Positions 1-64,000 of a stretch of DNA of 64,000 nt are shown here, in pieces. Location of the stretch: positions 247,523 to 311,522 of the forward strand of contig JAEUPP010000024.1 in NCBI GenBank assembly GCA_016790075.1, read 5' to 3'. The position numbers and the translations under genes are program-made. The notes under the pieces were generated by a model. It had not been told where the DNA came from. It made no database searches and was given only the letters and a program-made list of their open reading frames with translations. The stretch comes from Rhodanobacteraceae bacterium. Lineage in GTDB: Bacteria; Pseudomonadota; Gammaproteobacteria; Xanthomonadales; Rhodanobacteraceae. The first letter of the stretch is position 1, and the number at the start of each line of letters is the position of its first letter.

Positions 1-446
1 TCGAGCATGGCGCGATCACGCAACCCCAGCGGCGTAGCGATGTCGGGGGCTCGTATCAGGCCCTCGACCTCACTCTCGCTCAACGCCTTGGGCAGGGCAC
101 GCGGCAGCTTGGGTGCATCCAGCAACAGGGTAGGATCGGCGTCAGCAGCGCCGATACGTATCATTAATTTGTAATAACGCCGCAATGTGGAAAGAAGCCG
201 GGCGTTCGAGCGCGCGGTGTATTTTGCCGCCGTACGCGCGGCGAGGTAGCGGTACAGCAGTTCACGCGAGGCCGAAGCCAGGCTGCTGCCATGACCGCCC
301 AGCCAGCGCGCGAAACCGGTCAGATCACTGCGATAGCTCGCGAGCGTGTTTTCCGCCAGACCATATTCGGACCAGGCCTGCTCGATAAAGCGCTCGATAG
401 CAGCGCGGTCGGTTTCGGTCAGCGGCGGGCTGGCGGACTCACTCAT
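1..446 (-). CDS. xerD: Tyrosine recombinase XerD, N-terminal part (cut by window edge)
   Basis: About 148 N-terminal residues are visible; the gene runs off the left edge. The protein begins MSESASPPLTETDRAAIERF and shows the core-binding (SAM-like) domain of Xer recombinases: an IERFIEQAW helix, then ENTLASYRSDL, then LLSTLRRYYKLMIR, and the linker PKLPRALPKALSESEVEGL that leads to the catalytic domain. XerD with XerC resolves chromosome dimers at dif. The catalytic Arg/His/Tyr residues lie outside the window. An in-frame ATG two codons upstream (452) is an alternative start. The assignment as XerD rather than XerC rests on this N-terminal pattern and on the neighbouring lptGF-pepA-holC genes, which are near xerD in Xanthomonas-type genomes. 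Confidence 0.88.
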   Translation of the reverse strand, partial: MSESASPPLTETDRAAIERFIEQAWSEYGLAENTLASYRSDLTGFARWLGGHGSSLASASRELLYRYLAARTAAKYTARSNARLLSTLRRYYKLMIRIGAADADPTLLLDAPKLPRALPKALSESEVEGLIRAPDIATPLGLRDRAML

Positions 447-570
447 CGGCATAGGCAAAATCAGGAGCCGCAGAGTAGCCGAATTCTGCGCCTGTGACGA
501 AACGCCCGGATGACAGCCTCGGGGAATCCCTGCATGCTTGCACGATGATCACAACTGTCAACCGCTGCGC

Positions 571-996
571 ATGAATGACGCAACACCCCGTCCGGCCCAT
601 CTGGGTCTGCGCGTTGCCGCCGCGATTTACGACTTTTTCCCGCTGCTCGCGCTCTGGATGGCAACTGGTGCAGTCGCGCTGCTGGCCACGCGCGGCAAGC
701 TCGATCCCCACGCCTGGTGGTATTTCCCGACGCTGGTGCTGGTTACCGCCAGCTACTATCTGCTGTCCTGGCGCTATGGTGGTCAGACCATAGGCATGCG
801 CGCCTGGCGTCTGCGCGTTGTCGACCGCAACGGCACCTCACCAGGCTGGACCGCAGCGCTGCTGCGTTTTGTCGTAGCCCAGGTATCCCTCGCTGCACTG
901 TGCCTCGGCTTCGTCTGGTGCCTGTTCGAACGCGAACGCCGCAGCTGGCACGATCTCGCCAGCGGCACACGCGTGTTGCAGCTGCCGAAACGATAG
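571..996 (+). CDS. RDD family membrane protein
   Basis: Small integral membrane protein of about 141 aa. Residues near 10-50 (RVAAAIYDFFPLLALW) form the first membrane segment with the Arg and Asp of the RDD family, followed by a second hydrophobic segment (FPTLVLVTASYYLLSW), the loop GGQTIGMRAWRLRVVD and a third segment. The C-terminus has the family-typical SWHDLASGTRV, which supplies the last conserved Asp. The start MNDATPRPAHLG at 571 is preferred because an upstream ATG (538) adds residues not like the family. Function is unknown; RDD proteins have been linked to ion transport in some bacteria. It is followed after 11 bases by another membrane-protein gene and divergent from xerD. Confidence 0.85.
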   Translation: MNDATPRPAHLGLRVAAAIYDFFPLLALWMATGAVALLATRGKLDPHAWWYFPTLVLVTASYYLLSWRYGGQTIGMRAWRLRVVDRNGTSPGWTAALLRFVVAQVSLAALCLGFVWCLFERERRSWHDLASGTRVLQLPKR

Positions 997-1007
997 GACC
1001 CCTCAAC

Positions 1008-1424
1008 ATGCTCGCTCATATTCTGTTCGCCGCCGGCGGCGCCATCTTCGGTGTGCTTGGCACCTTGCATCTGGTCATCACCTTCCGCGGCAGCAGGCTG
1101 CACCCCTATGACGCGGCGGTGCGCGATGCCATGCAGGCCACCACGCTGCGCATGACCCGCGACACCTCGCTGTGGAAAGCCTGGATTGGTTTCAATGCCA
1201 GCCACAGCATGGGTGCTATGGTGTTCGCCGCCTTTGTGCTGCTGCTCGCCATCGGTTACGGCGATTTCCTGCGCAGCGCACCCCTGTTCGCCTGGCTCGC
1301 ACTGGCCAATTCTGCCGCCTGGCTGATCGTCGCGCAGCGCTACTGGTTCCGCATTCCGCGCAACGGGCTTGCCCTCGCTACCACCTGTTTTCTGATTGCC
1401 GCGCTGATGTACAGCTTCGGTTAG
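1008..1424 (+). CDS. Conserved four-helix membrane protein of unknown function
   Basis: About 138 aa, almost entirely hydrophobic helices: an N-terminal segment (ILFAAGGAIFGVLGTLHLVI), a polar stretch with MQATTLRMTRDTSLWKAW, then three more membrane segments. The pattern of a GTLH motif in helix 1, a 'T-x-R-x-T-R' loop and GFNASHSMG in helix 2 is shared by a family of uncharacterised bacterial membrane proteins. No enzymatic motif is seen. It starts 11 bases after the RDD gene and is probably co-transcribed with it. It converges with lptG, whose stop lies only 9 bases away. Confidence 0.75.
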   Translation: MLAHILFAAGGAIFGVLGTLHLVITFRGSRLHPYDAAVRDAMQATTLRMTRDTSLWKAWIGFNASHSMGAMVFAAFVLLLAIGYGDFLRSAPLFAWLALANSAAWLIVAQRYWFRIPRNGLALATTCFLIAALMYSFG

Positions 1425-1433
1425 ATCGCAACT

Positions 1434-2534
1434 TCAGCTCGCGCGCCGGAAATAAACCACCGCCGCAACGATCAGCAGCAACGCAGGCAATGCCGTGGCA
1501 AGCGCAAGATTCATCCCGTAGACAGCCCCCAGGCTGACGAACGAGCGCTGCAGGAAATACCAGGCTATCGACACCACCATGCCGATGAAGATGCGCTTGC
1601 CCATGCCGCCGCTGCGCAGCGTGCCGAAAGCGAACGGCAGCGCGCACACGACCAGCACGAATACATTGAACGGCCACAACAGACGCGCCCAGTAGGCCAT
1701 TTCAAAACTCGACGCATCCTGCTGGTTGCGCTGCAGATAGCGGATATTGCGCCGCAGATCGTTGACCGACTGGTAGGCCGGTTGCACGATCGACAGCGCG
1801 AGCATGCGTGGATCCAACCCCGATTTCCAATGCTTGCTGGCATCAGTAGTGCTCCTGGCCTCTGCCGGCCCGAACTCGGTGCGGCGCACTTTTTCCATGG
1901 TCCATTCACCAGCGCGATGCAACGCGCTGTCCGCGAATGCGATCGACAACAGCTGGCCTTGGGGCGTGAACTCGAACACGCGCACGTCAGCCAGCCTCAC
2001 TTCACGCACTCCGTCGACCTGCCGCGTCGTGCCCTGCTTGGCATTGATGAAGGTGTCACCGTCGCGGGCCCAAATGCCGCCGCTACGCCGGCCTATCGCA
2101 ACGTCGTTGGACTTGGCTTGCAGCGCGAACGACTGGGCCTGCTGCTCGGCCATGGGAGCCAGGGTCTCGCCCATGGCCGCGACCAGCAGGATCGCAAGCG
2201 CCAGGGACAACGCCGCAGAAAGACAGATCCGCAACTTGGACATGCCAGCCGCGCGCAGCGCCGTCAGCTCGCCGCTGCCGGCCAGGGTACCCAGTCCCAG
2301 CAGTGAACCAATCAGCGCAGCATTGCCGAACCACTCGTAACCGCGCCGCGGCAAGGTCAGGAAAATCTGCACCGTGACCGTGCCGAGGCCGTAGTTGCCC
2401 TTGCCTATATCGGTGGCTTCGCTGACGAAAGCGCGCGCGGCATCAAGGCCGACGAGTAGCAACCAGGTCATCAATACGGCCGACAGCACACTGTAGGCGA
2501 CGAGCCGGTCCACCTGTTTCATGCGCCAGATCAT
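1434..2534 (-). CDS. lptG: LPS export permease LptG
   Basis: Inner-membrane subunit (366 aa) of the LptB2FG ABC transporter, which extracts lipopolysaccharide and passes it to LptC. It has the YjgP/YjgQ layout: helices 1-3 at the N-terminus (DRLVAYSVLSAVLMTWLLLV), the ELTALRAAGMS coupling segment, a periplasmic beta-jellyroll in the middle and three C-terminal helices. The start MIWRMKQVDR overlaps the lptF stop by four bases (ATGA), which decides the start over an upstream ATG at 2753. Together with lptF it forms a translationally coupled pair. Confidence 0.95.
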   Translation of the reverse strand: MIWRMKQVDRLVAYSVLSAVLMTWLLLVGLDAARAFVSEATDIGKGNYGLGTVTVQIFLTLPRRGYEWFGNAALIGSLLGLGTLAGSGELTALRAAGMSKLRICLSAALSLALAILLVAAMGETLAPMAEQQAQSFALQAKSNDVAIGRRSGGIWARDGDTFINAKQGTTRQVDGVREVRLADVRVFEFTPQGQLLSIAFADSALHRAGEWTMEKVRRTEFGPAEARSTTDASKHWKSGLDPRMLALSIVQPAYQSVNDLRRNIRYLQRNQQDASSFEMAYWARLLWPFNVFVLVVCALPFAFGTLRSGGMGKRIFIGMVVSIAWYFLQRSFVSLGAVYGMNLALATALPALLLIVAAVVYFRRAS

Positions 2535-3691
2535 GAGCGCCCTCCGCCATCGTTCTTGCGACGCGACGCCGCGGGCACGGGCGCGCTCGACTGCACCGGC
2601 GGTTGCGGCAGACGGTCGCCTCGGCGCAACAGCCACCAGGCAACGGCAGCAGCCGGCAGATGCACCCACCAGAGTCCGACGAAGGCCGGTATCCGGCCCT
2701 GCTCGATCAGCGCCCGCGCAATACCTAGCCAACCGAGGTAGATCAGATAACACAGCAGTGCGATCAGCAGTCCCGCATAGCGGGCTTCGCGCGGGCGCGT
2801 ACGCGACAGCGGCACGGCCAACACCGCGAGAATCAACACCGAGAGCGGTGCCGCCAGGCGCCAGTGCACTTCGGCCCGCTGCAGCGGCTCATTGCCCGCC
2901 AGCAACTCGGCCAATGGTGCGGCGCGCTTGAGGGCTTCGGGCGTATCGTCCGTTTCGTTGTCCGCCAACGCGATGTCGTTGCCTTTGAAACGCAGCAGGC
3001 GGAAATCGTCATAGCCTATGCGGCCCTCGACGCGAAACCCGTTCTGCAAGGCCAGGAAACGCCCCTGGCCGTCGCTTTCACGACGCAGCTCGCCCCGTTC
3101 GGCGGTGATCACATCAATGCGTGTGGCCTCGCCGTCAGCGCGCTCGGTCTCGACAAACATGCGCTCGAAATGCGAGCCGCTGTCGTTCATGGCACCGACA
3201 TAGATCACACCGCCGCGCCCCGGCAACTGCACGAAGCGGCCGGCCTCGAGCCCGGCCACGACCAGAGAACGGTTCGCTTCCTCCACCAATCGGTGCGAAA
3301 GGCGTATCGCCGCCGGAGCAAGCCAGAACGAAATCAGCCCTATCAGCACGACTGCCGGCACAGCAATCAGGGCCAGTGGACGCAACAGGTAGTGCAACGG
3401 CATGCCAGCGCCTTGCAGCACGGCCATTTCGTTGTCACGCCACAGCCGCCCATAGGCCAGCAACACGCCGATAAACACTGCCAGCGGCACGAGTACGGTC
3501 AAAGCGTCCAGCGTACGCAAGCCCAGGATTTCAAAGACGAGATTGCCGGGTAACCGGCCCCGGGCAACCTTGGTCAACACGTCGGTCACGGTGCCGCCCA
3601 GAGTGACGACCAGCAGCACCACAGTGCTGGCGAAGCAGCCGTAGGCCAGTTCGCGCAACAGATAACGATCGATGATTCTGAGCATTGCCAA
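2531..3691 (-). CDS. lptF: LPS export permease LptF
   Basis: Partner of LptG in LPS export (386 aa). The N-terminus MAMLRIIDRYLLRELAYGC is typical of LptF, followed by helices 1-3, the NEMAVLQGAGMP coupling motif, the periplasmic jellyroll (residues about 130-270) and three C-terminal helices starting near VHWRLAAPLSVLILAVLAVP. A second in-frame ATG two codons in (3685) is equally possible. It is divergent from pepA, and the 127 bases between them must hold both promoters. Confidence 0.95.
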   Translation of the reverse strand: MAMLRIIDRYLLRELAYGCFASTVVLLVVTLGGTVTDVLTKVARGRLPGNLVFEILGLRTLDALTVLVPLAVFIGVLLAYGRLWRDNEMAVLQGAGMPLHYLLRPLALIAVPAVVLIGLISFWLAPAAIRLSHRLVEEANRSLVVAGLEAGRFVQLPGRGGVIYVGAMNDSGSHFERMFVETERADGEATRIDVITAERGELRRESDGQGRFLALQNGFRVEGRIGYDDFRLLRFKGNDIALADNETDDTPEALKRAAPLAELLAGNEPLQRAEVHWRLAAPLSVLILAVLAVPLSRTRPREARYAGLLIALLCYLIYLGWLGIARALIEQGRIPAFVGLWWVHLPAAAVAWWLLRRGDRLPQPPVQSSAPVPAASRRKNDGGGRS

Positions 3692-3818
3692 GGGCTTGTG
3701 CGATAATCCGGGGGCTTGTGCCGGTCGCGCACAAGATCAATCCCCGAAGTTTAACCGGCCAGGCTCTGCGGCGCGGCATCGCGCCCCGGGGTAGGCCCAT
3801 TTCGTCCGGTGCCTGTTC

Positions 3819-5297
3819 ATGACGATTCAGTTCTCCCTCGCCAACGCTACTCCAGAAACCGAAGCAACCCCCTGTGCCGTCGTCGGCGTCTACGAGGACA
3901 AGCTGCTGACCAGCGCTGCGGCGCGCATCGACGAAGCCTCAGGTGGCGCGATCAAGCGGCTGGTCGATTCCGGCGACATCAGCGGCAAGCTGGGTAGCAG
4001 CCACGTGTTGTTCGGCCTGTCCGGTATTGCCGCAGCGCGTGTGCTCGTAGTCGGCCTTGGCGAGCAGAAGAAGCTCGACGAACTGCGTTTCCAGCGCGCC
4101 TCGCAGGAAGCCGCGCGTGTGCTCAAGGGCTTGCCGCTGGCAAGCGCCACCTCGTTCCTGGCAGAAATCGAGGTCCCCGGCCGTGACCTGAACTGGAAGG
4201 TGCGTACGGCCGCACTCGCCACCGATCACGCCGCCTACAAGTACACGGCGACCTTCAAGACCAAGGACAAACCGCGTGGTGACAGCTTTGCGGCTATCGC
4301 ATTCAGCGCCGATGGCTCCGCACAGGCAGCACTGCTCCAGGCCACGGCCATTGCCGCCGGCGTGCGCCAGGCGCGCGAACTCGGCAACCTGCCGCCCAAC
4401 ATCTGCAACCCGGCCTATATCGCGGCTCAGGCACAGAAATACGCCGATGCCACCGCCGGCGTGACCTGCGAAATACTCGATCGCGAACAGATGCAGGAAC
4501 TGGGCATGGGCTCACTGCTCGGCGTCGCCCAGGGCTCGGCCAATCCTCCCAAACTTGTGGTTCTGCGCTGGAACGGCGCTGCCGACGCGCGGCCCTACGT
4601 GCTGGTCGGCAAGGGCATCACCTTCGATACCGGCGGCATTTCGCTGAAACCCGGCCCCGGCATGGAGGAAATGAAGTTCGACATGTGCGGTGCCGCCGGT
4701 ATGTTCGGCGCCTTCGTCGCGGCGACAAGCCTGCAGCTGCCGCTGAATCTGGTCTGCATACTCGCCGCCGTCGAAAACATGCCAGACGGCAATTCGTATC
4801 GCCCGGGCGACGTGCTCACGAGCATGTCCGGCCTTACGATCGAAGTACTCAATACCGATGCCGAAGGCCGCCTGATCCTCTGCGACGCGCTGACCTATGC
4901 GCAGCGATTCAATCCGCAGGTCATTATCGACGCGGCAACCTTGACCGGCGCCTGCGTCATTGCCCTTGGCAAGCACGCGTCGGGACTCATGAGCAAGGAC
5001 GATGAACTCGCCAACCAGCTGCTCGCCGCCGGCGCGGCAAGCCTCGACCGCGCCTGGCGCCTGCCACTCTGGGACGACTACCAGAGCCAGCTCGAATCCG
5101 GCTTCGCCGATGTTGCCAATATCGGCGGCAAGAACGCCGGAGCCATCACCGCGGCCTGCTTCCTGGCGCGCTTCGCCGAAGGCCAGCGCTGGGCCCATCT
5201 CGATGTCGCTGGGACAGCCTGGGACGAAGGCCGCAAGGGGCTAGCGACTGGCCGCCCGGTACCGCTGCTCACGCAATACCTGATCGACCGCTGCTGA
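3819..5297 (+). CDS. pepA: Leucyl aminopeptidase PepA (M17)
   Basis: Di-metal cytosolic exopeptidase, 492 aa, the usual length. The C-terminal catalytic domain carries GKGITFDTGGISLKPG (metal-binding Lys and Asp), the family signature NTDAEGRL near residue 345 and the following DAATLTGAC. In enterobacteria PepA also binds DNA and acts with XerCD at ColE1 cer and pSC101 psi sites. The adjacency to xerD here is suggestive but is also the ordinary gene order of this group. Confidence 0.96.
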   Translation: MTIQFSLANATPETEATPCAVVGVYEDKLLTSAAARIDEASGGAIKRLVDSGDISGKLGSSHVLFGLSGIAAARVLVVGLGEQKKLDELRFQRASQEAARVLKGLPLASATSFLAEIEVPGRDLNWKVRTAALATDHAAYKYTATFKTKDKPRGDSFAAIAFSADGSAQAALLQATAIAAGVRQARELGNLPPNICNPAYIAAQAQKYADATAGVTCEILDREQMQELGMGSLLGVAQGSANPPKLVVLRWNGAADARPYVLVGKGITFDTGGISLKPGPGMEEMKFDMCGAAGMFGAFVAATSLQLPLNLVCILAAVENMPDGNSYRPGDVLTSMSGLTIEVLNTDAEGRLILCDALTYAQRFNPQVIIDAATLTGACVIALGKHASGLMSKDDELANQLLAAGAASLDRAWRLPLWDDYQSQLESGFADVANIGGKNAGAITAACFLARFAEGQRWAHLDVAGTAWDEGRKGLATGRPVPLLTQYLIDRC

Positions 5298-5303
5298 GGT
5301 CGA

Positions 5304-5339
5304 AGGCGCCAGCGCACGCCACCGCGTGCGCTGGCGCCT
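5304..5339. promoter_or_regulatory. 16-bp perfect-stem hairpin between pepA and holC
   Basis: AGGCGCCAGCGCACGC (5304-5319) pairs exactly with GCGTGCGCTGGCGCCT (5324-5339) around a CACC loop, starting 6 bases after the pepA stop. There is no T-run after it, so it could be a Rho-independent-like pause, an mRNA 3'-end protector or a weak attenuator before holC. Confidence 0.6.
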
Positions 5340-5378
5340 GCACTATCCTTACCCGACCGCCCGCTGACTGGCCGCCGC

Positions 5379-5801
5379 ATGCCCCGCGCCGATTTCTATC
5401 TGATCGACAAGCCGCGTTTTCGCGCCGATCCGCTACTGCTGGTCTGCGAACTCGCCAAGCGCGCCTACGCCAGCGGCCAACAGACCCTGATCCTCGCACG
5501 CTCGCTGGAGCAGGCCGAGGAAATCGACGGCAAACTCTGGGAGTTCGACGAGGACGCCTTTATCCCGCACCAGATAGCCGGCGACGAGGATGACGAGATC
5601 ACCCCCGTACTCATCGTCGCCCCCGGCGTAGTCAGTCCCGACCGTCCGCTCGTGATCAATCTGCGTGACGACTGCGCGCCGGGCCTGTTCGAACGCGTGC
5701 TGGAAGTTGTACCTGCCGACGAGTCGCAACGCCTGGGCTCACGCGAGCGCTGGAAGACTTACAAGCACGCAGGGTTCGAGCTGAAGAAATTCGACATGTA
5801 A
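5379..5801 (+). CDS. holC: DNA polymerase III chi subunit HolC
   Basis: 140-aa chi subunit, which links the clamp-loader psi subunit to single-strand-binding protein. The sequence opens with ADFYLIDKPRFRADPLLLVCELAKRAY and has the typical QTLILARSLEQAEEIDGKLW and FIPHQIAGDE motifs in the middle, then the RERWKTYKHAGFEL end. It follows pepA at 81 bases, as in many gamma- and betaproteobacteria. In those genomes valS commonly follows holC; here it does not. Confidence 0.94.
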   Translation: MPRADFYLIDKPRFRADPLLLVCELAKRAYASGQQTLILARSLEQAEEIDGKLWEFDEDAFIPHQIAGDEDDEITPVLIVAPGVVSPDRPLVINLRDDCAPGLFERVLEVVPADESQRLGSRERWKTYKHAGFELKKFDM

Positions 5802-6115
5802 ACAATTGGAAATTAACAGACCGCACCCATTCGCGCCCCACATCGGCCAGCCGGTTCAAAAGTACCCCGAGTCGCCGGGACACAAGGCTGCCTCGCGTCC
5901 CACCAATATCGCCGCACACCCCTGCGGAACGAACAAATCAAGCACCTGCCTTCGTTGCAACTTTATCGGCACTGGCGCCAGCCCGCGCCGACATGCCGCC
6001 ACCGGCTGAGGCGTCATTCATGGCGCACCCCGATAGTACTTATGTACAAGTCATAGGCGCCGGGAGACCGGCTATGCTGCGCCACCAGCATGCATTGCAG
6101 CAGGGGAGACTTGCC
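5802..6115. other. Gap, no gene recognised
   Basis: 314 bases between holC and the lipase gene. No convincing reading frame, RNA gene or strong hairpin was seen. It marks the end of the conserved xerD-holC block. Confidence 0.5.
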
Positions 6116-6811
6116 GTGCGCAGATCGATCCGCAGTCTATTCGCCAGCGCTTGCCTTGCGCTCTCCGCCACCACATCGTCTGCCTGCGTCGACAGCGTCG
6201 TACTTGTACATGGCAACGCCGGCTCTCCAGCGGACTTCGACAACACCTATGTGGAGCTGCGCGCGCGCAACTACAGCGACGCGCAAATCCTGCGCCCCAA
6301 CTGGGGCAGCAAGACCTGCCCCGCGTGCAACGACCACAACGGCAGCGAAGAAGCCCCGGTCGCAAGTGCGCTCAGCCTTGCACTTGCCACATCGTGCACC
6401 GGCAAGATCGATGTAATCGGCCACTCGATGGGCGTCACGCTAGCCGCGCGCGAGATCCTCGCGCTCGGATTGTCTGCACGGGTGGACAGTTTTGTCGGCA
6501 TCGCCGGTGCCTACCGCGGCCTGTTGAGCTGCGGTGTCTATCCCTTTCACGTGCCGACTTCGACTTGCGGCAGCAACGGGCTGTCCATCACGAGCCCGCT
6601 GCTCAATAGCCTTTATGCGAAGCGGCTCGCCACACGGGAATACTCGATCAAGTCCTATATTGACGAGATTGTCTGCTCAACCGGCACCTGCCTGGTCTAC
6701 GGCACACACGCCTCATCCATTGCGGGCGAAAACGCCAGTTACACCCTTCCCTACTACCATTACCAGCTACTCTGGTTTACGCCCGCGCTGCAGGCAAACC
6801 TCGTCAACTGA
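6116..6811 (+). CDS. Secreted lipase/esterase, alpha/beta hydrolase (lipase class 2-like)
   Basis: About 231 aa. The chosen start is the GTG at 6116: it is preceded by a good ribosome-binding site (AGGGGAGA, about 7 bases upstream) and gives a clean Sec signal peptide (RRSIRSLFASACLALSATTSSA); the in-frame ATG at 5993 has neither. After the signal comes VVLVHGNAGSPADF (oxyanion-hole strand with HG), then the nucleophile elbow GHSMG near residue 102. The final His is probably in YGTHASSI or YYHYQLL near the C-terminus. Several Cys (CPAC, SCGVY, STCG, CSTGTC) suggest periplasmic disulfides. Substrate is not determinable; triacylglycerol or ester hydrolysis is likely. It is the first accessory gene after the core block. 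Confidence 0.82.
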   Translation: MRRSIRSLFASACLALSATTSSACVDSVVLVHGNAGSPADFDNTYVELRARNYSDAQILRPNWGSKTCPACNDHNGSEEAPVASALSLALATSCTGKIDVIGHSMGVTLAAREILALGLSARVDSFVGIAGAYRGLLSCGVYPFHVPTSTCGSNGLSITSPLLNSLYAKRLATREYSIKSYIDEIVCSTGTCLVYGTHASSIAGENASYTLPYYHYQLLWFTPALQANLVN

Positions 6812-6978
6812 CACTCGCCTTCCATGCGGTTCTTGTTCATCGGCTCGCGATTTACGCTCCACGCTACCTTCCCACGCTCGGTCGCCCTCACGCAGTTGCG
6901 CGTCACTTTGCTCGCTGTGACCAGCTCGCAGCGGGACTTGCACCCGCAGGGGTGCGCCCATGCTGGGCGCACCCATCG

Positions 6979-7010
6979 AAAAAAAACCCGGCAAATGCCG
7001 GGAATTTTTT
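6979..7010. terminator. Bidirectional Rho-independent terminator
   Basis: CCCGGC (6987-6992), AAAT loop, GCCGGG (6997-7002), with an A-run on the left and a T-run on the right. It reads as a classical terminator on both strands and separates the convergent lipase and Ig-repeat genes. Confidence 0.85.
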
Positions 7011-7036
7011 CGGGAATCGCTCCCATATCGCGATAC

Positions 7037-7067
7037 GGGCAGAGGGGGTTATCGAGCCCCTCTGCCC
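7037..7067 (-). terminator. Second hairpin just after the Ig-repeat gene
   Basis: GGGCAGAGGGG (7037-7047) pairs with CCCCTCTGCCC (7057-7067) across a 9-base loop, ending 9 bases beyond the stop of the minus-strand gene. It has no T-run, but the T-run terminator lies about 30 bases further on, so the two may act in series. Confidence 0.55.
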
Positions 7068-7076
7068 ATTGGCCGA

Positions 7077-8207
7077 TTACTGGGAAACATCGACCTCGAT
7101 CAAGTGGCCCTTGGCCGACGGCACTCGAATGCCACGGATATCCTGCAGGCGACCGACATTGCTGATAGTCCTTGCGAGTACGTAGCGCCCGTTCTGATTC
7201 AGCACCACGTAGGCTTCCCGGGCAGTCGTATCAACCACAAGCAAGTCGGTCAGACCGTCGCCGTTGATTTCAAACGCGACATGCTGCAGCGACCGATCCG
7301 TCAAATCCAGACCGAGATGGCGAACATCTGCGGCGGCGGCTTTGCTGCCGCCGTCGGTGGCTGAATTCGCGCCAAAGCCGGACACAGTCACCCAAACCAC
7401 CGTAGAAGCACTGCCACCTGGGCCGTAACAAGTGATCCAGACCGGACTGCTGAACGAGAAGTAGTTGTAGATTGCACCGAACGGACCACCGTAGTTGCAA
7501 TAGCTCGCGTTGGTGGATTGCCAGTGTATCCACGCCCAGCCCGGGGAGTTGAGCCAGCTCGGATTAGCATAACCCCAGACATAAGGTGGTGCCGGTGGGG
7601 CAGGTGAAACTGTCAGATCGGCAGTCGACGAAGTGGATCCACCCGGTCCGGTACAGGTAACGGTTACCGATGTACTACTGGCTGGACTGACAGACTGGCT
7701 GCCGGCGGTAGAGCCTACTGATACGGCACCGGTGCTGCTGCAGCTCGTTGCGTACTGCGAACTCCAGCTAAAGGTAGAGCTTTGTCCGGTGTAGATGGAC
7801 GTCGGTGAAAAACTGGTATTGACGACCGGCGGTGTATTGGCCGACTGAACGGTCAAGGTGGCGCTAGCCGACCCAACCTGACCATCTTCCGGCCCTTCGC
7901 AAAACACGTACGCCTGCAGATCCGACGTCGGTGTCAGTACCAGGGACCCGCTGGGCCCACCGAAATCCAGGCCAGGAACACCTGTTATTTCGCAGAAACT
8001 GGCTCCTCCGCGGGCACTCCAGCTAAACGTCGTGGACTGACCGCTGACAATGGCGTTGGGCGTAAAGCGCGCCGTTACGCGCAAGCCTGGGATTAGTCTT
8101 GAGGAAGCGTCGCTGCTCGACTGTTCCGTGTCAGCGGCCGCAGCCACGACATTTGCACCACATAACGCAGCCAAAGACAACATTGCACAAGCGATTGCAT
8201 TTTTCAT
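7077..8207 (-). CDS. Secreted protein with three Ig-like repeats and an FG-GAP-like end
   Basis: 376 aa with a signal peptide (MKNAIACAMLSLAALCGANVVAAAA). Three repeats of roughly 75 residues follow (about 42-118, 120-202 and 205-272). Each has a 'GQSTTFSWS'-type strand, a central Cys and a late Cys in 'C-x-GP', so each domain probably holds one disulfide. The third repeat is Trp/Tyr-rich and diverged. The C-terminal part contains FEINGDGLTDLLVVD, an FG-GAP/VCBS-like Asp-rich loop that may bind calcium. This is the make-up of exported adhesion or carbohydrate-binding proteins; no catalytic motif is seen. It is monocistronic, with a terminator on its 3' side. Confidence 0.75.
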   Translation of the reverse strand: MKNAIACAMLSLAALCGANVVAAAADTEQSSSDASSRLIPGLRVTARFTPNAIVSGQSTTFSWSARGGASFCEITGVPGLDFGGPSGSLVLTPTSDLQAYVFCEGPEDGQVGSASATLTVQSANTPPVVNTSFSPTSIYTGQSSTFSWSSQYATSCSSTGAVSVGSTAGSQSVSPASSTSVTVTCTGPGGSTSSTADLTVSPAPPAPPYVWGYANPSWLNSPGWAWIHWQSTNASYCNYGGPFGAIYNYFSFSSPVWITCYGPGGSASTVVWVTVSGFGANSATDGGSKAAAADVRHLGLDLTDRSLQHVAFEINGDGLTDLLVVDTTAREAYVVLNQNGRYVLARTISNVGRLQDIRGIRVPSAKGHLIEVDVSQ

Positions 8208-8986
8208 CCGGTAATTCCAAGTGATCCTGTTGGCTTGAAATGGCGCAGGAAATCGCCTGCAACCGGCTGGAGCAGGCGGCGGCGCCCTCTAAAATACTGA
8301 CCCGATCAAACAGTACATTCATGCTTGCCCGTCAATGCAAACTGGACGGCACAGCCAACCCAAGCAAGGCATTCACATCAATTGCTGCACCGAACCATTA
8401 CTTATACTTATTTACACTGAGTGGCCAAATAATCTTAGTTGCATTTGCTTATACGTCAATATCGCTCTTATTGTTAATTGCCGCAAAAACGATAAAAAAA
8501 CGTTAACCGTCGCCCGGAAAAACCATGGGTAGAGAAAAGGATGCGTTGGCCACCGAGACTATCGCCCGCTGCTGCCCGAGATCCGGACGAGCAGCACCAG
8601 CGCGCACGCCTCTATCCTTGGGTATTGACCCTGATGCTGCGTGGCGCAAGGCCGCTGGGCGGTGCCATAAGCCTGGCGACATGTAGTGATCGATGCTTTC
8701 TATGCAGGCGCTGGTCAGCTCGGAGTTTCGCTCTGGATTTTTCCGCCGACGTGGGTCAGAGGCGTGACAAGTAAACGCGCAGAAGCGCGGGCTCTGACCC
8801 CTCTGAACGCCCAGCAGGCCCTACGGCCAACTGCTGGAAAAGTTGCGGAGTTGAGCGTGTTGTCCAGATGAGTGGCTGGACACAACGCCGCGCTGGAATA
8901 CGCGGCCGGCGCCAGCCAGAATTTCTCACACCCGTTCGTAGCGCGGCGTCTCGGCGGCCGCAGTAGAAGGGGTGTGAGAAATGCGT
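8208..8986. other. 779-base gap rich in hairpins
   Basis: No gene is supported. The right part holds several strong inverted repeats: GGGTCAGAG (8753-8761) with CTCTGACCC (8792-8800), enclosing CGCGC-AGAA-GCGCG; CAGCAGGCC (from 8811) with GGCC..CTGCTG about 13 bases later; and ATTTCTCACACCC (8921-8933) with GGGTGTGAGAAAT (8970-8982), the last only 4 bases beyond the stop of the next minus-strand gene. A 88-codon open frame at 8240-8506 (+) has a hydrophobic end but no good start context and is not called. Confidence 0.5.
8921..8982. repeat. 13-bp perfect inverted repeat
   Basis: ATTTCTCACACCC and GGGTGTGAGAAAT are perfect complements, 36 bases apart. It sits immediately 3' of the DUF4331-like gene. 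It may be an mRNA 3'-end stem, or the ends of a very small non-autonomous element. Confidence 0.6.
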
Positions 8987-10135
8987 CTAGGAGGCATGCT
9001 TAAGCCGCCGCAGGGCGCGCCGTGCCTGCCAGCCCGTGTAAAGGAAATAGAAGTTCAACAGTAGCACTGCAAGCGCGACAGTGAACGCAACAATGACAGC
9101 CGTCTTCGGCGAGACATGTTTCTCCGCCTGGGCTGGCGGTTGAACCGACCAGGGCTCGGCCAGATAGGGGAAGTCGCCCGACAGGGGTTTCCCCGGATCA
9201 GCCCGGCGCGGGAAATTCTTGCCCAGTGCGATGTCGAGCTCCATCAGCAGGCAATCGCCGAAGGTACAGCTGATTCCGACGATGTCGTCGGTCAATTCGC
9301 GCCCGTTCGGGAATTTCGCCGGGAAGCGTGAAGTGTAAATCGCCACATCCGGCTCGAAGTCGTAGTAGCGCAGGTTGAAGGTGGCATCGTAGAGGTTCGT
9401 GGCCGGCGCCAGGTAGTCCATGATGAAATTCCTGATGGAGTTGTCCCGGTGCGCTTCCTTGTGAAGCGCCGCGACATGCTCTGAAGGCGGCAAGGTATTC
9501 AGGAACGAGAATCGCGGCAGCTGCGTGCGCAGACCACGCCCGATGTGATCGATGATGGCGTTGGATCCTCTCTTTTTCGTAATGCCCCAAATGATCCAGT
9601 CCTGCTGGCCCTGGGGAAACGCATTGATCGGGATGCTCATCACCATCGACATCACGTTTGATTTGGTGAAGGGGCTGAAGATGAATGGATCGGCCTTGAC
9701 CCCGACGTACCACTGAATTTCTTCGGCGCGCTCAAGCCCAACGACGGTCTTTTTCTCCAGGTTACCGTTGTTGTCGATATGTACCGTAATGCTCGCGTCC
9801 GGTTTTATCCCCAGCGAATCGACGACGTGACCGCCGTAACGGGCGCGCACCGTCTCATCGCTGTAGTCGATCCGGCTATGCAGATCCATGTTGATGACAA
9901 ACTCATACTCGCCGAACGTATAAGGCGGCTGTTTGGCGAGCTGCTTGTAGACATTGAAGACCAATACGAGCCGATCGCCCCTGGGAAAAATGAACAAGCC
10001 CGTGATATTTGGCTCCATCACGAGCTCTGGATTGAACTCGGCAGGCAGTGCGGGATCGGCATGGTCGGACGAACGCGCCGGAAAAGCCGCGGTCAACGCA
10101 ACAAGTACCACTAGAACAAGAACCCAAAGTCTCAT
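8987..10135 (-). CDS. Exported DUF4331-like protein with C-terminal membrane anchor
   Basis: About 382 aa from the ATG at 10135, which has GGGGT upstream and gives a signal peptide (MRLWVLVLVVLVALTAAFPARS); a longer frame to 10201 lacks this. The mature part starts SSDHADPALPAEFNPELVM, like the SSH/ASDH openings of DUF4331 proteins, and continues with a GLFIFPRGDRLVLVFNVYK strand and beta-rich segments. A membrane helix (VIVAFTVALAVLLLNFYFLY) lies near the C-terminus, followed by a basic tail, so the bulk is periplasmic. Function unknown. It is the last gene of the minus-strand group with the phospholipase, GMC oxidase and cytochrome-like genes. Confidence 0.7.
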   Translation of the reverse strand: MRLWVLVLVVLVALTAAFPARSSDHADPALPAEFNPELVMEPNITGLFIFPRGDRLVLVFNVYKQLAKQPPYTFGEYEFVINMDLHSRIDYSDETVRARYGGHVVDSLGIKPDASITVHIDNNGNLEKKTVVGLERAEEIQWYVGVKADPFIFSPFTKSNVMSMVMSIPINAFPQGQQDWIIWGITKKRGSNAIIDHIGRGLRTQLPRFSFLNTLPPSEHVAALHKEAHRDNSIRNFIMDYLAPATNLYDATFNLRYYDFEPDVAIYTSRFPAKFPNGRELTDDIVGISCTFGDCLLMELDIALGKNFPRRADPGKPLSGDFPYLAEPWSVQPPAQAEKHVSPKTAVIVAFTVALAVLLLNFYFLYTGWQARRALRRLKHAS

Positions 10136-10254
10136 GGCTGTGACCCCGTTCGAGAAAGCCAGCAGGAGCGGCACAAGGGAATACGCATGCACTGCGGACA
10201 AAGTGATGGCAATTGGCTGATATTCGGCATTACTGCGCGTTGGGAGCGCGACTA

Positions 10255-12285
10255 CTACGCATCGGCACGAAACAGGCGTAACACCTCCGCACTCTGTTGC
10301 GGATGGGACAAGGCATCGGCGGTCAGTGACGCCATCAGGTTGATTTCTGTTGGCGTCAGGTGAGTGCTGATCGTGCTGTAGTTGGGAAAATTCGAGAATG
10401 AGCCGGGGCGGTCGAAATCGCCGAGCACAGCCTGCACCTCCGGCCGCAATGCATCATGGAAACGCCTGACGCGGTTGAGGTAACACCACATCACTTGCAC
10501 GCGCCGCGCATTCTTGATGCCGAACCAACGATTCGGCAACACGTCCAGGATCTGGGTGAAGTTTGCCGGCAGCAGGTTGAGCCCCGGCTTGGTGTCCTTG
10601 CCCTTCATGCCAAGGCTGGCCGGATCCTCTGTATTGCCGCTTGCCGTCCAGAGCCCCTTGAGCAGCTCGGGAAAGCGATCCGACGGGAATACCTGATTGT
10701 GTTGAAGCACCGGCGACTTCGGATTCGGATCTCCGGCATAAAGCCTGTAGCCCCTGCCCTCCTGCCAGGGCTGATAGCCAAACAGCACCGGAACCTGCGC
10801 ACTCAGCAAGATTCTGGTTCCCGCAATCTCCTGGCCAGCCTCGTCGAATACCCCCAAGGAACAGGCAACCATGCCCGCGTCGGCGTTGACGCACGCGATG
10901 AGGCGATCGATGTCCTCGTAAGCCAGCAGGTTGGCAATGCCAGTATTCTCGAGGTTGCCGCCATCCGCAAAGCGCGTCGCGGGATTGTCCGGATCGGGTT
11001 TGGCATCCTTGACCGGCCAGTAGGCGTATTCAGGTGTCAGGTCCTGAATTTCGCTGACCCATTTTTCAAGCTCCCGCTTGACTATGCCGCCAGTCACCTT
11101 GGAGTCGCCCACGGCACTGGTGAGCTTGTTGATCAGCTGCATCGCGTCGTCGCGCTCGTTTTCCGGCATGGCCCGCATGGCCCAGCCAGCCATGTGCTGA
11201 CGCGACTCCATCATGTCGTCGTGCAGTTTCTTGCCATCCCGTTTCCAGCTCTCGAAGATGTTCTGCAGCGACTCGGCAAAAAAAGCACTGCTGGTCCCGA
11301 CGATATCCATCAACGCCAGCGGCCGGGACTGGCTGACCGAAACAGGGCTGCCGGCTTGCGTCAGCGATGAGCTGAAGGCGAAGGAAGCAACACCGCCGCC
11401 GCCAGGACTGCGGCCGGCGGCGTCGGTTCCGTCGACCTCTCCATAAATGCCGGTCGCAAACGCGGTACCGTGCACCGGGGCAAGCAATTTCTCGCCAGCC
11501 GAGGCCTGCTGCACAAACATCGCCATATTGCAGACCAGAAACGGGCGCTTGCTCCGCTCTGTGCCGCTGGCGACCAGTTGTGTCGTAGCGGCCGCCAGCG
11601 AAGGATTGAGCGCGGTAATCTGACGCTCACGTGTCGCCTGGTCCCAGGAGAACAGCGACGTAGGCCGCAGGTACCGGTCGTGCGGAAACAGGCCCTGAGG
11701 CTTGAGCACGTGCAACCCGATCGCGGTCTGCCACAGAAATGGCGTAGGCACTTTCATGAACTTGTGCAGGAACAGCACTTCCAGCGCGAGCGGGATCGCA
11801 CCGAAGGACCGATCCGCTGCTGCCTGGCCCGCATTCCCCGGCGGCAGCTGACTCAGGACCTCCTGCGGAAGGTGGCCTTGCGTCGGCGTGAGTACCAGGC
11901 GCCCCGGATCCGCCACATAGAGATTCAGATACTGGTCGTCCGTCGTGGAATCCTGCAGATAGGCAAACGGAACGGCCAGCCAGGCGCCACCGGAAACACA
12001 GGAAATGGCTCGCGCCTGACCGAGCAGGTCCCGGCCATCCGGCGTCTTGAGATAGCGCAGCGCACGCAGCTGCCCCATTCCCGCGATCATTGCACGGGAT
12101 CCGCCACCCGACAGACATACCCCGACATTTCCGGGCGTATCCCCCGGATCAATGTACTGATCAACCCGCAAAGGCACTGTGGTGAACAGATCCGCACGAT
12201 ACGTCGAGCGTGGTGCAGGCATCATACGCATGACCAGGGATTTGATTGCGCGCCAGGCTCCTCGGACAGTCGACAAGAAAGACAT
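10255..12285 (-). CDS. Patatin/cytosolic-PLA2-like phospholipase
   Basis: 676 aa. The catalytic features of the cPLA2/patatin fold are visible: oxyanion loop LSGGGSRAM near residue 60, nucleophile Ser in CVSGGAW near residue 96, and the catalytic Asp in ADGGNLEN near residue 440. The spacing of over 340 residues between Ser and Asp, and the GGGSR and VSGGAW forms, resemble eukaryotic cPLA2/lysophospholipases more than short bacterial patatins. No clear signal peptide; the N-terminus (VRGAWRAIKSLVMRMM) is amphipathic and basic and may bind membrane. Expected to hydrolyse acyl esters of phospholipids. It lies between the GMC oxidase (335 bases upstream) and the DUF4331-like gene (119 bases downstream). 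Confidence 0.8.
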   Translation of the reverse strand: MSFLSTVRGAWRAIKSLVMRMMPAPRSTYRADLFTTVPLRVDQYIDPGDTPGNVGVCLSGGGSRAMIAGMGQLRALRYLKTPDGRDLLGQARAISCVSGGAWLAVPFAYLQDSTTDDQYLNLYVADPGRLVLTPTQGHLPQEVLSQLPPGNAGQAAADRSFGAIPLALEVLFLHKFMKVPTPFLWQTAIGLHVLKPQGLFPHDRYLRPTSLFSWDQATRERQITALNPSLAAATTQLVASGTERSKRPFLVCNMAMFVQQASAGEKLLAPVHGTAFATGIYGEVDGTDAAGRSPGGGGVASFAFSSSLTQAGSPVSVSQSRPLALMDIVGTSSAFFAESLQNIFESWKRDGKKLHDDMMESRQHMAGWAMRAMPENERDDAMQLINKLTSAVGDSKVTGGIVKRELEKWVSEIQDLTPEYAYWPVKDAKPDPDNPATRFADGGNLENTGIANLLAYEDIDRLIACVNADAGMVACSLGVFDEAGQEIAGTRILLSAQVPVLFGYQPWQEGRGYRLYAGDPNPKSPVLQHNQVFPSDRFPELLKGLWTASGNTEDPASLGMKGKDTKPGLNLLPANFTQILDVLPNRWFGIKNARRVQVMWCYLNRVRRFHDALRPEVQAVLGDFDRPGSFSNFPNYSTISTHLTPTEINLMASLTADALSHPQQSAEVLRLFRADA

Positions 12286-12620
12286 GGAACCTCCAGCGCG
12301 ATAGTGTTGGTGAGCATTGGGCGCATGTAAGCGGACTCCTGCGGGATGCAGCGCCTCACCAGCGACACAGGACCTCTCTCCCGGATAGCTGCGCCACAGC
12401 TTTCATCCGACCGATGGAAAAATGAAAAGCACCCGCGGTACGGTTTGTATACCCAGCGGTTTATCTCTACAGCCTTGCCCGCTGCCTGATACGGCCCATC
12501 TGGAGTTCAGAGCGATCTGCACCTGCGGTGCAGATCGCTCTGAACGCCCATGCCGCAAGGCAATCCAACAGAAACTGATCTGACTTATTCAGAGGCTCCC
12601 TCATCCGTCCCGCTTTCGGG
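12286..12620. other. 335-base gap containing a long perfect hairpin
   Basis: No gene. It separates the GMC oxidase from the phospholipase gene on the minus strand and contains the 19-bp stem described separately. It may hold a promoter for the phospholipase gene. Confidence 0.5.
12505..12545. terminator. 19-bp perfect-stem hairpin
   Basis: GTTCAGAGCGATCTGCACC (12505-12523), TGC loop, GGTGCAGATCGCTCTGAAC (12527-12545): a perfect 19-bp stem with a 3-base loop, 76 bases beyond the GMC oxidase stop. No T-run on either strand. Most likely an RNA 3'-end or attenuation structure in the operon; as DNA it is also a palindrome able to bind a dimeric regulator. Confidence 0.65.
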
Positions 12621-14510
12621 TCAGCCCCTGGCCGCCTTTGAAATAACGTCAGCCGCTTTCTCCGCAATCATGTAAACCGAGGTAACGATGAAGAAGCCGG
12701 GAATTTTTGGAAATACCGAGGCATCCACGACGCGCAGGCCCTTGGTTCCATGCACCTGGAAATTGCCGTCAAGCACGCCGCCGTTCTCCCGCGCGCCGAT
12801 GGGACAGGTGCAGGAGGCATGATGGCCCCAGGCGTTGTATTTGACGAAGTCGGCGAGCTCTGCGTCGGTCTGCACCGCCTTTCCCGGCAGCTCCTCTTCG
12901 GCAATCAAGCCCTGCTTGATCAGCGGCGCGGTCATCTTGCGGACGAACTTGATGCCCTCGACGACGGAGGTCAGATCATCACCCCGGTTGTCGTTCCCCT
13001 CGTTGAAATAGTGGAAATCAATCTGCGGAACGTCGCGCGGATCGGTGGATCGAAGTTTCACCGTGCCGGCCGTATTGTTGGTATGTGCTTTCAGTATCGC
13101 CCAGGTCAGATAGTTCAAATTCTCCGCAAAGAGTTTTGAATACTCAGGGAAATAGCCCTTGAACAGCCCCAGCAGTGCGAACACGAACAGGTCTGGCAGC
13201 GGACGCTGCTTGAGCGAGCGCTTGATGACGGCAAGAACGGCACCGTTGGTGGTATAGACCCCTTCCCGCTCGGTTTTCCATTGCTCGAACTGCGGATCAC
13301 CCGGAGCGAACTTCGCATCCTTGAGAACCTCCCAATGCGGAAAGTTCATCCGGTTGACGACACCGACTTCATAACGGTCCTGCAGATTTTTCCCTACGCC
13401 CGGCAGGTCGACCCGCACGCCAATGCCCAGCGCTTCCAGTTCCTCGCGTGCGCCAATGCCGGAGAGCATCAGCAACTGGGGTGTGTTGTAGGCACCGCCG
13501 GAAAGGATCACCTCGCGGGAGGCAAACACCTGCTGGATCGCACCAGCCGCCGCACTCGGATTCTTGGCGGCGCGGTATAGTTTTTCGCCCTTCTGGTACT
13601 CGATACCAATCGCGCGATTGTCATCCGCGAACAGTACTCGCGTTGCCAGGGCGTTCATCTCTATCTTCAGGCGCTGGGGAAAACGCCGGGCGATATCAAG
13701 AACACGTTCGCGGGCACCGTGCCGCTGATGATGGTCGGTTGCCAACGGCGGATAGTGGATCCCGACCGCATTGTCCTTGACCAGGCGCCAGTCATTCGGG
13801 TCGCCCTTTCCCACCAGGCCCCATTCCAGCCTCTTGAACGGCTCGGCGTTGTGCAGGAAGGCTTCTTCCGCCGATACCGCAATGGTCTTGAGCAGCTTCT
13901 CGTCCTTGGCCAGGGCCTTGACCGGCAGGGCGACCTCGGTACGGAACCAGCCGTTGAACCCGTGCCGGGTCGGATTCCATCCGAAGTTCGCGAGCAGGCG
14001 CCAGCCAGGGCGATAGTGGCAGTTCTCCATGCGCACGAAATACTTGCGCATGTTCTCCGCCGACCATGAGCCGTCACCGGTCAACGTGGCGATGAAATCC
14101 CAGTCCTCGTTGTGCGGATAGACGGTGATCATCGCGTTGTGCGCCGTGCACCCGCCCAGCGTTCCGGCGCGTGGATACAACACCCCATCCACTTTCTGGC
14201 CGTCCCAGTATTCCCGGTACTTTTCGTCTTTGCGCTGCTCGTCGGTATTGCTGTAGTGCCTTACGAAAAAATCCCATTTCATCGCGTCGTTCTCGGAAGA
14301 AAACGCGTGAAACACCGGCACCTGGTAGTCGGCCGGCAGGCGGTTGCCATTGGGATCAACCGGATCTCCCCCCTTGAGTTCAAGGGGGTCGCCACCGGCC
14401 TCGATCAGCAATACGGTATGGCCCAGTTCCGCCAGGCGGGCGGCAACCGTGCCGCCGCCCGCGCCCGAACCGACGACGATGTATTCGTAGTTCGACCCTG
14501 ATTGCGACAT
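12621..14510 (-). CDS. GMC-family FAD oxidoreductase
   Basis: About 629 aa from MSQSGSN (ATG 14510, with CCGGAG upstream; a longer frame to 14567 overlaps the upstream gene and is not needed). It has the FAD-binding Rossmann motif IVVGSGAGGGTVAARLAE, the GMC signature around GGCTAHNAMITVYP, the second signature SGGAYNTPQLLMLSG and the C-terminal active-site segment HHASCTCPIG followed by VDASVFPKIPGFFI. Such enzymes oxidise alcohols, sugars or sterols. No signal peptide is seen. The upstream gene ends only 13 bases away and encodes a membrane-anchored protein with two haem-type motifs, a plausible electron acceptor, as in dehydrogenase-cytochrome pairs. Substrate unknown. Confidence 0.88.
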   Translation of the reverse strand: MSQSGSNYEYIVVGSGAGGGTVAARLAELGHTVLLIEAGGDPLELKGGDPVDPNGNRLPADYQVPVFHAFSSENDAMKWDFFVRHYSNTDEQRKDEKYREYWDGQKVDGVLYPRAGTLGGCTAHNAMITVYPHNEDWDFIATLTGDGSWSAENMRKYFVRMENCHYRPGWRLLANFGWNPTRHGFNGWFRTEVALPVKALAKDEKLLKTIAVSAEEAFLHNAEPFKRLEWGLVGKGDPNDWRLVKDNAVGIHYPPLATDHHQRHGARERVLDIARRFPQRLKIEMNALATRVLFADDNRAIGIEYQKGEKLYRAAKNPSAAAGAIQQVFASREVILSGGAYNTPQLLMLSGIGAREELEALGIGVRVDLPGVGKNLQDRYEVGVVNRMNFPHWEVLKDAKFAPGDPQFEQWKTEREGVYTTNGAVLAVIKRSLKQRPLPDLFVFALLGLFKGYFPEYSKLFAENLNYLTWAILKAHTNNTAGTVKLRSTDPRDVPQIDFHYFNEGNDNRGDDLTSVVEGIKFVRKMTAPLIKQGLIAEEELPGKAVQTDAELADFVKYNAWGHHASCTCPIGARENGGVLDGNFQVHGTKGLRVVDASVFPKIPGFFIVTSVYMIAEKAADVISKAARG

Positions 14511-14523
14511 GTCGTTGCTCCGG

Positions 14524-17046
14524 TTACAGGGTCTTGAGGAACTCGATGAGTGAATTCTTCTCCGCATCGGTCAGCGGCGTCTCGCCTTCGGATTCCGGCA
14601 GGTAGTCCGTGCCAAAGTAATGCCCGCGGTTGACGATGAAATCGGGACACTTGCTGACTTCAAGCAAGGGCTCGACCAGATTCGCAAAGGCCTTGCTGGC
14701 ATCCGGATCAGATGCGTTACGCGGCAGCTTCTTCAGATCGCCAATGATTTTTGGAATCAGGGCGAGCACCTTCTCTTTCTGCTCGAGGTTGATGTTGGAC
14801 AGCAGATTGACCGGTGTTCCAGCCGGAATCGGCCCCAGTTCGATACCGCCCTCAGCAAACACGTTCGGCCAGATGAAGTGCAGCAAGCCAGCGTGACGCT
14901 CCAGGAATTTTGGCAGGAAGCCGCCAGGAACCTTCAGAAAGCTGGTCTTGGTGGTGCGATCAATTATCCCTGGCGCCATCTTGCCGGATGCGGTCTGGAA
15001 CGTAATGTTGCCTTCGCGGTTCTGCGGCCAGAGCAATTGCTTGATGGAACTGTCGAACGATTGCAGGCGGCCTTCAACCGTACCGGTTTCGTTGAACTTG
15101 CCAAGTGAATTGTTCTGCAGGAACGGAGCCGTCGACCAGAGGCTGACCAGCGAGGCCGGCCGGGTATAACCACGCCCGCCCGCGGGCATGGCATACGGGC
15201 TTGGCTTGAGGGTGTAGGGATGATGGACGGTGATGGTGCCGACAGAAGGCAGATTCTTGTACGAGGTGGACGAGAAGTCGTTCCAGATATTGCCGGCAAT
15301 GGCATTGGTTGCCAAAGGACTGCAGGCATTGGTTTCCATCAGCGTGGACGGTATGCGCAGCTCGGTCGACAGGAAGTTGTTTTCGAGGAAGTCCGGTGCT
15401 TCCACGATCTTCCTCATCTCTGCCTTGAACTCATCCGTCTTGCTCCACTTCCAGTAGTCGGCCCAGCACTTCAGGTAATTGCCATCGACACAGCCGCGGT
15501 CGGGGAAGAAGTCCGTAAAGGCCTTGTCGGGCAGCTTGCTGGAGTGGCAACGGGCACAGTGCTCGGCAAATACCTTCTTGCCTTCGTCGAGCACTGCCGT
15601 GTCCTGACTCAGGTGCGCCGTACCATTCGGTGCATTTTTCAGATAGTCCGGCTGTGTGGCCGCCAGGAAGAACAGCGCCAGATCCGGTGTCTGCGCGGTA
15701 TTGGCTTGCCAATAGCTGGAATTCTTGCCGGCTGCCGCGATGGGGAATGGCGTGATGTCGGGACCGCCGATCACCGGGATGAAATGCAGCAGCCACTCTT
15801 CGCTGAACAGGCCTATGTTGACATAGACACGGTTGAGTGCTGCCAGGCTGCCGGTCGAATCGGAACCGTCCTTGAGCACACGCGGCGTATACACGTTCGG
15901 TTTGTCATAGAACGCATTCAGCGGGCCGTTGGCCGGCAATGGCGGTGAGAAATCATTGAACTGCTTGTTGCCCAGTTCGGTACCCGTCAGCTTTTCCTTG
16001 CCCCATTTCTGGGCAATGGCCAGCCGGGCCCCCAGCTGATAGACCGCATTCATCGTGCGCGGATTGTTGATCTGGTCGGACGATACCAGCGACGTGTCGA
16101 GGGCGCCGGGACGTGAAGTCGCGAACAGCTGATGGATGAAATTGGTCTGATCGAGATCGAACATGAAAATCCTGTCGATCCAGAAATACTGCGCTCCCGG
16201 GTTCGAGTTCAGGTTTGCCCATTTCGGATTGTTGAAATCAGCCGGTGGGTTGACCGGGTTGGGACCCACGTGGCAGAAGCCGCAGGACATGCCGACGCGA
16301 TAGGGCTTCACCAGGTTCTTGTCGTTGTAGTAGGACGCATCGTTGTAGTAACGCTCGGGATCCCAGCGTTCCTGCGCCTTCTTGTCGAAGTCCGGGTTCG
16401 GGAACAAGCGCAGGCCGACGATGCCGCTCGCATATCCGTAATACGAGCCCAGCGGCAGTCCGTCCTTGCCGCGGGCACCATAAGGCACGCCGGGATACTT
16501 CTTCTCGTCCTCGTACGGATCCGGCGGGCAATCGGGGCCGGAAACCCTTTCGTCCAGCCACAGGCCATAGCGATCCTTGCGCGGGCCAGTCGCCTCCTTG
16601 AAACAGGGCTCATTGACCAGCCCCAGGTATTCCCAGCGGTTGGAGCGCCGATTCTTCAACGCCTTGTGGCTGGACAGCGTCTTGATCAGATCAAGATTGC
16701 CGAAGGTGTTGCGGGACAGCTGGTCCCAGAGACGGTCGTTGCCCGCGGTCCAGACCACCCAGTTGTTGCGGCCACGCACGGCGGCCTTGACCGCGTCCTC
16801 TGCGGAGATGCCCGGAACATAGGGATCGAGCGTCGCCCGCAGTTTTTCCGGATCCTTGGTGATGCCGTAGTCCATGTCGCGGAAATAGTCTTCCTCAGAG
16901 CCGCGCAGCTGGTCTGCCTTGACACCGGCAAGCATGGCCTCGTCGAGAACCTTTCCACTCTCGGGCCCGCTTGACTTGAACAATCTTGAGGTGAGGAGCG
17001 CGCCTATGGCGAGTACAGCGATCAGAAGCAGCAGCATTTTTTTCAT
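14524..17046 (-). CDS. Membrane-anchored di-haem cytochrome c-like protein
   Basis: About 840 aa. The start at 17046 (MKKMLLLLIAVLAIGALLT) is preferred over the ATG two codons upstream because GGGG lies 8 bases before it. The N-terminus is an uncleaved or lipid-free signal anchor. Two covalent haem-binding motifs are visible, CGFCH near residue 255 and CARCH near residue 500. The latter is followed by the cytochrome-c pattern KVFAEHCARCHSSKLP. Long regions between have aromatic-rich, DUF-like character; the C-terminal TPLTDAEKNSLIEFLKTL is the usual last helix of a cytochrome c domain. Similar large proteins occur beside GMC and other dehydrogenases. Probably takes electrons from the GMC oxidase 13 bases downstream. 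Confidence 0.82.
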   Translation of the reverse strand: MKKMLLLLIAVLAIGALLTSRLFKSSGPESGKVLDEAMLAGVKADQLRGSEEDYFRDMDYGITKDPEKLRATLDPYVPGISAEDAVKAAVRGRNNWVVWTAGNDRLWDQLSRNTFGNLDLIKTLSSHKALKNRRSNRWEYLGLVNEPCFKEATGPRKDRYGLWLDERVSGPDCPPDPYEDEKKYPGVPYGARGKDGLPLGSYYGYASGIVGLRLFPNPDFDKKAQERWDPERYYNDASYYNDKNLVKPYRVGMSCGFCHVGPNPVNPPADFNNPKWANLNSNPGAQYFWIDRIFMFDLDQTNFIHQLFATSRPGALDTSLVSSDQINNPRTMNAVYQLGARLAIAQKWGKEKLTGTELGNKQFNDFSPPLPANGPLNAFYDKPNVYTPRVLKDGSDSTGSLAALNRVYVNIGLFSEEWLLHFIPVIGGPDITPFPIAAAGKNSSYWQANTAQTPDLALFFLAATQPDYLKNAPNGTAHLSQDTAVLDEGKKVFAEHCARCHSSKLPDKAFTDFFPDRGCVDGNYLKCWADYWKWSKTDEFKAEMRKIVEAPDFLENNFLSTELRIPSTLMETNACSPLATNAIAGNIWNDFSSTSYKNLPSVGTITVHHPYTLKPSPYAMPAGGRGYTRPASLVSLWSTAPFLQNNSLGKFNETGTVEGRLQSFDSSIKQLLWPQNREGNITFQTASGKMAPGIIDRTTKTSFLKVPGGFLPKFLERHAGLLHFIWPNVFAEGGIELGPIPAGTPVNLLSNINLEQKEKVLALIPKIIGDLKKLPRNASDPDASKAFANLVEPLLEVSKCPDFIVNRGHYFGTDYLPESEGETPLTDAEKNSLIEFLKTL

Positions 17047-17785
17047 GGCCATTTCCCCAATGTCCTACGACCAAAAAAGCGTCGACCGGCAAAACGCCCG
17101 ACTCAAGCCGGCCCGGCAAAGCAATTCGTGAAAGACAGATGCACTCACGGCGCACCGACGGAACGCCCCCAGCGGCACGACCACCCCAAGAAAACGTCAA
17201 CAGGCCAGGAAACCAGCCTGCTGCCTACAGGACAACAGCAACCCCATGGAGATTTGCGACTTCCGTCGCAATTGTCACTGTATACACTTTAAAAAACATA
17301 GCTTCAATACAAACGATGACAACATCCAAGCACTCGTCGACTGGACATGGAAAGCCGAGCCGCAACGGCCATCGAAAGGCAAAGCCAGACACCTTCCGGG
17401 CGCCAGAGAACGCCGCCCAGAACCTGATGAACGCGCTGAAAAACGCCGCTTGAACCCGCTAGAGAAGTCCTCTGTATTTCGCCCGGTAACTTTCACCTGG
17501 CCCAATCTCACGATCAGGCCACCAGCCAACAAACGAAAACTCCGGAAAAGCGCTCTGTGCTATACGAACCGGCAACCGGACTCAGGCCACCAGGACCGAT
17601 GGCCACACGCCAGGGACTTGCCTGGCAACCAGGCACCAGCCCCTGCCGTGCTGCCACGCCATGCAGGCAGACGGCCTGAAATCAGCCTGCGCCAGCCCCC
17701 TGGTGTGAACCAACTCCGCGCATCCCTGCCCGACGAACACGGTCCTGTCGATTTGCCATGAGTCCACCCCTGCCAATACAAACCC
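17047..17785. other. 739-base gap upstream of the cytochrome/GMC operon
   Basis: No gene is supported in either strand; open frames here are low-complexity or lack starts. The middle (about 17270-17340) is AT-rich and contains the predicted minus-strand promoter. A short stem, GCCAGG...CCTGGC, lies near 17608-17625, on the 3' side of the decarboxylase gene. Confidence 0.5.
17279..17307 (-). promoter_or_regulatory. Predicted sigma-70 promoter of the cytochrome/GMC operon
   Basis: On the minus strand TTGAAG (17307-17302), a 17-base spacer and TATACA (17284-17279) match sigma-70 boxes at 4 of 6 each, in the only AT-rich patch of the gap. It would leave a leader of about 225 bases before the start at 17046. 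Confidence 0.35.
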
Positions 17786-19255
17786 TCAGAACGGCAGCAG
17801 CTTTGCGATATTTGAGTAGGCGCATTGGCTGCGTACCGGATAGTGAGTGCCTACCGTCGCCGTGATATTCACGTTGGACTGGCGCTCGAAGACCATCACG
17901 ATGTCGGAGCCGCCGAACAGGAAGGTCGAGATCATCTCGCCCTTGGAGATCGTCTTCCCGACCAGTTCCGCACGCGCTTTCTCATTGAGCAGAGCCACTT
18001 GCTCGCCATAGGAAAGGCCTTGCCGCTCCTTGGCATCCAGGCGAATCAGCTCCTGCGTGCCGGGCTTGACGAAAACGACGGATGACACCTGAGCCATGCC
18101 CATAGGCAGGATGGCTACTTTTCCTATGGCCGTCTGCAGGACAATAAGCCCGCGGCATTGGACGAACTGATAGCCCGTGTTGTCCTGCGCATCCAGGTAG
18201 CGCCGCGGAATCACGGCATTGGCAAGCGCCGGGTCCTCTTCCGCGCGCCCGGAAGCATCGAGCACGTCGAGCTGCACATCCAGGTATACCTGGCCCGGGA
18301 TAAATTTTGCCTCGAGTATCCGGCCCGACACCGGTGCGTGCTGCCGGTGATAGTCGAAGACGTTGAGAAAACTGTGTACAAGTATGCCGCCTTCAAAGTC
18401 GCGACCGTATTCCGAATCTTTCAGCAGCTCCGGGATCGGCCACTCGACATGCTTCACGACGATAGAGGATTCCGCCGGCATGGGCTCACCAACCGGCGTC
18501 GTGACGGCCCACTGGCCGACAAAGGTCGATTCGGCCGGGAAGGCGATGATCCGCGGATCATCCGGCTGGGCCACCGGGCGCTGCCGGTCAATATCCTTGA
18601 ATGTCCGTGAAAACCACTCGTTGAACGTCCTGTAGTTGCTCAATCCACCTTCACCGCCGGCATAGTCCTGATAGCTGTATTCGGGCCCGAACTTGTAGCT
18701 TTCCAGGTACCTGGCCGATTCCGGCGTATCGAGAAACGCGCCCCATTCGATGGCGAACTCCCTCAGCCATAATGACACCGGAGTCAGATCGGCTCCGGTC
18801 ACGGGATCGATGGGACTCTGCAGAGCAACCAGCTCGCTTTGGTTGAAGTAATAGTAGAACTGGGTAATGCGGAGATAGTCGGTGCGCTCGTGATAGATGC
18901 CGCCCTGCCAGTCCCAGACCCGCAACCCCGGCGCCCAGGTCACCAGCGCGTCAAGATAGAAATAAAACTGATAGAGATTATGTATGCGATCGAGCTCGGG
19001 AATCCGCTGCCGGCTTACGCGGGTGATCGCACGCTGGAATGCGCCGGCATAGGCGCACTTTTCAATCAGTTCCTTCAGCTTTTTCGTGATCGGCTGCTGT
19101 GGCTCATACGCTGCGCTGAGCGGTGGAAGGTCCTTGAGAAAATACGGTTGCTGAGACACCAGCGACCGGTTGCCCTCCTGCTCAAAGCGCTGCACATCCC
19201 GCACCGAAGCGGGATTCCATTTCAGGCGGCCGCGGCCGGCTTGCGATGTGCTCAT
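17786..19255 (-). CDS. Phosphatidylserine decarboxylase-like protein
   Basis: 489 aa with AAGGAG just before the ATG. The C-terminal two-thirds is a PS-decarboxylase domain: TFNEWFSRTF, then FPAES (position of the usual PADS), HSFLNVFDYHRQHAPVSG with the catalytic His, VAILPMGMAQVSSV, and KGEMISTFLFGGSDIVMVFE near the C-terminus. The self-cleavage site, usually LGST or FGGST, reads FGGSD here: the Ser that becomes the pyruvoyl group is kept but the next residue is changed. The extra N-terminal domain of about 190 residues resembles the large PSD-like enzymes, some of which decarboxylate amino acids rather than phosphatidylserine. The group of lipid-acting genes downstream suggests a phospholipid role. 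Confidence 0.8.
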   Translation of the reverse strand: MSTSQAGRGRLKWNPASVRDVQRFEQEGNRSLVSQQPYFLKDLPPLSAAYEPQQPITKKLKELIEKCAYAGAFQRAITRVSRQRIPELDRIHNLYQFYFYLDALVTWAPGLRVWDWQGGIYHERTDYLRITQFYYYFNQSELVALQSPIDPVTGADLTPVSLWLREFAIEWGAFLDTPESARYLESYKFGPEYSYQDYAGGEGGLSNYRTFNEWFSRTFKDIDRQRPVAQPDDPRIIAFPAESTFVGQWAVTTPVGEPMPAESSIVVKHVEWPIPELLKDSEYGRDFEGGILVHSFLNVFDYHRQHAPVSGRILEAKFIPGQVYLDVQLDVLDASGRAEEDPALANAVIPRRYLDAQDNTGYQFVQCRGLIVLQTAIGKVAILPMGMAQVSSVVFVKPGTQELIRLDAKERQGLSYGEQVALLNEKARAELVGKTISKGEMISTFLFGGSDIVMVFERQSNVNITATVGTHYPVRSQCAYSNIAKLLPF

Positions 19256-19746
19256 GCCATTCTCCTTCCCGTTGGTGAAGAAAAATATACTTGTCCATCG
19301 TTAAGCTAGCAGCCGCAGCGCGGATACATAGTGGTATCACTCCAGTGCCGCAGCGGCACCCGACGCCGGAGCATCATCATGCCGGCAGAACGGCAGCGCC
19401 CCCTCGGCGAATTCGTGCCGCAGCACTTCGACCAGCCCGGGAGTCCAGACTATTCGCGAACCCGGGCTCAGCACCTGAGACGACCAGGCGCGCCAGCACA
19501 CTCGGTAGCTGCAGGCAAAGACATGAACCTGCAGCAGGTCGTGCAAGCAGCAGGCGGTGACGGGCTCCAGAAAGGCAAGGCGTCCCGTGCTGCCGATGAA
19601 GCGAACAGTTTGACTCCTGGCCAGCACTCATCACGACCTTCAATCGGCAAGAAGTGGCACAGCGCGGGGCCAGGCCTGAGTTGTGGGGAAACATCCGCAA
19701 GCCCCCGATCAACGTTACGACCAACGCAGACGGTTATCCGGAGAAC
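19256..19746. other. Gap, no gene recognised
   Basis: 491 bases upstream of the decarboxylase-like gene. Overlapping open frames on both strands have no family resemblance and appear to be chance frames in GC-rich DNA. It should hold the promoter of the decarboxylase-like gene. Confidence 0.45.
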
Positions 19747-20085
19747 TCACGCTTCCGCATAAACGAGTATGAGCGCCCCCACTACCATCCCAAGCAAGGC
19801 CAGGGAGAATATCCACTCCGCCGTGGCGACCAATTTATCGGCCCGGCTGGTGCCAGTTTTCTTCTGCGCCAGATACCCCGCCGCTATCACAAAGATAAAT
19901 CCCAGCGAAGCGAACAGGAAAATATCATCCGCTATCGATTCGGCACGGATAGCGGACGTTCTTGTACCCAGGATACCGACAATGGCGAGCCCTATGCTGG
20001 CCATTACCCCGCTGGTTGAGATCAGGGTCTCTGCTGACTTCTGTGTGTTTTCCAAAGCAGCTTCTCCCCCAGGTTCGGCGGTCAC
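19747..20085 (-). CDS. Small three-helix membrane protein, unknown
   Basis: 112 aa from a GTG at 20085. An N-terminal polar part (TAEPGGEAALENTQKSAET) is followed by three hydrophobic helices (VMASIGLAIVGILG, DIFLFASLGFIFVIAAGYLA, EWIFSLALLGMVVGALILVY) with a basic loop KKTGTSRADK between the second and third. Not recognised. It lies just beyond the downstream end of the cassette array and may or may not belong to it; no attC-like site was found at its 3' end. Confidence 0.6.
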   Translation of the reverse strand: MTAEPGGEAALENTQKSAETLISTSGVMASIGLAIVGILGTRTSAIRAESIADDIFLFASLGFIFVIAAGYLAQKKTGTSRADKLVATAEWIFSLALLGMVVGALILVYAEA

Positions 20086-20388
20086 TTGAACCGCTATTCA
20101 GTCGTATGGACCGACAGGCCTGGCGCCGTCGGCACCGCGGAGAATGCAAAAACTAATTGGACATTTTAATTATGAAATTAAACCAAGAGCACCGCGAAAG
20201 CAGCTCAACTAACATTCTTATGCCACGCCTGCATTGTTACCCCACTCGGCGAAGCCGCGTCGCTGTAGAACACGATCAGGTTGACTAGTTACCCTGTCCC
20301 GCCAATGGTGTTCCAACTTCACGCAACGGCCACCGCAAGTGCAAACCGACGCATGATTCAGGCATCAATAGCTCCGGGCTACTCGCAC
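20086..20388. other. Gap, no gene recognised
   Basis: 303 bases with several GTTA/TAAC core-like heptamers (for example GTTAGTT on the minus strand near 20205) but without the paired arms of a complete attC. Possibly a decayed last site of the cassette array. Confidence 0.35.
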
Positions 20389-20958
20389 CTACCCGGATGC
20401 GGACCTGTTCCCTGTGCGTAGGGTATAGCAGTACATCTGAGGGCCCGGGTCAGCCAGCTGCAGGCCAACAAGCTCACCCGGAACCTCTTGTAGCTCAATG
20501 ATCGTCCCGGTCGTTCCCCACAAACTGGTGTCGCAGTAGTAGCCAGCGACTCGCCGACCTTTGGACGTTACGCACCAGACGGGTTGCCGCACGGTACCGT
20601 TCCCAAATGACACGAGAACCAGATCGCCCTTTACGAGGCACTTGTCGCTCCACCGCACCAGCCCCGGCACCCAGGTGTCGCCAAACGTCCAGCTCTCACT
20701 GTAGCAGCTCGAAAGAAAGTCGAGATACGAGTGCAACTCCCTCCGGCGAGAGCCGGCCAGCAGGCGCTGATGGATTTCTTCATACCCCTCCTCAATGAAT
20801 CGAGGCGGAAGCGGAGGCGAACGGTACTTGAGGCTAAAGTAGGTATCCCACAAGTCTTTCACTGCCTTTATGACGGGCATTGCGCCGCGCGCCCACTCAT
20901 CGGCAAGAGCAAGCGTGTTTCGTGACTGCTGACAAGGGCTCAGATAGGTCTTGGTCAT
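20389..20958 (-). CDS. Hypothetical protein at the downstream end of the cassette array
   Basis: 189 aa; not recognised. The N-terminal half is helical (ALADEWARGAMPVIKAVKDLWDTYF). The C-terminal half is beta-rich, with KGDLVLVSFGNGTVRQPVWCVTSKG and GTIIELQEVPGELVGLQL, perhaps a small barrel. Its composition and orientation match the cassette genes upstream, and it follows the putative site at 21118-21187 by 160 bases. No complete attC was found after its stop. It could be the last cassette with a decayed site, or a resident gene. Confidence 0.6.
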   Translation of the reverse strand: MTKTYLSPCQQSRNTLALADEWARGAMPVIKAVKDLWDTYFSLKYRSPPLPPRFIEEGYEEIHQRLLAGSRRRELHSYLDFLSSCYSESWTFGDTWVPGLVRWSDKCLVKGDLVLVSFGNGTVRQPVWCVTSKGRRVAGYYCDTSLWGTTGTIIELQEVPGELVGLQLADPGPQMYCYTLRTGNRSASG

Positions 20959-21117
20959 GTATCCCGGTGCGTGCTCAGTAGGCAGAAAAGGGCTAAGATT
21001 CAGATCGTTCCACGACGGCGAAGCACCGCGAGCATCGTTTTCTCGATCTCAGTAGCGCCCTTCCTCGACAAGTCCTCGCGATCAGACGTGGCGAACTCAT
21101 GCGGGGCTGCCTCTAAG

Positions 21118-21187
21118 GCATAATATTTGAATTTAGGGGATGGCAAAAGCGCAGTTGCTGACAGTCCGCTGGAATGATTGGTTAGCC
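21118..21187 (-). repeat. attC-like site of the KilA-N cassette (degenerate)
   Basis: On the minus strand GGCTAAC follows the KilA-N stop codon directly. The far end (CTAAATTCAAATATTATGC) aligns with the usual CTTAACTCAAGCGTTAGAT arm, but the last core box is degraded to ATTATGC. Length about 70 bases. Confidence 0.5.
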
Positions 21188-21934
21188 TCATGCGGCAGGA
21201 AGAAGCAGCGTTGTCACAAAATGAAGGGCTTTCTGATCACGTTGTCCGAAATATCGTGGCGCATGTTGTGGCAACCAAATTTCATTGAAGTGGCGTTTAA
21301 AATCTTCATACAATTCAATTGGGTACAATTTTGCCTGTACAGCTCGTCCATCCGGATAGGTGTGGTCATACGTTGGGAAACCATTTGGGTCAATTCCACG
21401 TTGTTCGCGGAGCCACCTACAGAAAATTCTTCCTTCTGAGATATCAGGAACCATTTCCTGCGGAAGTGTGTAGCCTGCCTGCTCAAGCGGAGCGATGAGG
21501 TTGAGCGTCAGTTCATTGAGCATTGAGAAGTGAGTGTACGGAACCTTTGAGCGGTTCTGCATATACCTTTCAATATGCACTGGCATTACGGGCTTGGAGC
21601 GACCTTGCTGCCACTCCGTAACCCATTGGGAAACTTTGACTGCGAACCTTGGTGAGAGCCACTGCGCCAAATTTATCGCAAGGTATGGATGTACCCAAGT
21701 TCCTTGAAGAGTTGGGTTTCCGCCGCTTATGACATGGATCAACTGCTGCTCTGGCAAGCCTGTCTGAGTCATCAGCTCAGTCAAAAATTCCCCGGTAGAT
21801 TTCAGCGCTCGGTAGTCCGAGTAGCGTTTTCCAACTGATTGGCAGAGTGCGGTTGCGCTAATGTAACCGTCGCGGACTCGCTGAGGAATTATTCCGCCTT
21901 CGTCAACATGAGGAATTAGGGCCAACTGCTGCAT
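21188..21934 (-). CDS. KilA-N domain protein (cassette 6)
   Basis: 248 aa, AGGAA before the ATG. Residues about 15-125 form a KilA-N domain: RDGYISATALCQSVGKRYSDY, then LKSTGEFLTELM, and the hallmark GTWVHPYLAINLAQWLSPRF followed by VSQWVTEW. KilA-N is a DNA-binding fold of phage and large DNA-virus proteins, thought to act in regulation or in lytic/antirepressor functions. The C-terminal half (ISEGRIFCRWLREQRGIDPNGFPTYDHTYPDGR) may recognise a partner, as in phage antirepressors. It starts 20 bases after the previous attC core box and its stop touches the next site, so it is one complete cassette. Confidence 0.85.
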   Translation of the reverse strand: MQQLALIPHVDEGGIIPQRVRDGYISATALCQSVGKRYSDYRALKSTGEFLTELMTQTGLPEQQLIHVISGGNPTLQGTWVHPYLAINLAQWLSPRFAVKVSQWVTEWQQGRSKPVMPVHIERYMQNRSKVPYTHFSMLNELTLNLIAPLEQAGYTLPQEMVPDISEGRIFCRWLREQRGIDPNGFPTYDHTYPDGRAVQAKLYPIELYEDFKRHFNEIWLPQHAPRYFGQRDQKALHFVTTLLLPAA

Positions 21935-21954
21935 AATTATTCCTGGATTAGTGA

Positions 21955-22014
21955 ATTCAACGCCTGAGTTAAGCCGCGCCGCGAAGCGGCGTCGGCTTGA
22001 ATGAATTGTTAGCC
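21955..22014 (-). repeat. attC site of the AbiTii-like cassette
   Basis: Minus strand: GGCTAAC (22014-22008), arm TTCAAGCCGACGCCGC, loop TTCG, arm GCGGCGCGGCTTAACTC, GTTGAAT (21961-21955). This is almost identical to classical 60-bp attC sites. The TAA stop of the cassette gene lies inside the first box. Confidence 0.92.
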
Positions 22015-22905
22015 CAGCAACGCCGCGAGCTGCTGCATGAAGGGCGCAATAGCCGCTCCGATGACCTGAATGTGGTCAGAGGCGACCGAAATGAACCGTA
22101 CATACGCCTCCCGAAATGAGATTGAGTTTGTTGCTTGCCTCATTTCATCCACGGGTCTCGCAATCGAAGCAACCACATCAGCGGGAGCGCCGGAAGCCTC
22201 AATTGCTCTTATCAAATCTTGAAAAAGATCGGCGTTCTGCGCGTTGTACGTGGCGTTTTGCTGCACACCTTGGCCGGCATTCGCTAGGTTCTGAACAACG
22301 CCATAGATGTTGGTGTTGAAGATGTGCTGCACACGATCTTGAGAAAGCGGATTTGAGTTAAGCGGAGCCTCGCCTGCCTCGGGAGCTTCCGCCTCGACAT
22401 CAAGGACAAAATTGAGGACTCGAGTGCGGATGGTATCTACGGCTGCAACTACAGCGCCCTTTGGAATGACCTTCCAAGCCTGCATGCAGTTCATGTTCTG
22501 ATAGATGTTCTGTCCGAAATGAGCAACGATGTCAGGGTTCCAAGCCTCGTGTAGCGTTCCGCCGTCGCCTCTCGCAATGAGGTCTTCGAGAGCCGCCACA
22601 GGTTGCATCATGTACGTATGGGAGAGACTTTCCCGAAGCTCTTCCGGCATGCACGTCATGGGTATATCCGCGTTGCGGAGACCGGACTGAAATGGACCCG
22701 AGAAATGCCCTTTGGAGTTGACGTTGAGAATCCTATACTCAGGCAAATCGTCTTTTGACTCGTAACCGTTCAATTCGCGGTCGATCCACGATTTGAACTT
22801 TTCATTGCCGAGCCGGGCCGCAAGCACCTTGCACTTTCTCAATAAAGTGGTAAGGGGGACTCCGGAGTCGATTGCTGCACTCTGGATCTCTCGAAGAAGG
22901 GACAT
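22009..22905 (-). CDS. AbiTii-like abortive-infection protein (cassette 5)
   Basis: 298 aa. The first 90 residues match the AbiTii pattern: MSLLREIQSAAIDSGVPLTT, LLRKCKVLAARLGNEKFKSW and ELNGYESKDDLPEYR. Proteins with this domain are associated with abortive infection against phages. The rest has a low-complexity linker (VEAEAPEAGEAPLNSNP), an Asn/Gln-rich segment and a C-terminal helical part (RFISVASDHIQVIGAAIAPFMQQLAALLG) that may insert in or contact membrane. The stop overlaps the attC core box and the start lies 21 bases after the preceding site. It is the clearest phage-defence candidate of the array. Confidence 0.75.
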   Translation of the reverse strand: MSLLREIQSAAIDSGVPLTTLLRKCKVLAARLGNEKFKSWIDRELNGYESKDDLPEYRILNVNSKGHFSGPFQSGLRNADIPMTCMPEELRESLSHTYMMQPVAALEDLIARGDGGTLHEAWNPDIVAHFGQNIYQNMNCMQAWKVIPKGAVVAAVDTIRTRVLNFVLDVEAEAPEAGEAPLNSNPLSQDRVQHIFNTNIYGVVQNLANAGQGVQQNATYNAQNADLFQDLIRAIEASGAPADVVASIARPVDEMRQATNSISFREAYVRFISVASDHIQVIGAAIAPFMQQLAALLG

Positions 22906-22926
22906 ACGAGTTATCTCTCTATGCCG

Positions 22927-22989
22927 GGCTAACGTTCGCGTTGGGCCGCCTGCCGAAGGCAGGTGGTCGGCTCGAACGCGTGGTTAGAC
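22927..22989 (-). repeat. attC site of the 491-aa cassette
   Basis: Minus strand: GTCTAAC (22989-22983), arm CGTTCGAGCCGACCACCTGCC, a TTCG loop, the complementary GGCAGGCGGCCCAACGCG arm and GTTAGCC (22933-22927). 63 bases. Confidence 0.9.
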
Positions 22990-23021
22990 ATCAGCTCACG
23001 CACTCAACTACGTCCGTGCAC

Positions 23022-24497
23022 CTATTCTTCATCAGTGTCAACATCAGCAATCGAGCGAATCGACCTTATCTCAAATGTCAAGTCCTTAGGGTTAACTATC
23101 CGGTCAAGTACTAACGTCTTACGAACCGCATCTTGGTCAGTCCAAGAAGCCAATATCTCCGCAGTTGGTGCGGGAGATTGGGCTCGGAGATAGACCCCTG
23201 CCGGGGCATCCTTTGAACCTATCAGGAGCCCGGAGGCTAGGCGGACTTGTCCGCTTCCTGAAAGTGCCACGTGAACTACGCCGTGGCATCGCTCATCATT
23301 CTCTAAACATAGTGCACGAAGTAGCAACTTGGTCTGCTTCTCATCGGGCGCCTTCTGTAGTAACTGTGCAAACACCGATGCACCATGCCCGACAATCATC
23401 CGAGATGGTAGTCCGTAGCTGGTTGACATATTTTCACGGCTGGAAGTAGCTATTCCTGTCTTGCGGGACGTAAAGTCGCTTGAAAGTCGAAAAACGTATC
23501 CGCGCTGGATTGCTTCCGCGACAACTTTCGTTGACAAGGCTAGTCGTATATCCATTTGCGGATCTTCGTCGAGAAATCCCCGTGACGACGGTCGAGCTAC
23601 ATCTGCTGTCAGTCGCAACGCTTCAGCTATCGTGTCCGCCGAAGCGTCAGGTTTGAGTGTCAGAGCGCTTACGACCGCCTTCGAATCTGGCGAGAGGCGG
23701 GCAAGTGCGTGTACGGCAGCTCGAGAAACATCCTCGTCCGGCTTCGTAGCGAGCTTTTCGAGACTACGGATTGCATCTTTGTCATGTACTTTGGCGAGAT
23801 AATTTGTCGCGGCAATCGTCAAACGCTTCTCATTTTTCTCATCCGAAACTATTGATCGCGCTGCTGTTGCAAGTTTATCTCCAGTAAATAGCTCAAGCAG
23901 CGTAGCACGCTTTTCTGGTTGATCTTGCATCCATTTATAGTGTTCGTCACTGGCATTGCCTAGAGCCACCAAAATGCGCTCAAGGTACCCATCCTCCTTG
24001 ATCTGATTTGATCGAAGCAATACGTCGACAGCATCGCGAAAGTCTCTGTCTTCTGATCGAGCATCCCTCGCCAGATCGATAAGTCTGCGAACATCTACGT
24101 CCGAGATGCTCACGTCTGGTGCAAACAGATTCCCCTTGTTTCGTGCGATCTCTAGAAAGTATGAATTGATTAGTCCCCTCGCAATGACACGATCCACATC
24201 TCGCCTGAAGTCGGAATTGGGATCGTCAATGGCCAGTTTCTTTTTTACTTCATCGATTGCCGTGTTCTTTGCCGCTTCTCGAAGATCAACTGCCGTCTTT
24301 ATACCGAAGAGCGTGAAAACCAATGCTACAAGACCAAAAGCCCACCCGAGAATTTTCACCGCTGTCTCGAATCGACTCTTAAGCTGCACTTCCATGGCCT
24401 TTGTCAGGCGAAGCTCCAGACTGTCTTGAAGTAGCGATAGACGTTTGTCAATGCGCGCGTCCATGGCGTCGGCACCTGTACCTTCGGAAATCTCCAT
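23022..24497 (-). CDS. Large membrane protein with HEAT-like helical repeats (cassette 4)
   Basis: 491 aa, unusually long for a cassette gene. Residues about 10-45 are a coiled-coil-like helix (DKRLSLLQDSLELRLTKAMEVQL), then one membrane helix (AVKILGWAFGLVALVFTLFGI). The remainder is soluble: from about 150 to 310 helical pairs such as TIAATNYLAKVHDKDAIRSL and RAAVHALARLSPDSKAVVS look like HEAT/armadillo repeats. A C-terminal region (about 350-470) seems beta-rich. No catalytic motif; probably a membrane-tethered binding scaffold. The stop lies about 30 bases before the attC box. Function unknown. Confidence 0.72.
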   Translation of the reverse strand: MEISEGTGADAMDARIDKRLSLLQDSLELRLTKAMEVQLKSRFETAVKILGWAFGLVALVFTLFGIKTAVDLREAAKNTAIDEVKKKLAIDDPNSDFRRDVDRVIARGLINSYFLEIARNKGNLFAPDVSISDVDVRRLIDLARDARSEDRDFRDAVDVLLRSNQIKEDGYLERILVALGNASDEHYKWMQDQPEKRATLLELFTGDKLATAARSIVSDEKNEKRLTIAATNYLAKVHDKDAIRSLEKLATKPDEDVSRAAVHALARLSPDSKAVVSALTLKPDASADTIAEALRLTADVARPSSRGFLDEDPQMDIRLALSTKVVAEAIQRGYVFRLSSDFTSRKTGIATSSRENMSTSYGLPSRMIVGHGASVFAQLLQKAPDEKQTKLLLRALCLENDERCHGVVHVALSGSGQVRLASGLLIGSKDAPAGVYLRAQSPAPTAEILASWTDQDAVRKTLVLDRIVNPKDLTFEIRSIRSIADVDTDEE

Positions 24498-24539
24498 CGA
24501 ATTGCTCCAGGTCGTACAAAGATGACTGGACTTTCTGAT

Positions 24540-24599
24540 GTCTACCGAGCAAGCTCAGCCGCGCTGCGTAGCGGCGTCGGCTAGAGCGGTTTGTTGGGC
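24540..24599 (-). repeat. attC site of the B-box-like cassette
   Basis: Minus strand: GCCCAAC (24599-24593), CTAGCCGACGCCGC-TACG-CAGCGCGGCTGAGC arms, GGTAGAC (24546-24540). 60 bases; starts 3 bases after the gene's stop. Confidence 0.9.
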
Positions 24600-24602
24600 G
24601 TA

Positions 24603-24968
24603 TTACCCACGAAAGTACTTCCGCACAGACAGAAATTGAAATATACCCAAGCCCATAAAAAGAAGCCCCATTGCATTTGACAGACTGAATAGAGATTCGT
24701 CATTGGAAATCGCCTGAACAGAAAAAACGATGCCCATAAGGAGAAAGAAAATTGGGAATAGGTAGTTAGACGGACGTTCCTTACCCACTGCGTTTCTATT
24801 GCGGCGAATGAGCGATATGGTCTCTTCTACTGCGCTCTCACATCTTCCCTTACAGGCAAGGCCTTCCGGAAATCCTACAAAGCAATCTACGCACAGGCCA
24901 CGACCACAGGACTTGCATAATCCGACAGCGTCAGCTTGATGGTGATAGAAGCACTTCATCCTTGTCAT
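24603..24968 (-). CDS. B-box-like zinc-finger membrane protein (cassette 3)
   Basis: 121 aa. The N-terminal 40 residues have the Cys/His pattern of a B-box-type zinc finger: C-x2-H-H-x7-C-x2-C-x4-C-x2-C, then a further CKGRC. After a charged stretch come two membrane helices (NYLFPIFFLLMGIVFSVQAI and LSNAMGLLFMGLGIFQFLSV). A small cytoplasmic zinc finger anchored in the membrane probably binds a protein partner. Its specific role is unknown. Complete cassette: start 15 bases after the preceding attC core, stop 3 bases before the next. Confidence 0.75.
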   Translation of the reverse strand: MTRMKCFYHHQADAVGLCKSCGRGLCVDCFVGFPEGLACKGRCESAVEETISLIRRNRNAVGKERPSNYLFPIFFLLMGIVFSVQAISNDESLFSLSNAMGLLFMGLGIFQFLSVRKYFRG

Positions 24969-24983
24969 GCCCTAAAGTAATAC

Positions 24984-25073
24984 GCCCAACGCCGTGTTAA
25001 CCGGCCTGCGGCCGAAAGTAATCGGTTCGTTCGAACCATATCCCCGTAGGTCCGGTTGAACACACAGTTAGAG
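24984..25073 (-). repeat. attC site of the DUF4062-like cassette
   Basis: Minus strand: CTCTAAC (25073-25067), GTGTGTTCAACCGG arm, a longer central stem including GGTTCGAACGAACC, CCGGTTAACACGGC arm, GTTGGGC (24990-24984). About 90 bases. The gene's TAA stop is inside the first box. Confidence 0.88.
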
Positions 25074-25910
25074 GGAGTCCAGCGCAGCCCAGCCGGCATG
25101 GGTAAGTTCAAAGACCTGGTCTTTGTAACCGCGCGCAACGACAAGCTCGGCATCAAGGAGCTCTTGCAGCGCGTTCTCCCACTTTGCGCTCTCTCTACCC
25201 TTGCCGCCGCCGAATGTCTTGCCACCAACCTGGAGAAGCCGCCCACCGAGAGTCGCGAGTTTCAAGATGACGCCATCATCATGCGTGCCCGCCTGCTTGA
25301 GCAAGATGATGGCTTCCTCGCTCAATGACATCGAGACGGGCTCAGGCGAAAGAAGCATCACGTCCGGCTGCGATTGAGTGCGCGCAAGGATGCTCTGCAA
25401 ATACTGGTTTTGATTGAGGCTGACCTGAAGCTGTTTCGAAACCTTGCTCCTGAACTGCTCCGTGTTCTCGAACGATTCGATCAATCCAAGCGGCTTACAG
25501 CGCTCGCGAAACTCCGTGAGTTTTGCGTACTGATCTTGGTCAATGCTCTCAGGGGCAACGGGTCGAGAGGAGAAGTAGATCATGGCCGGCTTGCCCGCAG
25601 CGACGTGCTTCTCTATCTCTTCGACAGTCCCGCTGTCCGCCTCACCGCTCGGAGTGCCAAGACGCGTCCAGAACACACCGATGAGGAGATCGCAATTCTT
25701 CAGTAAGCGCGAGTTGATTAGTTCCTGAGGTCTCGACCCTAGTTCGGGAGAAGCGTGTGTGTCCCAGCCGACCGGAGCGAGCATGACCTTGGATGTTGCT
25801 GCATTGACGTCGTTCCAATCATGAATTGCAGCCCGGACAATCTTTCTTTCTTCAAACACATCCCCCGGAGAGGCGATCATGACCGGAATCACAGTTGCGG
25901 TGTAAGCCAT
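25068..25910 (-). CDS. DUF4062/TIR-like domain protein with C-terminal winged helix (cassette 2)
   Basis: 280 aa. The N-terminal part reads VIPVMIASPGDVFEERKIV, then the helix AIHDWND, and LLKNCDLLIGVFWTRLGTP, which is the DUF4062-type alpha/beta domain found at the N-terminus of NTPase- and defence-related proteins and distantly TIR-like. The SPGDV loop and the conserved 'DLLIGVFWTRLGTP' strand-loop are clear. The C-terminal 80 residues (SEEAIILLKQAG ... LQELLDAELVVARG ... FELTHAGWAAL) look like a winged-helix fold. A signalling or defence role is plausible but not shown. ATG starts 13 bases after the preceding core box; the stop lies within its own attC. Confidence 0.75.
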   Translation of the reverse strand: MAYTATVIPVMIASPGDVFEERKIVRAAIHDWNDVNAATSKVMLAPVGWDTHASPELGSRPQELINSRLLKNCDLLIGVFWTRLGTPSGEADSGTVEEIEKHVAAGKPAMIYFSSRPVAPESIDQDQYAKLTEFRERCKPLGLIESFENTEQFRSKVSKQLQVSLNQNQYLQSILARTQSQPDVMLLSPEPVSMSLSEEAIILLKQAGTHDDGVILKLATLGGRLLQVGGKTFGGGKGRESAKWENALQELLDAELVVARGYKDQVFELTHAGWAALDSL

Positions 25911-25922
25911 GCGATCAACTCC

Positions 25923-25981
25923 CTCTGACGTTTGAGTTTAGCTGCCGCCGAAGGCGAACGGTTGGAGCGAATGTTTAGACA
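25923..25981 (-). repeat. attC site of the GRDP-like cassette
   Basis: Minus strand: GTCTAAA(C) from 25980, arm TTCGCTCCAACCG, stem GCC-TTC-GGC, arm CAGCTAAACTCAAAC, core GTCAGAG (25929-25923). 59 bases. The arms are less well matched than in the other sites. Confidence 0.75.
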
Positions 25982-26097
25982 TCTTTGCCTCTGTAGCGAG
26001 TAGCCTCTGCAGGCTCAAGACCCTGAAATACAAGTGCCGAATAGGGCCCCTTGCATTGGGTGCATGCCTTGACCATGGACTTCCATTCGTAGCCGTA

Positions 26098-26472
26098 CTA
26101 GTGCTTGATAAGCTCAAGAGAGCGCTGACGATTCTCTCCGCTGATTAGTGACTGATCAGGCTCAGGCGTGTGGTGGTAGTACTGGCCGAACGTGTCCATG
26201 CAGAATTTGTGATACCACTGGGTATGCAGAATCATGCGATGCCGGTACTCGTCAACATCGGGCTCTGGTATGTGGTAGTGACCAGGATCGAGGAAGGCCA
26301 GCGAGAAAAACCGTTTGGTCTCGATTTCCATGTCGACTGCCTTGGCAGCCTTCCATTCATATCGACTTGCACAGCTCTCTGTAATCGCACTGAAGTCGTA
26401 CTTCTCCAACTTCCCGAGCGCCGCGTCGAGCCTCTTGTTGCCGGTTGATCTTGCAATTCCAAGTACAGCCAT
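26098..26472 (-). CDS. GRDP-like (glycine-rich-domain-protein family) fragment ended by an amber codon (cassette 1)
   Basis: 124 aa, with GGGAG before the ATG. It has the pattern of bacterial relatives of plant glycine-rich-domain proteins: KRFFSLAFLDPGHYHIPEPD, then DVDEYRHRMILHTQWYHKFC and FGQYYHHTPEP, with conserved His, Cys and HH. The frame ends at a TAG (26098-26100), but the same frame stays open for 40 more codons (YGYEWKSMVKACTQCKGPYS and onward) down to a TAA at 25975 that lies inside the attC box. In the other cassettes the stop also lies at the attC box, so the original gene probably spanned 25975-26472 and the amber codon is a later truncation. Confidence 0.7.
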   Translation of the reverse strand: MAVLGIARSTGNKRLDAALGKLEKYDFSAITESCASRYEWKAAKAVDMEIETKRFFSLAFLDPGHYHIPEPDVDEYRHRMILHTQWYHKFCMDTFGQYYHHTPEPDQSLISGENRQRSLELIKH

Positions 26473-26512
26473 CGTCTTCTCCCTTGGTAGTTGGCGGGAA
26501 GAAACTCAAGAG

Positions 26513-26555
26513 GTCTAACTATGTCTATGCCTCAAATCAGCGGCGTAACAAGGAG
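26513..26555 (-). repeat. attI-like site at the upstream end of the cassette array
   Basis: Minus strand: TTGTTACGCCGCTGATTTG ... GCATAGACATAGTTAGACC. The core GTTAGAC (26519-26513) begins the first cassette. The preceding bases resemble the end of attI1 (TTACGCAGCAG ... AACAAAGTTAGGC), and no pairing attC arm is found upstream. The remaining gap to 26836 has no recognisable intI. Confidence 0.5.
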
Positions 26556-26836
26556 TATGTCGAGGCGACTCAATGCTACGGAATTAGAAATTTCTTGACT
26601 GAACAGAATGCGTTAACCAATAAGTGCCGCATCTTCTGTCGACCCGAAACGCGACTGAGAAACACGACACACGCGAGGGTGTATCTATTACGTAAGCGCA
26701 AACGCGGGTGTAACAGCCCGACCCGGCACCTTGGCCATGCCTGAACCCGCGCATAGCGATTGCACTGTCAAGACCTGCCTCGCGCACGCGACAAACATCA
26801 ACACCGCCTCGCGCCATCACCGGTTTACTACCCGCA
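26556..26836. other. Gap where an integrase would be expected
   Basis: 281 bases between the attI-like site and the Sco gene. In a complete integron a divergent intI would start here on the plus strand. No integrase motif is seen in any frame, and no other gene is supported. Confidence 0.5.
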
Positions 26837-27496
26837 TCAACCACCCGCCCCAACCGCCTCAAGCATCTCCGCAACAACCTCTTTAACCGGCGCGAGCCCA
26901 TGCAACTTGCGCCAGTCACCAGTCGCATCGTTACCAACAATAATCAGATTCATATGATTCTCCGGCGCATCCGCATACTGGCCAATGCGGCGCAGCGCCG
27001 CCGTGACTTGTGCACTAGTGCCGCTGAGAAAATGCCAGCCGGGTTTTGCCTGCACGCGGCGCGCATAGTCGGCCAGCACCAGCGGCGTGTCGTGATCCGG
27101 GTCGACGGTGATGGAGACGATTTGCACGTCCTTGCCCAGCCGTGGACCCAGTTGCTTCTGCAGCGCTTGTAGTGTCGTCATCATTACCGGGCAGCTGCCT
27201 TCGCAGCGGGCGAAGAAGCTGTGCAGCACGATGTGCTGGCCGGCGATGTAGTCCTTGTACAGGTCGACGGTCTTTCCGTTCTGGTCGATCAGCGGCAGGT
27301 CGGCCAGGTAGATGGCGGCGCCGTTGCGGCGTTCACCAGCATCTGGCGCCGTGATTGCTGGAGCCTTGTCCGTGGAAACGCCGGCAGCGTTGCCAGCGGG
27401 CATACCGCCGGCCGCTGCTGCAGCCGCCACGGTGAGGGCGATGGCGGCGGCGAGGCAGCGTAGAGGTCGCAGGAGCGGGATCACGCGTTTTTCCAC
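26837..27496 (-). CDS. Sco1/SenC-type copper chaperone (copy 1)
   Basis: 219 aa from a GTG at 27496, with an N-terminal membrane helix or signal (CLAAAIALTVAAAAAAGG). The thioredoxin-like Sco domain has the copper-binding CEGSC motif in FFARCEGSCPVMM, the SITVDPDHDTP strand and the third ligand His in ENHMNL. Sco proteins carry copper to Cu centres (classically CuA of cytochrome oxidase) or act as thiol reductants. Last gene of the minus-strand operon led by the giant multicopper oxidase, 94 bases after the preceding gene, so its client is probably that oxidase. Confidence 0.9.
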   Translation of the reverse strand: MEKRVIPLLRPLRCLAAAIALTVAAAAAAGGMPAGNAAGVSTDKAPAITAPDAGERRNGAAIYLADLPLIDQNGKTVDLYKDYIAGQHIVLHSFFARCEGSCPVMMTTLQALQKQLGPRLGKDVQIVSITVDPDHDTPLVLADYARRVQAKPGWHFLSGTSAQVTAALRRIGQYADAPENHMNLIIVGNDATGDWRKLHGLAPVKEVVAEMLEAVGAGG

Positions 27497-27590
27497 CCAG
27501 TTGTCGGCGACAGGAAAAGCAGGACACCCACGTACTACAGTGCAACGACGGCAGGGCTTCTCTCACCGGCCGCCGTTGCACCACGCGGCG

Positions 27591-29297
27591 CTACGGCACC
27601 AGTTCGACCGCACCGGTGGCCGGATTCAGCCAGTACTGCTCCGGCACGCCGCCATAGGCGATCTGCTGCTGGTTCTTCTGGAACAGCTGCATGGTCGGGA
27701 AGATCAGGCGGAAACCGGGCTCGAAGATCTGTCCTTGCGGGTGCTGCGAAATTTGGGCCTGGTAGACCGCGATGCGGCGGCCGGCGAGCAGGCGCACAAA
27801 ACCGTTGACCGACAGCTGCACCTTGGCCAGGGTCTGTACGCGCGTCAGGATCTGCTTGACCTGCTTGCGATGCCATTCGGGCGTGCGTGCGGCATCGTTC
27901 ATATTGGCCAGCAATTCCTTGGCCGCCGGCCTGTCGCTGTTGGCCAGGGCCTGGCTGAAGCGGTTACGCCAGTCGGGCGTGGGGCCGCCACCGGGAACCA
28001 GCTGCAGCAGGCCGCAGCGCTTGGGTGAGAACATGGGCCGGGTCGGATCGACGGCGAGTACGTCGTAGAGGAATTTCTCGTCGATCAGGCCGGAGGCGAC
28101 CATCTTCTGCGCCAGTAGCATGTCGGTATGCGACTTGACCGGTGTCTCGAACGCATGGTCGGCGTCGATCTGGTTGATTGGCTGCACCGAGTTCTGGAAA
28201 TTGCCACTCTGGTAGTCGAAGAACTGCGCCTGGAACAGGTTCAGTGAATTCGTATACAACGCCTTGTCGATCTCGATGTAGCGGATATCACCGGCCAGAC
28301 GCTGGTCGACGAAGGCACCGACCGGCGCCTTGATGATCTGCGCCGAGCTTTCGAACGGCAGCAGATCCGAATCGAGATTGACTTCCTGTTCGCAGAAGAT
28401 GGGCCGCAGCTGCTCCTGCAGTGACAGCGCCGAACGTTGTTTCATATAGGCCGGCGACGAGGCCAGCTTTTCGTTGCCGGCCTTGATCCAGCTGGAGAAT
28501 TCCTGCGAGCTGACCAGGTTGTCGATAATCGTCACGTATTCCGGCGCTATACGCATGGCGCCCAGCGGCAGTGGCCGTTCCGGCCGCCACCAGGAATCGT
28601 GCGGGAAGGCCAGTTCCTTCATGATCGGCCCGCCATTCATATGGCAGCCGGAGCAGCGCAACCGTGGCAGCGTGGCCTTGCCGCTGCTGTCGAGCGGGCC
28701 CATGAAGATGGGCTGGGACGGATCGTAGCCGCGCCAGAGATTGGCGATATCGGCCTGGATGTCGGCCGAATCGCCGCGGTAGAACCACTGCCCGCCCTGG
28801 CCGGTGCCGCGAATTTCGTAAAAGTTATACATCTGCTTGCGCGGATCCCAGACCAGGGTTTCCAGCAGCAGGTTGTCCGGTGTCGCTGCCTGCTGCGGCG
28901 ACAGGATGCTGGTCAGTGCGGTGTTGTCGATGGACGCCGCCGTGAAGTGGCCGTAGAACCAGTCGCCGGGCACGAGTTTCTGGTTCGCGTAGCTGCCGTC
29001 GATGGACTCGAAGAAGCTGAAGCTGCCCTGCGGCAGCGGATTGTGGAAGCCGCGGTTGGCGACCATGGACGGGCGCGAGCTCATCTTGTTGGCCAGCACC
29101 AGGTTGCGGAATTCCAGCGCATTGCCCGGACAGCGCGGCTGGGCGCTGAGCAGCTTGAACAGCGCATCGTCGTGGGCGTCGGGCGGCAATACCTTGCCGG
29201 TGGTGTTGTTCTGGATCTCGCAGCGCGCTGCCGGTTCCGGCGCGGGCGTGGCCTGAGTGGCGGCGGTGGCCAGTAGTGCCGCAAGCAGCAATGTCAT
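27591..29297 (-). CDS. Exported protein with one CxxCH haem motif
   Basis: 568 aa with a signal peptide (MTLLLAALLATAATQATPAPEP). One haem-binding motif, RCSGCHMNGGP, lies near residue 215. The rest is not a standard cytochrome: an N-terminal beta-rich region (FESIDGSYANQKLVPGDWFYGHF), and a C-terminal helical part with repeated DMLLAQKMVASGLIDEKFLYDVL-like segments. Similar proteins are found in Bacteria with secreted redox operons, but no function is known to me. GGGGAA lies before the ATG. It is 76 bases after the 275-aa gene and belongs to the giant-oxidase operon. Confidence 0.75.
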   Translation of the reverse strand: MTLLLAALLATAATQATPAPEPAARCEIQNNTTGKVLPPDAHDDALFKLLSAQPRCPGNALEFRNLVLANKMSSRPSMVANRGFHNPLPQGSFSFFESIDGSYANQKLVPGDWFYGHFTAASIDNTALTSILSPQQAATPDNLLLETLVWDPRKQMYNFYEIRGTGQGGQWFYRGDSADIQADIANLWRGYDPSQPIFMGPLDSSGKATLPRLRCSGCHMNGGPIMKELAFPHDSWWRPERPLPLGAMRIAPEYVTIIDNLVSSQEFSSWIKAGNEKLASSPAYMKQRSALSLQEQLRPIFCEQEVNLDSDLLPFESSAQIIKAPVGAFVDQRLAGDIRYIEIDKALYTNSLNLFQAQFFDYQSGNFQNSVQPINQIDADHAFETPVKSHTDMLLAQKMVASGLIDEKFLYDVLAVDPTRPMFSPKRCGLLQLVPGGGPTPDWRNRFSQALANSDRPAAKELLANMNDAARTPEWHRKQVKQILTRVQTLAKVQLSVNGFVRLLAGRRIAVYQAQISQHPQGQIFEPGFRLIFPTMQLFQKNQQQIAYGGVPEQYWLNPATGAVELVP

Positions 29298-29373
29298 GTC
29301 GGCTTCCCCAAGGACGGTGATGGAATGGCCGCCGCCCCACGCGGCGGCCAGGTCTTGCCGGCGTGAGCCGTGC

Positions 29374-30201
29374 TCAGGCCGGCGGGAACAGCACCAGCAG
29401 GTCTTCTATGCCCAGCGTGTTGATAGGCACCGACCAGATCAGGTCGGGCGCCAGTTTGCGTTCGCTGAGCTGGCCCGTGCGCGGATCCACCTGTATACGC
29501 TGGGCGAACTCCAGCGGCTTGCCTTCCTTGAACGGCAAGGTGGAAAACTGCACTTCCCAGGGCTGCCGCCCGCCGAGCACGAAGCCGTGGGACACCTCGC
29601 AGTCGAGCACCGCGAGAATCTGCTTGCGTGTGTATTTTTCCTTCCTGATCAGATCGGCCAGGTTGTTCGCCATCGGCAGATCGAACGGCCGGTTGCGCGC
29701 GTAGATGAAGTGATCACCGGCAACAGAAAGGATTTCATGCACGCGCTGGCGGTTGTCGCCGAGGTTGCGCATGACCTTGATGCCGAGGAAATAGCCACCC
29801 GCATCTTCCAGCCGCCACCAGTGCTCCAGATAGACCGCCTGCACGCCGTGCTCGAACACGTTGCGGCCGCCGAGGATCTCGAAGCGGCCTATGTCGATGG
29901 AACCATCGGGCGGCTGGTAGTCGATCTCGTGATGCCAGGTGATGATGTAGCCTTCGTTCGTGGTGTAGCCGGAAAAGCCTTCCTGCGGATACAGCGTGGC
30001 CAGCTCCGCATTGCTCAGGTCGGCCAGCGAATGCGCATTCGGATAACTCGGCCTGTCCTTGGGAATGCGGCAGTCGCCGAACAGGGTCGGGGTCTGGATA
30101 TTGCGCACATTGACGGTGTTTTCCGGCGGCCCCTGGTTGTTGTTGATGACCCAGAGTCGCTCCCAGGACGCGGTAAGCCAGGGCGGTACAGGTGTGCTCA
30201 T
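29374..30201 (-). CDS. Conserved hypothetical protein in the giant-oxidase operon
   Basis: 275 aa from ATG 30201, preceded by AAGGAGCTGACC; a longer frame to 30294 would overlap the upstream gene. No signal peptide. Features: INNNQGPPENTVNVRNIQTP near the N-terminus, NEGYIITWHHEIDYQPPDG, and a C-terminal QFSTLPFKEGKPLEFAQRI. The aromatic/His-rich middle (WHHEIDY, VYLEHWWRLED) might hold a metal site, but this is only a suggestion. Not recognised. It is 10 bases after the upstream lipoprotein gene. Confidence 0.7.
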   Translation of the reverse strand: MSTPVPPWLTASWERLWVINNNQGPPENTVNVRNIQTPTLFGDCRIPKDRPSYPNAHSLADLSNAELATLYPQEGFSGYTTNEGYIITWHHEIDYQPPDGSIDIGRFEILGGRNVFEHGVQAVYLEHWWRLEDAGGYFLGIKVMRNLGDNRQRVHEILSVAGDHFIYARNRPFDLPMANNLADLIRKEKYTRKQILAVLDCEVSHGFVLGGRQPWEVQFSTLPFKEGKPLEFAQRIQVDPRTGQLSERKLAPDLIWSVPINTLGIEDLLVLFPPA

Positions 30202-30211
30202 GGTCAGCTCC

Positions 30212-31756
30212 TTAGCGATTGCCCTGGTGCGCGCGGGATTTGCCAGCCTTGGGCTGCTGGGCGTTGTTGAGCAGGAAGGAATAGTCCGACGCATACGGGT
30301 TCTGCGCCGTGGCGGCGGTGCCGGCTGTGGCCGGGTTGAAGATCTTGGTGGTCTTCACCGGCTTGACGCTGGCGATGGCCGCCGAGGCATGGCAGTCCAG
30401 GCAGGTCAGGCTCTGCACATAGGTTTCCATCGTCGTATTGGCGACCGGTTCCTGGCTGGGGCCGGGTGACAGCTGCGGTGCCGGCAGCGGCGTGCGCGAG
30501 CCCGCGGCGATGGTCGTGTTCTGGTTCGACCACAGCGTGTTGACCAGCTCGTAGTTGAGGAATACCGAGTCCGGATTCTGCGGCTTGATCACCTGCTCCC
30601 AGACGTATTCGTTGAGGCCGACTACGTCGTTGTTCGGCCGTGTCGGGATATCGGTCTCACGCACGGCCTGGATCGGCGCGTTGAGCGGGTTCTTGCCGCC
30701 GTTGTAGGTGGCCGGGTTGGCGTTGACCGTGCATTTGTAATAGTCGGTAGCCGGATCGCAGTCCGGGTTGAAGTAGGTATACGGCGGCGAGAACTTGCCA
30801 GCCGCGACCTCGCTCCTGTTCGGCACATTGCGCTTGTGCTCGAACGTGGCCCAGATGAACTGCTGGCCCAGCGCCGTCTTGTGGATGATGTGCAGACCGA
30901 CCAGTCCGACGACGACGGTCTTGGGCTTCTGGCCCGGATAGGTCACGACGGCCTGGGAAATCTTGTAGTACGGCCAGTCCGCGGAGTTGGGCAGTTCCAG
31001 CCAGGCCGCCTTGGTCTCAATGGCGCCGACGCTGCCATAGGCCGCACTGGCCGCGGTGCCATCGGGCAGGCTGATGCCAGGCGAGACCACGAACTTCTGC
31101 TGCACATTGGCGTTGTACAACTTGTTCTGCACGATGTAGTTGTATTCGTCCTCGTTCATGCGGCGCTCGTACAGCGTGAGGATGCCGCTCTGCGCGGTCA
31201 GCCAGGGGCTGCCCTGCGAAGCCTGGCCTATCTCGCTGAGATCCAGCGTGGGCTCCGGTCCAATTTCCGATCTCATGCCCCCCAGCACCTTGACGCTGGG
31301 CGTACCACCGTAGCCGTCGTTCCACGGCCCCGGGTCCTTGGCATTGGCCAGGAACACCTGATCCGATTCCTTGTAGGTTTCCCATACCGTCGGGCGCTGG
31401 TCGTTGGCGACGCCGAACTGAGTGGCCGGAACACTGGTGTCCGGCTGGCCGCGCTGGGTCGAGGAAGCAATCCAGTTCAGCGCCAGGAACTGCTGCCAGG
31501 CAAAACAGTTGGCATCGGCCTGCCGGGTCAGCGCGAAATCCTTGGGCACGGTATAGCCGTATTGGCCCTGCGTGGACGAGACCAGGAACGGCGGTGCCAG
31601 GCAGTTGCTGGTCGTGCCCTTGGGGGCTTGGGCCGCTGCCGCGCTTTCCTTGCTCGCCGTGGCGTCGTCGGCGCGGTGTGTTTCACGGTTGCAGGCGACC
31701 AGGCTGATAGCAGCGGCCAGCAGGCTGAGGCCCAGTGTCGTTGTAGACAATTTCAT
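30212..31756 (-). CDS. Lipoprotein with a C-terminal CxxCH haem motif
   Basis: 514 aa. Start at 31756 fixed by GAGGAG 7 bases upstream. The signal MKLSTTTLGLSLLAAAISLVAC is a lipobox (LVAC), so the mature protein starts at Cys and is lipid-anchored, probably facing the periplasm or cell surface. The body is beta-rich with Trp/Tyr clusters. Near residue 455 SLTCLDCHASAAI provides a single haem-c site. It starts 10 bases after the previous gene. Likely an electron-transfer partner of the oxidase operon. Confidence 0.78.
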   Translation of the reverse strand: MKLSTTTLGLSLLAAAISLVACNRETHRADDATASKESAAAAQAPKGTTSNCLAPPFLVSSTQGQYGYTVPKDFALTRQADANCFAWQQFLALNWIASSTQRGQPDTSVPATQFGVANDQRPTVWETYKESDQVFLANAKDPGPWNDGYGGTPSVKVLGGMRSEIGPEPTLDLSEIGQASQGSPWLTAQSGILTLYERRMNEDEYNYIVQNKLYNANVQQKFVVSPGISLPDGTAASAAYGSVGAIETKAAWLELPNSADWPYYKISQAVVTYPGQKPKTVVVGLVGLHIIHKTALGQQFIWATFEHKRNVPNRSEVAAGKFSPPYTYFNPDCDPATDYYKCTVNANPATYNGGKNPLNAPIQAVRETDIPTRPNNDVVGLNEYVWEQVIKPQNPDSVFLNYELVNTLWSNQNTTIAAGSRTPLPAPQLSPGPSQEPVANTTMETYVQSLTCLDCHASAAIASVKPVKTTKIFNPATAGTAATAQNPYASDYSFLLNNAQQPKAGKSRAHQGNR

Positions 31757-31766
31757 TGTTATCTCC

Positions 31767-33686
31767 TCAGGCGGCAGTGCTGGAAGCAGCCACGACCAGG
31801 AAGGCCGGGGCCGCGGTAAGTGCGCTGGAGAACTGCTGGCCGGCAGGCACGATGACGACACCGCGCACGCCGGCGGCGGACGTAGCGGACACGCTGACCG
31901 ACAGGTTCAGCAACTGGTTGACGCTGGGATAGGTATTGCCGGGAACCGCGTAGTTGACCGACGGATTGAACCCGGTCACTTGCGTGCTGACACTGCTGTC
32001 GATGCTGCCGTCGGCGTTCGTGAAGTAGACCGTCGGCCATTGCTCAGATGGCAGCGGCGTGGCACCGCTGGGCGCGGCATAGGTCAATGCCAGCGCGACG
32101 TTCTTCTCGCCGGGGTAAAGCGTAGGCGGAATGATGCTGGAGTTGCTGGCCAGCGACATGGTCACGCCCGAAGGTGTGTTGACGACGGTGCCGAAATAGG
32201 CGTCCCACACGTTCTGGAACAGGATCTGCAGCGGCTGCGCTTCGGTGACGACGGACGGAGAGGTGACGCAGGCCAGCGCCGGTGCCGGTTGTGGCGGCGG
32301 CACGATGGGCCGGCCGAACAGGGCTATTTCCAGCGTGGCCTGCACCTGCGAGCCGTATTCGATAGGCGCACCGGCGATCTTGATATCACCGACGGTGAAA
32401 CTCACGCCCGCGTCTATCCACGCCTGCGGAATCTGGAAAGCCGCGTGCAGGATGAAGGAACCCGGGAAACGCGCGCCGGTGATCTCGTCCGTGATGTGTT
32501 CAAAGCCACGGATGATGTGCCAGCAATCCGCTGCTCTGGCGCCGGGCGGCAGGTTCGGGTCAGCCGGCAGTTCGTACTGGGCGAAGCTCGGCATCTGGAT
32601 GTAGAGGCCGGGCGGATCGGCCAGGGAAATATTGGTTCCCGCACCGACGGCGAGATTGATGCTCTGGCCGATATGCGGATCGCTGTTGCGGTAGTTCTGG
32701 CCGTACTGGCCGCAGCAGATCAATGCCTGCGGGTCGGTATTGCCGGCGCTGCGCTGCACGGTAGCGCCGGCGCCCAGGCCCAGTTCCGTCTGCAGGGTAT
32801 TCGGCGTCGCGGTCAGGTGCATGGCGCCGCCGCTGCGCTGTGCCGGCGTACCGCTGCGTACGCAGATCGTGCCGGAGTTGAAGCGGTTCAGCGGGTTGTA
32901 GGCCGGGCGGTTGGTCTCCGGATCGATGACGGGCTGGCCACTGACCGGATCCAGCAGTTGCAGATCCGCCACCGTTACCGTGATCCACTGGTCCTGCGGT
33001 GCACCACTGTTGAGCGCCTGTTCGTAGACCGCGCAGACGCGTTCGGGGCTGATGCGCCACAGGGTCTGGAAGTACTCGGGGTTCTCGCAGGTGAAATCGA
33101 TGCGCGTGATCTTGTTCTGCGCATTGCGCACGACGGAGAACTCGCAGTATTCGTCCAGCCAGCCGCGCGGGCCATACGGGCCGTAGGGTTGCAGCTCGCC
33201 GCTCCAGTCGGCCTGTGGACAGCGCACCTCCGGGATCGGATAACGCGACAGCTCGCCAGTATCCGCCAATGCAAACAATGCACTTTGCGGCAGGTTGTAG
33301 GGGTTGGGCGGCAGCTGGTTCTGGCCCAGGTACTGGACCAGGCGGTTCGGAAACGCGATCCAGGCCACATCCACCGCGCCATTGCCCTTGGGAATCGGCG
33401 TGACCAGCGGGTTGTAGTAGGCCGTCTGCGCCTCGGCATACAGGGAGTTCCAGGGATTGCCGGTGATCGCCTGCTGGGTGAAGCCGTTGACGTTCTGGCT
33501 CCACAGTGCGGCGAGGCGGGCATAACTGGCCGGATCATCGGGGAAGTCGTTATTGCAGCCTGGCGTGGTGAAGGCCTGCAGCTGGTAGCTGTTGCTGGCG
33601 GGGTCAAACACGTAGTTCTGCTTTACGGGCGTCGCGGTGGCCTGCATCAGCGGATTGCTGCCGCTGCTTCCTGCGGTACTCGACAT
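31767..33686 (-). CDS. Large hypothetical protein, possible structural/secreted component
   Basis: 639 aa, GGGAG before the ATG, no classical signal peptide (MSSTAGSSGSNPLMQATATP). The N-terminal third has many Pro/Tyr/Asn motifs (NQLPPNPYNLPQSALFALAD). A middle segment has several Cys (RCPQADW, DEYCEF, FTCENPEY, VCAVYEQ, ICVRSG, LICCGQYGQ). The last 200 residues alternate hydrophobic and Ser/Thr as beta strands, ending in an Ala-rich tail. Not recognised. It is 20 bases from the beta-propeller gene and 10 bases from the lipoprotein gene, hence part of the operon; export could occur in complex with a partner. Confidence 0.68.
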   Translation of the reverse strand: MSSTAGSSGSNPLMQATATPVKQNYVFDPASNSYQLQAFTTPGCNNDFPDDPASYARLAALWSQNVNGFTQQAITGNPWNSLYAEAQTAYYNPLVTPIPKGNGAVDVAWIAFPNRLVQYLGQNQLPPNPYNLPQSALFALADTGELSRYPIPEVRCPQADWSGELQPYGPYGPRGWLDEYCEFSVVRNAQNKITRIDFTCENPEYFQTLWRISPERVCAVYEQALNSGAPQDQWITVTVADLQLLDPVSGQPVIDPETNRPAYNPLNRFNSGTICVRSGTPAQRSGGAMHLTATPNTLQTELGLGAGATVQRSAGNTDPQALICCGQYGQNYRNSDPHIGQSINLAVGAGTNISLADPPGLYIQMPSFAQYELPADPNLPPGARAADCWHIIRGFEHITDEITGARFPGSFILHAAFQIPQAWIDAGVSFTVGDIKIAGAPIEYGSQVQATLEIALFGRPIVPPPQPAPALACVTSPSVVTEAQPLQILFQNVWDAYFGTVVNTPSGVTMSLASNSSIIPPTLYPGEKNVALALTYAAPSGATPLPSEQWPTVYFTNADGSIDSSVSTQVTGFNPSVNYAVPGNTYPSVNQLLNLSVSVSATSAAGVRGVVIVPAGQQFSSALTAAPAFLVVAASSTAA

Positions 33687-33706
33687 GGCTGTGCTCCCAG
33701 GTTGGG

Positions 33707-35497
33707 CTACTTGGCTTCGTAGATCAGGAATTGCCGGTGCCGGCGCGCCAGACCGAGGGTGTTGGACTCGATCCAGACGTAGTACAGGCCGGGCTGCGGC
33801 GGGGTGAAGGCGAGTTCGTAGCTGCCATCGCCACGTGCGGCCGGCGCACTGCGGCGCTGCCAGGTACCCGGGGCGAGCAGGGCCAAGGCTTGCAGATCGG
33901 TGCTTTCGCGCCGGGCGCCGTCGGCATCGAGCAAGGCGAAGCGCAGTTGCGCGGGCTGGCCAACCGCAAGTTCTGCCGGTGGCGCCAGGGCAACTACCCG
34001 CGGCACAGCTGGCCGGGGCGCGGTGTCAGCCAGCGTGAACGGGAAACAGACGGCCAGCCGCGGCGAATCGGCAAACAGGGCCACATCGTAGGTGCCGGGC
34101 CTGGTGACCGGCATGCGCGTGCTGTATTCGCCACGGCGGCCCTCGCGCAGGCCGTGATCGACCACCAGCACGGCACGCGGCTTGCGGCCATAGGTGCGAA
34201 AGCCGCCAGCCGGTGCGGCCATGCCTTCGCGGTAGAGGTAGATCATCTTGTCGCTGGTATTGGCCACCAGCACGGCCGGACCTTCGGGCGCAGCGACGAT
34301 ACTGTCGGCGCCGTCTTCAGGTGCGGCGCCCAGGGCACTCTGGCCCGCAGGAAACTCGGCGACGTTCAGGGGCTTGCCCGCCTGGCCCAGCTGATCCAGT
34401 GCGATCATCTGCACGGTTTCGCTGTCGCGCCGGTGCACATAGGCCAGCAGCGGCGTGAAGCTGACCTGATCGGGGCCGCCGGAAATATCCGCGTTTTGCA
34501 CAATGGAATTGGTGGACGCATCCAGCACCTGCAGGCGATTGCGCTGCGGATTGGGCAGCAGGGCATAGCGGCCACCAGGAGCGAAGCGGATCTGACTGGC
34601 GCCGCTGTCGACCGTGATGTCGGCGCGCAGGCGGCGCTGTTTGGCGTCGACGACAAATACCCGGCCCTGCTCCATGTCCAGCGCATAAAAGGCCTGGGCC
34701 GCCTCCGACCAGGCCAGCCGTTGCGGCCGGCCATCCAGCGCAATGCTGCCGATGCGGCGCCCATCGTGCGCATCAACGATCAGCAGGCTGTCGCCTACCG
34801 CAGCGGCCAGGTGCTCGCCATGCCCGTCCAGCGCAATGCCGCTGGCCTTGCCCAGTGGCAGCGCCTGCGTGGCCAGGCTGCGCTTGTCGATACGCGTAAG
34901 CCCTGCATCGTCCGCGACCCAGACCTGGGCGGCGTTCTGCAGCAGCTGGCGCGGATTCGGCCCGGTCGCGACCTGCGCCGTCACACGCCAGCCGCTGGTA
35001 TCGGCCACGGCCACCTTGTTGGCCAGGGGCTGCGACACGAACAGGCGATCGCGCTCGGGCGTGAGCTGCCAGTCGGCGCCGGGTTTTTCCAGCTCCAGCA
35101 GGGCCAAGAGCTTGCTGCCGCCGAAACCGAACAGCGGGTCGACCACGCTGATCGAGGCTTCGTCATTCATGGCCAGCACGAAATAGCTGTTCAGATCGAC
35201 GTCTGCGCGGCGAAACAGATCACCGGCGAGATAACCGGCGATCTGCCGCTTGCACTCAGCCGCCGGCTTGGACGGATCACGGCGCAGCCCCAGCCAGGCG
35301 GCCGGACGCAGGCCACTGAGCGGGCGTCCGCTGGTGCTGTCGATCAACCCGAAGCGGAATGCGGTCGCGTCCCCCGGCTGCGCGCCGGCCTGCGCATCGA
35401 AAGTGACGCGTATGCCCTGGTCCAGCACCTGCTGCGGCGGCGCCGCTTGCGCGACACCAGCCGGCAGCAGGGCCAGGGCGAACAGCCATGTCCTCAT
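33707..35497 (-). CDS. Secreted YVTN-type beta-propeller protein
   Basis: 596 aa with a signal peptide (MRTWLFALALLPAGVAQA). Residues about 150-410 contain repeated blades of the type 'NRLQVLDASTNSIVQNADIS', 'GRVFVVDAKQRRLRADITV', 'DSLLIVDAHDGRRIGSIAL', as in YVTN beta-propellers. The last 170 residues resemble an Ig/Big-like domain (GQPAQLRFALLDADG ... SYELAFTPPQPGLYYVWIES). Its ATG overlaps the stop of the giant oxidase by four bases, so the two are translationally coupled and may form a 1:1 complex. Propellers of this type often bind partner proteins or metals at the cell surface. Confidence 0.78.
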   Translation of the reverse strand: MRTWLFALALLPAGVAQAAPPQQVLDQGIRVTFDAQAGAQPGDATAFRFGLIDSTSGRPLSGLRPAAWLGLRRDPSKPAAECKRQIAGYLAGDLFRRADVDLNSYFVLAMNDEASISVVDPLFGFGGSKLLALLELEKPGADWQLTPERDRLFVSQPLANKVAVADTSGWRVTAQVATGPNPRQLLQNAAQVWVADDAGLTRIDKRSLATQALPLGKASGIALDGHGEHLAAAVGDSLLIVDAHDGRRIGSIALDGRPQRLAWSEAAQAFYALDMEQGRVFVVDAKQRRLRADITVDSGASQIRFAPGGRYALLPNPQRNRLQVLDASTNSIVQNADISGGPDQVSFTPLLAYVHRRDSETVQMIALDQLGQAGKPLNVAEFPAGQSALGAAPEDGADSIVAAPEGPAVLVANTSDKMIYLYREGMAAPAGGFRTYGRKPRAVLVVDHGLREGRRGEYSTRMPVTRPGTYDVALFADSPRLAVCFPFTLADTAPRPAVPRVVALAPPAELAVGQPAQLRFALLDADGARRESTDLQALALLAPGTWQRRSAPAARGDGSYELAFTPPQPGLYYVWIESNTLGLARRHRQFLIYEAK

Positions 35498-38400
35498 TGC
35501 CGCGGCAACCGCTTGGGCCGGTTGGGAATGGTTTCTGGCGCTGGTGTCTTGCTTCCGGCGCGCAAGGCATCCGGCTCGCTCTCACCGGCATAAGGCGGAC
35601 GTGTATCGCCCCAGCGGGCAACGCCGCCTGCGGGAGAGCGCACCTCGAAGGCTTCGGGCAAGCTGCGGGGCGCGACCAGACTCCAGCGCCCGCCAATGAC
35701 CGCTGCCCTGCCCGCATTGCCGATCTGGACCTGGCGCACACTTCCGCCGGCTTCGCAGACGCGGCGGCCGGTGGCATCACTGACCGCGACCGGGCAGGAC
35801 GTCACAAATCCACGAATCAACTTTCTTCCATTGGGCAAAGTTTCCACCGCATCGATGCCCACCGTATCCGGCCAGGCCGGTCCGCCCGCCTGCGGCGTCC
35901 AGGGCGCGACGCGGAACAGGCCCCAGGCCCCGGCCTGGAACATGTTCGCGGTCCAGCCACGGTAGAGGTAGTCGCCGGGCACACGGAAGCGGCCACCGGA
36001 CGGGGTCGAGCCCGGTGTCTCGTCCAGCACCACGTCGTAGACGCTGGCTGCACCATAGCCGGTCAGGGTGCTGACCGTGGCCGACTTGGGGTTATGCCCT
36101 ATGCGCGTGGAATTGGCCGTATAGGGTTCTTCCTGCCACAGATGGCCGGTCAGCTCCCAGGTGATCTGATTGTCGCCATCGCCGCCGGGCATCAGCAGGC
36201 GCACCCGCGCCGGCATGCCGGCCGGTGCCCGCAGGATGGGCGTCTGTGGTTCAGCGCCGACCAGTTGATTGGCCGTGGTCCGCGTTTCGTCGACCAGCGA
36301 CATGGGCAGCAGCGAGATATTGTTCAGATCCTGCTGACTGAGGTTGCGCCAGTCCTTGGGGGCATCAATACCCATGGCGCTGGTGAGCTCCGTGCCGAAG
36401 CGCAGCCAGGCCGGTTCCGAACGGTAATTGAAGCCGGCCAGCGGATTGCCGGTTTCCCACCAGGAATGGCCGTTGGTCAGCATGTTCGCGTCGTTCTGGT
36501 ACATCAGCACGAATTCGCGATAGACCTTGTCACCGGCCCAGACCGTGGCCTGCGCCTGCGTGGTCGGATCGGGCTGCCAGCGCGAGCCAGCGGGCTCGAT
36601 CACCAGCGCACCGAACAGGCCGTGATAGATCTGCATCAGCGGGTCGGACGGCATCAGGTTCAGCGGCCCGAATTCCACCGGTGTCTGGACCGCCCCGTCG
36701 ATGCTGCCGGCGTACCACCAGTACTCGACGCGGCCACCGGGCGGTGCGGTCTGCACCGGGTTGGCGCCTACGCTGGCGCCGTCGCTGGTGCGCAGGTCGT
36801 AACTCAGCAGTTGGGCATGCAGGCCGACATTGGGCGAAGGCGCGATCTGCACGAAGTTGTAGGGCGAGGCATAGGTGAGACCAAAGCGCGAGGCCGCTTC
36901 ATAGGCCGAGAAAGCCGGCTCCTGGCCGCTGAAGGTGTTGACCAGGGTGAGGTGAATCCAGTCACCCGCATTGGCACGCAGCACCAGCGGCTCTACCGTG
37001 TCGCGCGGCGTGTGCTTGCCGCCCTTGGGAACCGCGACATAGACCAGGCCCAGCGGATCCTGCAGCGGATGGGCGGTATCGCTACGCCCGTTGCCGAGAT
37101 TGACGCCACGGCTGTTGTAGACCAGCGCCCCGTCCTTGCGGCCCAGCGCCTGCTGCACCGTCATCGCATGCACTTCGTATTCGCGGATGCAGGGCTTGCC
37201 GCCCGTGCAGTCGGTGGTCATACCCGGCGGCGGGCCGAGCGCGTCGGCACGTGCCGCGGCCGGTTCCTCATACAACGGCTTGAGGAAAGGCTGGCGCTGC
37301 GTGGTGTTCCAGGAGCGCAGCAGGCCCCAGGCGCCGTTGGTCAGGCCTTCATACGAGGCATCGGGGTTGTAGAGATAGTCGACCGGCCCCTTGGCATCCA
37401 GCCGCGGCATACGCATCAGCAGTTCGTAGTGCTCAGAAAGAATGATGAACTGCGTGCTGCGGTAGCCCGAATCCGGCTCGAAGGGCTCGGCCAGCCAGCG
37501 CAGGCCGTGCATGGTGAAATCGTGCATCGAGGTGTGCGCACCGGCGAGCAGGCGGATCTGCACCTTGTCGCCTTCGTAGGCCTGCAGCAGCGGCGTATAC
37601 GGGTCGGTCGGCCCCATGCCGGCAGCAATCGGGTCACGCGGGAAGGTGAAGCAGCCGCTGCCGCTGCACATGGGATTGATCTGCGCGCCACCGGTGGGCT
37701 GGCGCGAGAAGGCCGGATCCAGCCGCTGTATCGAGCGGAACGATGCGGAAAGATCTGCCGCATCGGGGGCTGCCGCCGGATTCGTTACCAGCGGCTTGTA
37801 CACACGCAGCGGCAGCGGCTCGCCGCGGTAGTTCATCGAGATCATGCCGGCACCGAAGTCGGAGACCAGCAGCGGCTGCGGTGGCCAGGGTGCTGCGCCC
37901 GGCAGGTTGGGAATCAGCGACTGCGGCAGCTGCGCCGTGGGCTGCGGCGGGCAGTTGAGGCAGTTGAGCACATGCGCCGGGTCAGACCAGCCGTAGTAGC
38001 TCTGGTTGGCCGCCAGCGGAATGCAGTTGAAATCGGGCGGGCGCTGTTCAACGACCTTGCCGTCCGGGTCGGTATAGCGGTAGCAGTCCGGCCGGTGCCG
38101 GCTGCCGGCGGTATACGCATGCTGGGTATCACCCCATTCCAGCGCGAACTCGCGATAGTTGTCGGCTTGGTCCGCCGGGGCCTTGAACAGGATATTGGCC
38201 GCGTAGCTCGTCGGGCCGCCGTCGTCGCGTACGCCGAACGGGGTCTTGCCATCCAGCGAGGTCCAGGTCGTGTCAGCCGGCTCGATCAGCAGACCGCCGT
38301 AGAGACCTATCATCTGGTGGGTGGACGGGCCGAAATGATCGTGCGTGAACACGGTCATGTAGGTGCGGTCCTTGGCATTGACCGCCGCAGGCTGCTGCAT

Positions 38401-41112
38401 CAGCGGGTCCAGCCACCAGCGCTGCACGGTGGCCTGGGCACCGACCCAGGCGCGGCTTTCGCCACCAGGGCCATTGCCCAGTTCGGCGATAGCCTTGGGA
38501 TGCAACAGGCGCTGCTTGCGCCGCGCCGGATCCCACAGGCCGCCGGTCTTGTTGATGCCTTCGATGCGCTCGCGCACTTCCTCGGGACTGAAGGTGCCGT
38601 CCTCGTAATTGAAGCCGTTGGCGGCACCATCGGAAGCCATCACATCGAACTTCACCAGGTGAATGTGCTGGCCGAGTATGTCGGTAGGTGTACGCACCTC
38701 GAAGTCATCGAGCTCGAAATAGGCCGGCACCAGGTTGGTATGCCAGTACTCGATCACATCGTTGTTATGCGCGCGGAAGAACAGCGGTTCCGGCGGGCGG
38801 CGGCCTTCGACGTAGTCCTTGACATCGCCCCAGAGTGACAGGATGCGCTGCTGCGGATAGTGCCAGCCAGCCTTGTTGAACACGGCATCCAATTGCAGAT
38901 TGGCGCCTTTGTAGCGGCGCACCTCGTTGCCCACCGCCTTGCCGTCGACCACGGCCGGATCGGAGAACGGCGCACCCGGCTGCGGGCCACGCGGCAGGCC
39001 GTTGACCTTGAACGGCGCCGGCTGGGCTTCCGGTGTATAGCTCGCATGCTGCGGCTTGCCGAAGAAGGCCATGGCGCGTTTTTCCGCGGCCGTACCGTCT
39101 TCGGGCAGTTCGTAGGCCTTGATCGTGTGCAGATCCTTGGACCAGTCCAGCGCCGTGTGCTGTTCGTTCGCAATCGTCGCGTCACTGATCAGATGGCGCG
39201 GCAGACCGCCGTCCAGGCGTTCGCCGGTTTTCCGGTCGACGGCGAAATCCAGCGGCGGATGTGGCGGCCTGTGTCCGGCCACGCCGGGCACAAAGAACGG
39301 AAAGCCCGGATGGCCGTCGCCCTCGACCTGGGCCTGGCCGTCGACGATACGCACCTTGGCCGGCAGCGGCGCCATCGCATACTGCGGCAGCGGCACGACG
39401 GCGGGGATAGGGGTACCGCGCTGGATCTCCCCGTCCGGCAACGCGCGCGCGTCGGGGCGCGGGCGGCCGTCCGCATCAAGCACCGTGCCGCCCTCGAACA
39501 CATCGTGCACGCGGTACAGCGCCCACATGCCAGCGGCGAAGTGTGGATAGAAATGGCAGTGGAATATCGAATCGCCGGTCGTGAGGTTGCGGTTGCCGCT
39601 GCCGCCGAACACGAGTTCAGCAGTGAAGGACGAGCCCGGACCTATGGCCTGGGAATCGAGGTAGTTGCTCTGGCTGGTCTCGGGCGAGCGCAGCCACTGG
39701 TGCGCATGGTGGTGATGCACGTGATGCACGGCGGCGCCGGAATGCAGCACGCGGAAGCGAACGTGGTCGCCCAGGTAGGAGTGATAGACGTTGGAAGGAT
39801 CGTCCGGATAGAACGCCTTGCTCGCCTTGCGCCCCGGCTTCGGCTTGCAGGGATTGACGGGCTCGAAGGTCAGCGGGTTGGCGTCAAACTTGACCGTAAG
39901 ATCCTGCAGCTCTGCCGTGGTGCACGGCGCGTTGGCCGGCACGTCGACAACCAGAGCCGGATCACCGATGGCCCAGGAACTCAGGAAGAACTCCTCGAAC
40001 TTGCACTCCGGACAATCGGCCGCCGGCCCTACGCCGATACGGTTGGCCAGCACCTGCGGTGCAATGCCCCCTATGCCGTAGTTGATCGCAAACGAGTCGG
40101 CGCCCGCGTCCTCGCGCGGCACCTGGCTGTTCTTGGCCGACATGAATTCGGGAAAGGCCTGCACCACGTCCTGCGACTCGTGGTAGATCACCGTCACTTC
40201 GCGGAACGGGCGATTGCGTTCCGGCAGCATGGGGTTGTCGCCGGCCGGTATGGTCAACGGGCCACGGCCCGGGCCGGTGATCAGCGCGGTCAGATCCGTG
40301 TGCACGATACGGTTGTCGCGATCGAGCATGCGCAGTATCGGCAGACCCGCGCGGGCATGGCCGGGCGGATAGACGGCTTCATAGTCGATACGGGGATGGC
40401 CTGACGGCAGCGTTCCATTGCTGGCCAGGCGCAGGTCCTCTTCACTGACCTGACTGCGGTACCACTCGCTGCCGCGCAGCTGCACGTTGACCGCGCCGAA
40501 CAGGCCGGTGGACAACTGCATTTCATTGAAATTGTTGTACTGCCCAGCCGTGCTGTAGAGGAGATTGGTTCCCTCCTCCTGCGCATAGAGCCGGTAGGTA
40601 ATGCTGACACCCGGCTGCACCAGGCCGGAATGCTGGCCGTTGCCGATTTCCGGATTCTGCCCCACCCAGGTGCCGTCGCTGGCTATGGTGTCTATGGGCT
40701 GCAGGCCAGCCACATGGATGGACGCCGTGCGTGTGACCGGCTGCAGTACGTCCTTGGGCGTAGGCGCCAGCAGATTGGTAAAGCGGATCTCCAGGCAACT
40801 GCCGGCATTGACCCGCAACACCAGCGGCCGCGGACGCTTGTCCGGCCGCAACATCACCTTGCCGGGCTTGAGATCGGCACTGGCCTCGTCGGTGGAGACC
40901 ACGTCGGCACGCAGCGCGTAGATCTCACCGTCCGTGCGCGTAGTGCCCAGGCGATTGACCTGGAATGCATGGTCCAGGGCGACCACATCGGCCTGCACGG
41001 TGCCATCGCAATGTCCACGCGCCGGCACCTCGGCCGCCTGCGTAGGTGATGTGCTAAGTGCCGGAATCAACAGAGCAAAGGCATACGACCACGAACGCAA
41101 CGGCAAACGCAT
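35494..41112 (-). CDS. Giant secreted multicopper oxidase (MnxG/MofA-like candidate)
   Basis: 1872 aa with a Sec signal (MRLPLRSWSYAFALLIPALSTSPTQA). Several cupredoxin domains are visible. Copper-site motifs: HHVHHHHAHQW near residue 465; the full type-1/trinuclear motif IFHCHFYPHFAAGMW near 517 (HCH, H and Met ligands); THDHFGPSTHQMIGLYGG near 925; AHTSMHDFTMHGLRW near 1195; further GLFG/GLYGG cupredoxin ends near 205, 940 and 1500. The HCH block lies before the HDH block, an order different from ordinary three-domain laccases. Very long multicopper oxidases of this kind include the bacterial manganese oxidases MnxG and MofA, and Sco and cytochrome genes as neighbours fit that; other substrates such as Fe(II) or phenols cannot be excluded. 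It leads a seven-gene operon. GCGAGG precedes the ATG. Confidence 0.85.
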   Translation of the reverse strand: MRLPLRSWSYAFALLIPALSTSPTQAAEVPARGHCDGTVQADVVALDHAFQVNRLGTTRTDGEIYALRADVVSTDEASADLKPGKVMLRPDKRPRPLVLRVNAGSCLEIRFTNLLAPTPKDVLQPVTRTASIHVAGLQPIDTIASDGTWVGQNPEIGNGQHSGLVQPGVSITYRLYAQEEGTNLLYSTAGQYNNFNEMQLSTGLFGAVNVQLRGSEWYRSQVSEEDLRLASNGTLPSGHPRIDYEAVYPPGHARAGLPILRMLDRDNRIVHTDLTALITGPGRGPLTIPAGDNPMLPERNRPFREVTVIYHESQDVVQAFPEFMSAKNSQVPREDAGADSFAINYGIGGIAPQVLANRIGVGPAADCPECKFEEFFLSSWAIGDPALVVDVPANAPCTTAELQDLTVKFDANPLTFEPVNPCKPKPGRKASKAFYPDDPSNVYHSYLGDHVRFRVLHSGAAVHHVHHHHAHQWLRSPETSQSNYLDSQAIGPGSSFTAELVFGGSGNRNLTTGDSIFHCHFYPHFAAGMWALYRVHDVFEGGTVLDADGRPRPDARALPDGEIQRGTPIPAVVPLPQYAMAPLPAKVRIVDGQAQVEGDGHPGFPFFVPGVAGHRPPHPPLDFAVDRKTGERLDGGLPRHLISDATIANEQHTALDWSKDLHTIKAYELPEDGTAAEKRAMAFFGKPQHASYTPEAQPAPFKVNGLPRGPQPGAPFSDPAVVDGKAVGNEVRRYKGANLQLDAVFNKAGWHYPQQRILSLWGDVKDYVEGRRPPEPLFFRAHNNDVIEYWHTNLVPAYFELDDFEVRTPTDILGQHIHLVKFDVMASDGAANGFNYEDGTFSPEEVRERIEGINKTGGLWDPARRKQRLLHPKAIAELGNGPGGESRAWVGAQATVQRWWLDPLMQQPAAVNAKDRTYMTVFTHDHFGPSTHQMIGLYGGLLIEPADTTWTSLDGKTPFGVRDDGGPTSYAANILFKAPADQADNYREFALEWGDTQHAYTAGSRHRPDCYRYTDPDGKVVEQRPPDFNCIPLAANQSYYGWSDPAHVLNCLNCPPQPTAQLPQSLIPNLPGAAPWPPQPLLVSDFGAGMISMNYRGEPLPLRVYKPLVTNPAAAPDAADLSASFRSIQRLDPAFSRQPTGGAQINPMCSGSGCFTFPRDPIAAGMGPTDPYTPLLQAYEGDKVQIRLLAGAHTSMHDFTMHGLRWLAEPFEPDSGYRSTQFIILSEHYELLMRMPRLDAKGPVDYLYNPDASYEGLTNGAWGLLRSWNTTQRQPFLKPLYEEPAAARADALGPPPGMTTDCTGGKPCIREYEVHAMTVQQALGRKDGALVYNSRGVNLGNGRSDTAHPLQDPLGLVYVAVPKGGKHTPRDTVEPLVLRANAGDWIHLTLVNTFSGQEPAFSAYEAASRFGLTYASPYNFVQIAPSPNVGLHAQLLSYDLRTSDGASVGANPVQTAPPGGRVEYWWYAGSIDGAVQTPVEFGPLNLMPSDPLMQIYHGLFGALVIEPAGSRWQPDPTTQAQATVWAGDKVYREFVLMYQNDANMLTNGHSWWETGNPLAGFNYRSEPAWLRFGTELTSAMGIDAPKDWRNLSQQDLNNISLLPMSLVDETRTTANQLVGAEPQTPILRAPAGMPARVRLLMPGGDGDNQITWELTGHLWQEEPYTANSTRIGHNPKSATVSTLTGYGAASVYDVVLDETPGSTPSGGRFRVPGDYLYRGWTANMFQAGAWGLFRVAPWTPQAGGPAWPDTVGIDAVETLPNGRKLIRGFVTSCPVAVSDATGRRVCEAGGSVRQVQIGNAGRAAVIGGRWSLVAPRSLPEAFEVRSPAGGVARWGDTRPPYAGESEPDALRAGSKTPAPETIPNRPKRLPRQ

Positions 41113-41508
41113 GGCTCACCTCGCAAATGGCAAAGCTGGTGGCTGGCTTGATAACTTGTCTACAAGTTGCGGGCTGGACAATACCCGATTTGCAAAACTT
41201 TTGAAGTCCCGTCCAGCATCAGCCGGGGCCGGCGATCTGGCACGCTCACCGATACCCGGGCGCAAGCGCACCAGCCGCCGGAACCAGCGGCAACTGGCGT
41301 TCCCTGGCCTTGCTTTTCTCCGGACTCCCCAGTCAGAAGTGCACTAGTTCATGGCTTGCACTGATAGGCGCAAAACGCGGCGTACGCCTATCATGAAATT
41401 TCGGCATTGCTGCCATGTGGCCAAAACACTGCAAAGTATCTTCAACCGCGGTTGCCTGCGGGCAACCAGCGGGCTAAGTTCACCGCTGCTGGCAACCGGG
41501 ATGCGTTT
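41113..41508. other. Divergent promoter region of the oxidase and Sco operons
   Basis: 396 bases with no gene. It must contain the start sites of both operons. On the minus strand TTCAAA, 16 bases, TATTGT (about 41207-41180) is a weak promoter candidate for the oxidase gene, and the palindrome at 41153-41168 would lie just downstream of it. Confidence 0.45.
41153..41168. promoter_or_regulatory. 16-bp palindrome, candidate operator
   Basis: AACTTGT (41153-41159), CT, ACAAGTT (41162-41168): perfect 7-bp arms, 41 bases upstream of the oxidase start, in the divergent control region. It resembles operators of dimeric MarR/TetR-size regulators. No regulator gene is adjacent. Confidence 0.45.
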
Positions 41509-42126
41509 ATGGGCAAGAGCTTATGGCGGTCTGCAGGACTGCTGCTCACGGCAATCGGCATGCAGGCGTACGCACAAGATCATGCGGCGCATCTGGCGCA
41601 GGCCGCCGAACAGGCACAGTCGCTGCAGGGCCAGACCGCAGCCGGCCGCATCGCCGATATTCCCGTGCAGGACCAGTCGGGCCGCCCGCTGCATTTCCAT
41701 CGCGATCTGGTGCAGGGCCGGCTGGTTGCGATCAATTTCGTCTTTACGCGCTGCACCACGGTATGTCCGCTGCTGGGCGCGCGCTTTGCCCAGATACAGA
41801 AGCGGCTGGGTGATGATGCCGACCGCATAGCCCTGATCTCGGTCAGCATAGATCCGGTCAACGACACGCCGCAGGAGCTGGCCCGCTGGAGCCGCGCCTT
41901 CGGTGCCGCCCCGGGCTGGAGCCTGGTCACGGGTACCCGTGCGGACATCGACCAGCTGGCGCGTTCGCTGGGCGCATCCGCCGCCGATCCTGCCTCGCAT
42001 GTTCCGCTGGTACTGCTGATCGATGAACGCGGCAAGCCAAGGCCCTGGCAACGGCTGGACGGCCTGGCTGACGCCGCCGTGCTGACCACGGCGCTGCGTG
42101 AAGCCGTGGCGCGTCCGGCAGAATGA
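41509..42126 (+). CDS. Sco1/SenC-type copper chaperone (copy 2)
   Basis: 205 aa, starting MGKSLWRSAGLLLTAIGMQAYA, a signal peptide; the longer frame from 41407 lacks a reason. The Sco domain has NFVFTRCTTVCPLLG with the CxxxC copper site, the SVSIDPVNDTPQEL strand and the His ligand in DPASHVPLVLL. The start of the mature protein (QDHAAHLAQAAEQAQ) carries two His. It overlaps the next gene by four bases (ATGA), forming a coupled pair, and is divergent from the giant-oxidase operon, which already contains one Sco gene. Two different Sco proteins may serve the type-1 and trinuclear copper sites, or one may act as reductant. Confidence 0.9.
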   Translation: MGKSLWRSAGLLLTAIGMQAYAQDHAAHLAQAAEQAQSLQGQTAAGRIADIPVQDQSGRPLHFHRDLVQGRLVAINFVFTRCTTVCPLLGARFAQIQKRLGDDADRIALISVSIDPVNDTPQELARWSRAFGAAPGWSLVTGTRADIDQLARSLGASAADPASHVPLVLLIDERGKPRPWQRLDGLADAAVLTTALREAVARPAE

Positions 42127-43280
42127 GTCTGCCCGCCCTGCTTGTCGCAGCGCTGCTGGCCCTGCAAGGCAGCACGGGCTCGGCCGCAGGCGGTGAACAG
42201 ATTTTCCGTGCGGGAGTCTCGCCGCGCGGCACCCCCATCATCGCGACCATGGGCGCCGGCGACGCTGTACCGGCTAACTTGCTGCCGTGCCAGAACTGCC
42301 ACGGCAGCGACGGCCGCGGCCGCCGCGAAGGCGGTGTGCAGCCTGCCGATATCAGCCCGGCCGCATTGCGGCGGCCATTGCAGAGTGAACGCCGCCAGCG
42401 TCCGGCTTACGACAGTTCACGCCTGCGCCGCGCCATCACCATGGGCGTGGATGCGGGCGGCCAGCCGCTGGATACCGCCATGCCGCGTTATGCCCTGAGC
42501 CTGGCCGATGCGGACGATCTGCTGGCGTATCTGGCGCAACTGGACGAGCAGCAGGAACCCGGAGTAACCGCAGAACATCTGCGTATCGGCGTACGCGGCG
42601 CGGCGCTGACTGCGCCGCCGCAGGAAATCTACGGCCGGCGCGTAGAGCTCGTGGCCCTGTCCCGCCCGCCCGAACCCGGCGACAACCTGCTGCTGCTGAT
42701 CGACGCCAGCACTGAAGGCGATGACAGTCTGACCGCGGCAGCCGCTGATGAACTGCCGGCCATCGTATTCGCAACGAACCGCTCCGACCCGGGCCGCAAC
42801 GGCTTTGTCATCACCGCCGCACCCGCGACACGGCAGCGCGCGCTGGAAACCCTGGCCACGTCCGTACCGGCGCCGCTGCTGCTGCAGGACTGCCGCGACG
42901 CCGCGGCATTGACGGCCGCCCACACGCTGCTGCTGACCGACCGTGTTGCCGCCAGCTGCGAACTGCAGCGACTGGCCTGGCCCGCCGGACTGAGCCTGCG
43001 CATCGCCTTGCCCGCACCACCGGAGGCAGCATTGCGCCAGGCCGTGGCGGAACAGACACTAGCCCTGGCCGTCACGCTGCTGCAGCGAGCCGGCCGCGAG
43101 GTAAGCCGTGCGGCCCTGGTCGCACAGCTGCAGACGGGGCGAGAATTTTCACTGGGTGCCTTGCCCGCACTGCATTGGAATGCAACCCGGCGTTACGGGC
43201 TGGATCAGGTCTGGCTGTTGCGGCTGGACCACCCGGATGGCCGCCTGGTGCCGGCGCCGGGCTGGATGGCGGTGCAGTAG
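42123..43280 (+). CDS. c-type cytochrome fused to a second periplasmic domain
   Basis: 385 aa with a signal peptide (LPALLVAALLALQGSTGSAAG). Residues about 22-140 are a class I cytochrome c: LLPCQNCHGSDGRGRREGG with the CxxCH haem site, MGVDAGGQPLDTAMPRY with the axial Met, and the last helix DADDLLAYLAQL. Residues 150-385 form an alpha/beta domain of unknown role (LLLLIDASTEGD, LPAIVFATNRS, LLLQDCRDAAAL) reminiscent of a periplasmic-binding-protein fold, ending ATRRYGLDQVWLLRLD. Coupled by overlap with the Sco gene. A cytochrome next to a giant multicopper oxidase is also known from mof-type loci, which supports an electron-transfer role. Confidence 0.82.
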   Translation: MSLPALLVAALLALQGSTGSAAGGEQIFRAGVSPRGTPIIATMGAGDAVPANLLPCQNCHGSDGRGRREGGVQPADISPAALRRPLQSERRQRPAYDSSRLRRAITMGVDAGGQPLDTAMPRYALSLADADDLLAYLAQLDEQQEPGVTAEHLRIGVRGAALTAPPQEIYGRRVELVALSRPPEPGDNLLLLIDASTEGDDSLTAAAADELPAIVFATNRSDPGRNGFVITAAPATRQRALETLATSVPAPLLLQDCRDAAALTAAHTLLLTDRVAASCELQRLAWPAGLSLRIALPAPPEAALRQAVAEQTLALAVTLLQRAGREVSRAALVAQLQTGREFSLGALPALHWNATRRYGLDQVWLLRLDHPDGRLVPAPGWMAVQ

Positions 43281-43388
43281 GCGGCCTGCGGAAACCGCCT
43301 CCTGGTACTGCGTGCCGGCCCATGCCCGTTGCAATCCTCATTGCCCGACACAGCCCAGCAAACATACATTTTATAAAAGGATAAAACG

Positions 43389-44354
43389 ATGAGCGCATCG
43401 TCCATGTCAGCCAACGACGTCGCCAAGACCATTGCCGCCGCCGTGGTCAGCAAGGTGCCTTACGCCGGCGGCCTGCTGGCCGGGCTGATCGACGCGTTCT
43501 GGCCTTCGACCCCAGGACCTACACTGTGGCAGCAGGTGGAGCAGCAGGTGCAGAACCTGATCAGCCAGGATCTCGCGAAGTACAACCTGCAGCAACTGCA
43601 GGACACGCTGCAGGGCTTGCAGAATCAGGTGTCGGACTACGTCCAGCTGACCGATCCGACGCAGAAGCAAATCGCGCTGCAGGCTATCGACGAGGTCATC
43701 GTCAGCAACGCGCCGAAATTCATGAACGGCGATCCTGGCACCAACTTTTCCTGTTTCTGGGGAATGGCCCTGCTGCATCTCTCGGTGCGGCGCGAGCTGG
43801 TCCAGGTATTTGGCAGCTCCGGCAACGCGGCATTGCTGGCCGACAGCGTAGTGGCCTACTGCGCCTACGGCCATACCGGCCTTTCCCGCATCTACAACAC
43901 ACGCCTGGGCCAGCTGCAGTTCTCGTCCTCCTCCGATAACGTCGAAGGCAAGAACAGCAAATGGCGGGTTTATGCCAATCTGAACGACACCAGCGACAAC
44001 ACCGAGCTGTTCATCTACAGCCAAATCTTCAACGCGCCGAACTGGCCCATCGCCCAGGCGGCCAGTTATGTCAATTCCCAACTGCCCATACACTGGAACG
44101 ACATCCAGGACCCTCTGCAGACACAGCTGAACGCCCTGCTGCACGTGATCCAGACCATGCAGGCTGCCAACCCCTATTCCGAGACGCAGGGCCTGGCCCA
44201 GCTGCAGCAGCTCATGGCCCCATCCGACTACCAGGCCTATGTGCAGTCCTACTACCCGTCGACCAGCATCTACAACACCCCCGACACCACCGAACCCGCA
44301 CAACTCACACCGACCGCCCCCAGCGTGAACTGGCAGGCACCGGGCCAGGCCTGA
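43389..44354 (+). CDS. Orphan protein with delta-endotoxin N-terminal-like helical domain
   Basis: 321 aa, AAGGA before the ATG, no signal peptide. The N-terminal 190 residues resemble domain I (the pore-forming helix bundle) of Cry toxins: VPYAGGLLAGLIDAFWPS, then WQQVEQQVQNLISQDLAKYN, LQQLQDTLQGLQNQVSDYV, a polar gap, and ALLHLSVRRELVQVFG where Cry proteins have their central hydrophobic helix and receptor-adjacent helix. There is no room for the Cry domains II and III; the C-terminal 130 residues are polar and Gln/Tyr/Pro-rich, with no known domain. It may be a single-domain membrane-active protein or a diverged helix bundle with another function. It follows the cytochrome gene by 108 bases on the same strand. 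Confidence 0.6.
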   Translation: MSASSMSANDVAKTIAAAVVSKVPYAGGLLAGLIDAFWPSTPGPTLWQQVEQQVQNLISQDLAKYNLQQLQDTLQGLQNQVSDYVQLTDPTQKQIALQAIDEVIVSNAPKFMNGDPGTNFSCFWGMALLHLSVRRELVQVFGSSGNAALLADSVVAYCAYGHTGLSRIYNTRLGQLQFSSSSDNVEGKNSKWRVYANLNDTSDNTELFIYSQIFNAPNWPIAQAASYVNSQLPIHWNDIQDPLQTQLNALLHVIQTMQAANPYSETQGLAQLQQLMAPSDYQAYVQSYYPSTSIYNTPDTTEPAQLTPTAPSVNWQAPGQA

Positions 44355-44942
44355 TGTGTCGCGCAGGCGACCGCAACGACCGCCCGCGGCAACACCGATA
44401 TCGCAACACGCGCGATCCGCGGACACGGACGAAACGCCGCGCCATGCGCTGAGTTCCTTCATCACCGCACTTTTCCGCAGTTCGCGACAAAGCCAATGCT
44501 CCAGGAGCATCACCTGGCATGCGGCCAAGCTGGTCACTAACGAGAGGCAGAGACCTCTCGCTGGGCGTGTCGCCACACCGTTGCGCCGGAGTGCAGCACA
44601 GCGACCCGGACAGGATAAAGGTTTGGCGACTGGCAGCCGGACCGCCCAGACGACCGTCCTTTACCGGCTCAGGGCCGTCGGCGGTGCAGCGAAGTACCTG
44701 AGCAAGCCCTATCTATCCCGGAAGCTTCTCGCACCGCGTCCGCTGGCGCCTGTTCACCTGTTCAGAATCGTCAACGCACATCCGATTCACCGATTCTGAT
44801 CCGCAGGCTGTGCAGTTTTCGTATAACAATATACGACCGGGAATTTCCGGAATAATTGCGCCGCTACACGGCTGCATAGTTCCTGGCACACACGAATACC
44901 AAAGCGCCAATACGCCACTACTTCTGCCAAGGAGAAAGCCAA
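44355..44942. other. 588-base gap with several palindromes
   Basis: No gene supported. CGAGAGG (44541-44547) and CCTCTCG (44554-44560) form a hairpin that could end transcription of the upstream operon. Two further inverted repeats near 44762-44835 are listed separately; they lie upstream of the beta-helix gene. Confidence 0.5.
44762..44835. promoter_or_regulatory. Paired inverted repeats upstream of the beta-helix gene
   Basis: TCAGAATCG (44762-44770) with CGATTCTGA (44791-44799), spacing 20; and CGTATA-ACAA-TATACG (44820-44835). Both perfect. They are about 110-180 bases before the beta-helix start and could be regulator-binding sites. Confidence 0.4.
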
Positions 44943-45842
44943 ATGACACGCGCTCGATGGAATACCACGTTTTGTCTCTGTGCATCCCTGGCCTCGCTCA
45001 CGCTGGGCGCGACAATCCCACGCCCGGCTTACGCGACCAACGGCATCATGACCATCAACCAGACGACCACGCTGACGGCCAACCATGTCGGACAGATCCG
45101 GTTCGGTGCCAACAACATCACCCTGGATTGTGCCGGCCATCAGATCAGCTATTCAGCCCGGCAACCCTCAGGGAGCTGTGGCGTCAGCGGCACGCAGACC
45201 TGCGGCATACACTCGCTCAATCGCACCGGCATCACGATCCGCAACTGCGACGTGGTCGGCGCTTACAACTATGGCGTGTGGATTCAGGGTACGAGCACGA
45301 CATCTACCGTGCGGGACAGCTCGGTAACCGAGGCCGGCGTGGGTTTCCGTGTGGACAGTTCCTCGAATCTGCAATTTTTCAACAGCGCTGCCGTTTCCAA
45401 CAACGCGGGATTCGAGATCAGGGACAGTACCAACGTGACATTCACGGGAACCGACGCCGTGTATTCGAGCGGAGACGGTTTCGACATCAATGATTCCACC
45501 AACACGCGGATTCAATATGGCTTTGTGTTCGCCAACGGCGTCAACGGTATCGAGTTCGATTTCAGCCCGGGCTCCGCGGTGTTGAACAGCGAGGTGCTGA
45601 ACAACGGCCAGCACGGCGTAAGCCTCGACGACGGTACGGGGGCCTACATCAGTTCCAACCTCATTCGCTCAAACATGGAAGACGGTTTGCGACTCCAGAA
45701 CAGCGACAACGGCACCCTGCGCTACAACCAGGTCGACTACAACGGTGCCTGTAACGCGAACCAGGATGCGGCCTCGACCGGAAATACCTGGACGGGCAAT
45801 ACGCTGCAGGGCTGGTGCGGCACGGTGCCCAATCCGCATTGA
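44943..45842 (+). CDS. Secreted right-handed beta-helix protein
   Basis: 299 aa, AAGGAG 8 bases before the ATG, signal peptide (RWNTTFCLCASLASLTLGATIPRPAYA). The remainder is a series of beta-helix turns of about 23 residues with the usual 'GITIRNCDVVG', 'GVGFRVDSSSNLQF', 'GFEIRDSTNVTF', 'GDGFDINDSTNTRI', 'GVSLDDGTGAYISSNLI' rungs, as in pectate-lyase/NosD-type folds (PbH1 repeats). No clear catalytic residues. Probably a surface polysaccharide-binding or polysaccharide-cleaving protein. Monocistronic. Confidence 0.78.
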   Translation: MTRARWNTTFCLCASLASLTLGATIPRPAYATNGIMTINQTTTLTANHVGQIRFGANNITLDCAGHQISYSARQPSGSCGVSGTQTCGIHSLNRTGITIRNCDVVGAYNYGVWIQGTSTTSTVRDSSVTEAGVGFRVDSSSNLQFFNSAAVSNNAGFEIRDSTNVTFTGTDAVYSSGDGFDINDSTNTRIQYGFVFANGVNGIEFDFSPGSAVLNSEVLNNGQHGVSLDDGTGAYISSNLIRSNMEDGLRLQNSDNGTLRYNQVDYNGACNANQDAASTGNTWTGNTLQGWCGTVPNPH

Positions 45843-46491
45843 CGCAATGCGGCCCGGTCGCGCGACGCCTGCGGCGATAGCGCCTCGACATCCGCTGTGG
45901 CACCAGCTTCACTGCGCCTGGGCAGTCCGCGCGGACACCTGCCCCGGGCGCAGCGACATCCGCAACGACTTTTCAGGCGAGCGCGGAGCTGCGCGACCAG
46001 GACGTGCCCGCTGGCCAGCATCTCGGACCCGGCAACCGGCGCCAGTACCCGACGGTGCTCCAGCAACAGCATGCGTGCTACCGATTCGCTGAATTGAGGT
46101 TCGACAGGCTCAGACGCGCCGGCCGGCGAGCAAGATCGTGTTCATGCCACCGTGCCCCTGGCGGTCAGCAGCCAATACCTGGCGCGCTCGAACATTACCA
46201 ATCAGCCGCCCCGGTGCGAAATCCCTTGCCGCGGCCCTGAACAAGCCGGAATCTGGTTCTGGATGTTGGAGCCCATCGAGCCAAGGAGGGGGAACGCTGA
46301 CACAGCAAGCATTTGGCTGGCTTGTGGAGGCACACGGCCAGGTACCGCAGCCTGGCCATGGACACTTCAGATCTGCCGGCAGCTGATTTTCATGGCCTTG
46401 GATGATATGTGGCTCGCGGGTTCCGGGGTGGCACGCGGAAGCGGTGCAAGGAACCTGCGGCCCGGCGCGTCCGGCAACGCCGGAACGGCAC
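45843..46491. other. Gap, no gene recognised
   Basis: 649 bases between the beta-helix gene and the 3' end of the P-type ATPase gene. Open frames here have no family likeness. No strong terminator or RNA gene seen. Confidence 0.5.
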
Positions 46492-48909
46492 TTACGCTCG
46501 CGTGCGCCCCAATCGCAAGGCATTGCTCACCACCGAGACCGAGCTCAAGCTCATTGCCAGCGCCGCCAGCATCGGGCTCAACACCCAGCCGAACAGCGGA
46601 TAGAACACACCGGCCGCGACTGGTACGCCGAGTGCGTTATAAAAAAAAGCAAAAATTAGATTCTGCTTCATGTTGCGTACGGTTGCGGCGGAAATCGCCC
46701 GCGCCTCCAGGATGCGCCGCAGATCACCTTTGACCAGGGTGATCGCCGCGCTGGACATTGCCACGTCGGTGCCGCTGCCCATCGCGATGCCGACATCGGC
46801 GGCGGCCAGCGCCGGTGCATCGTTGACGCCGTCACCGGCCATGGCCAGGTTGCCCCCCTGGGCTTTGAGCTGTTGGACGAGGTGGAGCTTGTCCTGCGGC
46901 TGGACCTCGCCGTGCACCTCGTCAATCTGCAGGCGTTGCGCGACGGCCCGCGCGGTGGCAACCGCGTCGCCGGAAGCCATGACTATGCGCAGGCCCGCTG
47001 CCCGCAACGCCGCGAGAGCCGCTGGCGTAGAAACCTTGATCGGATCGGCTACCGCAAGGGCTCCCGCCAATTGCGCGCCGACGGCGAGGTACATGACACT
47101 GGCACCCTCGGCACGCAAGCGTTCGGCGCCGGCTGCCAGCTCGGTCGGATCAACGCCGGTCTGCGCCATCAGTGCCGCATTGCCCAGGGATACTGACTCG
47201 CCGCCGATGCGCCCCACGACGCCGCACCCGGTCACCGCGTTGAAATCGGCCAGGGGCAACAGTGCCAGTTGGCGACGCTGCGCTTCGTCGATGAGCGCGA
47301 CTGCCAGCGGATGCTCACTGCCCTGCTCCAGACTCGCGGCGAGCTGCACGACACGATCAATTGCAAAACCTTTCGCGGGCAATGCTTCCCGAAACGCGGG
47401 GCGCCCCTCGGTCAACGTGCCGGTCTTGTCCAGGACGAGCGTATCGATGGTACGCAGGCGCTCGATGGCTTCGGCATTCCGGAACAGCACACCGACACGG
47501 GCAGCCCGCCCGGTCGCGACCATGACCGACATGGGCGTGGCCAGACCCAACGCACACGGACAAGCGATGATCAGCACGGATACGGCATTGAGCACCGCGT
47601 ACGTCCAGGACGGTTCGGGCCCCAGCAGCCCCCAGGCGAGCAATGTCGCGAGCGCGATGCCGAGCACCGCGAGCACGAACCAGAACGCGGCACCATCGGC
47701 CATGCGCTGCAACGGCGCGCGGGACCGTTGCGCCTGCGCGACAAGTTCGACGATCTGCGCAAGCACGGTCGCTGAGCCAACCTGAGCGGCTTGGATCACC
47801 AACGTGCCGGTACCGTTGAGGGTGGCACCGATCACGCGATCGGGCGCGCGCTTGTCGATGGGCAGCGATTCGCCGGTGAGCATGGACTCATCAACGCTGG
47901 AGCTTCCCTCAAGCACTCGGCCATCCACCGGAATCTTCTCGCCCGGCCGCACGCGCAATCGATCACCCACGTGGATGTGGTCCAAGGCCACGTCTTCCTC
48001 GCTACCGTCGGCGTTGAGCCGCCTCGCCGTCCTGGGGGCGAGGCGCAGGAGCGCCCTGATGGCAGCCGACGTGGCTGAGCGCGCGTGCAATTCGAGAAGC
48101 TGCCCCAGCAGCGTGAGCGAGACGATCACAGCCGCCGCTTCAAAATAAACGCCGACGCGACCGTGCTCGCGAAATGATTCCGGAAAGAGGTCTGGCGTTA
48201 CGGTGGCCACAACGCTGTAGCCGAAGGCCGCGGCGACACCAATGCCGATCAAGGTCCACATGTTGGGGCTGCGATGACGAATGGAGGCGACACAGCGCTG
48301 AAAGAACGGCCAGCCGGCCCACAGTACAACGGGGCTACTGAGCAGCAGTTCGAGGCTGGTGCGCGCACTCGTCGTCAGGAACGACCAGCGATGCCCCAGC
48401 ATCGCGAGCAGCAGCACGATGAGCGTCAGCGGCAGGGTGGAGACAAATCGCCGGCGAAAATCGACGAGCTCCGGATGCTCGTCATCATCGATCGATGGCA
48501 TCACAGGCTCGAGCGCCATGCCACAAATCGGACAGCTGCCCGGTCCTTGCTGCAGGATTTCCGGGTGCATGGGACAGGTATACGTTGCCGCTTTCATCGC
48601 ATCCGTCACGGGTGCCGCCGCAGGCGCAGGCACGAGATAGCGCATAGGTTCGGCAACAAACCGCTCGCGACACCGGGCGGAGCAGAAGTGGTAATCCACA
48701 CCGTCGTGCCGGGCGTGGTGCACCGAGTCGACGCTGACGGACATGCCACACACCGGATCGCGCAACCTGCCGTGGGACGCCCCAGGAGCATCCGCGGCGG
48801 CCTGCGTCGGGTTGCGGTGGGCAGCCCCGGGCGCTGAAGCCTGTGGGAGGGCCGGCGGTTTGCCGCCACAACAGGGCGATGTGGGCGGTGAGGCGGGGTT
48901 ATGCGTCAT
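46492..48909 (-). CDS. copA: Copper-translocating P-type ATPase with YHS and zinc-ribbon-like N-terminus
   Basis: 805 aa P1B-type ATPase that would export Cu(I) or another soft metal from the cytoplasm. The N-terminus has no GMTCxxC HMA domain; instead, a Cys-rich start, a YHS domain ([10 protein letters not shown] ... [13 protein letters not shown]) and a CPMHPEI...[10 protein letters not shown] metal-binding domain. The core has the TGES actuator motif (LTGESLPID), the CPC membrane motif ([16 protein letters not shown]), the phosphorylation site DKTGTLTEG and [10 protein letters not shown]. The YHS/CPMHP form is common in Cu-ATPases of resistance islands. Its ATG overlaps the end of the merR gene by 11 bases, so the two are coupled and controlled from the MerR-type promoter. 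Confidence 0.93.
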
Positions 48910-49309
48910 GGGAGTCCGCCTGATTCAGGGCGTTGAGGATAGGGCAAGCTTCTGCCCGCCCCTGTCCTGGGCAAGCTGTGATCAGCGCGTGCAATCCCTG
49001 GCGAATACGCATGAGCTCGGCGATGCGCTGGTCGACATCAACCAACTTGGCCGTTGCAGTCCGCTTTACCTGCGCAACGTCTGCTGATTCGCTGAGGGTG
49101 AGCAGGCTGCGGATGTCCTCCAGCGTGAAGCCCAGCGCCTTGGCGCGCCGGATGAAATGCAGGCGCTTGAGCTCGGCCTCGCTATAGCGCCGATAGCCTG
49201 AGGCAAGCCGTGATGCCGGTGAGAGCAACTGCCCGCGTTCGTAGTAACGCACGGTATCGATCGCGACACCGGCGCGCCTTGCGAGTTCGCCAATACTGAA
49301 TGTTGTCAT
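48899..49309 (-). CDS. MerR-family metal-responsive regulator
   Basis: 136 aa, GGAGG before the ATG at 49309. N-terminal winged helix-turn-helix [21 protein letters not shown]-type opening, then the dimer helix ([22 protein letters not shown]). The metal loop at the C-terminus is [16 protein letters not shown], with two Cys 9 apart. CueR-type Cu(I) sensors have a similar CPG..CPI loop with two Cys 8 apart, and PbrR/ZntR/CadR-type sensors have others, so the metal is uncertain; copper is favoured by the neighbours. It activates by distorting a promoter with an extended spacer, which is present just upstream. Confidence 0.9.
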
Positions 49310-49329
49310 TGCTCGCCTCCGATGAAGGG

Positions 49330-49361
49330 AGTGTGCAGTCTGGACCCGCATCCAGAGTCAA
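49330..49361 (-). promoter_or_regulatory. MerR-type operator/promoter of merR-copA
   Basis: Minus strand: -35 TTGACT (49361-49356), a 20-base spacer containing the dyad CTGGA-TGCGGG-TCCAG, and CACACT (49335-49330) as -10. The long spacer with a dyad beginning at the -35 box is the hallmark of promoters activated by MerR-family proteins (compare TTGACTC starts of pbr/cad/znt promoters). It lies 20 bases before the merR start. Confidence 0.7.
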
Positions 49362-49486
49362 TATCCAAGCGCATACGCCGTGCGCGACGCTGCCAGTGAA
49401 AGCCCTGTGCGCTACGGAGCACCGGCAACACACCGGGCCAAGCGCTCGTGTTTTCGCTTGAAACTTTTTCGGGCTCTGCGCAATCT

Positions 49487-49918
49487 ATGCCCCGCCTTGT
49501 CTTTCCCGGAGCGCGCGTGCTTCGCACCGCACTGACCTATCTGCTGGCTGTCATGCTGAGCCTCAACGGGTTTCTGGTGCCCGTGGCAATGGCGCGGCAC
49601 CAGGCGATGGAGTCTCCGTCGGCGGCCGAGGTCACGCAGGCGCCGCATACCGCCTGCCATGGTGAGGCAACGATCCCGGTGGATAGCGGCGCCACAACCT
49701 CGCACGAGGCGCAGGCGCCTGACCAGTCCGCCACACCGCATGGTCCGTCGTGCTGTACAAAGGCCCACTGTGTCTGCGGCTGTTTTTTCGCCACTGCACT
49801 GACCAGCCTGGCGACTGGCCCGGTGTTCGGCATGCAGTTTGATCACCTGACCGAACTGTCCACACCGCAACACGCGTCGACACGCCATACCGTCCCCCTG
49901 CGACCTCCGATCGCCTGA
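49487..49918 (+). CDS. copL: CopL-like metal-binding regulatory protein
   Basis: About 143 aa. It has an N-terminal signal (LRTALTYLLAVMLSLNGFLVPVAMA). The middle is His/Cys-rich: TACHGE, SHEAQAPDQSATPHGPSCCTK and AHCVCGCFF, and the C-terminus ends RHTVPLRPPIA, a short proline-rich motif common to CopL-type proteins. CopL is required for copper-inducible expression of copAB in Xanthomonas. The start could also be the GTG at 49517, which has GGAG about 6 bases upstream and places the signal at the very N-terminus; the ATG at 49487 is listed as the conventional choice. Divergent from merR-copA; precedes the tolC-like and oxidase genes. Confidence 0.75.
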   Translation: MPRLVFPGARVLRTALTYLLAVMLSLNGFLVPVAMARHQAMESPSAAEVTQAPHTACHGEATIPVDSGATTSHEAQAPDQSATPHGPSCCTKAHCVCGCFFATALTSLATGPVFGMQFDHLTELSTPQHASTRHTVPLRPPIA

Positions 49919-50040
49919 CTCTCGACACGCAGCCTGCGGGCTGTTGAACGTACGCGCCGATTCGCGCGCGCATTTTTTCCTCCGCATTTTCCCGCGGCGT
50001 GTTGCTACGCCCGGCATTTGCCTTGTCGACGAGTCATCGA

Positions 50041-51828
50041 ATGAACAAACCCATAGTGCGGCTACCGCTGCTGGTCGCCGTCGCGCTGTTGGCGGGCTGC
50101 GCAGGCGTATCTCGCCGAGAAGGAGAGGAACGCATCCAGGCATTGTTGAATCAACGTGTGCCATCGGCGGTGGCCTGGCGTAATGACGCAGCCGGACGCG
50201 CAGCGATCGATACCCGAGTCAACGAGTTACTTGCCACGCCCCTGACGCCTGAATCTGCCTTTGAGGTTGGCCAGCTGCGTAATCCACGCATGGCGGCCGA
50301 GTACGCGCAACTGGGCCTCGCGCAAGCCGACGTGGTCGAAGCCAGCCGCATCGGCAATCCCACTTTCTCCGGCTCGGCCCTCAAGGATGGCGGCCCGTCC
50401 AAGATCACCAGCGGGCTGAGCCTGCCGCTGTCCGATCTGCTGTTGCTACCCGCGCGCCGCCGCCTGGCCGATGGCGAATATGAGCGTGCCCAGCAGCGGA
50501 TTGCGGCAAGTCTGGTAGATCTTTCTATCGACGTGACCGAGCGCTGGTATACCGCGGCAAGCGCCGGGCAAGTGGCAGCCATGCGCGAAGCGGTTGCGCA
50601 GGCAGCCGACGCATCGGCGGAGCTCGCGCAGCGTTTCTTTGCGGCAGGCAATATCAGCGCGCTGGAATTGAAACTCGAACAGGCCGCGGCGAGCCAGGCG
50701 CGCATCGCAGCGACGATGGCGCAGGCGGATGCCATGCGTGACCGCCTGGCCCTCAATGCCGCCATGGGGCTCTCCGGTGCCGCCGCAGCGCAGTGGCGCC
50801 TGGACGTGCCGTTAGCCGCCCCGGTGGCGCAGGAAGAGGCCATTGAGACGCTTCAGTCTCTGGCCCGAGAACATCGGCTGGACCTGATGGCGGCACGCCG
50901 CGAAGTGATGTTGCTGGAGGATGCGCTTGGTGTGGTGCGGCGCTGGCGCCTTCTGGGTGCGGTCGATATCGGTGTCGAGCGGGAGAAGGAGCCGGACGGC
51001 GCACGACTGACCGGACCGACACTGTCACTGGCGCTTCCCATCTTCAACCAGGGCCAAGCCGCTGTTGCTCGGGCGCAAGCTCAGCTGGAGCTCGCCCGTA
51101 GCAATCTGGCGCAGCTGGAACTGGATATCGACAACGAAGTACAAGCGGGTTTTGAGCGCGTTGCGGCGCTGCGCGCGGTCGCCGAACGCTACCGTGAAGG
51201 ACTGGTCCCGCAGCGCGAGGCGGTTGTGGCACGCCAGGTCGAGCGCCACAACTACATGCTGATCGGCGTGTTCGAGCTGCTGCTGGCCAAGCAGCAGGAA
51301 TACGACGCGTATCAAGGTTATCTTGAAGCAGTCCGGGACTACTGGCTGGCACGCGCCGGCCTGATGCGGGCGATCGGCACACGATTGCCCAGCGCGAGTG
51401 AGGCCACGCAACGTACCATCGGTGTCGACGCCATCCTTGCGTCCCCCGCATCCGCAACCGGCCACGAAGGCCATGACCGATCGGGTTCGCCCCATACCAA
51501 TGGATCACACGGCGATGATCCCGCCGCGATGCATAGGGGCGCTACGCCCGAGTCATCCGGCGCCAGTGCAGCCCCCATGAACGGGATGGACCATGGCGCG
51601 CACAACAGTTTGCCCAAGCCGCTGGCGAAGCCAGTACAGGCCGTCGGCACAGATAGCGATGCACCGGCCACTACCGTGACGAAGGCCCCGACGGCTAGAA
51701 GCGCCAAGGCGGACGCCGCGCCGGCCCACGCCGGACATCACCCGCTGGCCACGCACGGCAGCACACCGCCGGAGAAAAAAGCTGCACCGGCTCCTACTAC
51801 TACTCACGATGTTCACGGAGGACGCTGA
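50041..51828 (+). CDS. TolC-family outer-membrane lipoprotein with His-rich tail
   Basis: 595 aa. Signal with lipobox MNKPIVRLPLLVAVALLAGC, so it is probably lipidated. Two outer-membrane-efflux-protein repeats follow: TPESAFEVGQLRNPRMAAEY, AARRRLADGEYERAQQRIAASLVDL, and the second repeat EHRLDLMAARREVMLLEDAL, TLSLALPIFNQGQAAVARAQ. Residues about 470-595 form a long low-complexity tail rich in His, Met, Ala and Pro (HEGHDRSGSPHTNGSHGDD, MNGMDHGAHNS, HAGHHPLATHG), not part of the usual fold and probably a copper-binding extension. Directly coupled to the oxidase gene (TGATG). No RND or MFP genes are present next to it. Confidence 0.88.
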   Translation: MNKPIVRLPLLVAVALLAGCAGVSRREGEERIQALLNQRVPSAVAWRNDAAGRAAIDTRVNELLATPLTPESAFEVGQLRNPRMAAEYAQLGLAQADVVEASRIGNPTFSGSALKDGGPSKITSGLSLPLSDLLLLPARRRLADGEYERAQQRIAASLVDLSIDVTERWYTAASAGQVAAMREAVAQAADASAELAQRFFAAGNISALELKLEQAAASQARIAATMAQADAMRDRLALNAAMGLSGAAAAQWRLDVPLAAPVAQEEAIETLQSLAREHRLDLMAARREVMLLEDALGVVRRWRLLGAVDIGVEREKEPDGARLTGPTLSLALPIFNQGQAAVARAQAQLELARSNLAQLELDIDNEVQAGFERVAALRAVAERYREGLVPQREAVVARQVERHNYMLIGVFELLLAKQQEYDAYQGYLEAVRDYWLARAGLMRAIGTRLPSASEATQRTIGVDAILASPASATGHEGHDRSGSPHTNGSHGDDPAAMHRGATPESSGASAAPMNGMDHGAHNSLPKPLAKPVQAVGTDSDAPATTVTKAPTARSAKADAAPAHAGHHPLATHGSTPPEKKAAPAPTTTHDVHGGR

Positions 51829-53225
51829 TGACCACCCGACGCGATCTGCTGCAGCTCATCGGCGTCAGCAGCGCCGGCCTTCTGACCGGCGCCGTGACTC
51901 CAGCGCAGGCCCAATCTTCGCCGCCCCAGACGGCCGTGCCGTCGCGTGAGGGCAACGGCTATTTGCCCGTCCGCACGCTTAACGGATGGACGCTTCCGCA
52001 CCGCATGGTGGATGGCATCAAGGAATTCCATCTCGTGGCCGAAGAAATCGAGCACGAGTTTGCACCGGGCTGCCGCGCTCGCTGCTGGGGCTATAACGGC
52101 ACGACGCCGGGGCCGACGATTGAGGCCGTCGAAGGTGATCGTGTACGCCTGTTCGTGACCAACCGGCTGAAAGAAGCCACCTCGGTGCATTGGCACGGCA
52201 TCGACTTGCCCAACGGGTTCGATGGCGTGGCCGGTCTCAATCAGCCGCCCATCCAGCCAGGCGAGACCTTCGTCTACGAATACACGCTGCAGCAGCACGG
52301 CACTCACATGTATCACCCGCATGCCGATGAAATGACCCAGATGGCGTTCGGCATGATGGGACTCTTCATCATCCATCCGCGCGAGGGCGAGGTTGAACGC
52401 ATCGATCGCGACTACGCATTCCTGCTGCACAACTGGGCCTTGCACCCAGGCACCTACCGTCCCGACCCCAGCATCATGCAGGACTTCGACCTGTGGACGT
52501 TCAATTCCAAGGTGTTTCCGGCGATAGAACCGCTGGTGATGCGCACGGGCGAGCGGCTGCGCATCCGCGTCGGCAATTTATCGATGTGGAATCATCCCAT
52601 TCACATGCACAGCAATCCGTTCTGGGTCACGGGCTCCGACGCCGGCCGCTGGCCGCGGGCGCAATGGCGGCGCGAAGTCACGGAAATCATCGGCGTCGGG
52701 CAGATGCGTGACCTCGAATTCGTGGCGACCGAGCCCGGTGACTGGGCGCTGCACTGCCATATGGCCCATCACACGATGGGGCCGATGGGGCATGAGATCC
52801 CGAACCCCACCGGCGTCGATCAGCGCGGGGTCGAATCACGCATCCGCCAGCTGCTGCCCGGCTATATGGCGATGGGCGAGAACGGCATGGCCGAGCATGC
52901 CGAACACGTAGCCATGGGCCTCAAGGGGCCGGCGAACACGCTGCCGATGATGACAGGGCGCGGCCAGTTCGGGCCGATCGAAATGGGCGGCATGTTCACC
53001 GTGGTCAAGGTACGTGACGACCTCGCGCCGAACGACTTCCGGGACCCGGGCGACTACCGCTACCCCGCGGGCCGCGTCGCGCGGCGCGTCAGTAGCGACC
53101 CCAGCTTCGGTAGGCCCCATAGACGCGAACCCTACGGCCCCATCAAGGCTGCACCGGCAACGGAGCCCGAATCCCCGACGCCGCCGATGGATCATTCGCA
53201 ACACCACATGAATTCCGGAGGGTGA
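51828..53225 (+). CDS. Tat-exported multicopper oxidase of the copper locus
   Basis: 465 aa. The Tat signal is MTTRRDLLQLIGVSSAGLL...TPAQA, so it is exported folded, with copper inserted in the cytoplasm. Ligand motifs: SVHWHGIDLPNG, MYHPHADEMTQM, NHPIHMHSN and ALHCHMAHHTMGPMGH. These cover the type-1, type-2 and type-3 sites. The C-terminus ends MDHSQHHMNSGG. This resembles copper-resistance oxidases (CopA/CueO type) but is shorter and lacks the Met-rich insertion of CueO. Expected to oxidise Cu(I) to Cu(II) in the periplasm. Starts within the stop of the TolC-like gene. Confidence 0.9.
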   Translation: MTTRRDLLQLIGVSSAGLLTGAVTPAQAQSSPPQTAVPSREGNGYLPVRTLNGWTLPHRMVDGIKEFHLVAEEIEHEFAPGCRARCWGYNGTTPGPTIEAVEGDRVRLFVTNRLKEATSVHWHGIDLPNGFDGVAGLNQPPIQPGETFVYEYTLQQHGTHMYHPHADEMTQMAFGMMGLFIIHPREGEVERIDRDYAFLLHNWALHPGTYRPDPSIMQDFDLWTFNSKVFPAIEPLVMRTGERLRIRVGNLSMWNHPIHMHSNPFWVTGSDAGRWPRAQWRREVTEIIGVGQMRDLEFVATEPGDWALHCHMAHHTMGPMGHEIPNPTGVDQRGVESRIRQLLPGYMAMGENGMAEHAEHVAMGLKGPANTLPMMTGRGQFGPIEMGGMFTVVKVRDDLAPNDFRDPGDYRYPAGRVARRVSSDPSFGRPHRREPYGPIKAAPATEPESPTPPMDHSQHHMNSGG

Positions 53226-53228
53226 GCC

Positions 53229-53318
53229 ATGCAAGCGCTCAAGACCCTCGCCATTCTCGCAGCCGCTGTGGTTCATCGTGCGCATTCACTGGTCGCCACG
53301 TCCCTTGAGAAAACCTGA
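53229..53318 (+). CDS. Tiny ORF (29 aa) between the oxidase and DUF411 genes
   Basis: ATG at 53229 starts MQALKTLAILAAAVVHRAHS and ends after 29 residues. The first 14 residues look like the start of a signal peptide or membrane helix, GTGAGCC separates it from the oxidase stop, and it lies where related loci carry a small membrane or cytochrome gene. It may be the stump of a deleted gene, because the sequence then runs straight into the DUF411 leader. Confidence 0.35.
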   Translation: MQALKTLAILAAAVVHRAHSLVATSLEKT

Positions 53319-53328
53319 GAGATCCCTC

Positions 53329-53802
53329 ATGCCTACTACGATTCTCCGCATCGCGCTGGTTGTACTGCTGCTCCTTCCCTCAGCCGCAGCCCTCGCCGCA
53401 CCTCCGGCCGCCTCGTCCTCCTCGCCGACAGTTCTTGTCCACAAAACACCAACCTGCGGCTGCTGCGGCCGTTGGGTCGAGCGGCTGCAGCGCGACGGAT
53501 TCACCGTAATCGTCCAGGACAGCGACGATCTCTCGCCGATCAAGCGTCGCCTGGCCATACCACCGGGAATGGCTTCCTGTCATACCGCCGAGGTGGCCGG
53601 GTATTTCATTGAGGGGCATGTGCCAGTCAGCGATATTCGTCGACTGCTGCGTGAACGTCCGGCGCTCAAGGGCTTGCTGCTTCCCGGCATGCCCGCCGGT
53701 TCACCCGGCATGGAAATGCCCGACGGCCGTGTCGATACCTACACGGTACAGGCCATGGGGGAAGATGGCACGATTACCGAATTCTCGACACATGCCCCAT
53801 GA
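53329..53802 (+). CDS. DUF411 periplasmic metal-binding protein
   Basis: 157 aa with a signal peptide (TILRIALVVLLLLPSAAALAA). The DUF411 pattern is clear: VLVHKTPTCGCCGRWVERL with a CGCC metal-binding pair, then DLSPIKRRLAIPPGMASCHTAEV, YFIEGHVP and GLLLPGMPAGSPGMEMPDG. Members are found in copper and silver resistance clusters and are thought to bind metal in the periplasm. Start at 53329 is favoured over an upstream in-frame ATG at 53278 because it begins the signal peptide. Last gene of the copL operon. Confidence 0.88.
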   Translation: MPTTILRIALVVLLLLPSAAALAAPPAASSSSPTVLVHKTPTCGCCGRWVERLQRDGFTVIVQDSDDLSPIKRRLAIPPGMASCHTAEVAGYFIEGHVPVSDIRRLLRERPALKGLLLPGMPAGSPGMEMPDGRVDTYTVQAMGEDGTITEFSTHAP

Positions 53803-54105
53803 AGGCGATCGGGCCGGCACCGTTGCACGCGCCACGCCGGCCGATGCTTGAGCCTGACTTCGCGACTGTCTGCCACGCGTCCTCCTTGATTGGCCATTCG
53901 TGTGCTCGCGATATGGCCAAACACCGGATTTTTGGTTGAAACCTGCGATGCCAGTTCAATATGACCGCATCGCCTGCCCCCCGGTGCGGGAGCCACACGC
54001 CGGCCACGCTACGGGGGAAGGCAGAGGCACACTGCACAGGAATCTTCCACGCCAGCACGGCGCTGATTCAACGCTGTCCTTCCTGCTCGCTGCCTGGTTT
54101 GCGGG
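53803..54105. other. Gap, no gene recognised
   Basis: 303 bases between convergent DUF411 and AraC genes. No obvious terminator. Confidence 0.45.
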
Positions 54106-55245
54106 CTACATGGCGCACTTTTCGCTCCAATCTGCCTGCACAGCCACCCCATTTGCTGTCAGCGGCGCAGTCGTGGCAACAAGCAGCTCCTGCCGGAACG
54201 CACTGGGCGTCAACCCCGTACTCGCCTTGAATGCACGATTGAAGGGGCCTATCGAGGCGAATCCACTGTCGATGCCAATCGCCAGAATGGAGCGGGAGCG
54301 CAGTGATGCCTCGCCCAGCTGGCGTTTTGCGTGATCAATCCGATACCCGTTGATGAAACGATTGAAGTTCGCGTGTCCCAGGCCCAGCGTGATCGCGCGG
54401 CTGACCCGGTATTCCGCTGTAGCCAATGCCTCGGCCAGGTCGGCCACTTTCAGCTCCGGCTGCAGATACAGCAGCCGGTCGCGGACGCAGCTTTCAACAC
54501 GGCGAGCCAAAGCAAGATCGTCTTCATCCGGGACACGCTCCGGCCCGGCCGAGCCGGGAGCGACCTGATCGACCAGCGGGTGGCGCGCACGAAACCGTAC
54601 CGCATAGCCGGCCACCATCAGCATGACGAGCGCGCTGACCGCGTCCAGCAGCGGCCCTATCTTCATCAAGGGTGACGCGAGATCATCGGTCGGGCTGGTC
54701 CACAGCGTGCAGGCCAGCACACATCCCGCGTAGGTGCTGAGAAAAACCCGGCGCATCCGTCGCTCGTCGGCAGAGAAATCGGAGCGCCACTCGCGAAGCC
54801 CCTCCCAGAACGTCAACAACAGTACACCCGAGCCCAATAGCTGCACCCACTGGGCAATCCCGCCGCTGGCAAGGCGATACAGCGGCTCGCCGAGCAGGTC
54901 ACGCGCGGACACCAGCTGCATGAACTGCCCAAGCACGACCGGAGCCGACATCGCCGCCGCAAACAGGATGTGCGGGGAACCAAACACACGTCCGCTCCGG
55001 AACAGCGCCCGCGACACCAGCCAGAACACGTTGCAGGTTGCGCAAGCACCCACACCGACGAGGTAGCGATAGATTCCCAGTTCCTCGCCCATCACGACCC
55101 TGACGAACATCAGGCACAACGAGCCGCAAAACACTCCCCATGCCAGATGCAGGGCCGTCTTGCGCGGCGTGGCGAGCAGGACGAACAGCCAGCCCAGTCC
55201 CACTGCGACCGGGGCGAACTGAAACAGCGTTACCAGCAAATCCAT
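54106..55245 (-). CDS. Membrane-anchored AraC-family transcription regulator
   Basis: 379 aa. The first 210 residues form about seven membrane helices (FQFAPVAVGLGWLFVLLA through SALVMLMVAGYAVRF). The C-terminal 110 residues are an AraC/XylS DNA-binding domain: RRVESCVRDRLLYLQPELKV, DLAEALATAEYRVSRAITLGLG, then NRFINGYRIDHAKRQLGE and SILAIGIDSGFASIGPFNRAFK with the second helix-turn-helix. This layout is common in Xanthomonadales for sensing membrane or envelope signals; the ligand is unknown. Divergent from a DUF4386 gene, which is a likely target. Confidence 0.87.
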   Translation of the reverse strand: MDLLVTLFQFAPVAVGLGWLFVLLATPRKTALHLAWGVFCGSLCLMFVRVVMGEELGIYRYLVGVGACATCNVFWLVSRALFRSGRVFGSPHILFAAAMSAPVVLGQFMQLVSARDLLGEPLYRLASGGIAQWVQLLGSGVLLLTFWEGLREWRSDFSADERRMRRVFLSTYAGCVLACTLWTSPTDDLASPLMKIGPLLDAVSALVMLMVAGYAVRFRARHPLVDQVAPGSAGPERVPDEDDLALARRVESCVRDRLLYLQPELKVADLAEALATAEYRVSRAITLGLGHANFNRFINGYRIDHAKRQLGEASLRSRSILAIGIDSGFASIGPFNRAFKASTGLTPSAFRQELLVATTAPLTANGVAVQADWSEKCAM

Positions 55246-55568
55246 CAGCGGCCATCCGCACCCGATATCACGGCGCGGCGATGGTTGACTGGACGATACC
55301 AGCGGTCAACTCCCGGTAGTCAGGGCAGGCACGACGAAGCCCGGCAGGGTGGTTAGACGGCAACTGCCGAAAAAACTCTGGCCGATTTCCGAATCGGCGA
55401 GACGCAACACGCCTGGTCGACGACAAGTGCATCTCGCGCTGGACTTCATTGGAACCTGCCCGTCCGTGCGGAAACCACACCCGCTATCAGCACACCCGTA
55501 GACCGTCCGGTGCCGCATCAAACCCGGTTGCCCTAGACAGCGGATTACACCTTCAAAGGAATCTCGTG
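55246..55568. other. Divergent promoter region of the AraC and DUF4386 genes
   Basis: 323 bases with no gene; presumably contains both promoters. No clear sigma-70 boxes were read. Confidence 0.4.
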
Positions 55569-56204
55569 ATGAATCGTTTGCAAAAAATGGGGGGCGCTTC
55601 TGCATTGATTGAGGCGGCTCTATACGTTGCACTCTTTGTGTTCTTCGGGGCGTACTGGCAGTACCCGGCCGAGGCCAGCGTGGCCGAGAAGCTCGCCTAC
55701 CTGGCAGCGAACAAGGTCCCGCTTTACGCCGCAAACCTGTTCGGCTACGTCCTATTCGGTGTCGCGCTGGCCGTTCTCGTACTGGCCGTCCATGAGCGAT
55801 TGAAGTTGAGCAGCCTCAGGCTGAGCCGCCTGTCATCGGTGTTCGGCTTGTTGTGGGCTGGCCTGGTGATTACCGCCGGCATGATTGCCAACACAGGGTT
55901 GCTGGCCGTGGTGAAAATTGCCATCAAGGAGCCGGACCGGGCGTTTGCGACCTTTACAACGGTCAACGTCATTGTCGAGGGCATAGGCGGTGGCAACGAA
56001 GTTGTCGGCGGCCTTTGGGTGCTGCTCCTCAGCATCGCAGCACGGGGCGGCGGCCTTTCAAGGCCACTCAGCTATTTTGGAATGTTCGTCGGTTCTGCCG
56101 GTATAGCGACGGTCATCCCCGGCGAGCTCACCAGGGAAATATTCGGCATGAGTCAAATTGTCTGGTTCGTGTGGCTGGGGACCGTACTCTTGCGAGCGCG
56201 GTGA
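55569..56204 (+). CDS. DUF4386 family membrane protein
   Basis: 211 aa, AAGGA before the ATG. Six hydrophobic helices are visible: ALIEAALYVALFVFFGAYW, AANLFGYVLFGVALAVLVLAV, VFGLLWAGLVITAGMIAN, VVGGLWVLLLSIAARG, YFGMFVGSAGIATVIP and the final IVWFVWLGTVLL. The family motif includes GGNEVVGGLW. Function unknown. Divergent from a membrane-bound AraC-type regulator that probably controls it; pairs of this kind are frequent. Confidence 0.8.
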   Translation: MNRLQKMGGASALIEAALYVALFVFFGAYWQYPAEASVAEKLAYLAANKVPLYAANLFGYVLFGVALAVLVLAVHERLKLSSLRLSRLSSVFGLLWAGLVITAGMIANTGLLAVVKIAIKEPDRAFATFTTVNVIVEGIGGGNEVVGGLWVLLLSIAARGGGLSRPLSYFGMFVGSAGIATVIPGELTREIFGMSQIVWFVWLGTVLLRAR

Positions 56205-56265
56205 CGAGATGCGGGCAGCGCCCTTATCCAGGCCTGCCCGATCCGCTGGCCCGGTACGAAACGCG

Positions 56266-57051
56266 TCACCGATGCCCGAGGCTTTCGCCACCCGATTCTC
56301 CGCAGCGAAATTCCACCGTGGCGCCCAACCCGGTCAGGTGCTGCTGGGTGCTACGCAGGTGAGTGAAATAACCCTCCGCAACGCTGACATCCCGCCCTGC
56401 CACAAGGACCAGCGCCTGCTGCGGCGTCAGATTCTGCAGTTTCCGCAGCAATTGAACGACCTTCAATCGTTGCGGTCCGGGGTCAACAAGGACCAGGACA
56501 CCGTACCGCCAGCCCTGCGGATCAGGCAGCGCGTCCTGCTGCGCAAACTCCTGTGCGACGGCGAAGCGATCGCGTCTACCCTCATGTACTTCACGCCACA
56601 GCGCCTGGCTCAGGCCCGCCTCCGTCTCTATGTATCGCAGCACTGCAGCATCGTCTGCCAGATCACGCAAGACCGTAAGCATCTGCGCGAAACGATCGAT
56701 GTCCTGGGCCACCCGCTGCGCATCCCAACGACCCGCCCCATGCGGGGCGTAGTAAACGGGAAAACCTAGCCCTTGCTCGCCTGCGTCGATGAAGAACGGA
56801 TCGTCAAATCCATTGAGTGCGATTACATACCAGCCCGGCTGCCAGGCCCCCGGTGCCGCGGACACCAGACTCTCGCCGGTGAGGCCATGCCGGCGAAACC
56901 CGCTCTGCCAGGCGTCCAGCTGTCCGAGTCGCGGGTAGTGAAACGGCAGTGCCATGTCGCCCGTTACAACGGCCAATGCGATGAATCGCCGGACTGCGTC
57001 CGGCAGCCACAGCGGCTTATCGCCCGGTTCTCCGGCTTCGTCGACATTCAT
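56266..57051 (-). CDS. SMI1/KNR4-like protein with an L7/L12-type C-terminal domain
   Basis: 261 aa, no signal. Residues about 25-150 match a SMI1/KNR4 pattern: LPFHYPRLGQLDAWQSGFRR, GWYVIALNGFDDPFFIDAG and FPVYYAPHGAGRWDAQRV, a fold often used by immunity proteins of toxin systems. The last 80 residues (LVLVDPGPQRLKVVQLLRKL, NLTPQQALVLVAGR, THLRSTQQHLTGLGATVEFR) resemble the C-terminal domain of ribosomal protein L7/L12. That domain binds factors on the ribosome stalk; here it may be a protein-binding module. No partner toxin gene is visible. Convergent with the DUF4386 gene. Confidence 0.72.
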   Translation of the reverse strand: MNVDEAGEPGDKPLWLPDAVRRFIALAVVTGDMALPFHYPRLGQLDAWQSGFRRHGLTGESLVSAAPGAWQPGWYVIALNGFDDPFFIDAGEQGLGFPVYYAPHGAGRWDAQRVAQDIDRFAQMLTVLRDLADDAAVLRYIETEAGLSQALWREVHEGRRDRFAVAQEFAQQDALPDPQGWRYGVLVLVDPGPQRLKVVQLLRKLQNLTPQQALVLVAGRDVSVAEGYFTHLRSTQQHLTGLGATVEFRCGESGGESLGHR

Positions 57052-57511
57052 TCGGGTTTCTTCACGAAATCTTGGCCCGGATCATGGCGACCCCGGCCAG
57101 GCCCCGTCAAAACCCGGCATCCGCTACGCACAGCCGGCGTATTCCATGCCCCTCGCTGGCAGAGCTCCGCTGATAGTCGCTGCCTGGCCGAACCAGCTTC
57201 CGTGAACGGGCCTTTCGAGCGGATCAGGCAATCGTCAGCAATGGAGCGTGTTCCATCTGTAATGCGCCAACGATCGATGCGGCCATGGCCCGCCGTAGAA
57301 CGGGAACCCAATCCCCAATCAGGCAGCCGGTCTGTCGCCGGTTCTCGAAACAGCGGCAGTTGCTTGCCATGTCTGGTCCCGCCGGCGCGCAACCCATTGA
57401 GCGGTTGCAAGAGCGCCGGCCGTGATCAGACCCTGTCCACGCAGCGCTGCTTACGGACAGATTTGACAGTCCACTGCCGGCACCGATAACAAAGTGATGT
57501 AGCCATTGGAC
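57052..57511. other. Gap, no gene recognised
   Basis: 460 bases between the SMI1-like gene start and the end of the fucosidase gene. No gene or strong hairpin seen. Confidence 0.45.
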
Positions 57512-58915
57512 TCAGCGTGGCCTGACCTCGGGTTGCAGAACGAGCTCAACCACTGGAAGCAGCGTCGCGTCCGCGGTTGCACCAGCCAGATCGATACTCA
57601 GGCTGTCGCCGCCGTCGTGAAATTTCAGCGCGCGTCCGTCGGCCAGCAGCCGGGCTTCGGCTACCCTCAGCTGCAGTCCGGGCAGGCGCAGCGTGCCATC
57701 ACCCGGTGGCTGCCATAGATGCAGGAAGTGACGCACCGTCCCGTCCGCATCGCGGCGAGAAGTGCAGCGTATCTGTTCTGGCGGCAGCCCCTTGAGGCCA
57801 CAGGCCTGGGTGGCATAGATCGCGCGGCCATTGGCGCGCATCCAGGCACCCATTTCGCGCAGGCGTTGCGCGCTTTCGGCCGGAATGCTGCCATCTGGTT
57901 CCGGACCGATATTGAGCAGGAAATTGCCCCCTTTGCTGGCAGCGTTGCTGAGCAGGCGCAACAGCTGAGCCGTGGATTTCCAGTTCTGGTCGAAGCGGCT
58001 GTAGCCCCATGCCATTCATGGTCATGACCGATTCCCAATAGACCCCAGGGCCGAAACCCTGTTCGGGAATCTGCTGCTCGGGCGTGCCGAAATCACCGCG
58101 GTACTCGGCGCTCCTGGACATGCCAGCCATGCCGGCGCGGCCCTTGTCCACACGGTTGTTGATCAGCAGCTGCGGATAACGCGCCGTCAGACGGTCGTAG
58201 AGGCCCTTGCCGAGCTCGTGGGTCCAGGTGTCTTCCCATTCACCATCGAACCAGAGCAGATCGACTGGGCCGTAGCGCTGCAGCAATTCGTCGATCTGTC
58301 CGTTCATGTCAGCCAGATAACGTTCGAACTGGCGTTTCTGCTGCGGCGACGGATCGTCTTCCCAATCGCGCACCGGCAGATAGTCATGGTGTCCCCAGTC
58401 CATGATGGAGTAGTACCAGCCGATATGAAGCCCGCGCTCCTTTGCGGCCTTGGCCAGCTCCTGCAGGGGATCACGGTCGCTGCGTCTGCCCCACGGCGTC
58501 TGTGCGATGTTGTACTGGCCGTATCGCGAGCGGAACAGGGCAAAACCTTCGTGATGCTTGCTCGTCATGACGAAATAGCGCGCGCCGGATTCCGCGATCA
58601 GGGCGGCCCATACGTCGGCATCGAAACGCTCCGGCGCAAACCCCTGGCTCAGGCGGCGGTATTCGCTGTTGGGAATTTTGGCGCGTTCCTTGATCCATTC
58701 GGCCTCTTTGCTCGCACGGTAGTCATGCCAACCGCCCCCAACTGGCTGTAAAGGCCATAGTGAATGATGATGCCGAAGCGCGCCTCGTTGAACCAGGCGG
58801 CACGCTGTTCAAGGCTGGGCCGCGGAGAAGGCGGGGCCGCCACGGATGCAGCAGACGAGATCTGCAGGCCGAGCAGGCACAGCAGCGTGCAGCAGAACTT
58901 GGGCAACGTATTCAC
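57512..58915 (-). pseudogene. GH29 alpha-L-fucosidase, interrupted by two frameshifts
   Basis: Three frames together give a complete GH29-length protein of about 467 aa. Part 1, from a GTG at 58915 (GAGG upstream; signal NTLPKFCCTLLCLLGLQISSA), reads WFNEARFGIIIHYGLYSQLG. The frame then shifts near 58738, within a GGGGGCGG run, into GWHDYRASKEAEWI. Part 2 (about 58735-58020) has MTSKHHEGFALF, GWYYSIMDWGHHDY and VDLLWFDGEW, which contains the likely nucleophile Asp. A second shift near 58015, at ATGGGG, leads into part 3, AWGYSRFDQNWKSTAQLL, and the C-terminal beta domain. Both shifts are at G-runs, so sequencing error is a real alternative to a broken gene. Confidence 0.78.
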
Positions 58916-59303
58916 CGGAAACCTCGCTGAATGGGCGTCCGCTGCATGGGGGCGGAAAACAGACACCGTGCTGACACAGGCGGGGGGCCGCGCGAGGTTG
59001 CCACAACGTCCTGGGCCACTGCTAGCAATTGTGTTAGCAGGAAATCGGCAGATTTCCGCAGCTTTTTCCCCAGCGAGGGTTGAAGGTTCAGGGCACGAAT
59101 TGCCGAAGGCGCGGAGTCACGGCACGAAGTTGAGGCGTCAAGAAGTGGATTGGATTAGACCGTGTGGGGTCTGCTGGCCCCGCTGATCCGCGGGTTTTCC
59201 CCCTGACCCCAGCGTGCACAGGCCAGCCCCAGCACGAGGTTCGGCATAGGCGCGCCCGCTTTTCTGACAGAGACATGGTGACTGCATTGCTCCGCCGCGG
59301 CCG
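58916..59303. other. Gap, no gene recognised
   Basis: 388 bases between the fucosidase start and the 3' end of the sigma-factor gene. No supported gene or RNA. Confidence 0.45.
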
Positions 59304-59861
59304 TCACCTGAGATTCTGCTGCAACCAGTCGCGGGCGGCGTTCCAGTCGCGCTGCACGGTGCGCAGGCTCAACGCCAAGGTGTCGGCTGTCTGCTGCTCG
59401 CTCAGGCCACCAAAGTAACGGCATTCGAAAACACCGGCGGCGCGCAGATTTTCTGCGGGAAACTTGTTCAGCGCGTCATCGATTTCGACCAGTTCCGTGG
59501 CCTCCTGCGAGGCTTCGCTGTCGACAATGTCGACAGATTCGCGCCGGAGCTCGCCACCCCGTTTGGTGGCCAGCCGCTCGCGCGCATAGTCACAGGCTGC
59601 GCGGCGCATGATGCTCGAGGCAAGTGCAAAAAACTGCCGCCGGTTTTCGGCTGAGATGCCAGCCGGCCCTATAAGCCTGAGATAACACTCATGCACCAGC
59701 GACGTCGTGTTGAGCGTGCGATCGCGCGACCAGCCGGCGCCGACCGAATGCGCCAGGGTGCGCAGGTCGGCATAGACCAGCTTGATCAGGCGAGTCCAGG
59801 CCGCGTTGTCGCCCTGGCGGTACGCATCGATCAGTTGCACGAACTCCGCCTCGTCGTTCAC
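59304..59861 (-). CDS. ECF-family RNA polymerase sigma factor
   Basis: 185 aa from a GTG at 59861; an upstream ATG at 59897 is the alternative. Region 2: FVQLIDAYRQGDNAAWTRLI, LVYADLRTLAHS, then NTTSLVHECYLRLIG and RRQFFALASSIMRRAACDYA. Region 4: FECRYFGGLSEQQTADTLAL with the helix-turn-helix SLRTVQRDWNAARDWL. This is the ECF subgroup frequent in Xanthomonadales that is often found with a protein kinase gene; no kinase is within the window. Divergent from the S8 protease gene, which may be a target. Confidence 0.85.
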   Translation of the reverse strand: MNDEAEFVQLIDAYRQGDNAAWTRLIKLVYADLRTLAHSVGAGWSRDRTLNTTSLVHECYLRLIGPAGISAENRRQFFALASSIMRRAACDYARERLATKRGGELRRESVDIVDSEASQEATELVEIDDALNKFPAENLRAAGVFECRYFGGLSEQQTADTLALSLRTVQRDWNAARDWLQQNLR

Positions 59862-60339
59862 TGGGGCCCCACGCTCGCCGGCAGCACGCCCCCGCATGCA
59901 CTGCTGACGCGAGGGAACGCGGCCGACTATAGCGAATGCCCGATAAGCGCCGCCAGTAAGGCCAACGGCGGCCGGCACTTCAGAGATTGCCCGGCCAACG
60001 CGCCTGTTTACAGGCGCGGCATGAGCAGCAACTCACGCTCAGCGATGCGGCAGCCTCGCCCCGTGTCCGCTCATGCGTTGAGGCAGCATGCCCGCGCAAT
60101 CCCCCCCCCGTTACTGGCGTCCTGCTGGTGTCAGAGCCGGTGCTTGTGCGACCGCCGCCTACCCGGCAGGTTGACCAAAGCGAACGTTTGAACTTCCCGT
60201 TCTCGACGCTGGCGTACGCGTGCGCATTGGGAGTGATGCTGCTGCAGAAGTGCAAAAAAGCGCAATCACAGACGCTGGCATGTGGGAGAAATCGGCTTGA
60301 CGACACACCTTGTCCGTATCAACAGAGGAGGACAATGTG
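59862..60339. other. Divergent region between the sigma factor and the S8 protease
   Basis: 478 bases without a gene. It contains one copy of the 72-bp dispersed repeat, a perfect hairpin CGCCTG-TTTA-CAGGCG (60001-60016) and a run of nine C (60101-60109). Confidence 0.5.
60010..60081 (+). repeat. Dispersed repeat, copy 1
   Basis: The last 56 bases (60026-60081) match 62997-63052 with one mismatch; the preceding 16 bases match less well. The hairpin at 60001-60016 abuts its left side. Confidence 0.8.
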
Positions 60340-62514
60340 ATGGCCAAACTGAGACTTGGTGGGGTATGGGTCGAGTTTGAACACCAGGACGACGACGTGT
60401 TGCTACGTGGTGACGACGTCAGCGAGACGAGCGCAGCACTTTCTAGAGTAGGTGTAAGCGCAAGAGGACTGCGATCACTCCGGCCCAGAATGCAACGCGC
60501 AACACTCGACAACAGAGATGCCGCGATGACCAGGTTGCGCGCAGCCGGCGTGATGGTGCATCACATCTATCGCATGCGTGGTGAACCTGCCTGTGAATTT
60601 CTGATCGGCGAACGCTTGTTTCTGACCTGCAAAACAGGCGCTGGCCTACAGCGAATTGTCAACGAATGCCATCTGCAGGTACTGAGAGACTACGGCAGGA
60701 ATCAGGTACTGGCGTCGGTTACGAGCGAAACAGGTTGCAACGTCCTGAAGTTAGCGATGCAGCTTCAGGAAGAGCATGTCCATGAAGTGATCGACTGCGA
60801 ACCAGACTTCTATCGTGAGCTGAAACGATTTGCCCCCTTCATTCCTGCCGATCCGCTGTTCACTCAGCAATGGCACCTGCATGCTCCCGAAGACGGTGTC
60901 GAATTGCTGGCTGGCGCAGACATCGGTGCAACCGCAGCGTGGGCGCTCTCGCGCGGTAGCCGGGATGTGGTGATCTGTGTTGCCGATGATGGCTGTGATC
61001 TCACTCACCCTGATTTCAGCGGTGAGGGAAAGGTGCGAGGGTCGATCAACGTCATACCGGGTCCGAACGGCCAACTTCGTTATGAAGCCAACGTGAGCCC
61101 GCGCGGGAATGACTACCATGGTACTCCGTGTACCGGAGTGGCCATCGCCGAAATCAATGGCCAAGGGACCGTTGGGGTGGCCCCCGGCTGCTCGCTGCTT
61201 GCAGTAAGGTTTCCGCTCAACCTGAGTGACAGCCAAATGGCCGCGTTGTTCGAGAGAATTTCGTTGCAGGCGGACGTGGTTTCCTGCTCCTGGGGTTACC
61301 CACCGACGAATGCGCCGATGAGTTCCCATTTGAAGCAAACGATTGCGAGACTCGCAGTGACCGGTGGAAGACGCGGCCGGGGCTTGGTCTTCTGCGTGGC
61401 TGCAGGAAACAACAACGCACCACTCCATGATCCAACCAATACAACGGCGTATCGTTTTCGAGACGAAGCATCATGGCATCAATACTCGGGTCCGATTGAC
61501 CGCTGGATCGCAACTCACCCGGACGTGATCGTTGTCAGCGGTTGCACATCGTTGAAAAAGCGCTCAGCTTTTTCGTCGTGGGGAAAAGAGGTCACGGTTT
61601 GCGCACCTACCGACAATTGGGACGATCAGGAAATCACCGCCGTTCGCGGCAGGGGTGTTGTGACCACCGACAATGAGCAGGCAGGTGCGGGATTTTCGCC
61701 AGGCATCTACACCAGTGCGTTTGGTGGCACATCGAGCGCGACCCCGACGGTCGCCGGGGTTTGCGGTTTGATGCTCTCTGCCAACCCCGAGCTCAGCGCA
61801 AGAAAAGTGAAATCCCTGCTGCAACAGACAGCCGACAAGTCGCTCGATCTGGTTTCAGAAACACCGGTGAACAGCGACGGCAGATTCACCAACGGGCACA
61901 GTCTGTGGTTTGGCGCAGGTAAGGTCCGTGCAGATCTTGCGGTAGCGGCAGCACTTGCAAGCAATACGCTCCAAGCCACAACGCTGACAGGACAGGGAAC
62001 AGCCAGCAAGATTCCGCTTCGCCCGCAGGCACTCGTAACCTCCGTCAACTGCCCGAATAACGGAACGATCCAGCAGCTTAGGGTCGAAGTATCGCTGTCG
62101 CATCCACGCCCCAGAGATGTGGAGATTGCTCTTCAGGTACCCGATGGCCGGCAGGTCATTCTCTTCAATGCAGGGACTTCAACAGGACAACCTCCAGCGG
62201 TGTTTGGCACACACAACGTACCGGCACTGCAGGCGCTGCTCGGTGCGGGGGTGAAGGGCAAGTACTCGTTGTTGCTCAGTGATCGACAAGCAGGAGGCCG
62301 GGGCAAACTGACTCGATGGCAGCTGGACGTTGTGATTTCGATGCCTCCCCCTGGCCCTGCCGCGCCGCAGAAAAAAACAACTTCCGCTCGAAAGTCTGCA
62401 CGCGCAGGGGAAACGAGCAAGCGCGGCGATTCAGCCATTGCAAAACCCAAAGTGACCAAGACGAAGACAGTCAGCAAGCAGAAATCCAAGACCAGACGCG
62501 CGAAACGTACGTAG
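60340..62514 (+). CDS. S8 (subtilisin-like) serine protease with P-domain and basic tail
   Basis: 724 aa; AGAGGAGG before the ATG at 60340 fixes the start. No signal peptide is seen. The N-terminal 170 residues look like a propeptide-type region. Catalytic triad: Asp in VVICVADDGCDLTHPDF near 220, His in GNDYHGTPCTGVA near 260, Ser in FGGTSSATPTVAGVCG near 470. A C-terminal P/proprotein-convertase-like domain (SHPRPRDVEIALQVPDGRQV ... GKYSLLLSDRQAGGRGKLTRW) precedes about 55 residues dominated by Lys, Arg, Ser, Thr and Ala (KSARAGETSKRGDSAIAKPK and on to KTRRAKRT). The basic tail is not part of the family and might bind nucleic acid or a cell-envelope polyanion. Confidence 0.86.
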   Translation: MAKLRLGGVWVEFEHQDDDVLLRGDDVSETSAALSRVGVSARGLRSLRPRMQRATLDNRDAAMTRLRAAGVMVHHIYRMRGEPACEFLIGERLFLTCKTGAGLQRIVNECHLQVLRDYGRNQVLASVTSETGCNVLKLAMQLQEEHVHEVIDCEPDFYRELKRFAPFIPADPLFTQQWHLHAPEDGVELLAGADIGATAAWALSRGSRDVVICVADDGCDLTHPDFSGEGKVRGSINVIPGPNGQLRYEANVSPRGNDYHGTPCTGVAIAEINGQGTVGVAPGCSLLAVRFPLNLSDSQMAALFERISLQADVVSCSWGYPPTNAPMSSHLKQTIARLAVTGGRRGRGLVFCVAAGNNNAPLHDPTNTTAYRFRDEASWHQYSGPIDRWIATHPDVIVVSGCTSLKKRSAFSSWGKEVTVCAPTDNWDDQEITAVRGRGVVTTDNEQAGAGFSPGIYTSAFGGTSSATPTVAGVCGLMLSANPELSARKVKSLLQQTADKSLDLVSETPVNSDGRFTNGHSLWFGAGKVRADLAVAAALASNTLQATTLTGQGTASKIPLRPQALVTSVNCPNNGTIQQLRVEVSLSHPRPRDVEIALQVPDGRQVILFNAGTSTGQPPAVFGTHNVPALQALLGAGVKGKYSLLLSDRQAGGRGKLTRWQLDVVISMPPPGPAAPQKKTTSARKSARAGETSKRGDSAIAKPKVTKTKTVSKQKSKTRRAKRT

Positions 62515-63041
62515 GAAGGTGGTTGGGCGCCCATTTGATCCGCTCGCACGATGTCTTTGCGCCCAACTCCAGCCTGCGTGTGCCGCTGACGCCATCGGGG
62601 TGCGGCATGTGCCCAGAGACCGGCGCCGCCACGGTGGACATCTGTGTGAACGAAGAGCAATGCGGCCTCGAGGAAAGGCGCCGTGCGATGAGCTGGGCGC
62701 AACGTCTCAAGCATGTCTTCAACATCGACGCCTTCGGGAAACACGATACGCTGGAGAAAGCACACTACCGTCCGGTGGCGCGTGCGCCGCCGGACGCCGC
62801 GTGACAATCTCCCGGCCACACAGCTGACGGCAAAGCCGGAATCCGATCCGATGTGGCCACGCTCCGCCGCAGGACTGCGTTCGGCCCGCTGCTGGGAATC
62901 GGAGCGAAACGGCCGCAGATTTGCGAAGCAGCACGTCCGTCCCCGATTCAGGGAATGCACCGCCAGCGCCATGCTTGCGTGCAGGCTCGATGCGAACAGC
63001 AACTCACGCTCAGCGATGCGGCAGCCTCGCCCCGTGTCCGG
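62515..63041. other. Gap holding most of the second repeat copy
   Basis: 527 bases between convergent genes. No gene supported. The right end carries copy 2 of the dispersed repeat, which runs into the end of the next gene. Confidence 0.5.
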
Positions 63042-63052
63042 TCATGCGTTGA
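62981..63052 (+). repeat. Dispersed repeat, copy 2
   Basis: Matches 60010-60081 (56-base core with one mismatch). It overlaps the last three codons and stop of the minus-strand beta-helix gene, so the repeat is at that gene's 3' end. Confidence 0.8.
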
Positions 63053-64000
63053 ACGCGCTAGCAAAGATGGCGTCGGGTGGCAGCATCGAGTCAGCCTCCA
63101 GCGCACCACGATCGACCGTACCGTTGATCACACGCATGTTGCCTTCGATATCGATGGACCCAACGCCACCGGCGGGCGTGTTGTAGCCGGAATTACGCAA
63201 GGGCGAAACGACATTGGGAATGGGGAATATGCCGACTATGGTCCAGCCCGGATCGCCAGTGCTTGAATTCGACTCCAGCACTGGCGCGACGAGCATTCTG
63301 GCCGTGCCGAAATGGTTGTTGCGCAGATACGAGTTGCCCGAATCGTTGACGAAGTCGTACATGCCATTCTGGCTGTTGCGGTTGTTGTAGACGACGTTGT
63401 TCGAGATATAGCTCGTGCCACCCTCGGCATTGGCCAGATCCAGGCCGACGCAGCCGCAGTTGGATACGCCGCTGTTAAGAGTATTGGAGTGAATGGTGTT
63501 GTTGGTCAGATTGACGATGGCGTTGTTCGTGCGGACGCTGACCCCTGCAATCGACGGGGCGCGGTTGAACACGATGATGCTGTTGCGCAGCCGGAACGTG
63601 GGACGGTCTCCAAACGGGAATCCATAGAACTCGACACCACCAGTCGCCGAGGAATTGCTCGCCGCTTCGCCGGCGATAACGATAATTCGCTCGAACAGCA
63701 CCGTAGCGCCGGAATATGGCGCATTGACGCTCAGGCCCGCGGCTCGCCCGTTCAGATTGCTGCCATTGTGGGCGCCCCGCGTCAAGGTCAGATTGCTTAG
63801 GTGGATGTTGCTGGCCACCCTGCTGTTATACAGCCGGAAATACATCACACTGCCCTGGTACTGGGCATCGAGTTCGGTCAAGCGCGGATCAGCAACCTGC
63901 GTGCTGCAGTCACTCCAGCCGCCGGAAATCGTAAGTGAGTAACTCGTATCACCGGCACCCACGCCGATGTTGTACTCCCAGCGCGGCACGCCGGCCGTGG
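63042..64000 (-). CDS. Secreted beta-helix protein, C-terminal part (cut by window edge)
   Basis: At least 319 codons to the right edge; the frame remains open, so the N-terminus lies outside. It consists of right-handed beta-helix rungs: FERIIVIAGEAASNSSATGG, 'NNAIVNLTNNTIHSNTL', 'GTSYISNNVVYNNRNSQNG' and 'GNSYLRNNHFGTARML'. The end reads VDRGALEADSMLPPDAIFASAFNA. The 'D-x-IF-x-x-x-F' tail resembles the short IFxxGFE C-terminal signature of exported proteins in Xanthomonadales. Probably an extracellular protein with autotransporter-independent secretion; function unknown. Confidence 0.8.
   Translation of the reverse strand, partial: TAGVPRWEYNIGVGAGDTSYSLTISGGWSDCSTQVADPRLTELDAQYQGSVMYFRLYNSRVASNIHLSNLTLTRGAHNGSNLNGRAAGLSVNAPYSGATVLFERIIVIAGEAASNSSATGGVEFYGFPFGDRPTFRLRNSIIVFNRAPSIAGVSVRTNNAIVNLTNNTIHSNTLNSGVSNCGCVGLDLANAEGGTSYISNNVVYNNRNSQNGMYDFVNDSGNSYLRNNHFGTARMLVAPVLESNSSTGDPGWTIVGIFPIPNVVSPLRNSGYNTPAGGVGSIDIEGNMRVINGTVDRGALEADSMLPPDAIFASAFNA

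Follow-up and report, generated by a model that had tools for sequence, protein, structure and literature searches.

Which substrate does a multicopper oxidase of 1872 residues act on, and which of the genes around it does it work with? The question is posed by a reading frame in the window, that is the whole stretch of 64,000 nucleotides that was analysed. The frame has an ATG start and an N-terminus that looks signal-like by eye; when the window was shuffled 20 times by mononucleotide, no stop-free run was longer than 374 codons. The initial annotation described an exported 1872 aa multicopper oxidase with four copper regions and an HCH-x3-H-x4-M block, and both the reading frame and the motifs are confirmed here.

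Copper ligands and motif order

The four copper motifs are HVHHHHAHQWL (residues 464–474), HCHFYPHFAAGM (residues 518–529, which corresponds to HCH-x3-H-x4-M), HIHLVKFD (residues 816–823) and HDHFGPSTHQ (residues 924–933). The ligands that they provide are H464, H467 and H469, H518, C519, H520, H524 and M529, H816 and H818, and H924 and H926. This is a complete type 1 and trinuclear set: in 86 aligned family rows, all 12 of the 12 ligand columns contain either the expected residue or a gap (no gapped row at three columns, one at five and three at four). The ligands of the trinuclear centre, on which the initial annotation depends, are thus all present by alignment. The assignment of the individual histidines to copper type 1, 2 or 3 follows laccase motifs and is to be taken as our assumption.

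A profile built from 46 rows and covering residues 34–1010 matches two-domain laccases and similar copper oxidases in the PDB at about 1e-11. Such laccase-type entries make up most of the matches other than MnxG and run through the stretch around motifs 1 and 2. Profile positions 384–475, which contain these two motifs, align with the C-terminal part of two-domain laccases (chain residues ∼170–305), and hence the laccase-type C-terminal copper motifs precede the N-terminal ones here. The motif order is therefore indeed unlike that of laccases, as originally proposed. The same permuted order is found by alignment in a homologue from Priestia and in two of the proteins closest to the MnxG model (L114 and L115, see below). 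An ordinary three-domain laccase was considered and rejected: the only Cu-oxidase Pfam family touched is PF07732, with 20 bits against a cut-off of 21, and the motifs are permuted.

Relation to MnxG

The NCBIfam MnxG model NF041487 matches the oxidase over its whole length, with model positions 1–1893 covered in four pieces and E values down to 2.2e-147. The score of 1119.3 bits lies far under the cut-off of 3100. With the single sequence as query, MnxG (PDB entry 9bxa) is the sole PDB match at E values up to 1 (6.7e-79), and it is by far the best match of the 46-row profile (2.7e-116). At the level of sequence, the kinship with manganese oxidases that had been suggested at the outset is firm. 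Bacillus MnxG, from the MnxEFG complex (PDB entry 9bxa; PMC5622069), shares the permuted copper motifs and detectable homology, but the 9bxa chain has 1227 aa compared with 1872 aa in the window. Bacillus Mnx reportedly requires the small subunits MnxE and MnxF.

Next to these matches, 82 proteins were placed in a rapidly calculated likelihood tree, with SH-aLRT values rather than bootstrap as support and with the short rows L057, L106, L107 and L112 excluded. The tree is rooted on a Priestia plasmid protein on a long branch, which by its matches is probably a relative of Bacillus-type MnxG. The window oxidase groups with those of Tahibacter caeni, T. aquaticus and T. harae and then with Pseudolysobacter, followed by further lineages that include Massilia horti and an acidobacterial MAG. 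The nearest protein is that of T. caeni (93% over the tree columns). The window oxidase falls in a clade of 12 rows that is nested in a clade of 35 rows, each with a support of 100. The tree contains no Pseudomonas, MofA, McoA, CotA or laccase sequences, and L114–L116, the Anaeromyxobacter protein L073 and the NCBIfam model serve as stand-ins for Pseudomonas MnxG. These four proteins are nearest to the MnxG model, with one-piece NF041487 scores of 2414 bits (L114) and 2183 bits (L115), 1156 bits for the best piece of L116 and 2344 bits for L073, and they group in another clade than the window oxidase. Members L042, L043 and L067 of the 35-row clade score 1106–1186 with the same model.

On its sequence, the window oxidase is a member of the MnxG superfamily and not Pseudomonas-type MnxG itself: because the cut-off is missed and the clade is separate, it would be a relative of MnxG and not the same enzyme. 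The check by phylogeny called for in the initial annotation does not place it with a class of non-metal oxidases, which is a weak test in a tree without laccases, MofA, McoA, CotA and authentic Pseudomonas sequences. No member of a 369-genome sample of the class reaches the NF041487 cut-off, and a search of the order around genome G396, also aimed at Pseudomonas genomes, gave one in 24 and no new match. AlgF, searched for in the class sample with the same aim, was found in 0 of 369 genomes, and the controls were equally empty. No characterised member of the clade of the window oxidase was found.

By kinship we infer that the host is a Tahibacter species. A search of 99 genomes, made up of the host and its relatives, found the oxidase in eight; within the genus, four of eight genomes have it, the host included. 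In the portions of the literature on mnxG and Lysobacter and on Tahibacter and manganese that were available, no report on this gene was found. With cultivable Tahibacter species named as carriers, the substrate of an uncharacterised, phylum-spanning branch of the manganese oxidase superfamily becomes testable.

Gene set and the insert between propeller and Sco

The oxidase gene is the first of seven tandem genes on the minus strand (oxidase, propeller, m639, m549, orf306, g568 and Sco; Table 1), with gaps of −4, 20, 10, 10, 76 and 94 bp, the first being the overlap of the propeller gene with the oxidase gene. m549 carries a CLDCH and g568 a CSGCH motif. The reading frames and gaps bear out the seven-gene layout of the predicted operon: next to the oxidase it would comprise a propeller protein, two proteins with haem motifs, two of unknown type and a single Sco. 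Absent from the initial annotation are a second Sco gene and a gene for a cytochrome c protein, which overlap by 4 bp and diverge upstream of the oxidase gene. The second Sco is taken to start at an internal Met of the listed reading frame 41407–42126, m549 at Met36 and orf306 at Met32; given these internal Met residues, all three probably start later than the longest reading frame. In the stretch between the divergent units (41113–41508), neither a sigma-54-like site with at most two mismatches to the consensus used nor a sigma-70-like match was found, and promoter and terminator scans gave no more matches than chance.

Table 1. Features of the oxidase gene set; coordinates are those of the window.
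Feature	Position	Strand	Basis
Sco protein, seventh gene	26837..27496	-	PF02630, 3.3e-18
g568, insert gene 4, exported, one CSGCH motif	27591..29297	-	Motif in aligned homologues
orf306, insert gene 3, weakly HRI1-like, no signal peptide by eye	29374..30201	-	Alignment; PF16815
m549, insert gene 2, probably a lipoprotein with a single haem (CLDCH; LVAC resembles a lipobox by eye)	30212..31756	-	CXXCH alignment
m639, insert gene 1, no Pfam/NCBIfam match, no signal peptide by eye	31767..33686	-	Homologues elsewhere
Exported beta-propeller protein, 596 aa	33707..35497	-	Propeller-type family matches below cut-offs; homologue in 57 of 80 related loci
Giant multicopper oxidase, MnxG superfamily, 1872 aa	35494..41112	-	NF041487, PDB entry 9bxa, ligand alignment
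Intergenic stretch between divergent units, expected promoter region	41113..41508	.	Position
Second Sco, divergent	41509..42126	+	PF02630, 9.7e-19
Exported cytochrome c protein (CQNCH)	42123..43280	+	PF00034, 1.4e-06, 29.9 bits, cut-off 21.3

The core of this gene set is conserved. Of 80 related loci, 57 have the propeller, 51 Sco, 46 the cytochrome and 45 all three, which are lower bounds because contigs end early and single-sequence BLAST was used. When only the 51 loci that extend 8 kb or more downstream are counted, the corresponding numbers are 46, 38, 37 and 36, and five loci have none of the three. A similar set has been described. The putative mnxG operon of Pseudomonas putida GB-1 consists of mnxG, a YVTN propeller, two SCO genes, an ABC-binding protein with a cytochrome c domain and a SurA domain protein; the same set is found in two further Pseudomonas strains (PMC11409713) and in strain OF001 (PMC8218464). 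In GB-1, deletion of mnxG makes Mn removal about tenfold slower, deletion of both mnxG and mcoA abolishes it, and the deletion strains identify MnxG as the main Mn oxidase (PMC11930936). By annotation both systems have a giant exported multicopper oxidase as first gene, together with a propeller of the YVTN type, a pair of Sco proteins and a cytochrome c protein, where equivalence of the genes is by name and order. In the window, however, the genes are split into two divergent units and contain a four-gene insert, and the oxidase scores far under the NCBIfam cut-off and does not share the clade of the proteins nearest to the model. GB-1 mnxG is reported with a sigma-54 site, whereas none was recognised upstream of the window oxidase with up to two mismatches to the consensus used. 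No SurA-domain match occurs among the 17 window proteins scanned. The Leptothrix MofA system (mofABC; PMC8218464) resembles the present one by description in having a large multicopper oxidase in an operon with a cytochrome c gene, but mofB encodes a mip-type protein, for which the 17 scanned window proteins give no match.

The proposal that the combination of genes is undescribed is therefore only partly right: the operon core is already known from GB-1, and only the four-gene insert between propeller and Sco, the proteins of which are unnamed, was not found described. As far as could be searched, the separate clade and the apparently exchangeable insert are what is new. The CXXCH motif is kept in all ten aligned m549 homologues and in three of six g568 homologues. 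For orf306 the link to HRI1 is weak: PF16815 matches two of four family members (best E value 0.035), the window's own protein not among them, and a distant relative reaches 0.0041, below the cut-off. Profile searches of the PDB with the orf306, m549, m639 and g568 alignments gave nothing better than an E value of 0.13.

The distance from propeller to Sco can be measured in 43 loci, and in 33 of these it is at most 329 bp (counting reading frames that overlap). The gap is 6.4 kb in both T. aquaticus and T. harae, where m639–m549–orf306–g568 fills it. In T. caeni the same four genes followed by Sco are on a separate contig that starts inside m639, while the oxidase contig ends in the propeller. 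A Massilia horti contig reads propeller–m639–m549–Sco–Sco–cytochrome, which is the GB-1 order plus insert genes 1 and 2, and it ends in the propeller; the oxidase, although on another short contig, probably adjoins it. A betaproteobacterial MAG has Sco–cytochrome–m639–m549 and an oxidase fragment with 81% identity on another contig, and a MAG labelled Kuenenia (a doubtful label) has all four insert genes around the oxidase. The assembly of the latter (locus L092, genome G529), labelled Candidatus Kuenenia stuttgartiensis, perhaps wrongly, has two copies of m639.

m639 is present in six of the 48 oxidase-bearing genomes searched compared with three of the 369 class-sample genomes (host included, and with a match in one of them that is short and weak); as the two samples are not matched for kinship, this enrichment is suggestive only. 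The genome-wide m639 search covered 50 of the 80 related loci (48 genomes) and left out T. aquaticus, T. harae, the Pseudolysobacter MAG and others, such that T. caeni is the only Tahibacter in this count. Loci L028–L030 and L033 repeat other genomes and were excluded from the cluster analysis. The m639, m549, g568 and LodA profiles match their own source sequences by construction, and those homologues rest on tblastn and clustering.

In four loci of the 12-row clade that also contains the window oxidase, a different gene occupies the place after the propeller. It encodes a protein of 1230–1308 aa, and all four (Massilia frigida, L040, L041 and L046) fall in one BLAST cluster. Of these four proteins, only that of M. 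frigida was scanned with Pfam; it has LodA_N and LodA_C domains and an iron-containing redox enzyme domain. These LodA-type quinoprotein genes are located at 17288–21007 in L038, where the redox-domain fusion is seen, at 17169–21095 in L040, at 17448–21140 in L041 and at 17556–21395 in L046. In two further loci (L094 and L095), a gene of the LodA type precedes the oxidase on its upstream side. Undibacterium (L042), also in the 12-row clade, has no insert and a propeller–Sco gap of 18 bp, and profiles detect neither filler in the 3–5 kb gaps of L044, L066 and L083. A precedent for LodA-type and copper oxidases in a single operon exists, as LodA-like genes are reported to share operons with tyrosinases and multicopper oxidases (PMC4417212). 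The multicopper oxidase described there has pfam07731 and pfam07732, whereas the window oxidase only touches PF07732 below its cut-off, and the LodA gene is found in the sister operons but not in the window operon.

Homologues of the insert genes also recur away from giant oxidases, and none was seen beside them on the plasmids described here. On a Paracoccus denitrificans plasmid, m639 and m549 homologues follow a tyrosinase. An m639 homologue precedes a DyP-type peroxidase on Nostoc and Mycetohabitans plasmids and in the Bradyrhizobium diazoefficiens genome; in these three distant bacteria it lies directly before the peroxidase gene (L145, 6962–9714; L167, 6674–9360; L182, 5818–9643). A Bradyrhizobium barranii plasmid has g568 and m639 homologues near a LodA/GoxA oxidase, with an m549 homologue ∼9 kb before, and on an Azospirillum argentinense plasmid g568 and m639 homologues are found inside one annotated protein with a GMC oxidoreductase downstream. 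On plasmids, m549 homologues adjoin GMC oxidoreductases, and one is located after a molybdopterin-binding protein. The m639 and m549 homologues are adjacent on the Sinorhizobium sojae plasmid NZ_CP023068.1 (L166, 9001–10494). No evident oxidase neighbour was seen in Vibrio, Gloeothece, Rhizobium, Microvirga and genome G441, nor among the Pyxidicoccus neighbours scanned, and the plasmid search found no orf306 homologues. The m639/m549 module, which has no Pfam or NCBIfam match, is found repeatedly next to oxidases that use copper, quinone, haem or flavin.

Substrate and partners of the oxidase

On sequence grounds this member of the MnxG superfamily is probably an exported metal oxidase that most likely converts Mn(II) to Mn(III/IV) oxide with O2 as the acceptor. 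Mn(II) as the substrate is a best guess from family and operon. It is favoured by the end-to-end match to the MnxG model, MnxG as the sole PDB match, the 12 ligands and the GB-1-like gene set, and it is weakened by the missed MnxG cut-off, the separate clade, the lack of a sigma-54-like site and a negative Tahibacter isolate. This single isolate, the gene content of which is not given, gave a negative result when spot-tested for Mn oxidation (0 of 1; PMC7734401).

That same isolate, and the clear separation of the clade (support of 100) from the proteins nearest to the MnxG model, would also suit a clade with another substrate, for example Fe(II) or phenolic organics, in which Mn oxidation is minor or absent. 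Organic substrates are further suggested by the LodA-type quinoprotein in sister operons and by the insert homologues beside tyrosinase and DyP peroxidase. We nevertheless regard this as rather unlikely: kinship extends over the full length, the gene set is held in common with MnxG, and in the tree the clade is flanked by the Priestia outgroup on one side and the proteins nearest to the P. putida model on the other, which makes a common substrate the simpler assumption if those proteins oxidise Mn. A role in copper homeostasis, with the enzyme acting as a cuprous or copper-detoxifying oxidase, fits as well in so far as a copper gene set starts ∼3.2 kb beyond the cytochrome gene (46492–53225: what we read as a copper-type P-type ATPase and a MerR-type regulator, with a CopL family protein, a CopA-like multicopper oxidase and an efflux protein of the outer membrane) and two Sco genes are present. 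Yet this cluster has an ordinary multicopper oxidase of its own (51828–53225) and lies past two unrelated genes, and the gene set of the giant oxidase is that of MnxG, which together make the copper role very improbable.

It is doubtful, though a reasonable possibility, that the four insert genes (m639, m549, orf306 and g568) are passengers, or that they form a separate, unrelated redox unit which came to lie in the operon by chance. Their homologues often occur without a giant oxidase and on plasmids, several have no evident oxidase neighbour, and propeller and Sco are adjacent in most of the measured loci. Against this, m639 and m549 are found, in varied orders, among genes of the Mnx type in Rhodanobacteraceae, Massilia horti, the betaproteobacterial MAG and the Kuenenia-labelled MAG, m639 is the more frequent in the oxidase-bearing genomes (with the unmatched kinship of the samples in mind), and the recurrent neighbours are oxidases or peroxidases. 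Going one step further, we put forward, tentatively and as something that may well prove wrong, that MnxG-type operons possess an exchangeable slot between propeller and Sco for a second redox module, either the LodA fusion or m639 with the haem lipoprotein; the oxidase would then be part of a machine of paired oxidases, and oxidases and peroxidases in general would have m639/m549 as a partner module. If so, the giant oxidase does not act alone, and metal oxidation could be coupled to peroxide or haem.

For an Mn(II) oxidase, the reaction would take place outside the inner membrane. The type 1 copper would take electrons singly from Mn(II), and the trinuclear centre would reduce O2. The Sco proteins would help to load copper into the oxidase, and the propeller, possibly a structural or surface partner, would assist it together with the cytochrome. 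The inserted haem lipoprotein m549 would, with m639, be a redox accessory of a type that works with different oxidases elsewhere, and the pair is a tangible starting point for asking what giant oxidases require in addition to copper.

Some other genes of the window border on the gene set. Directly after the cytochrome gene, a 321 aa protein is encoded (43389–44354, plus strand) of which residues 20–87 match the Pfam delta-endotoxin N-terminal family (E value 1.2e-07); it has no BLAST match in the related loci. A right-handed beta-helix protein with a NosD match follows at 44943–45842 (plus strand). Just downstream of the operon, the stretch 22009–25910 (minus strand) encodes a protein of the AbiTii family (PF18864, 2.4e-50) and a HEAT-repeat-like one, matches DUF4062 weakly, and may be a defence island.
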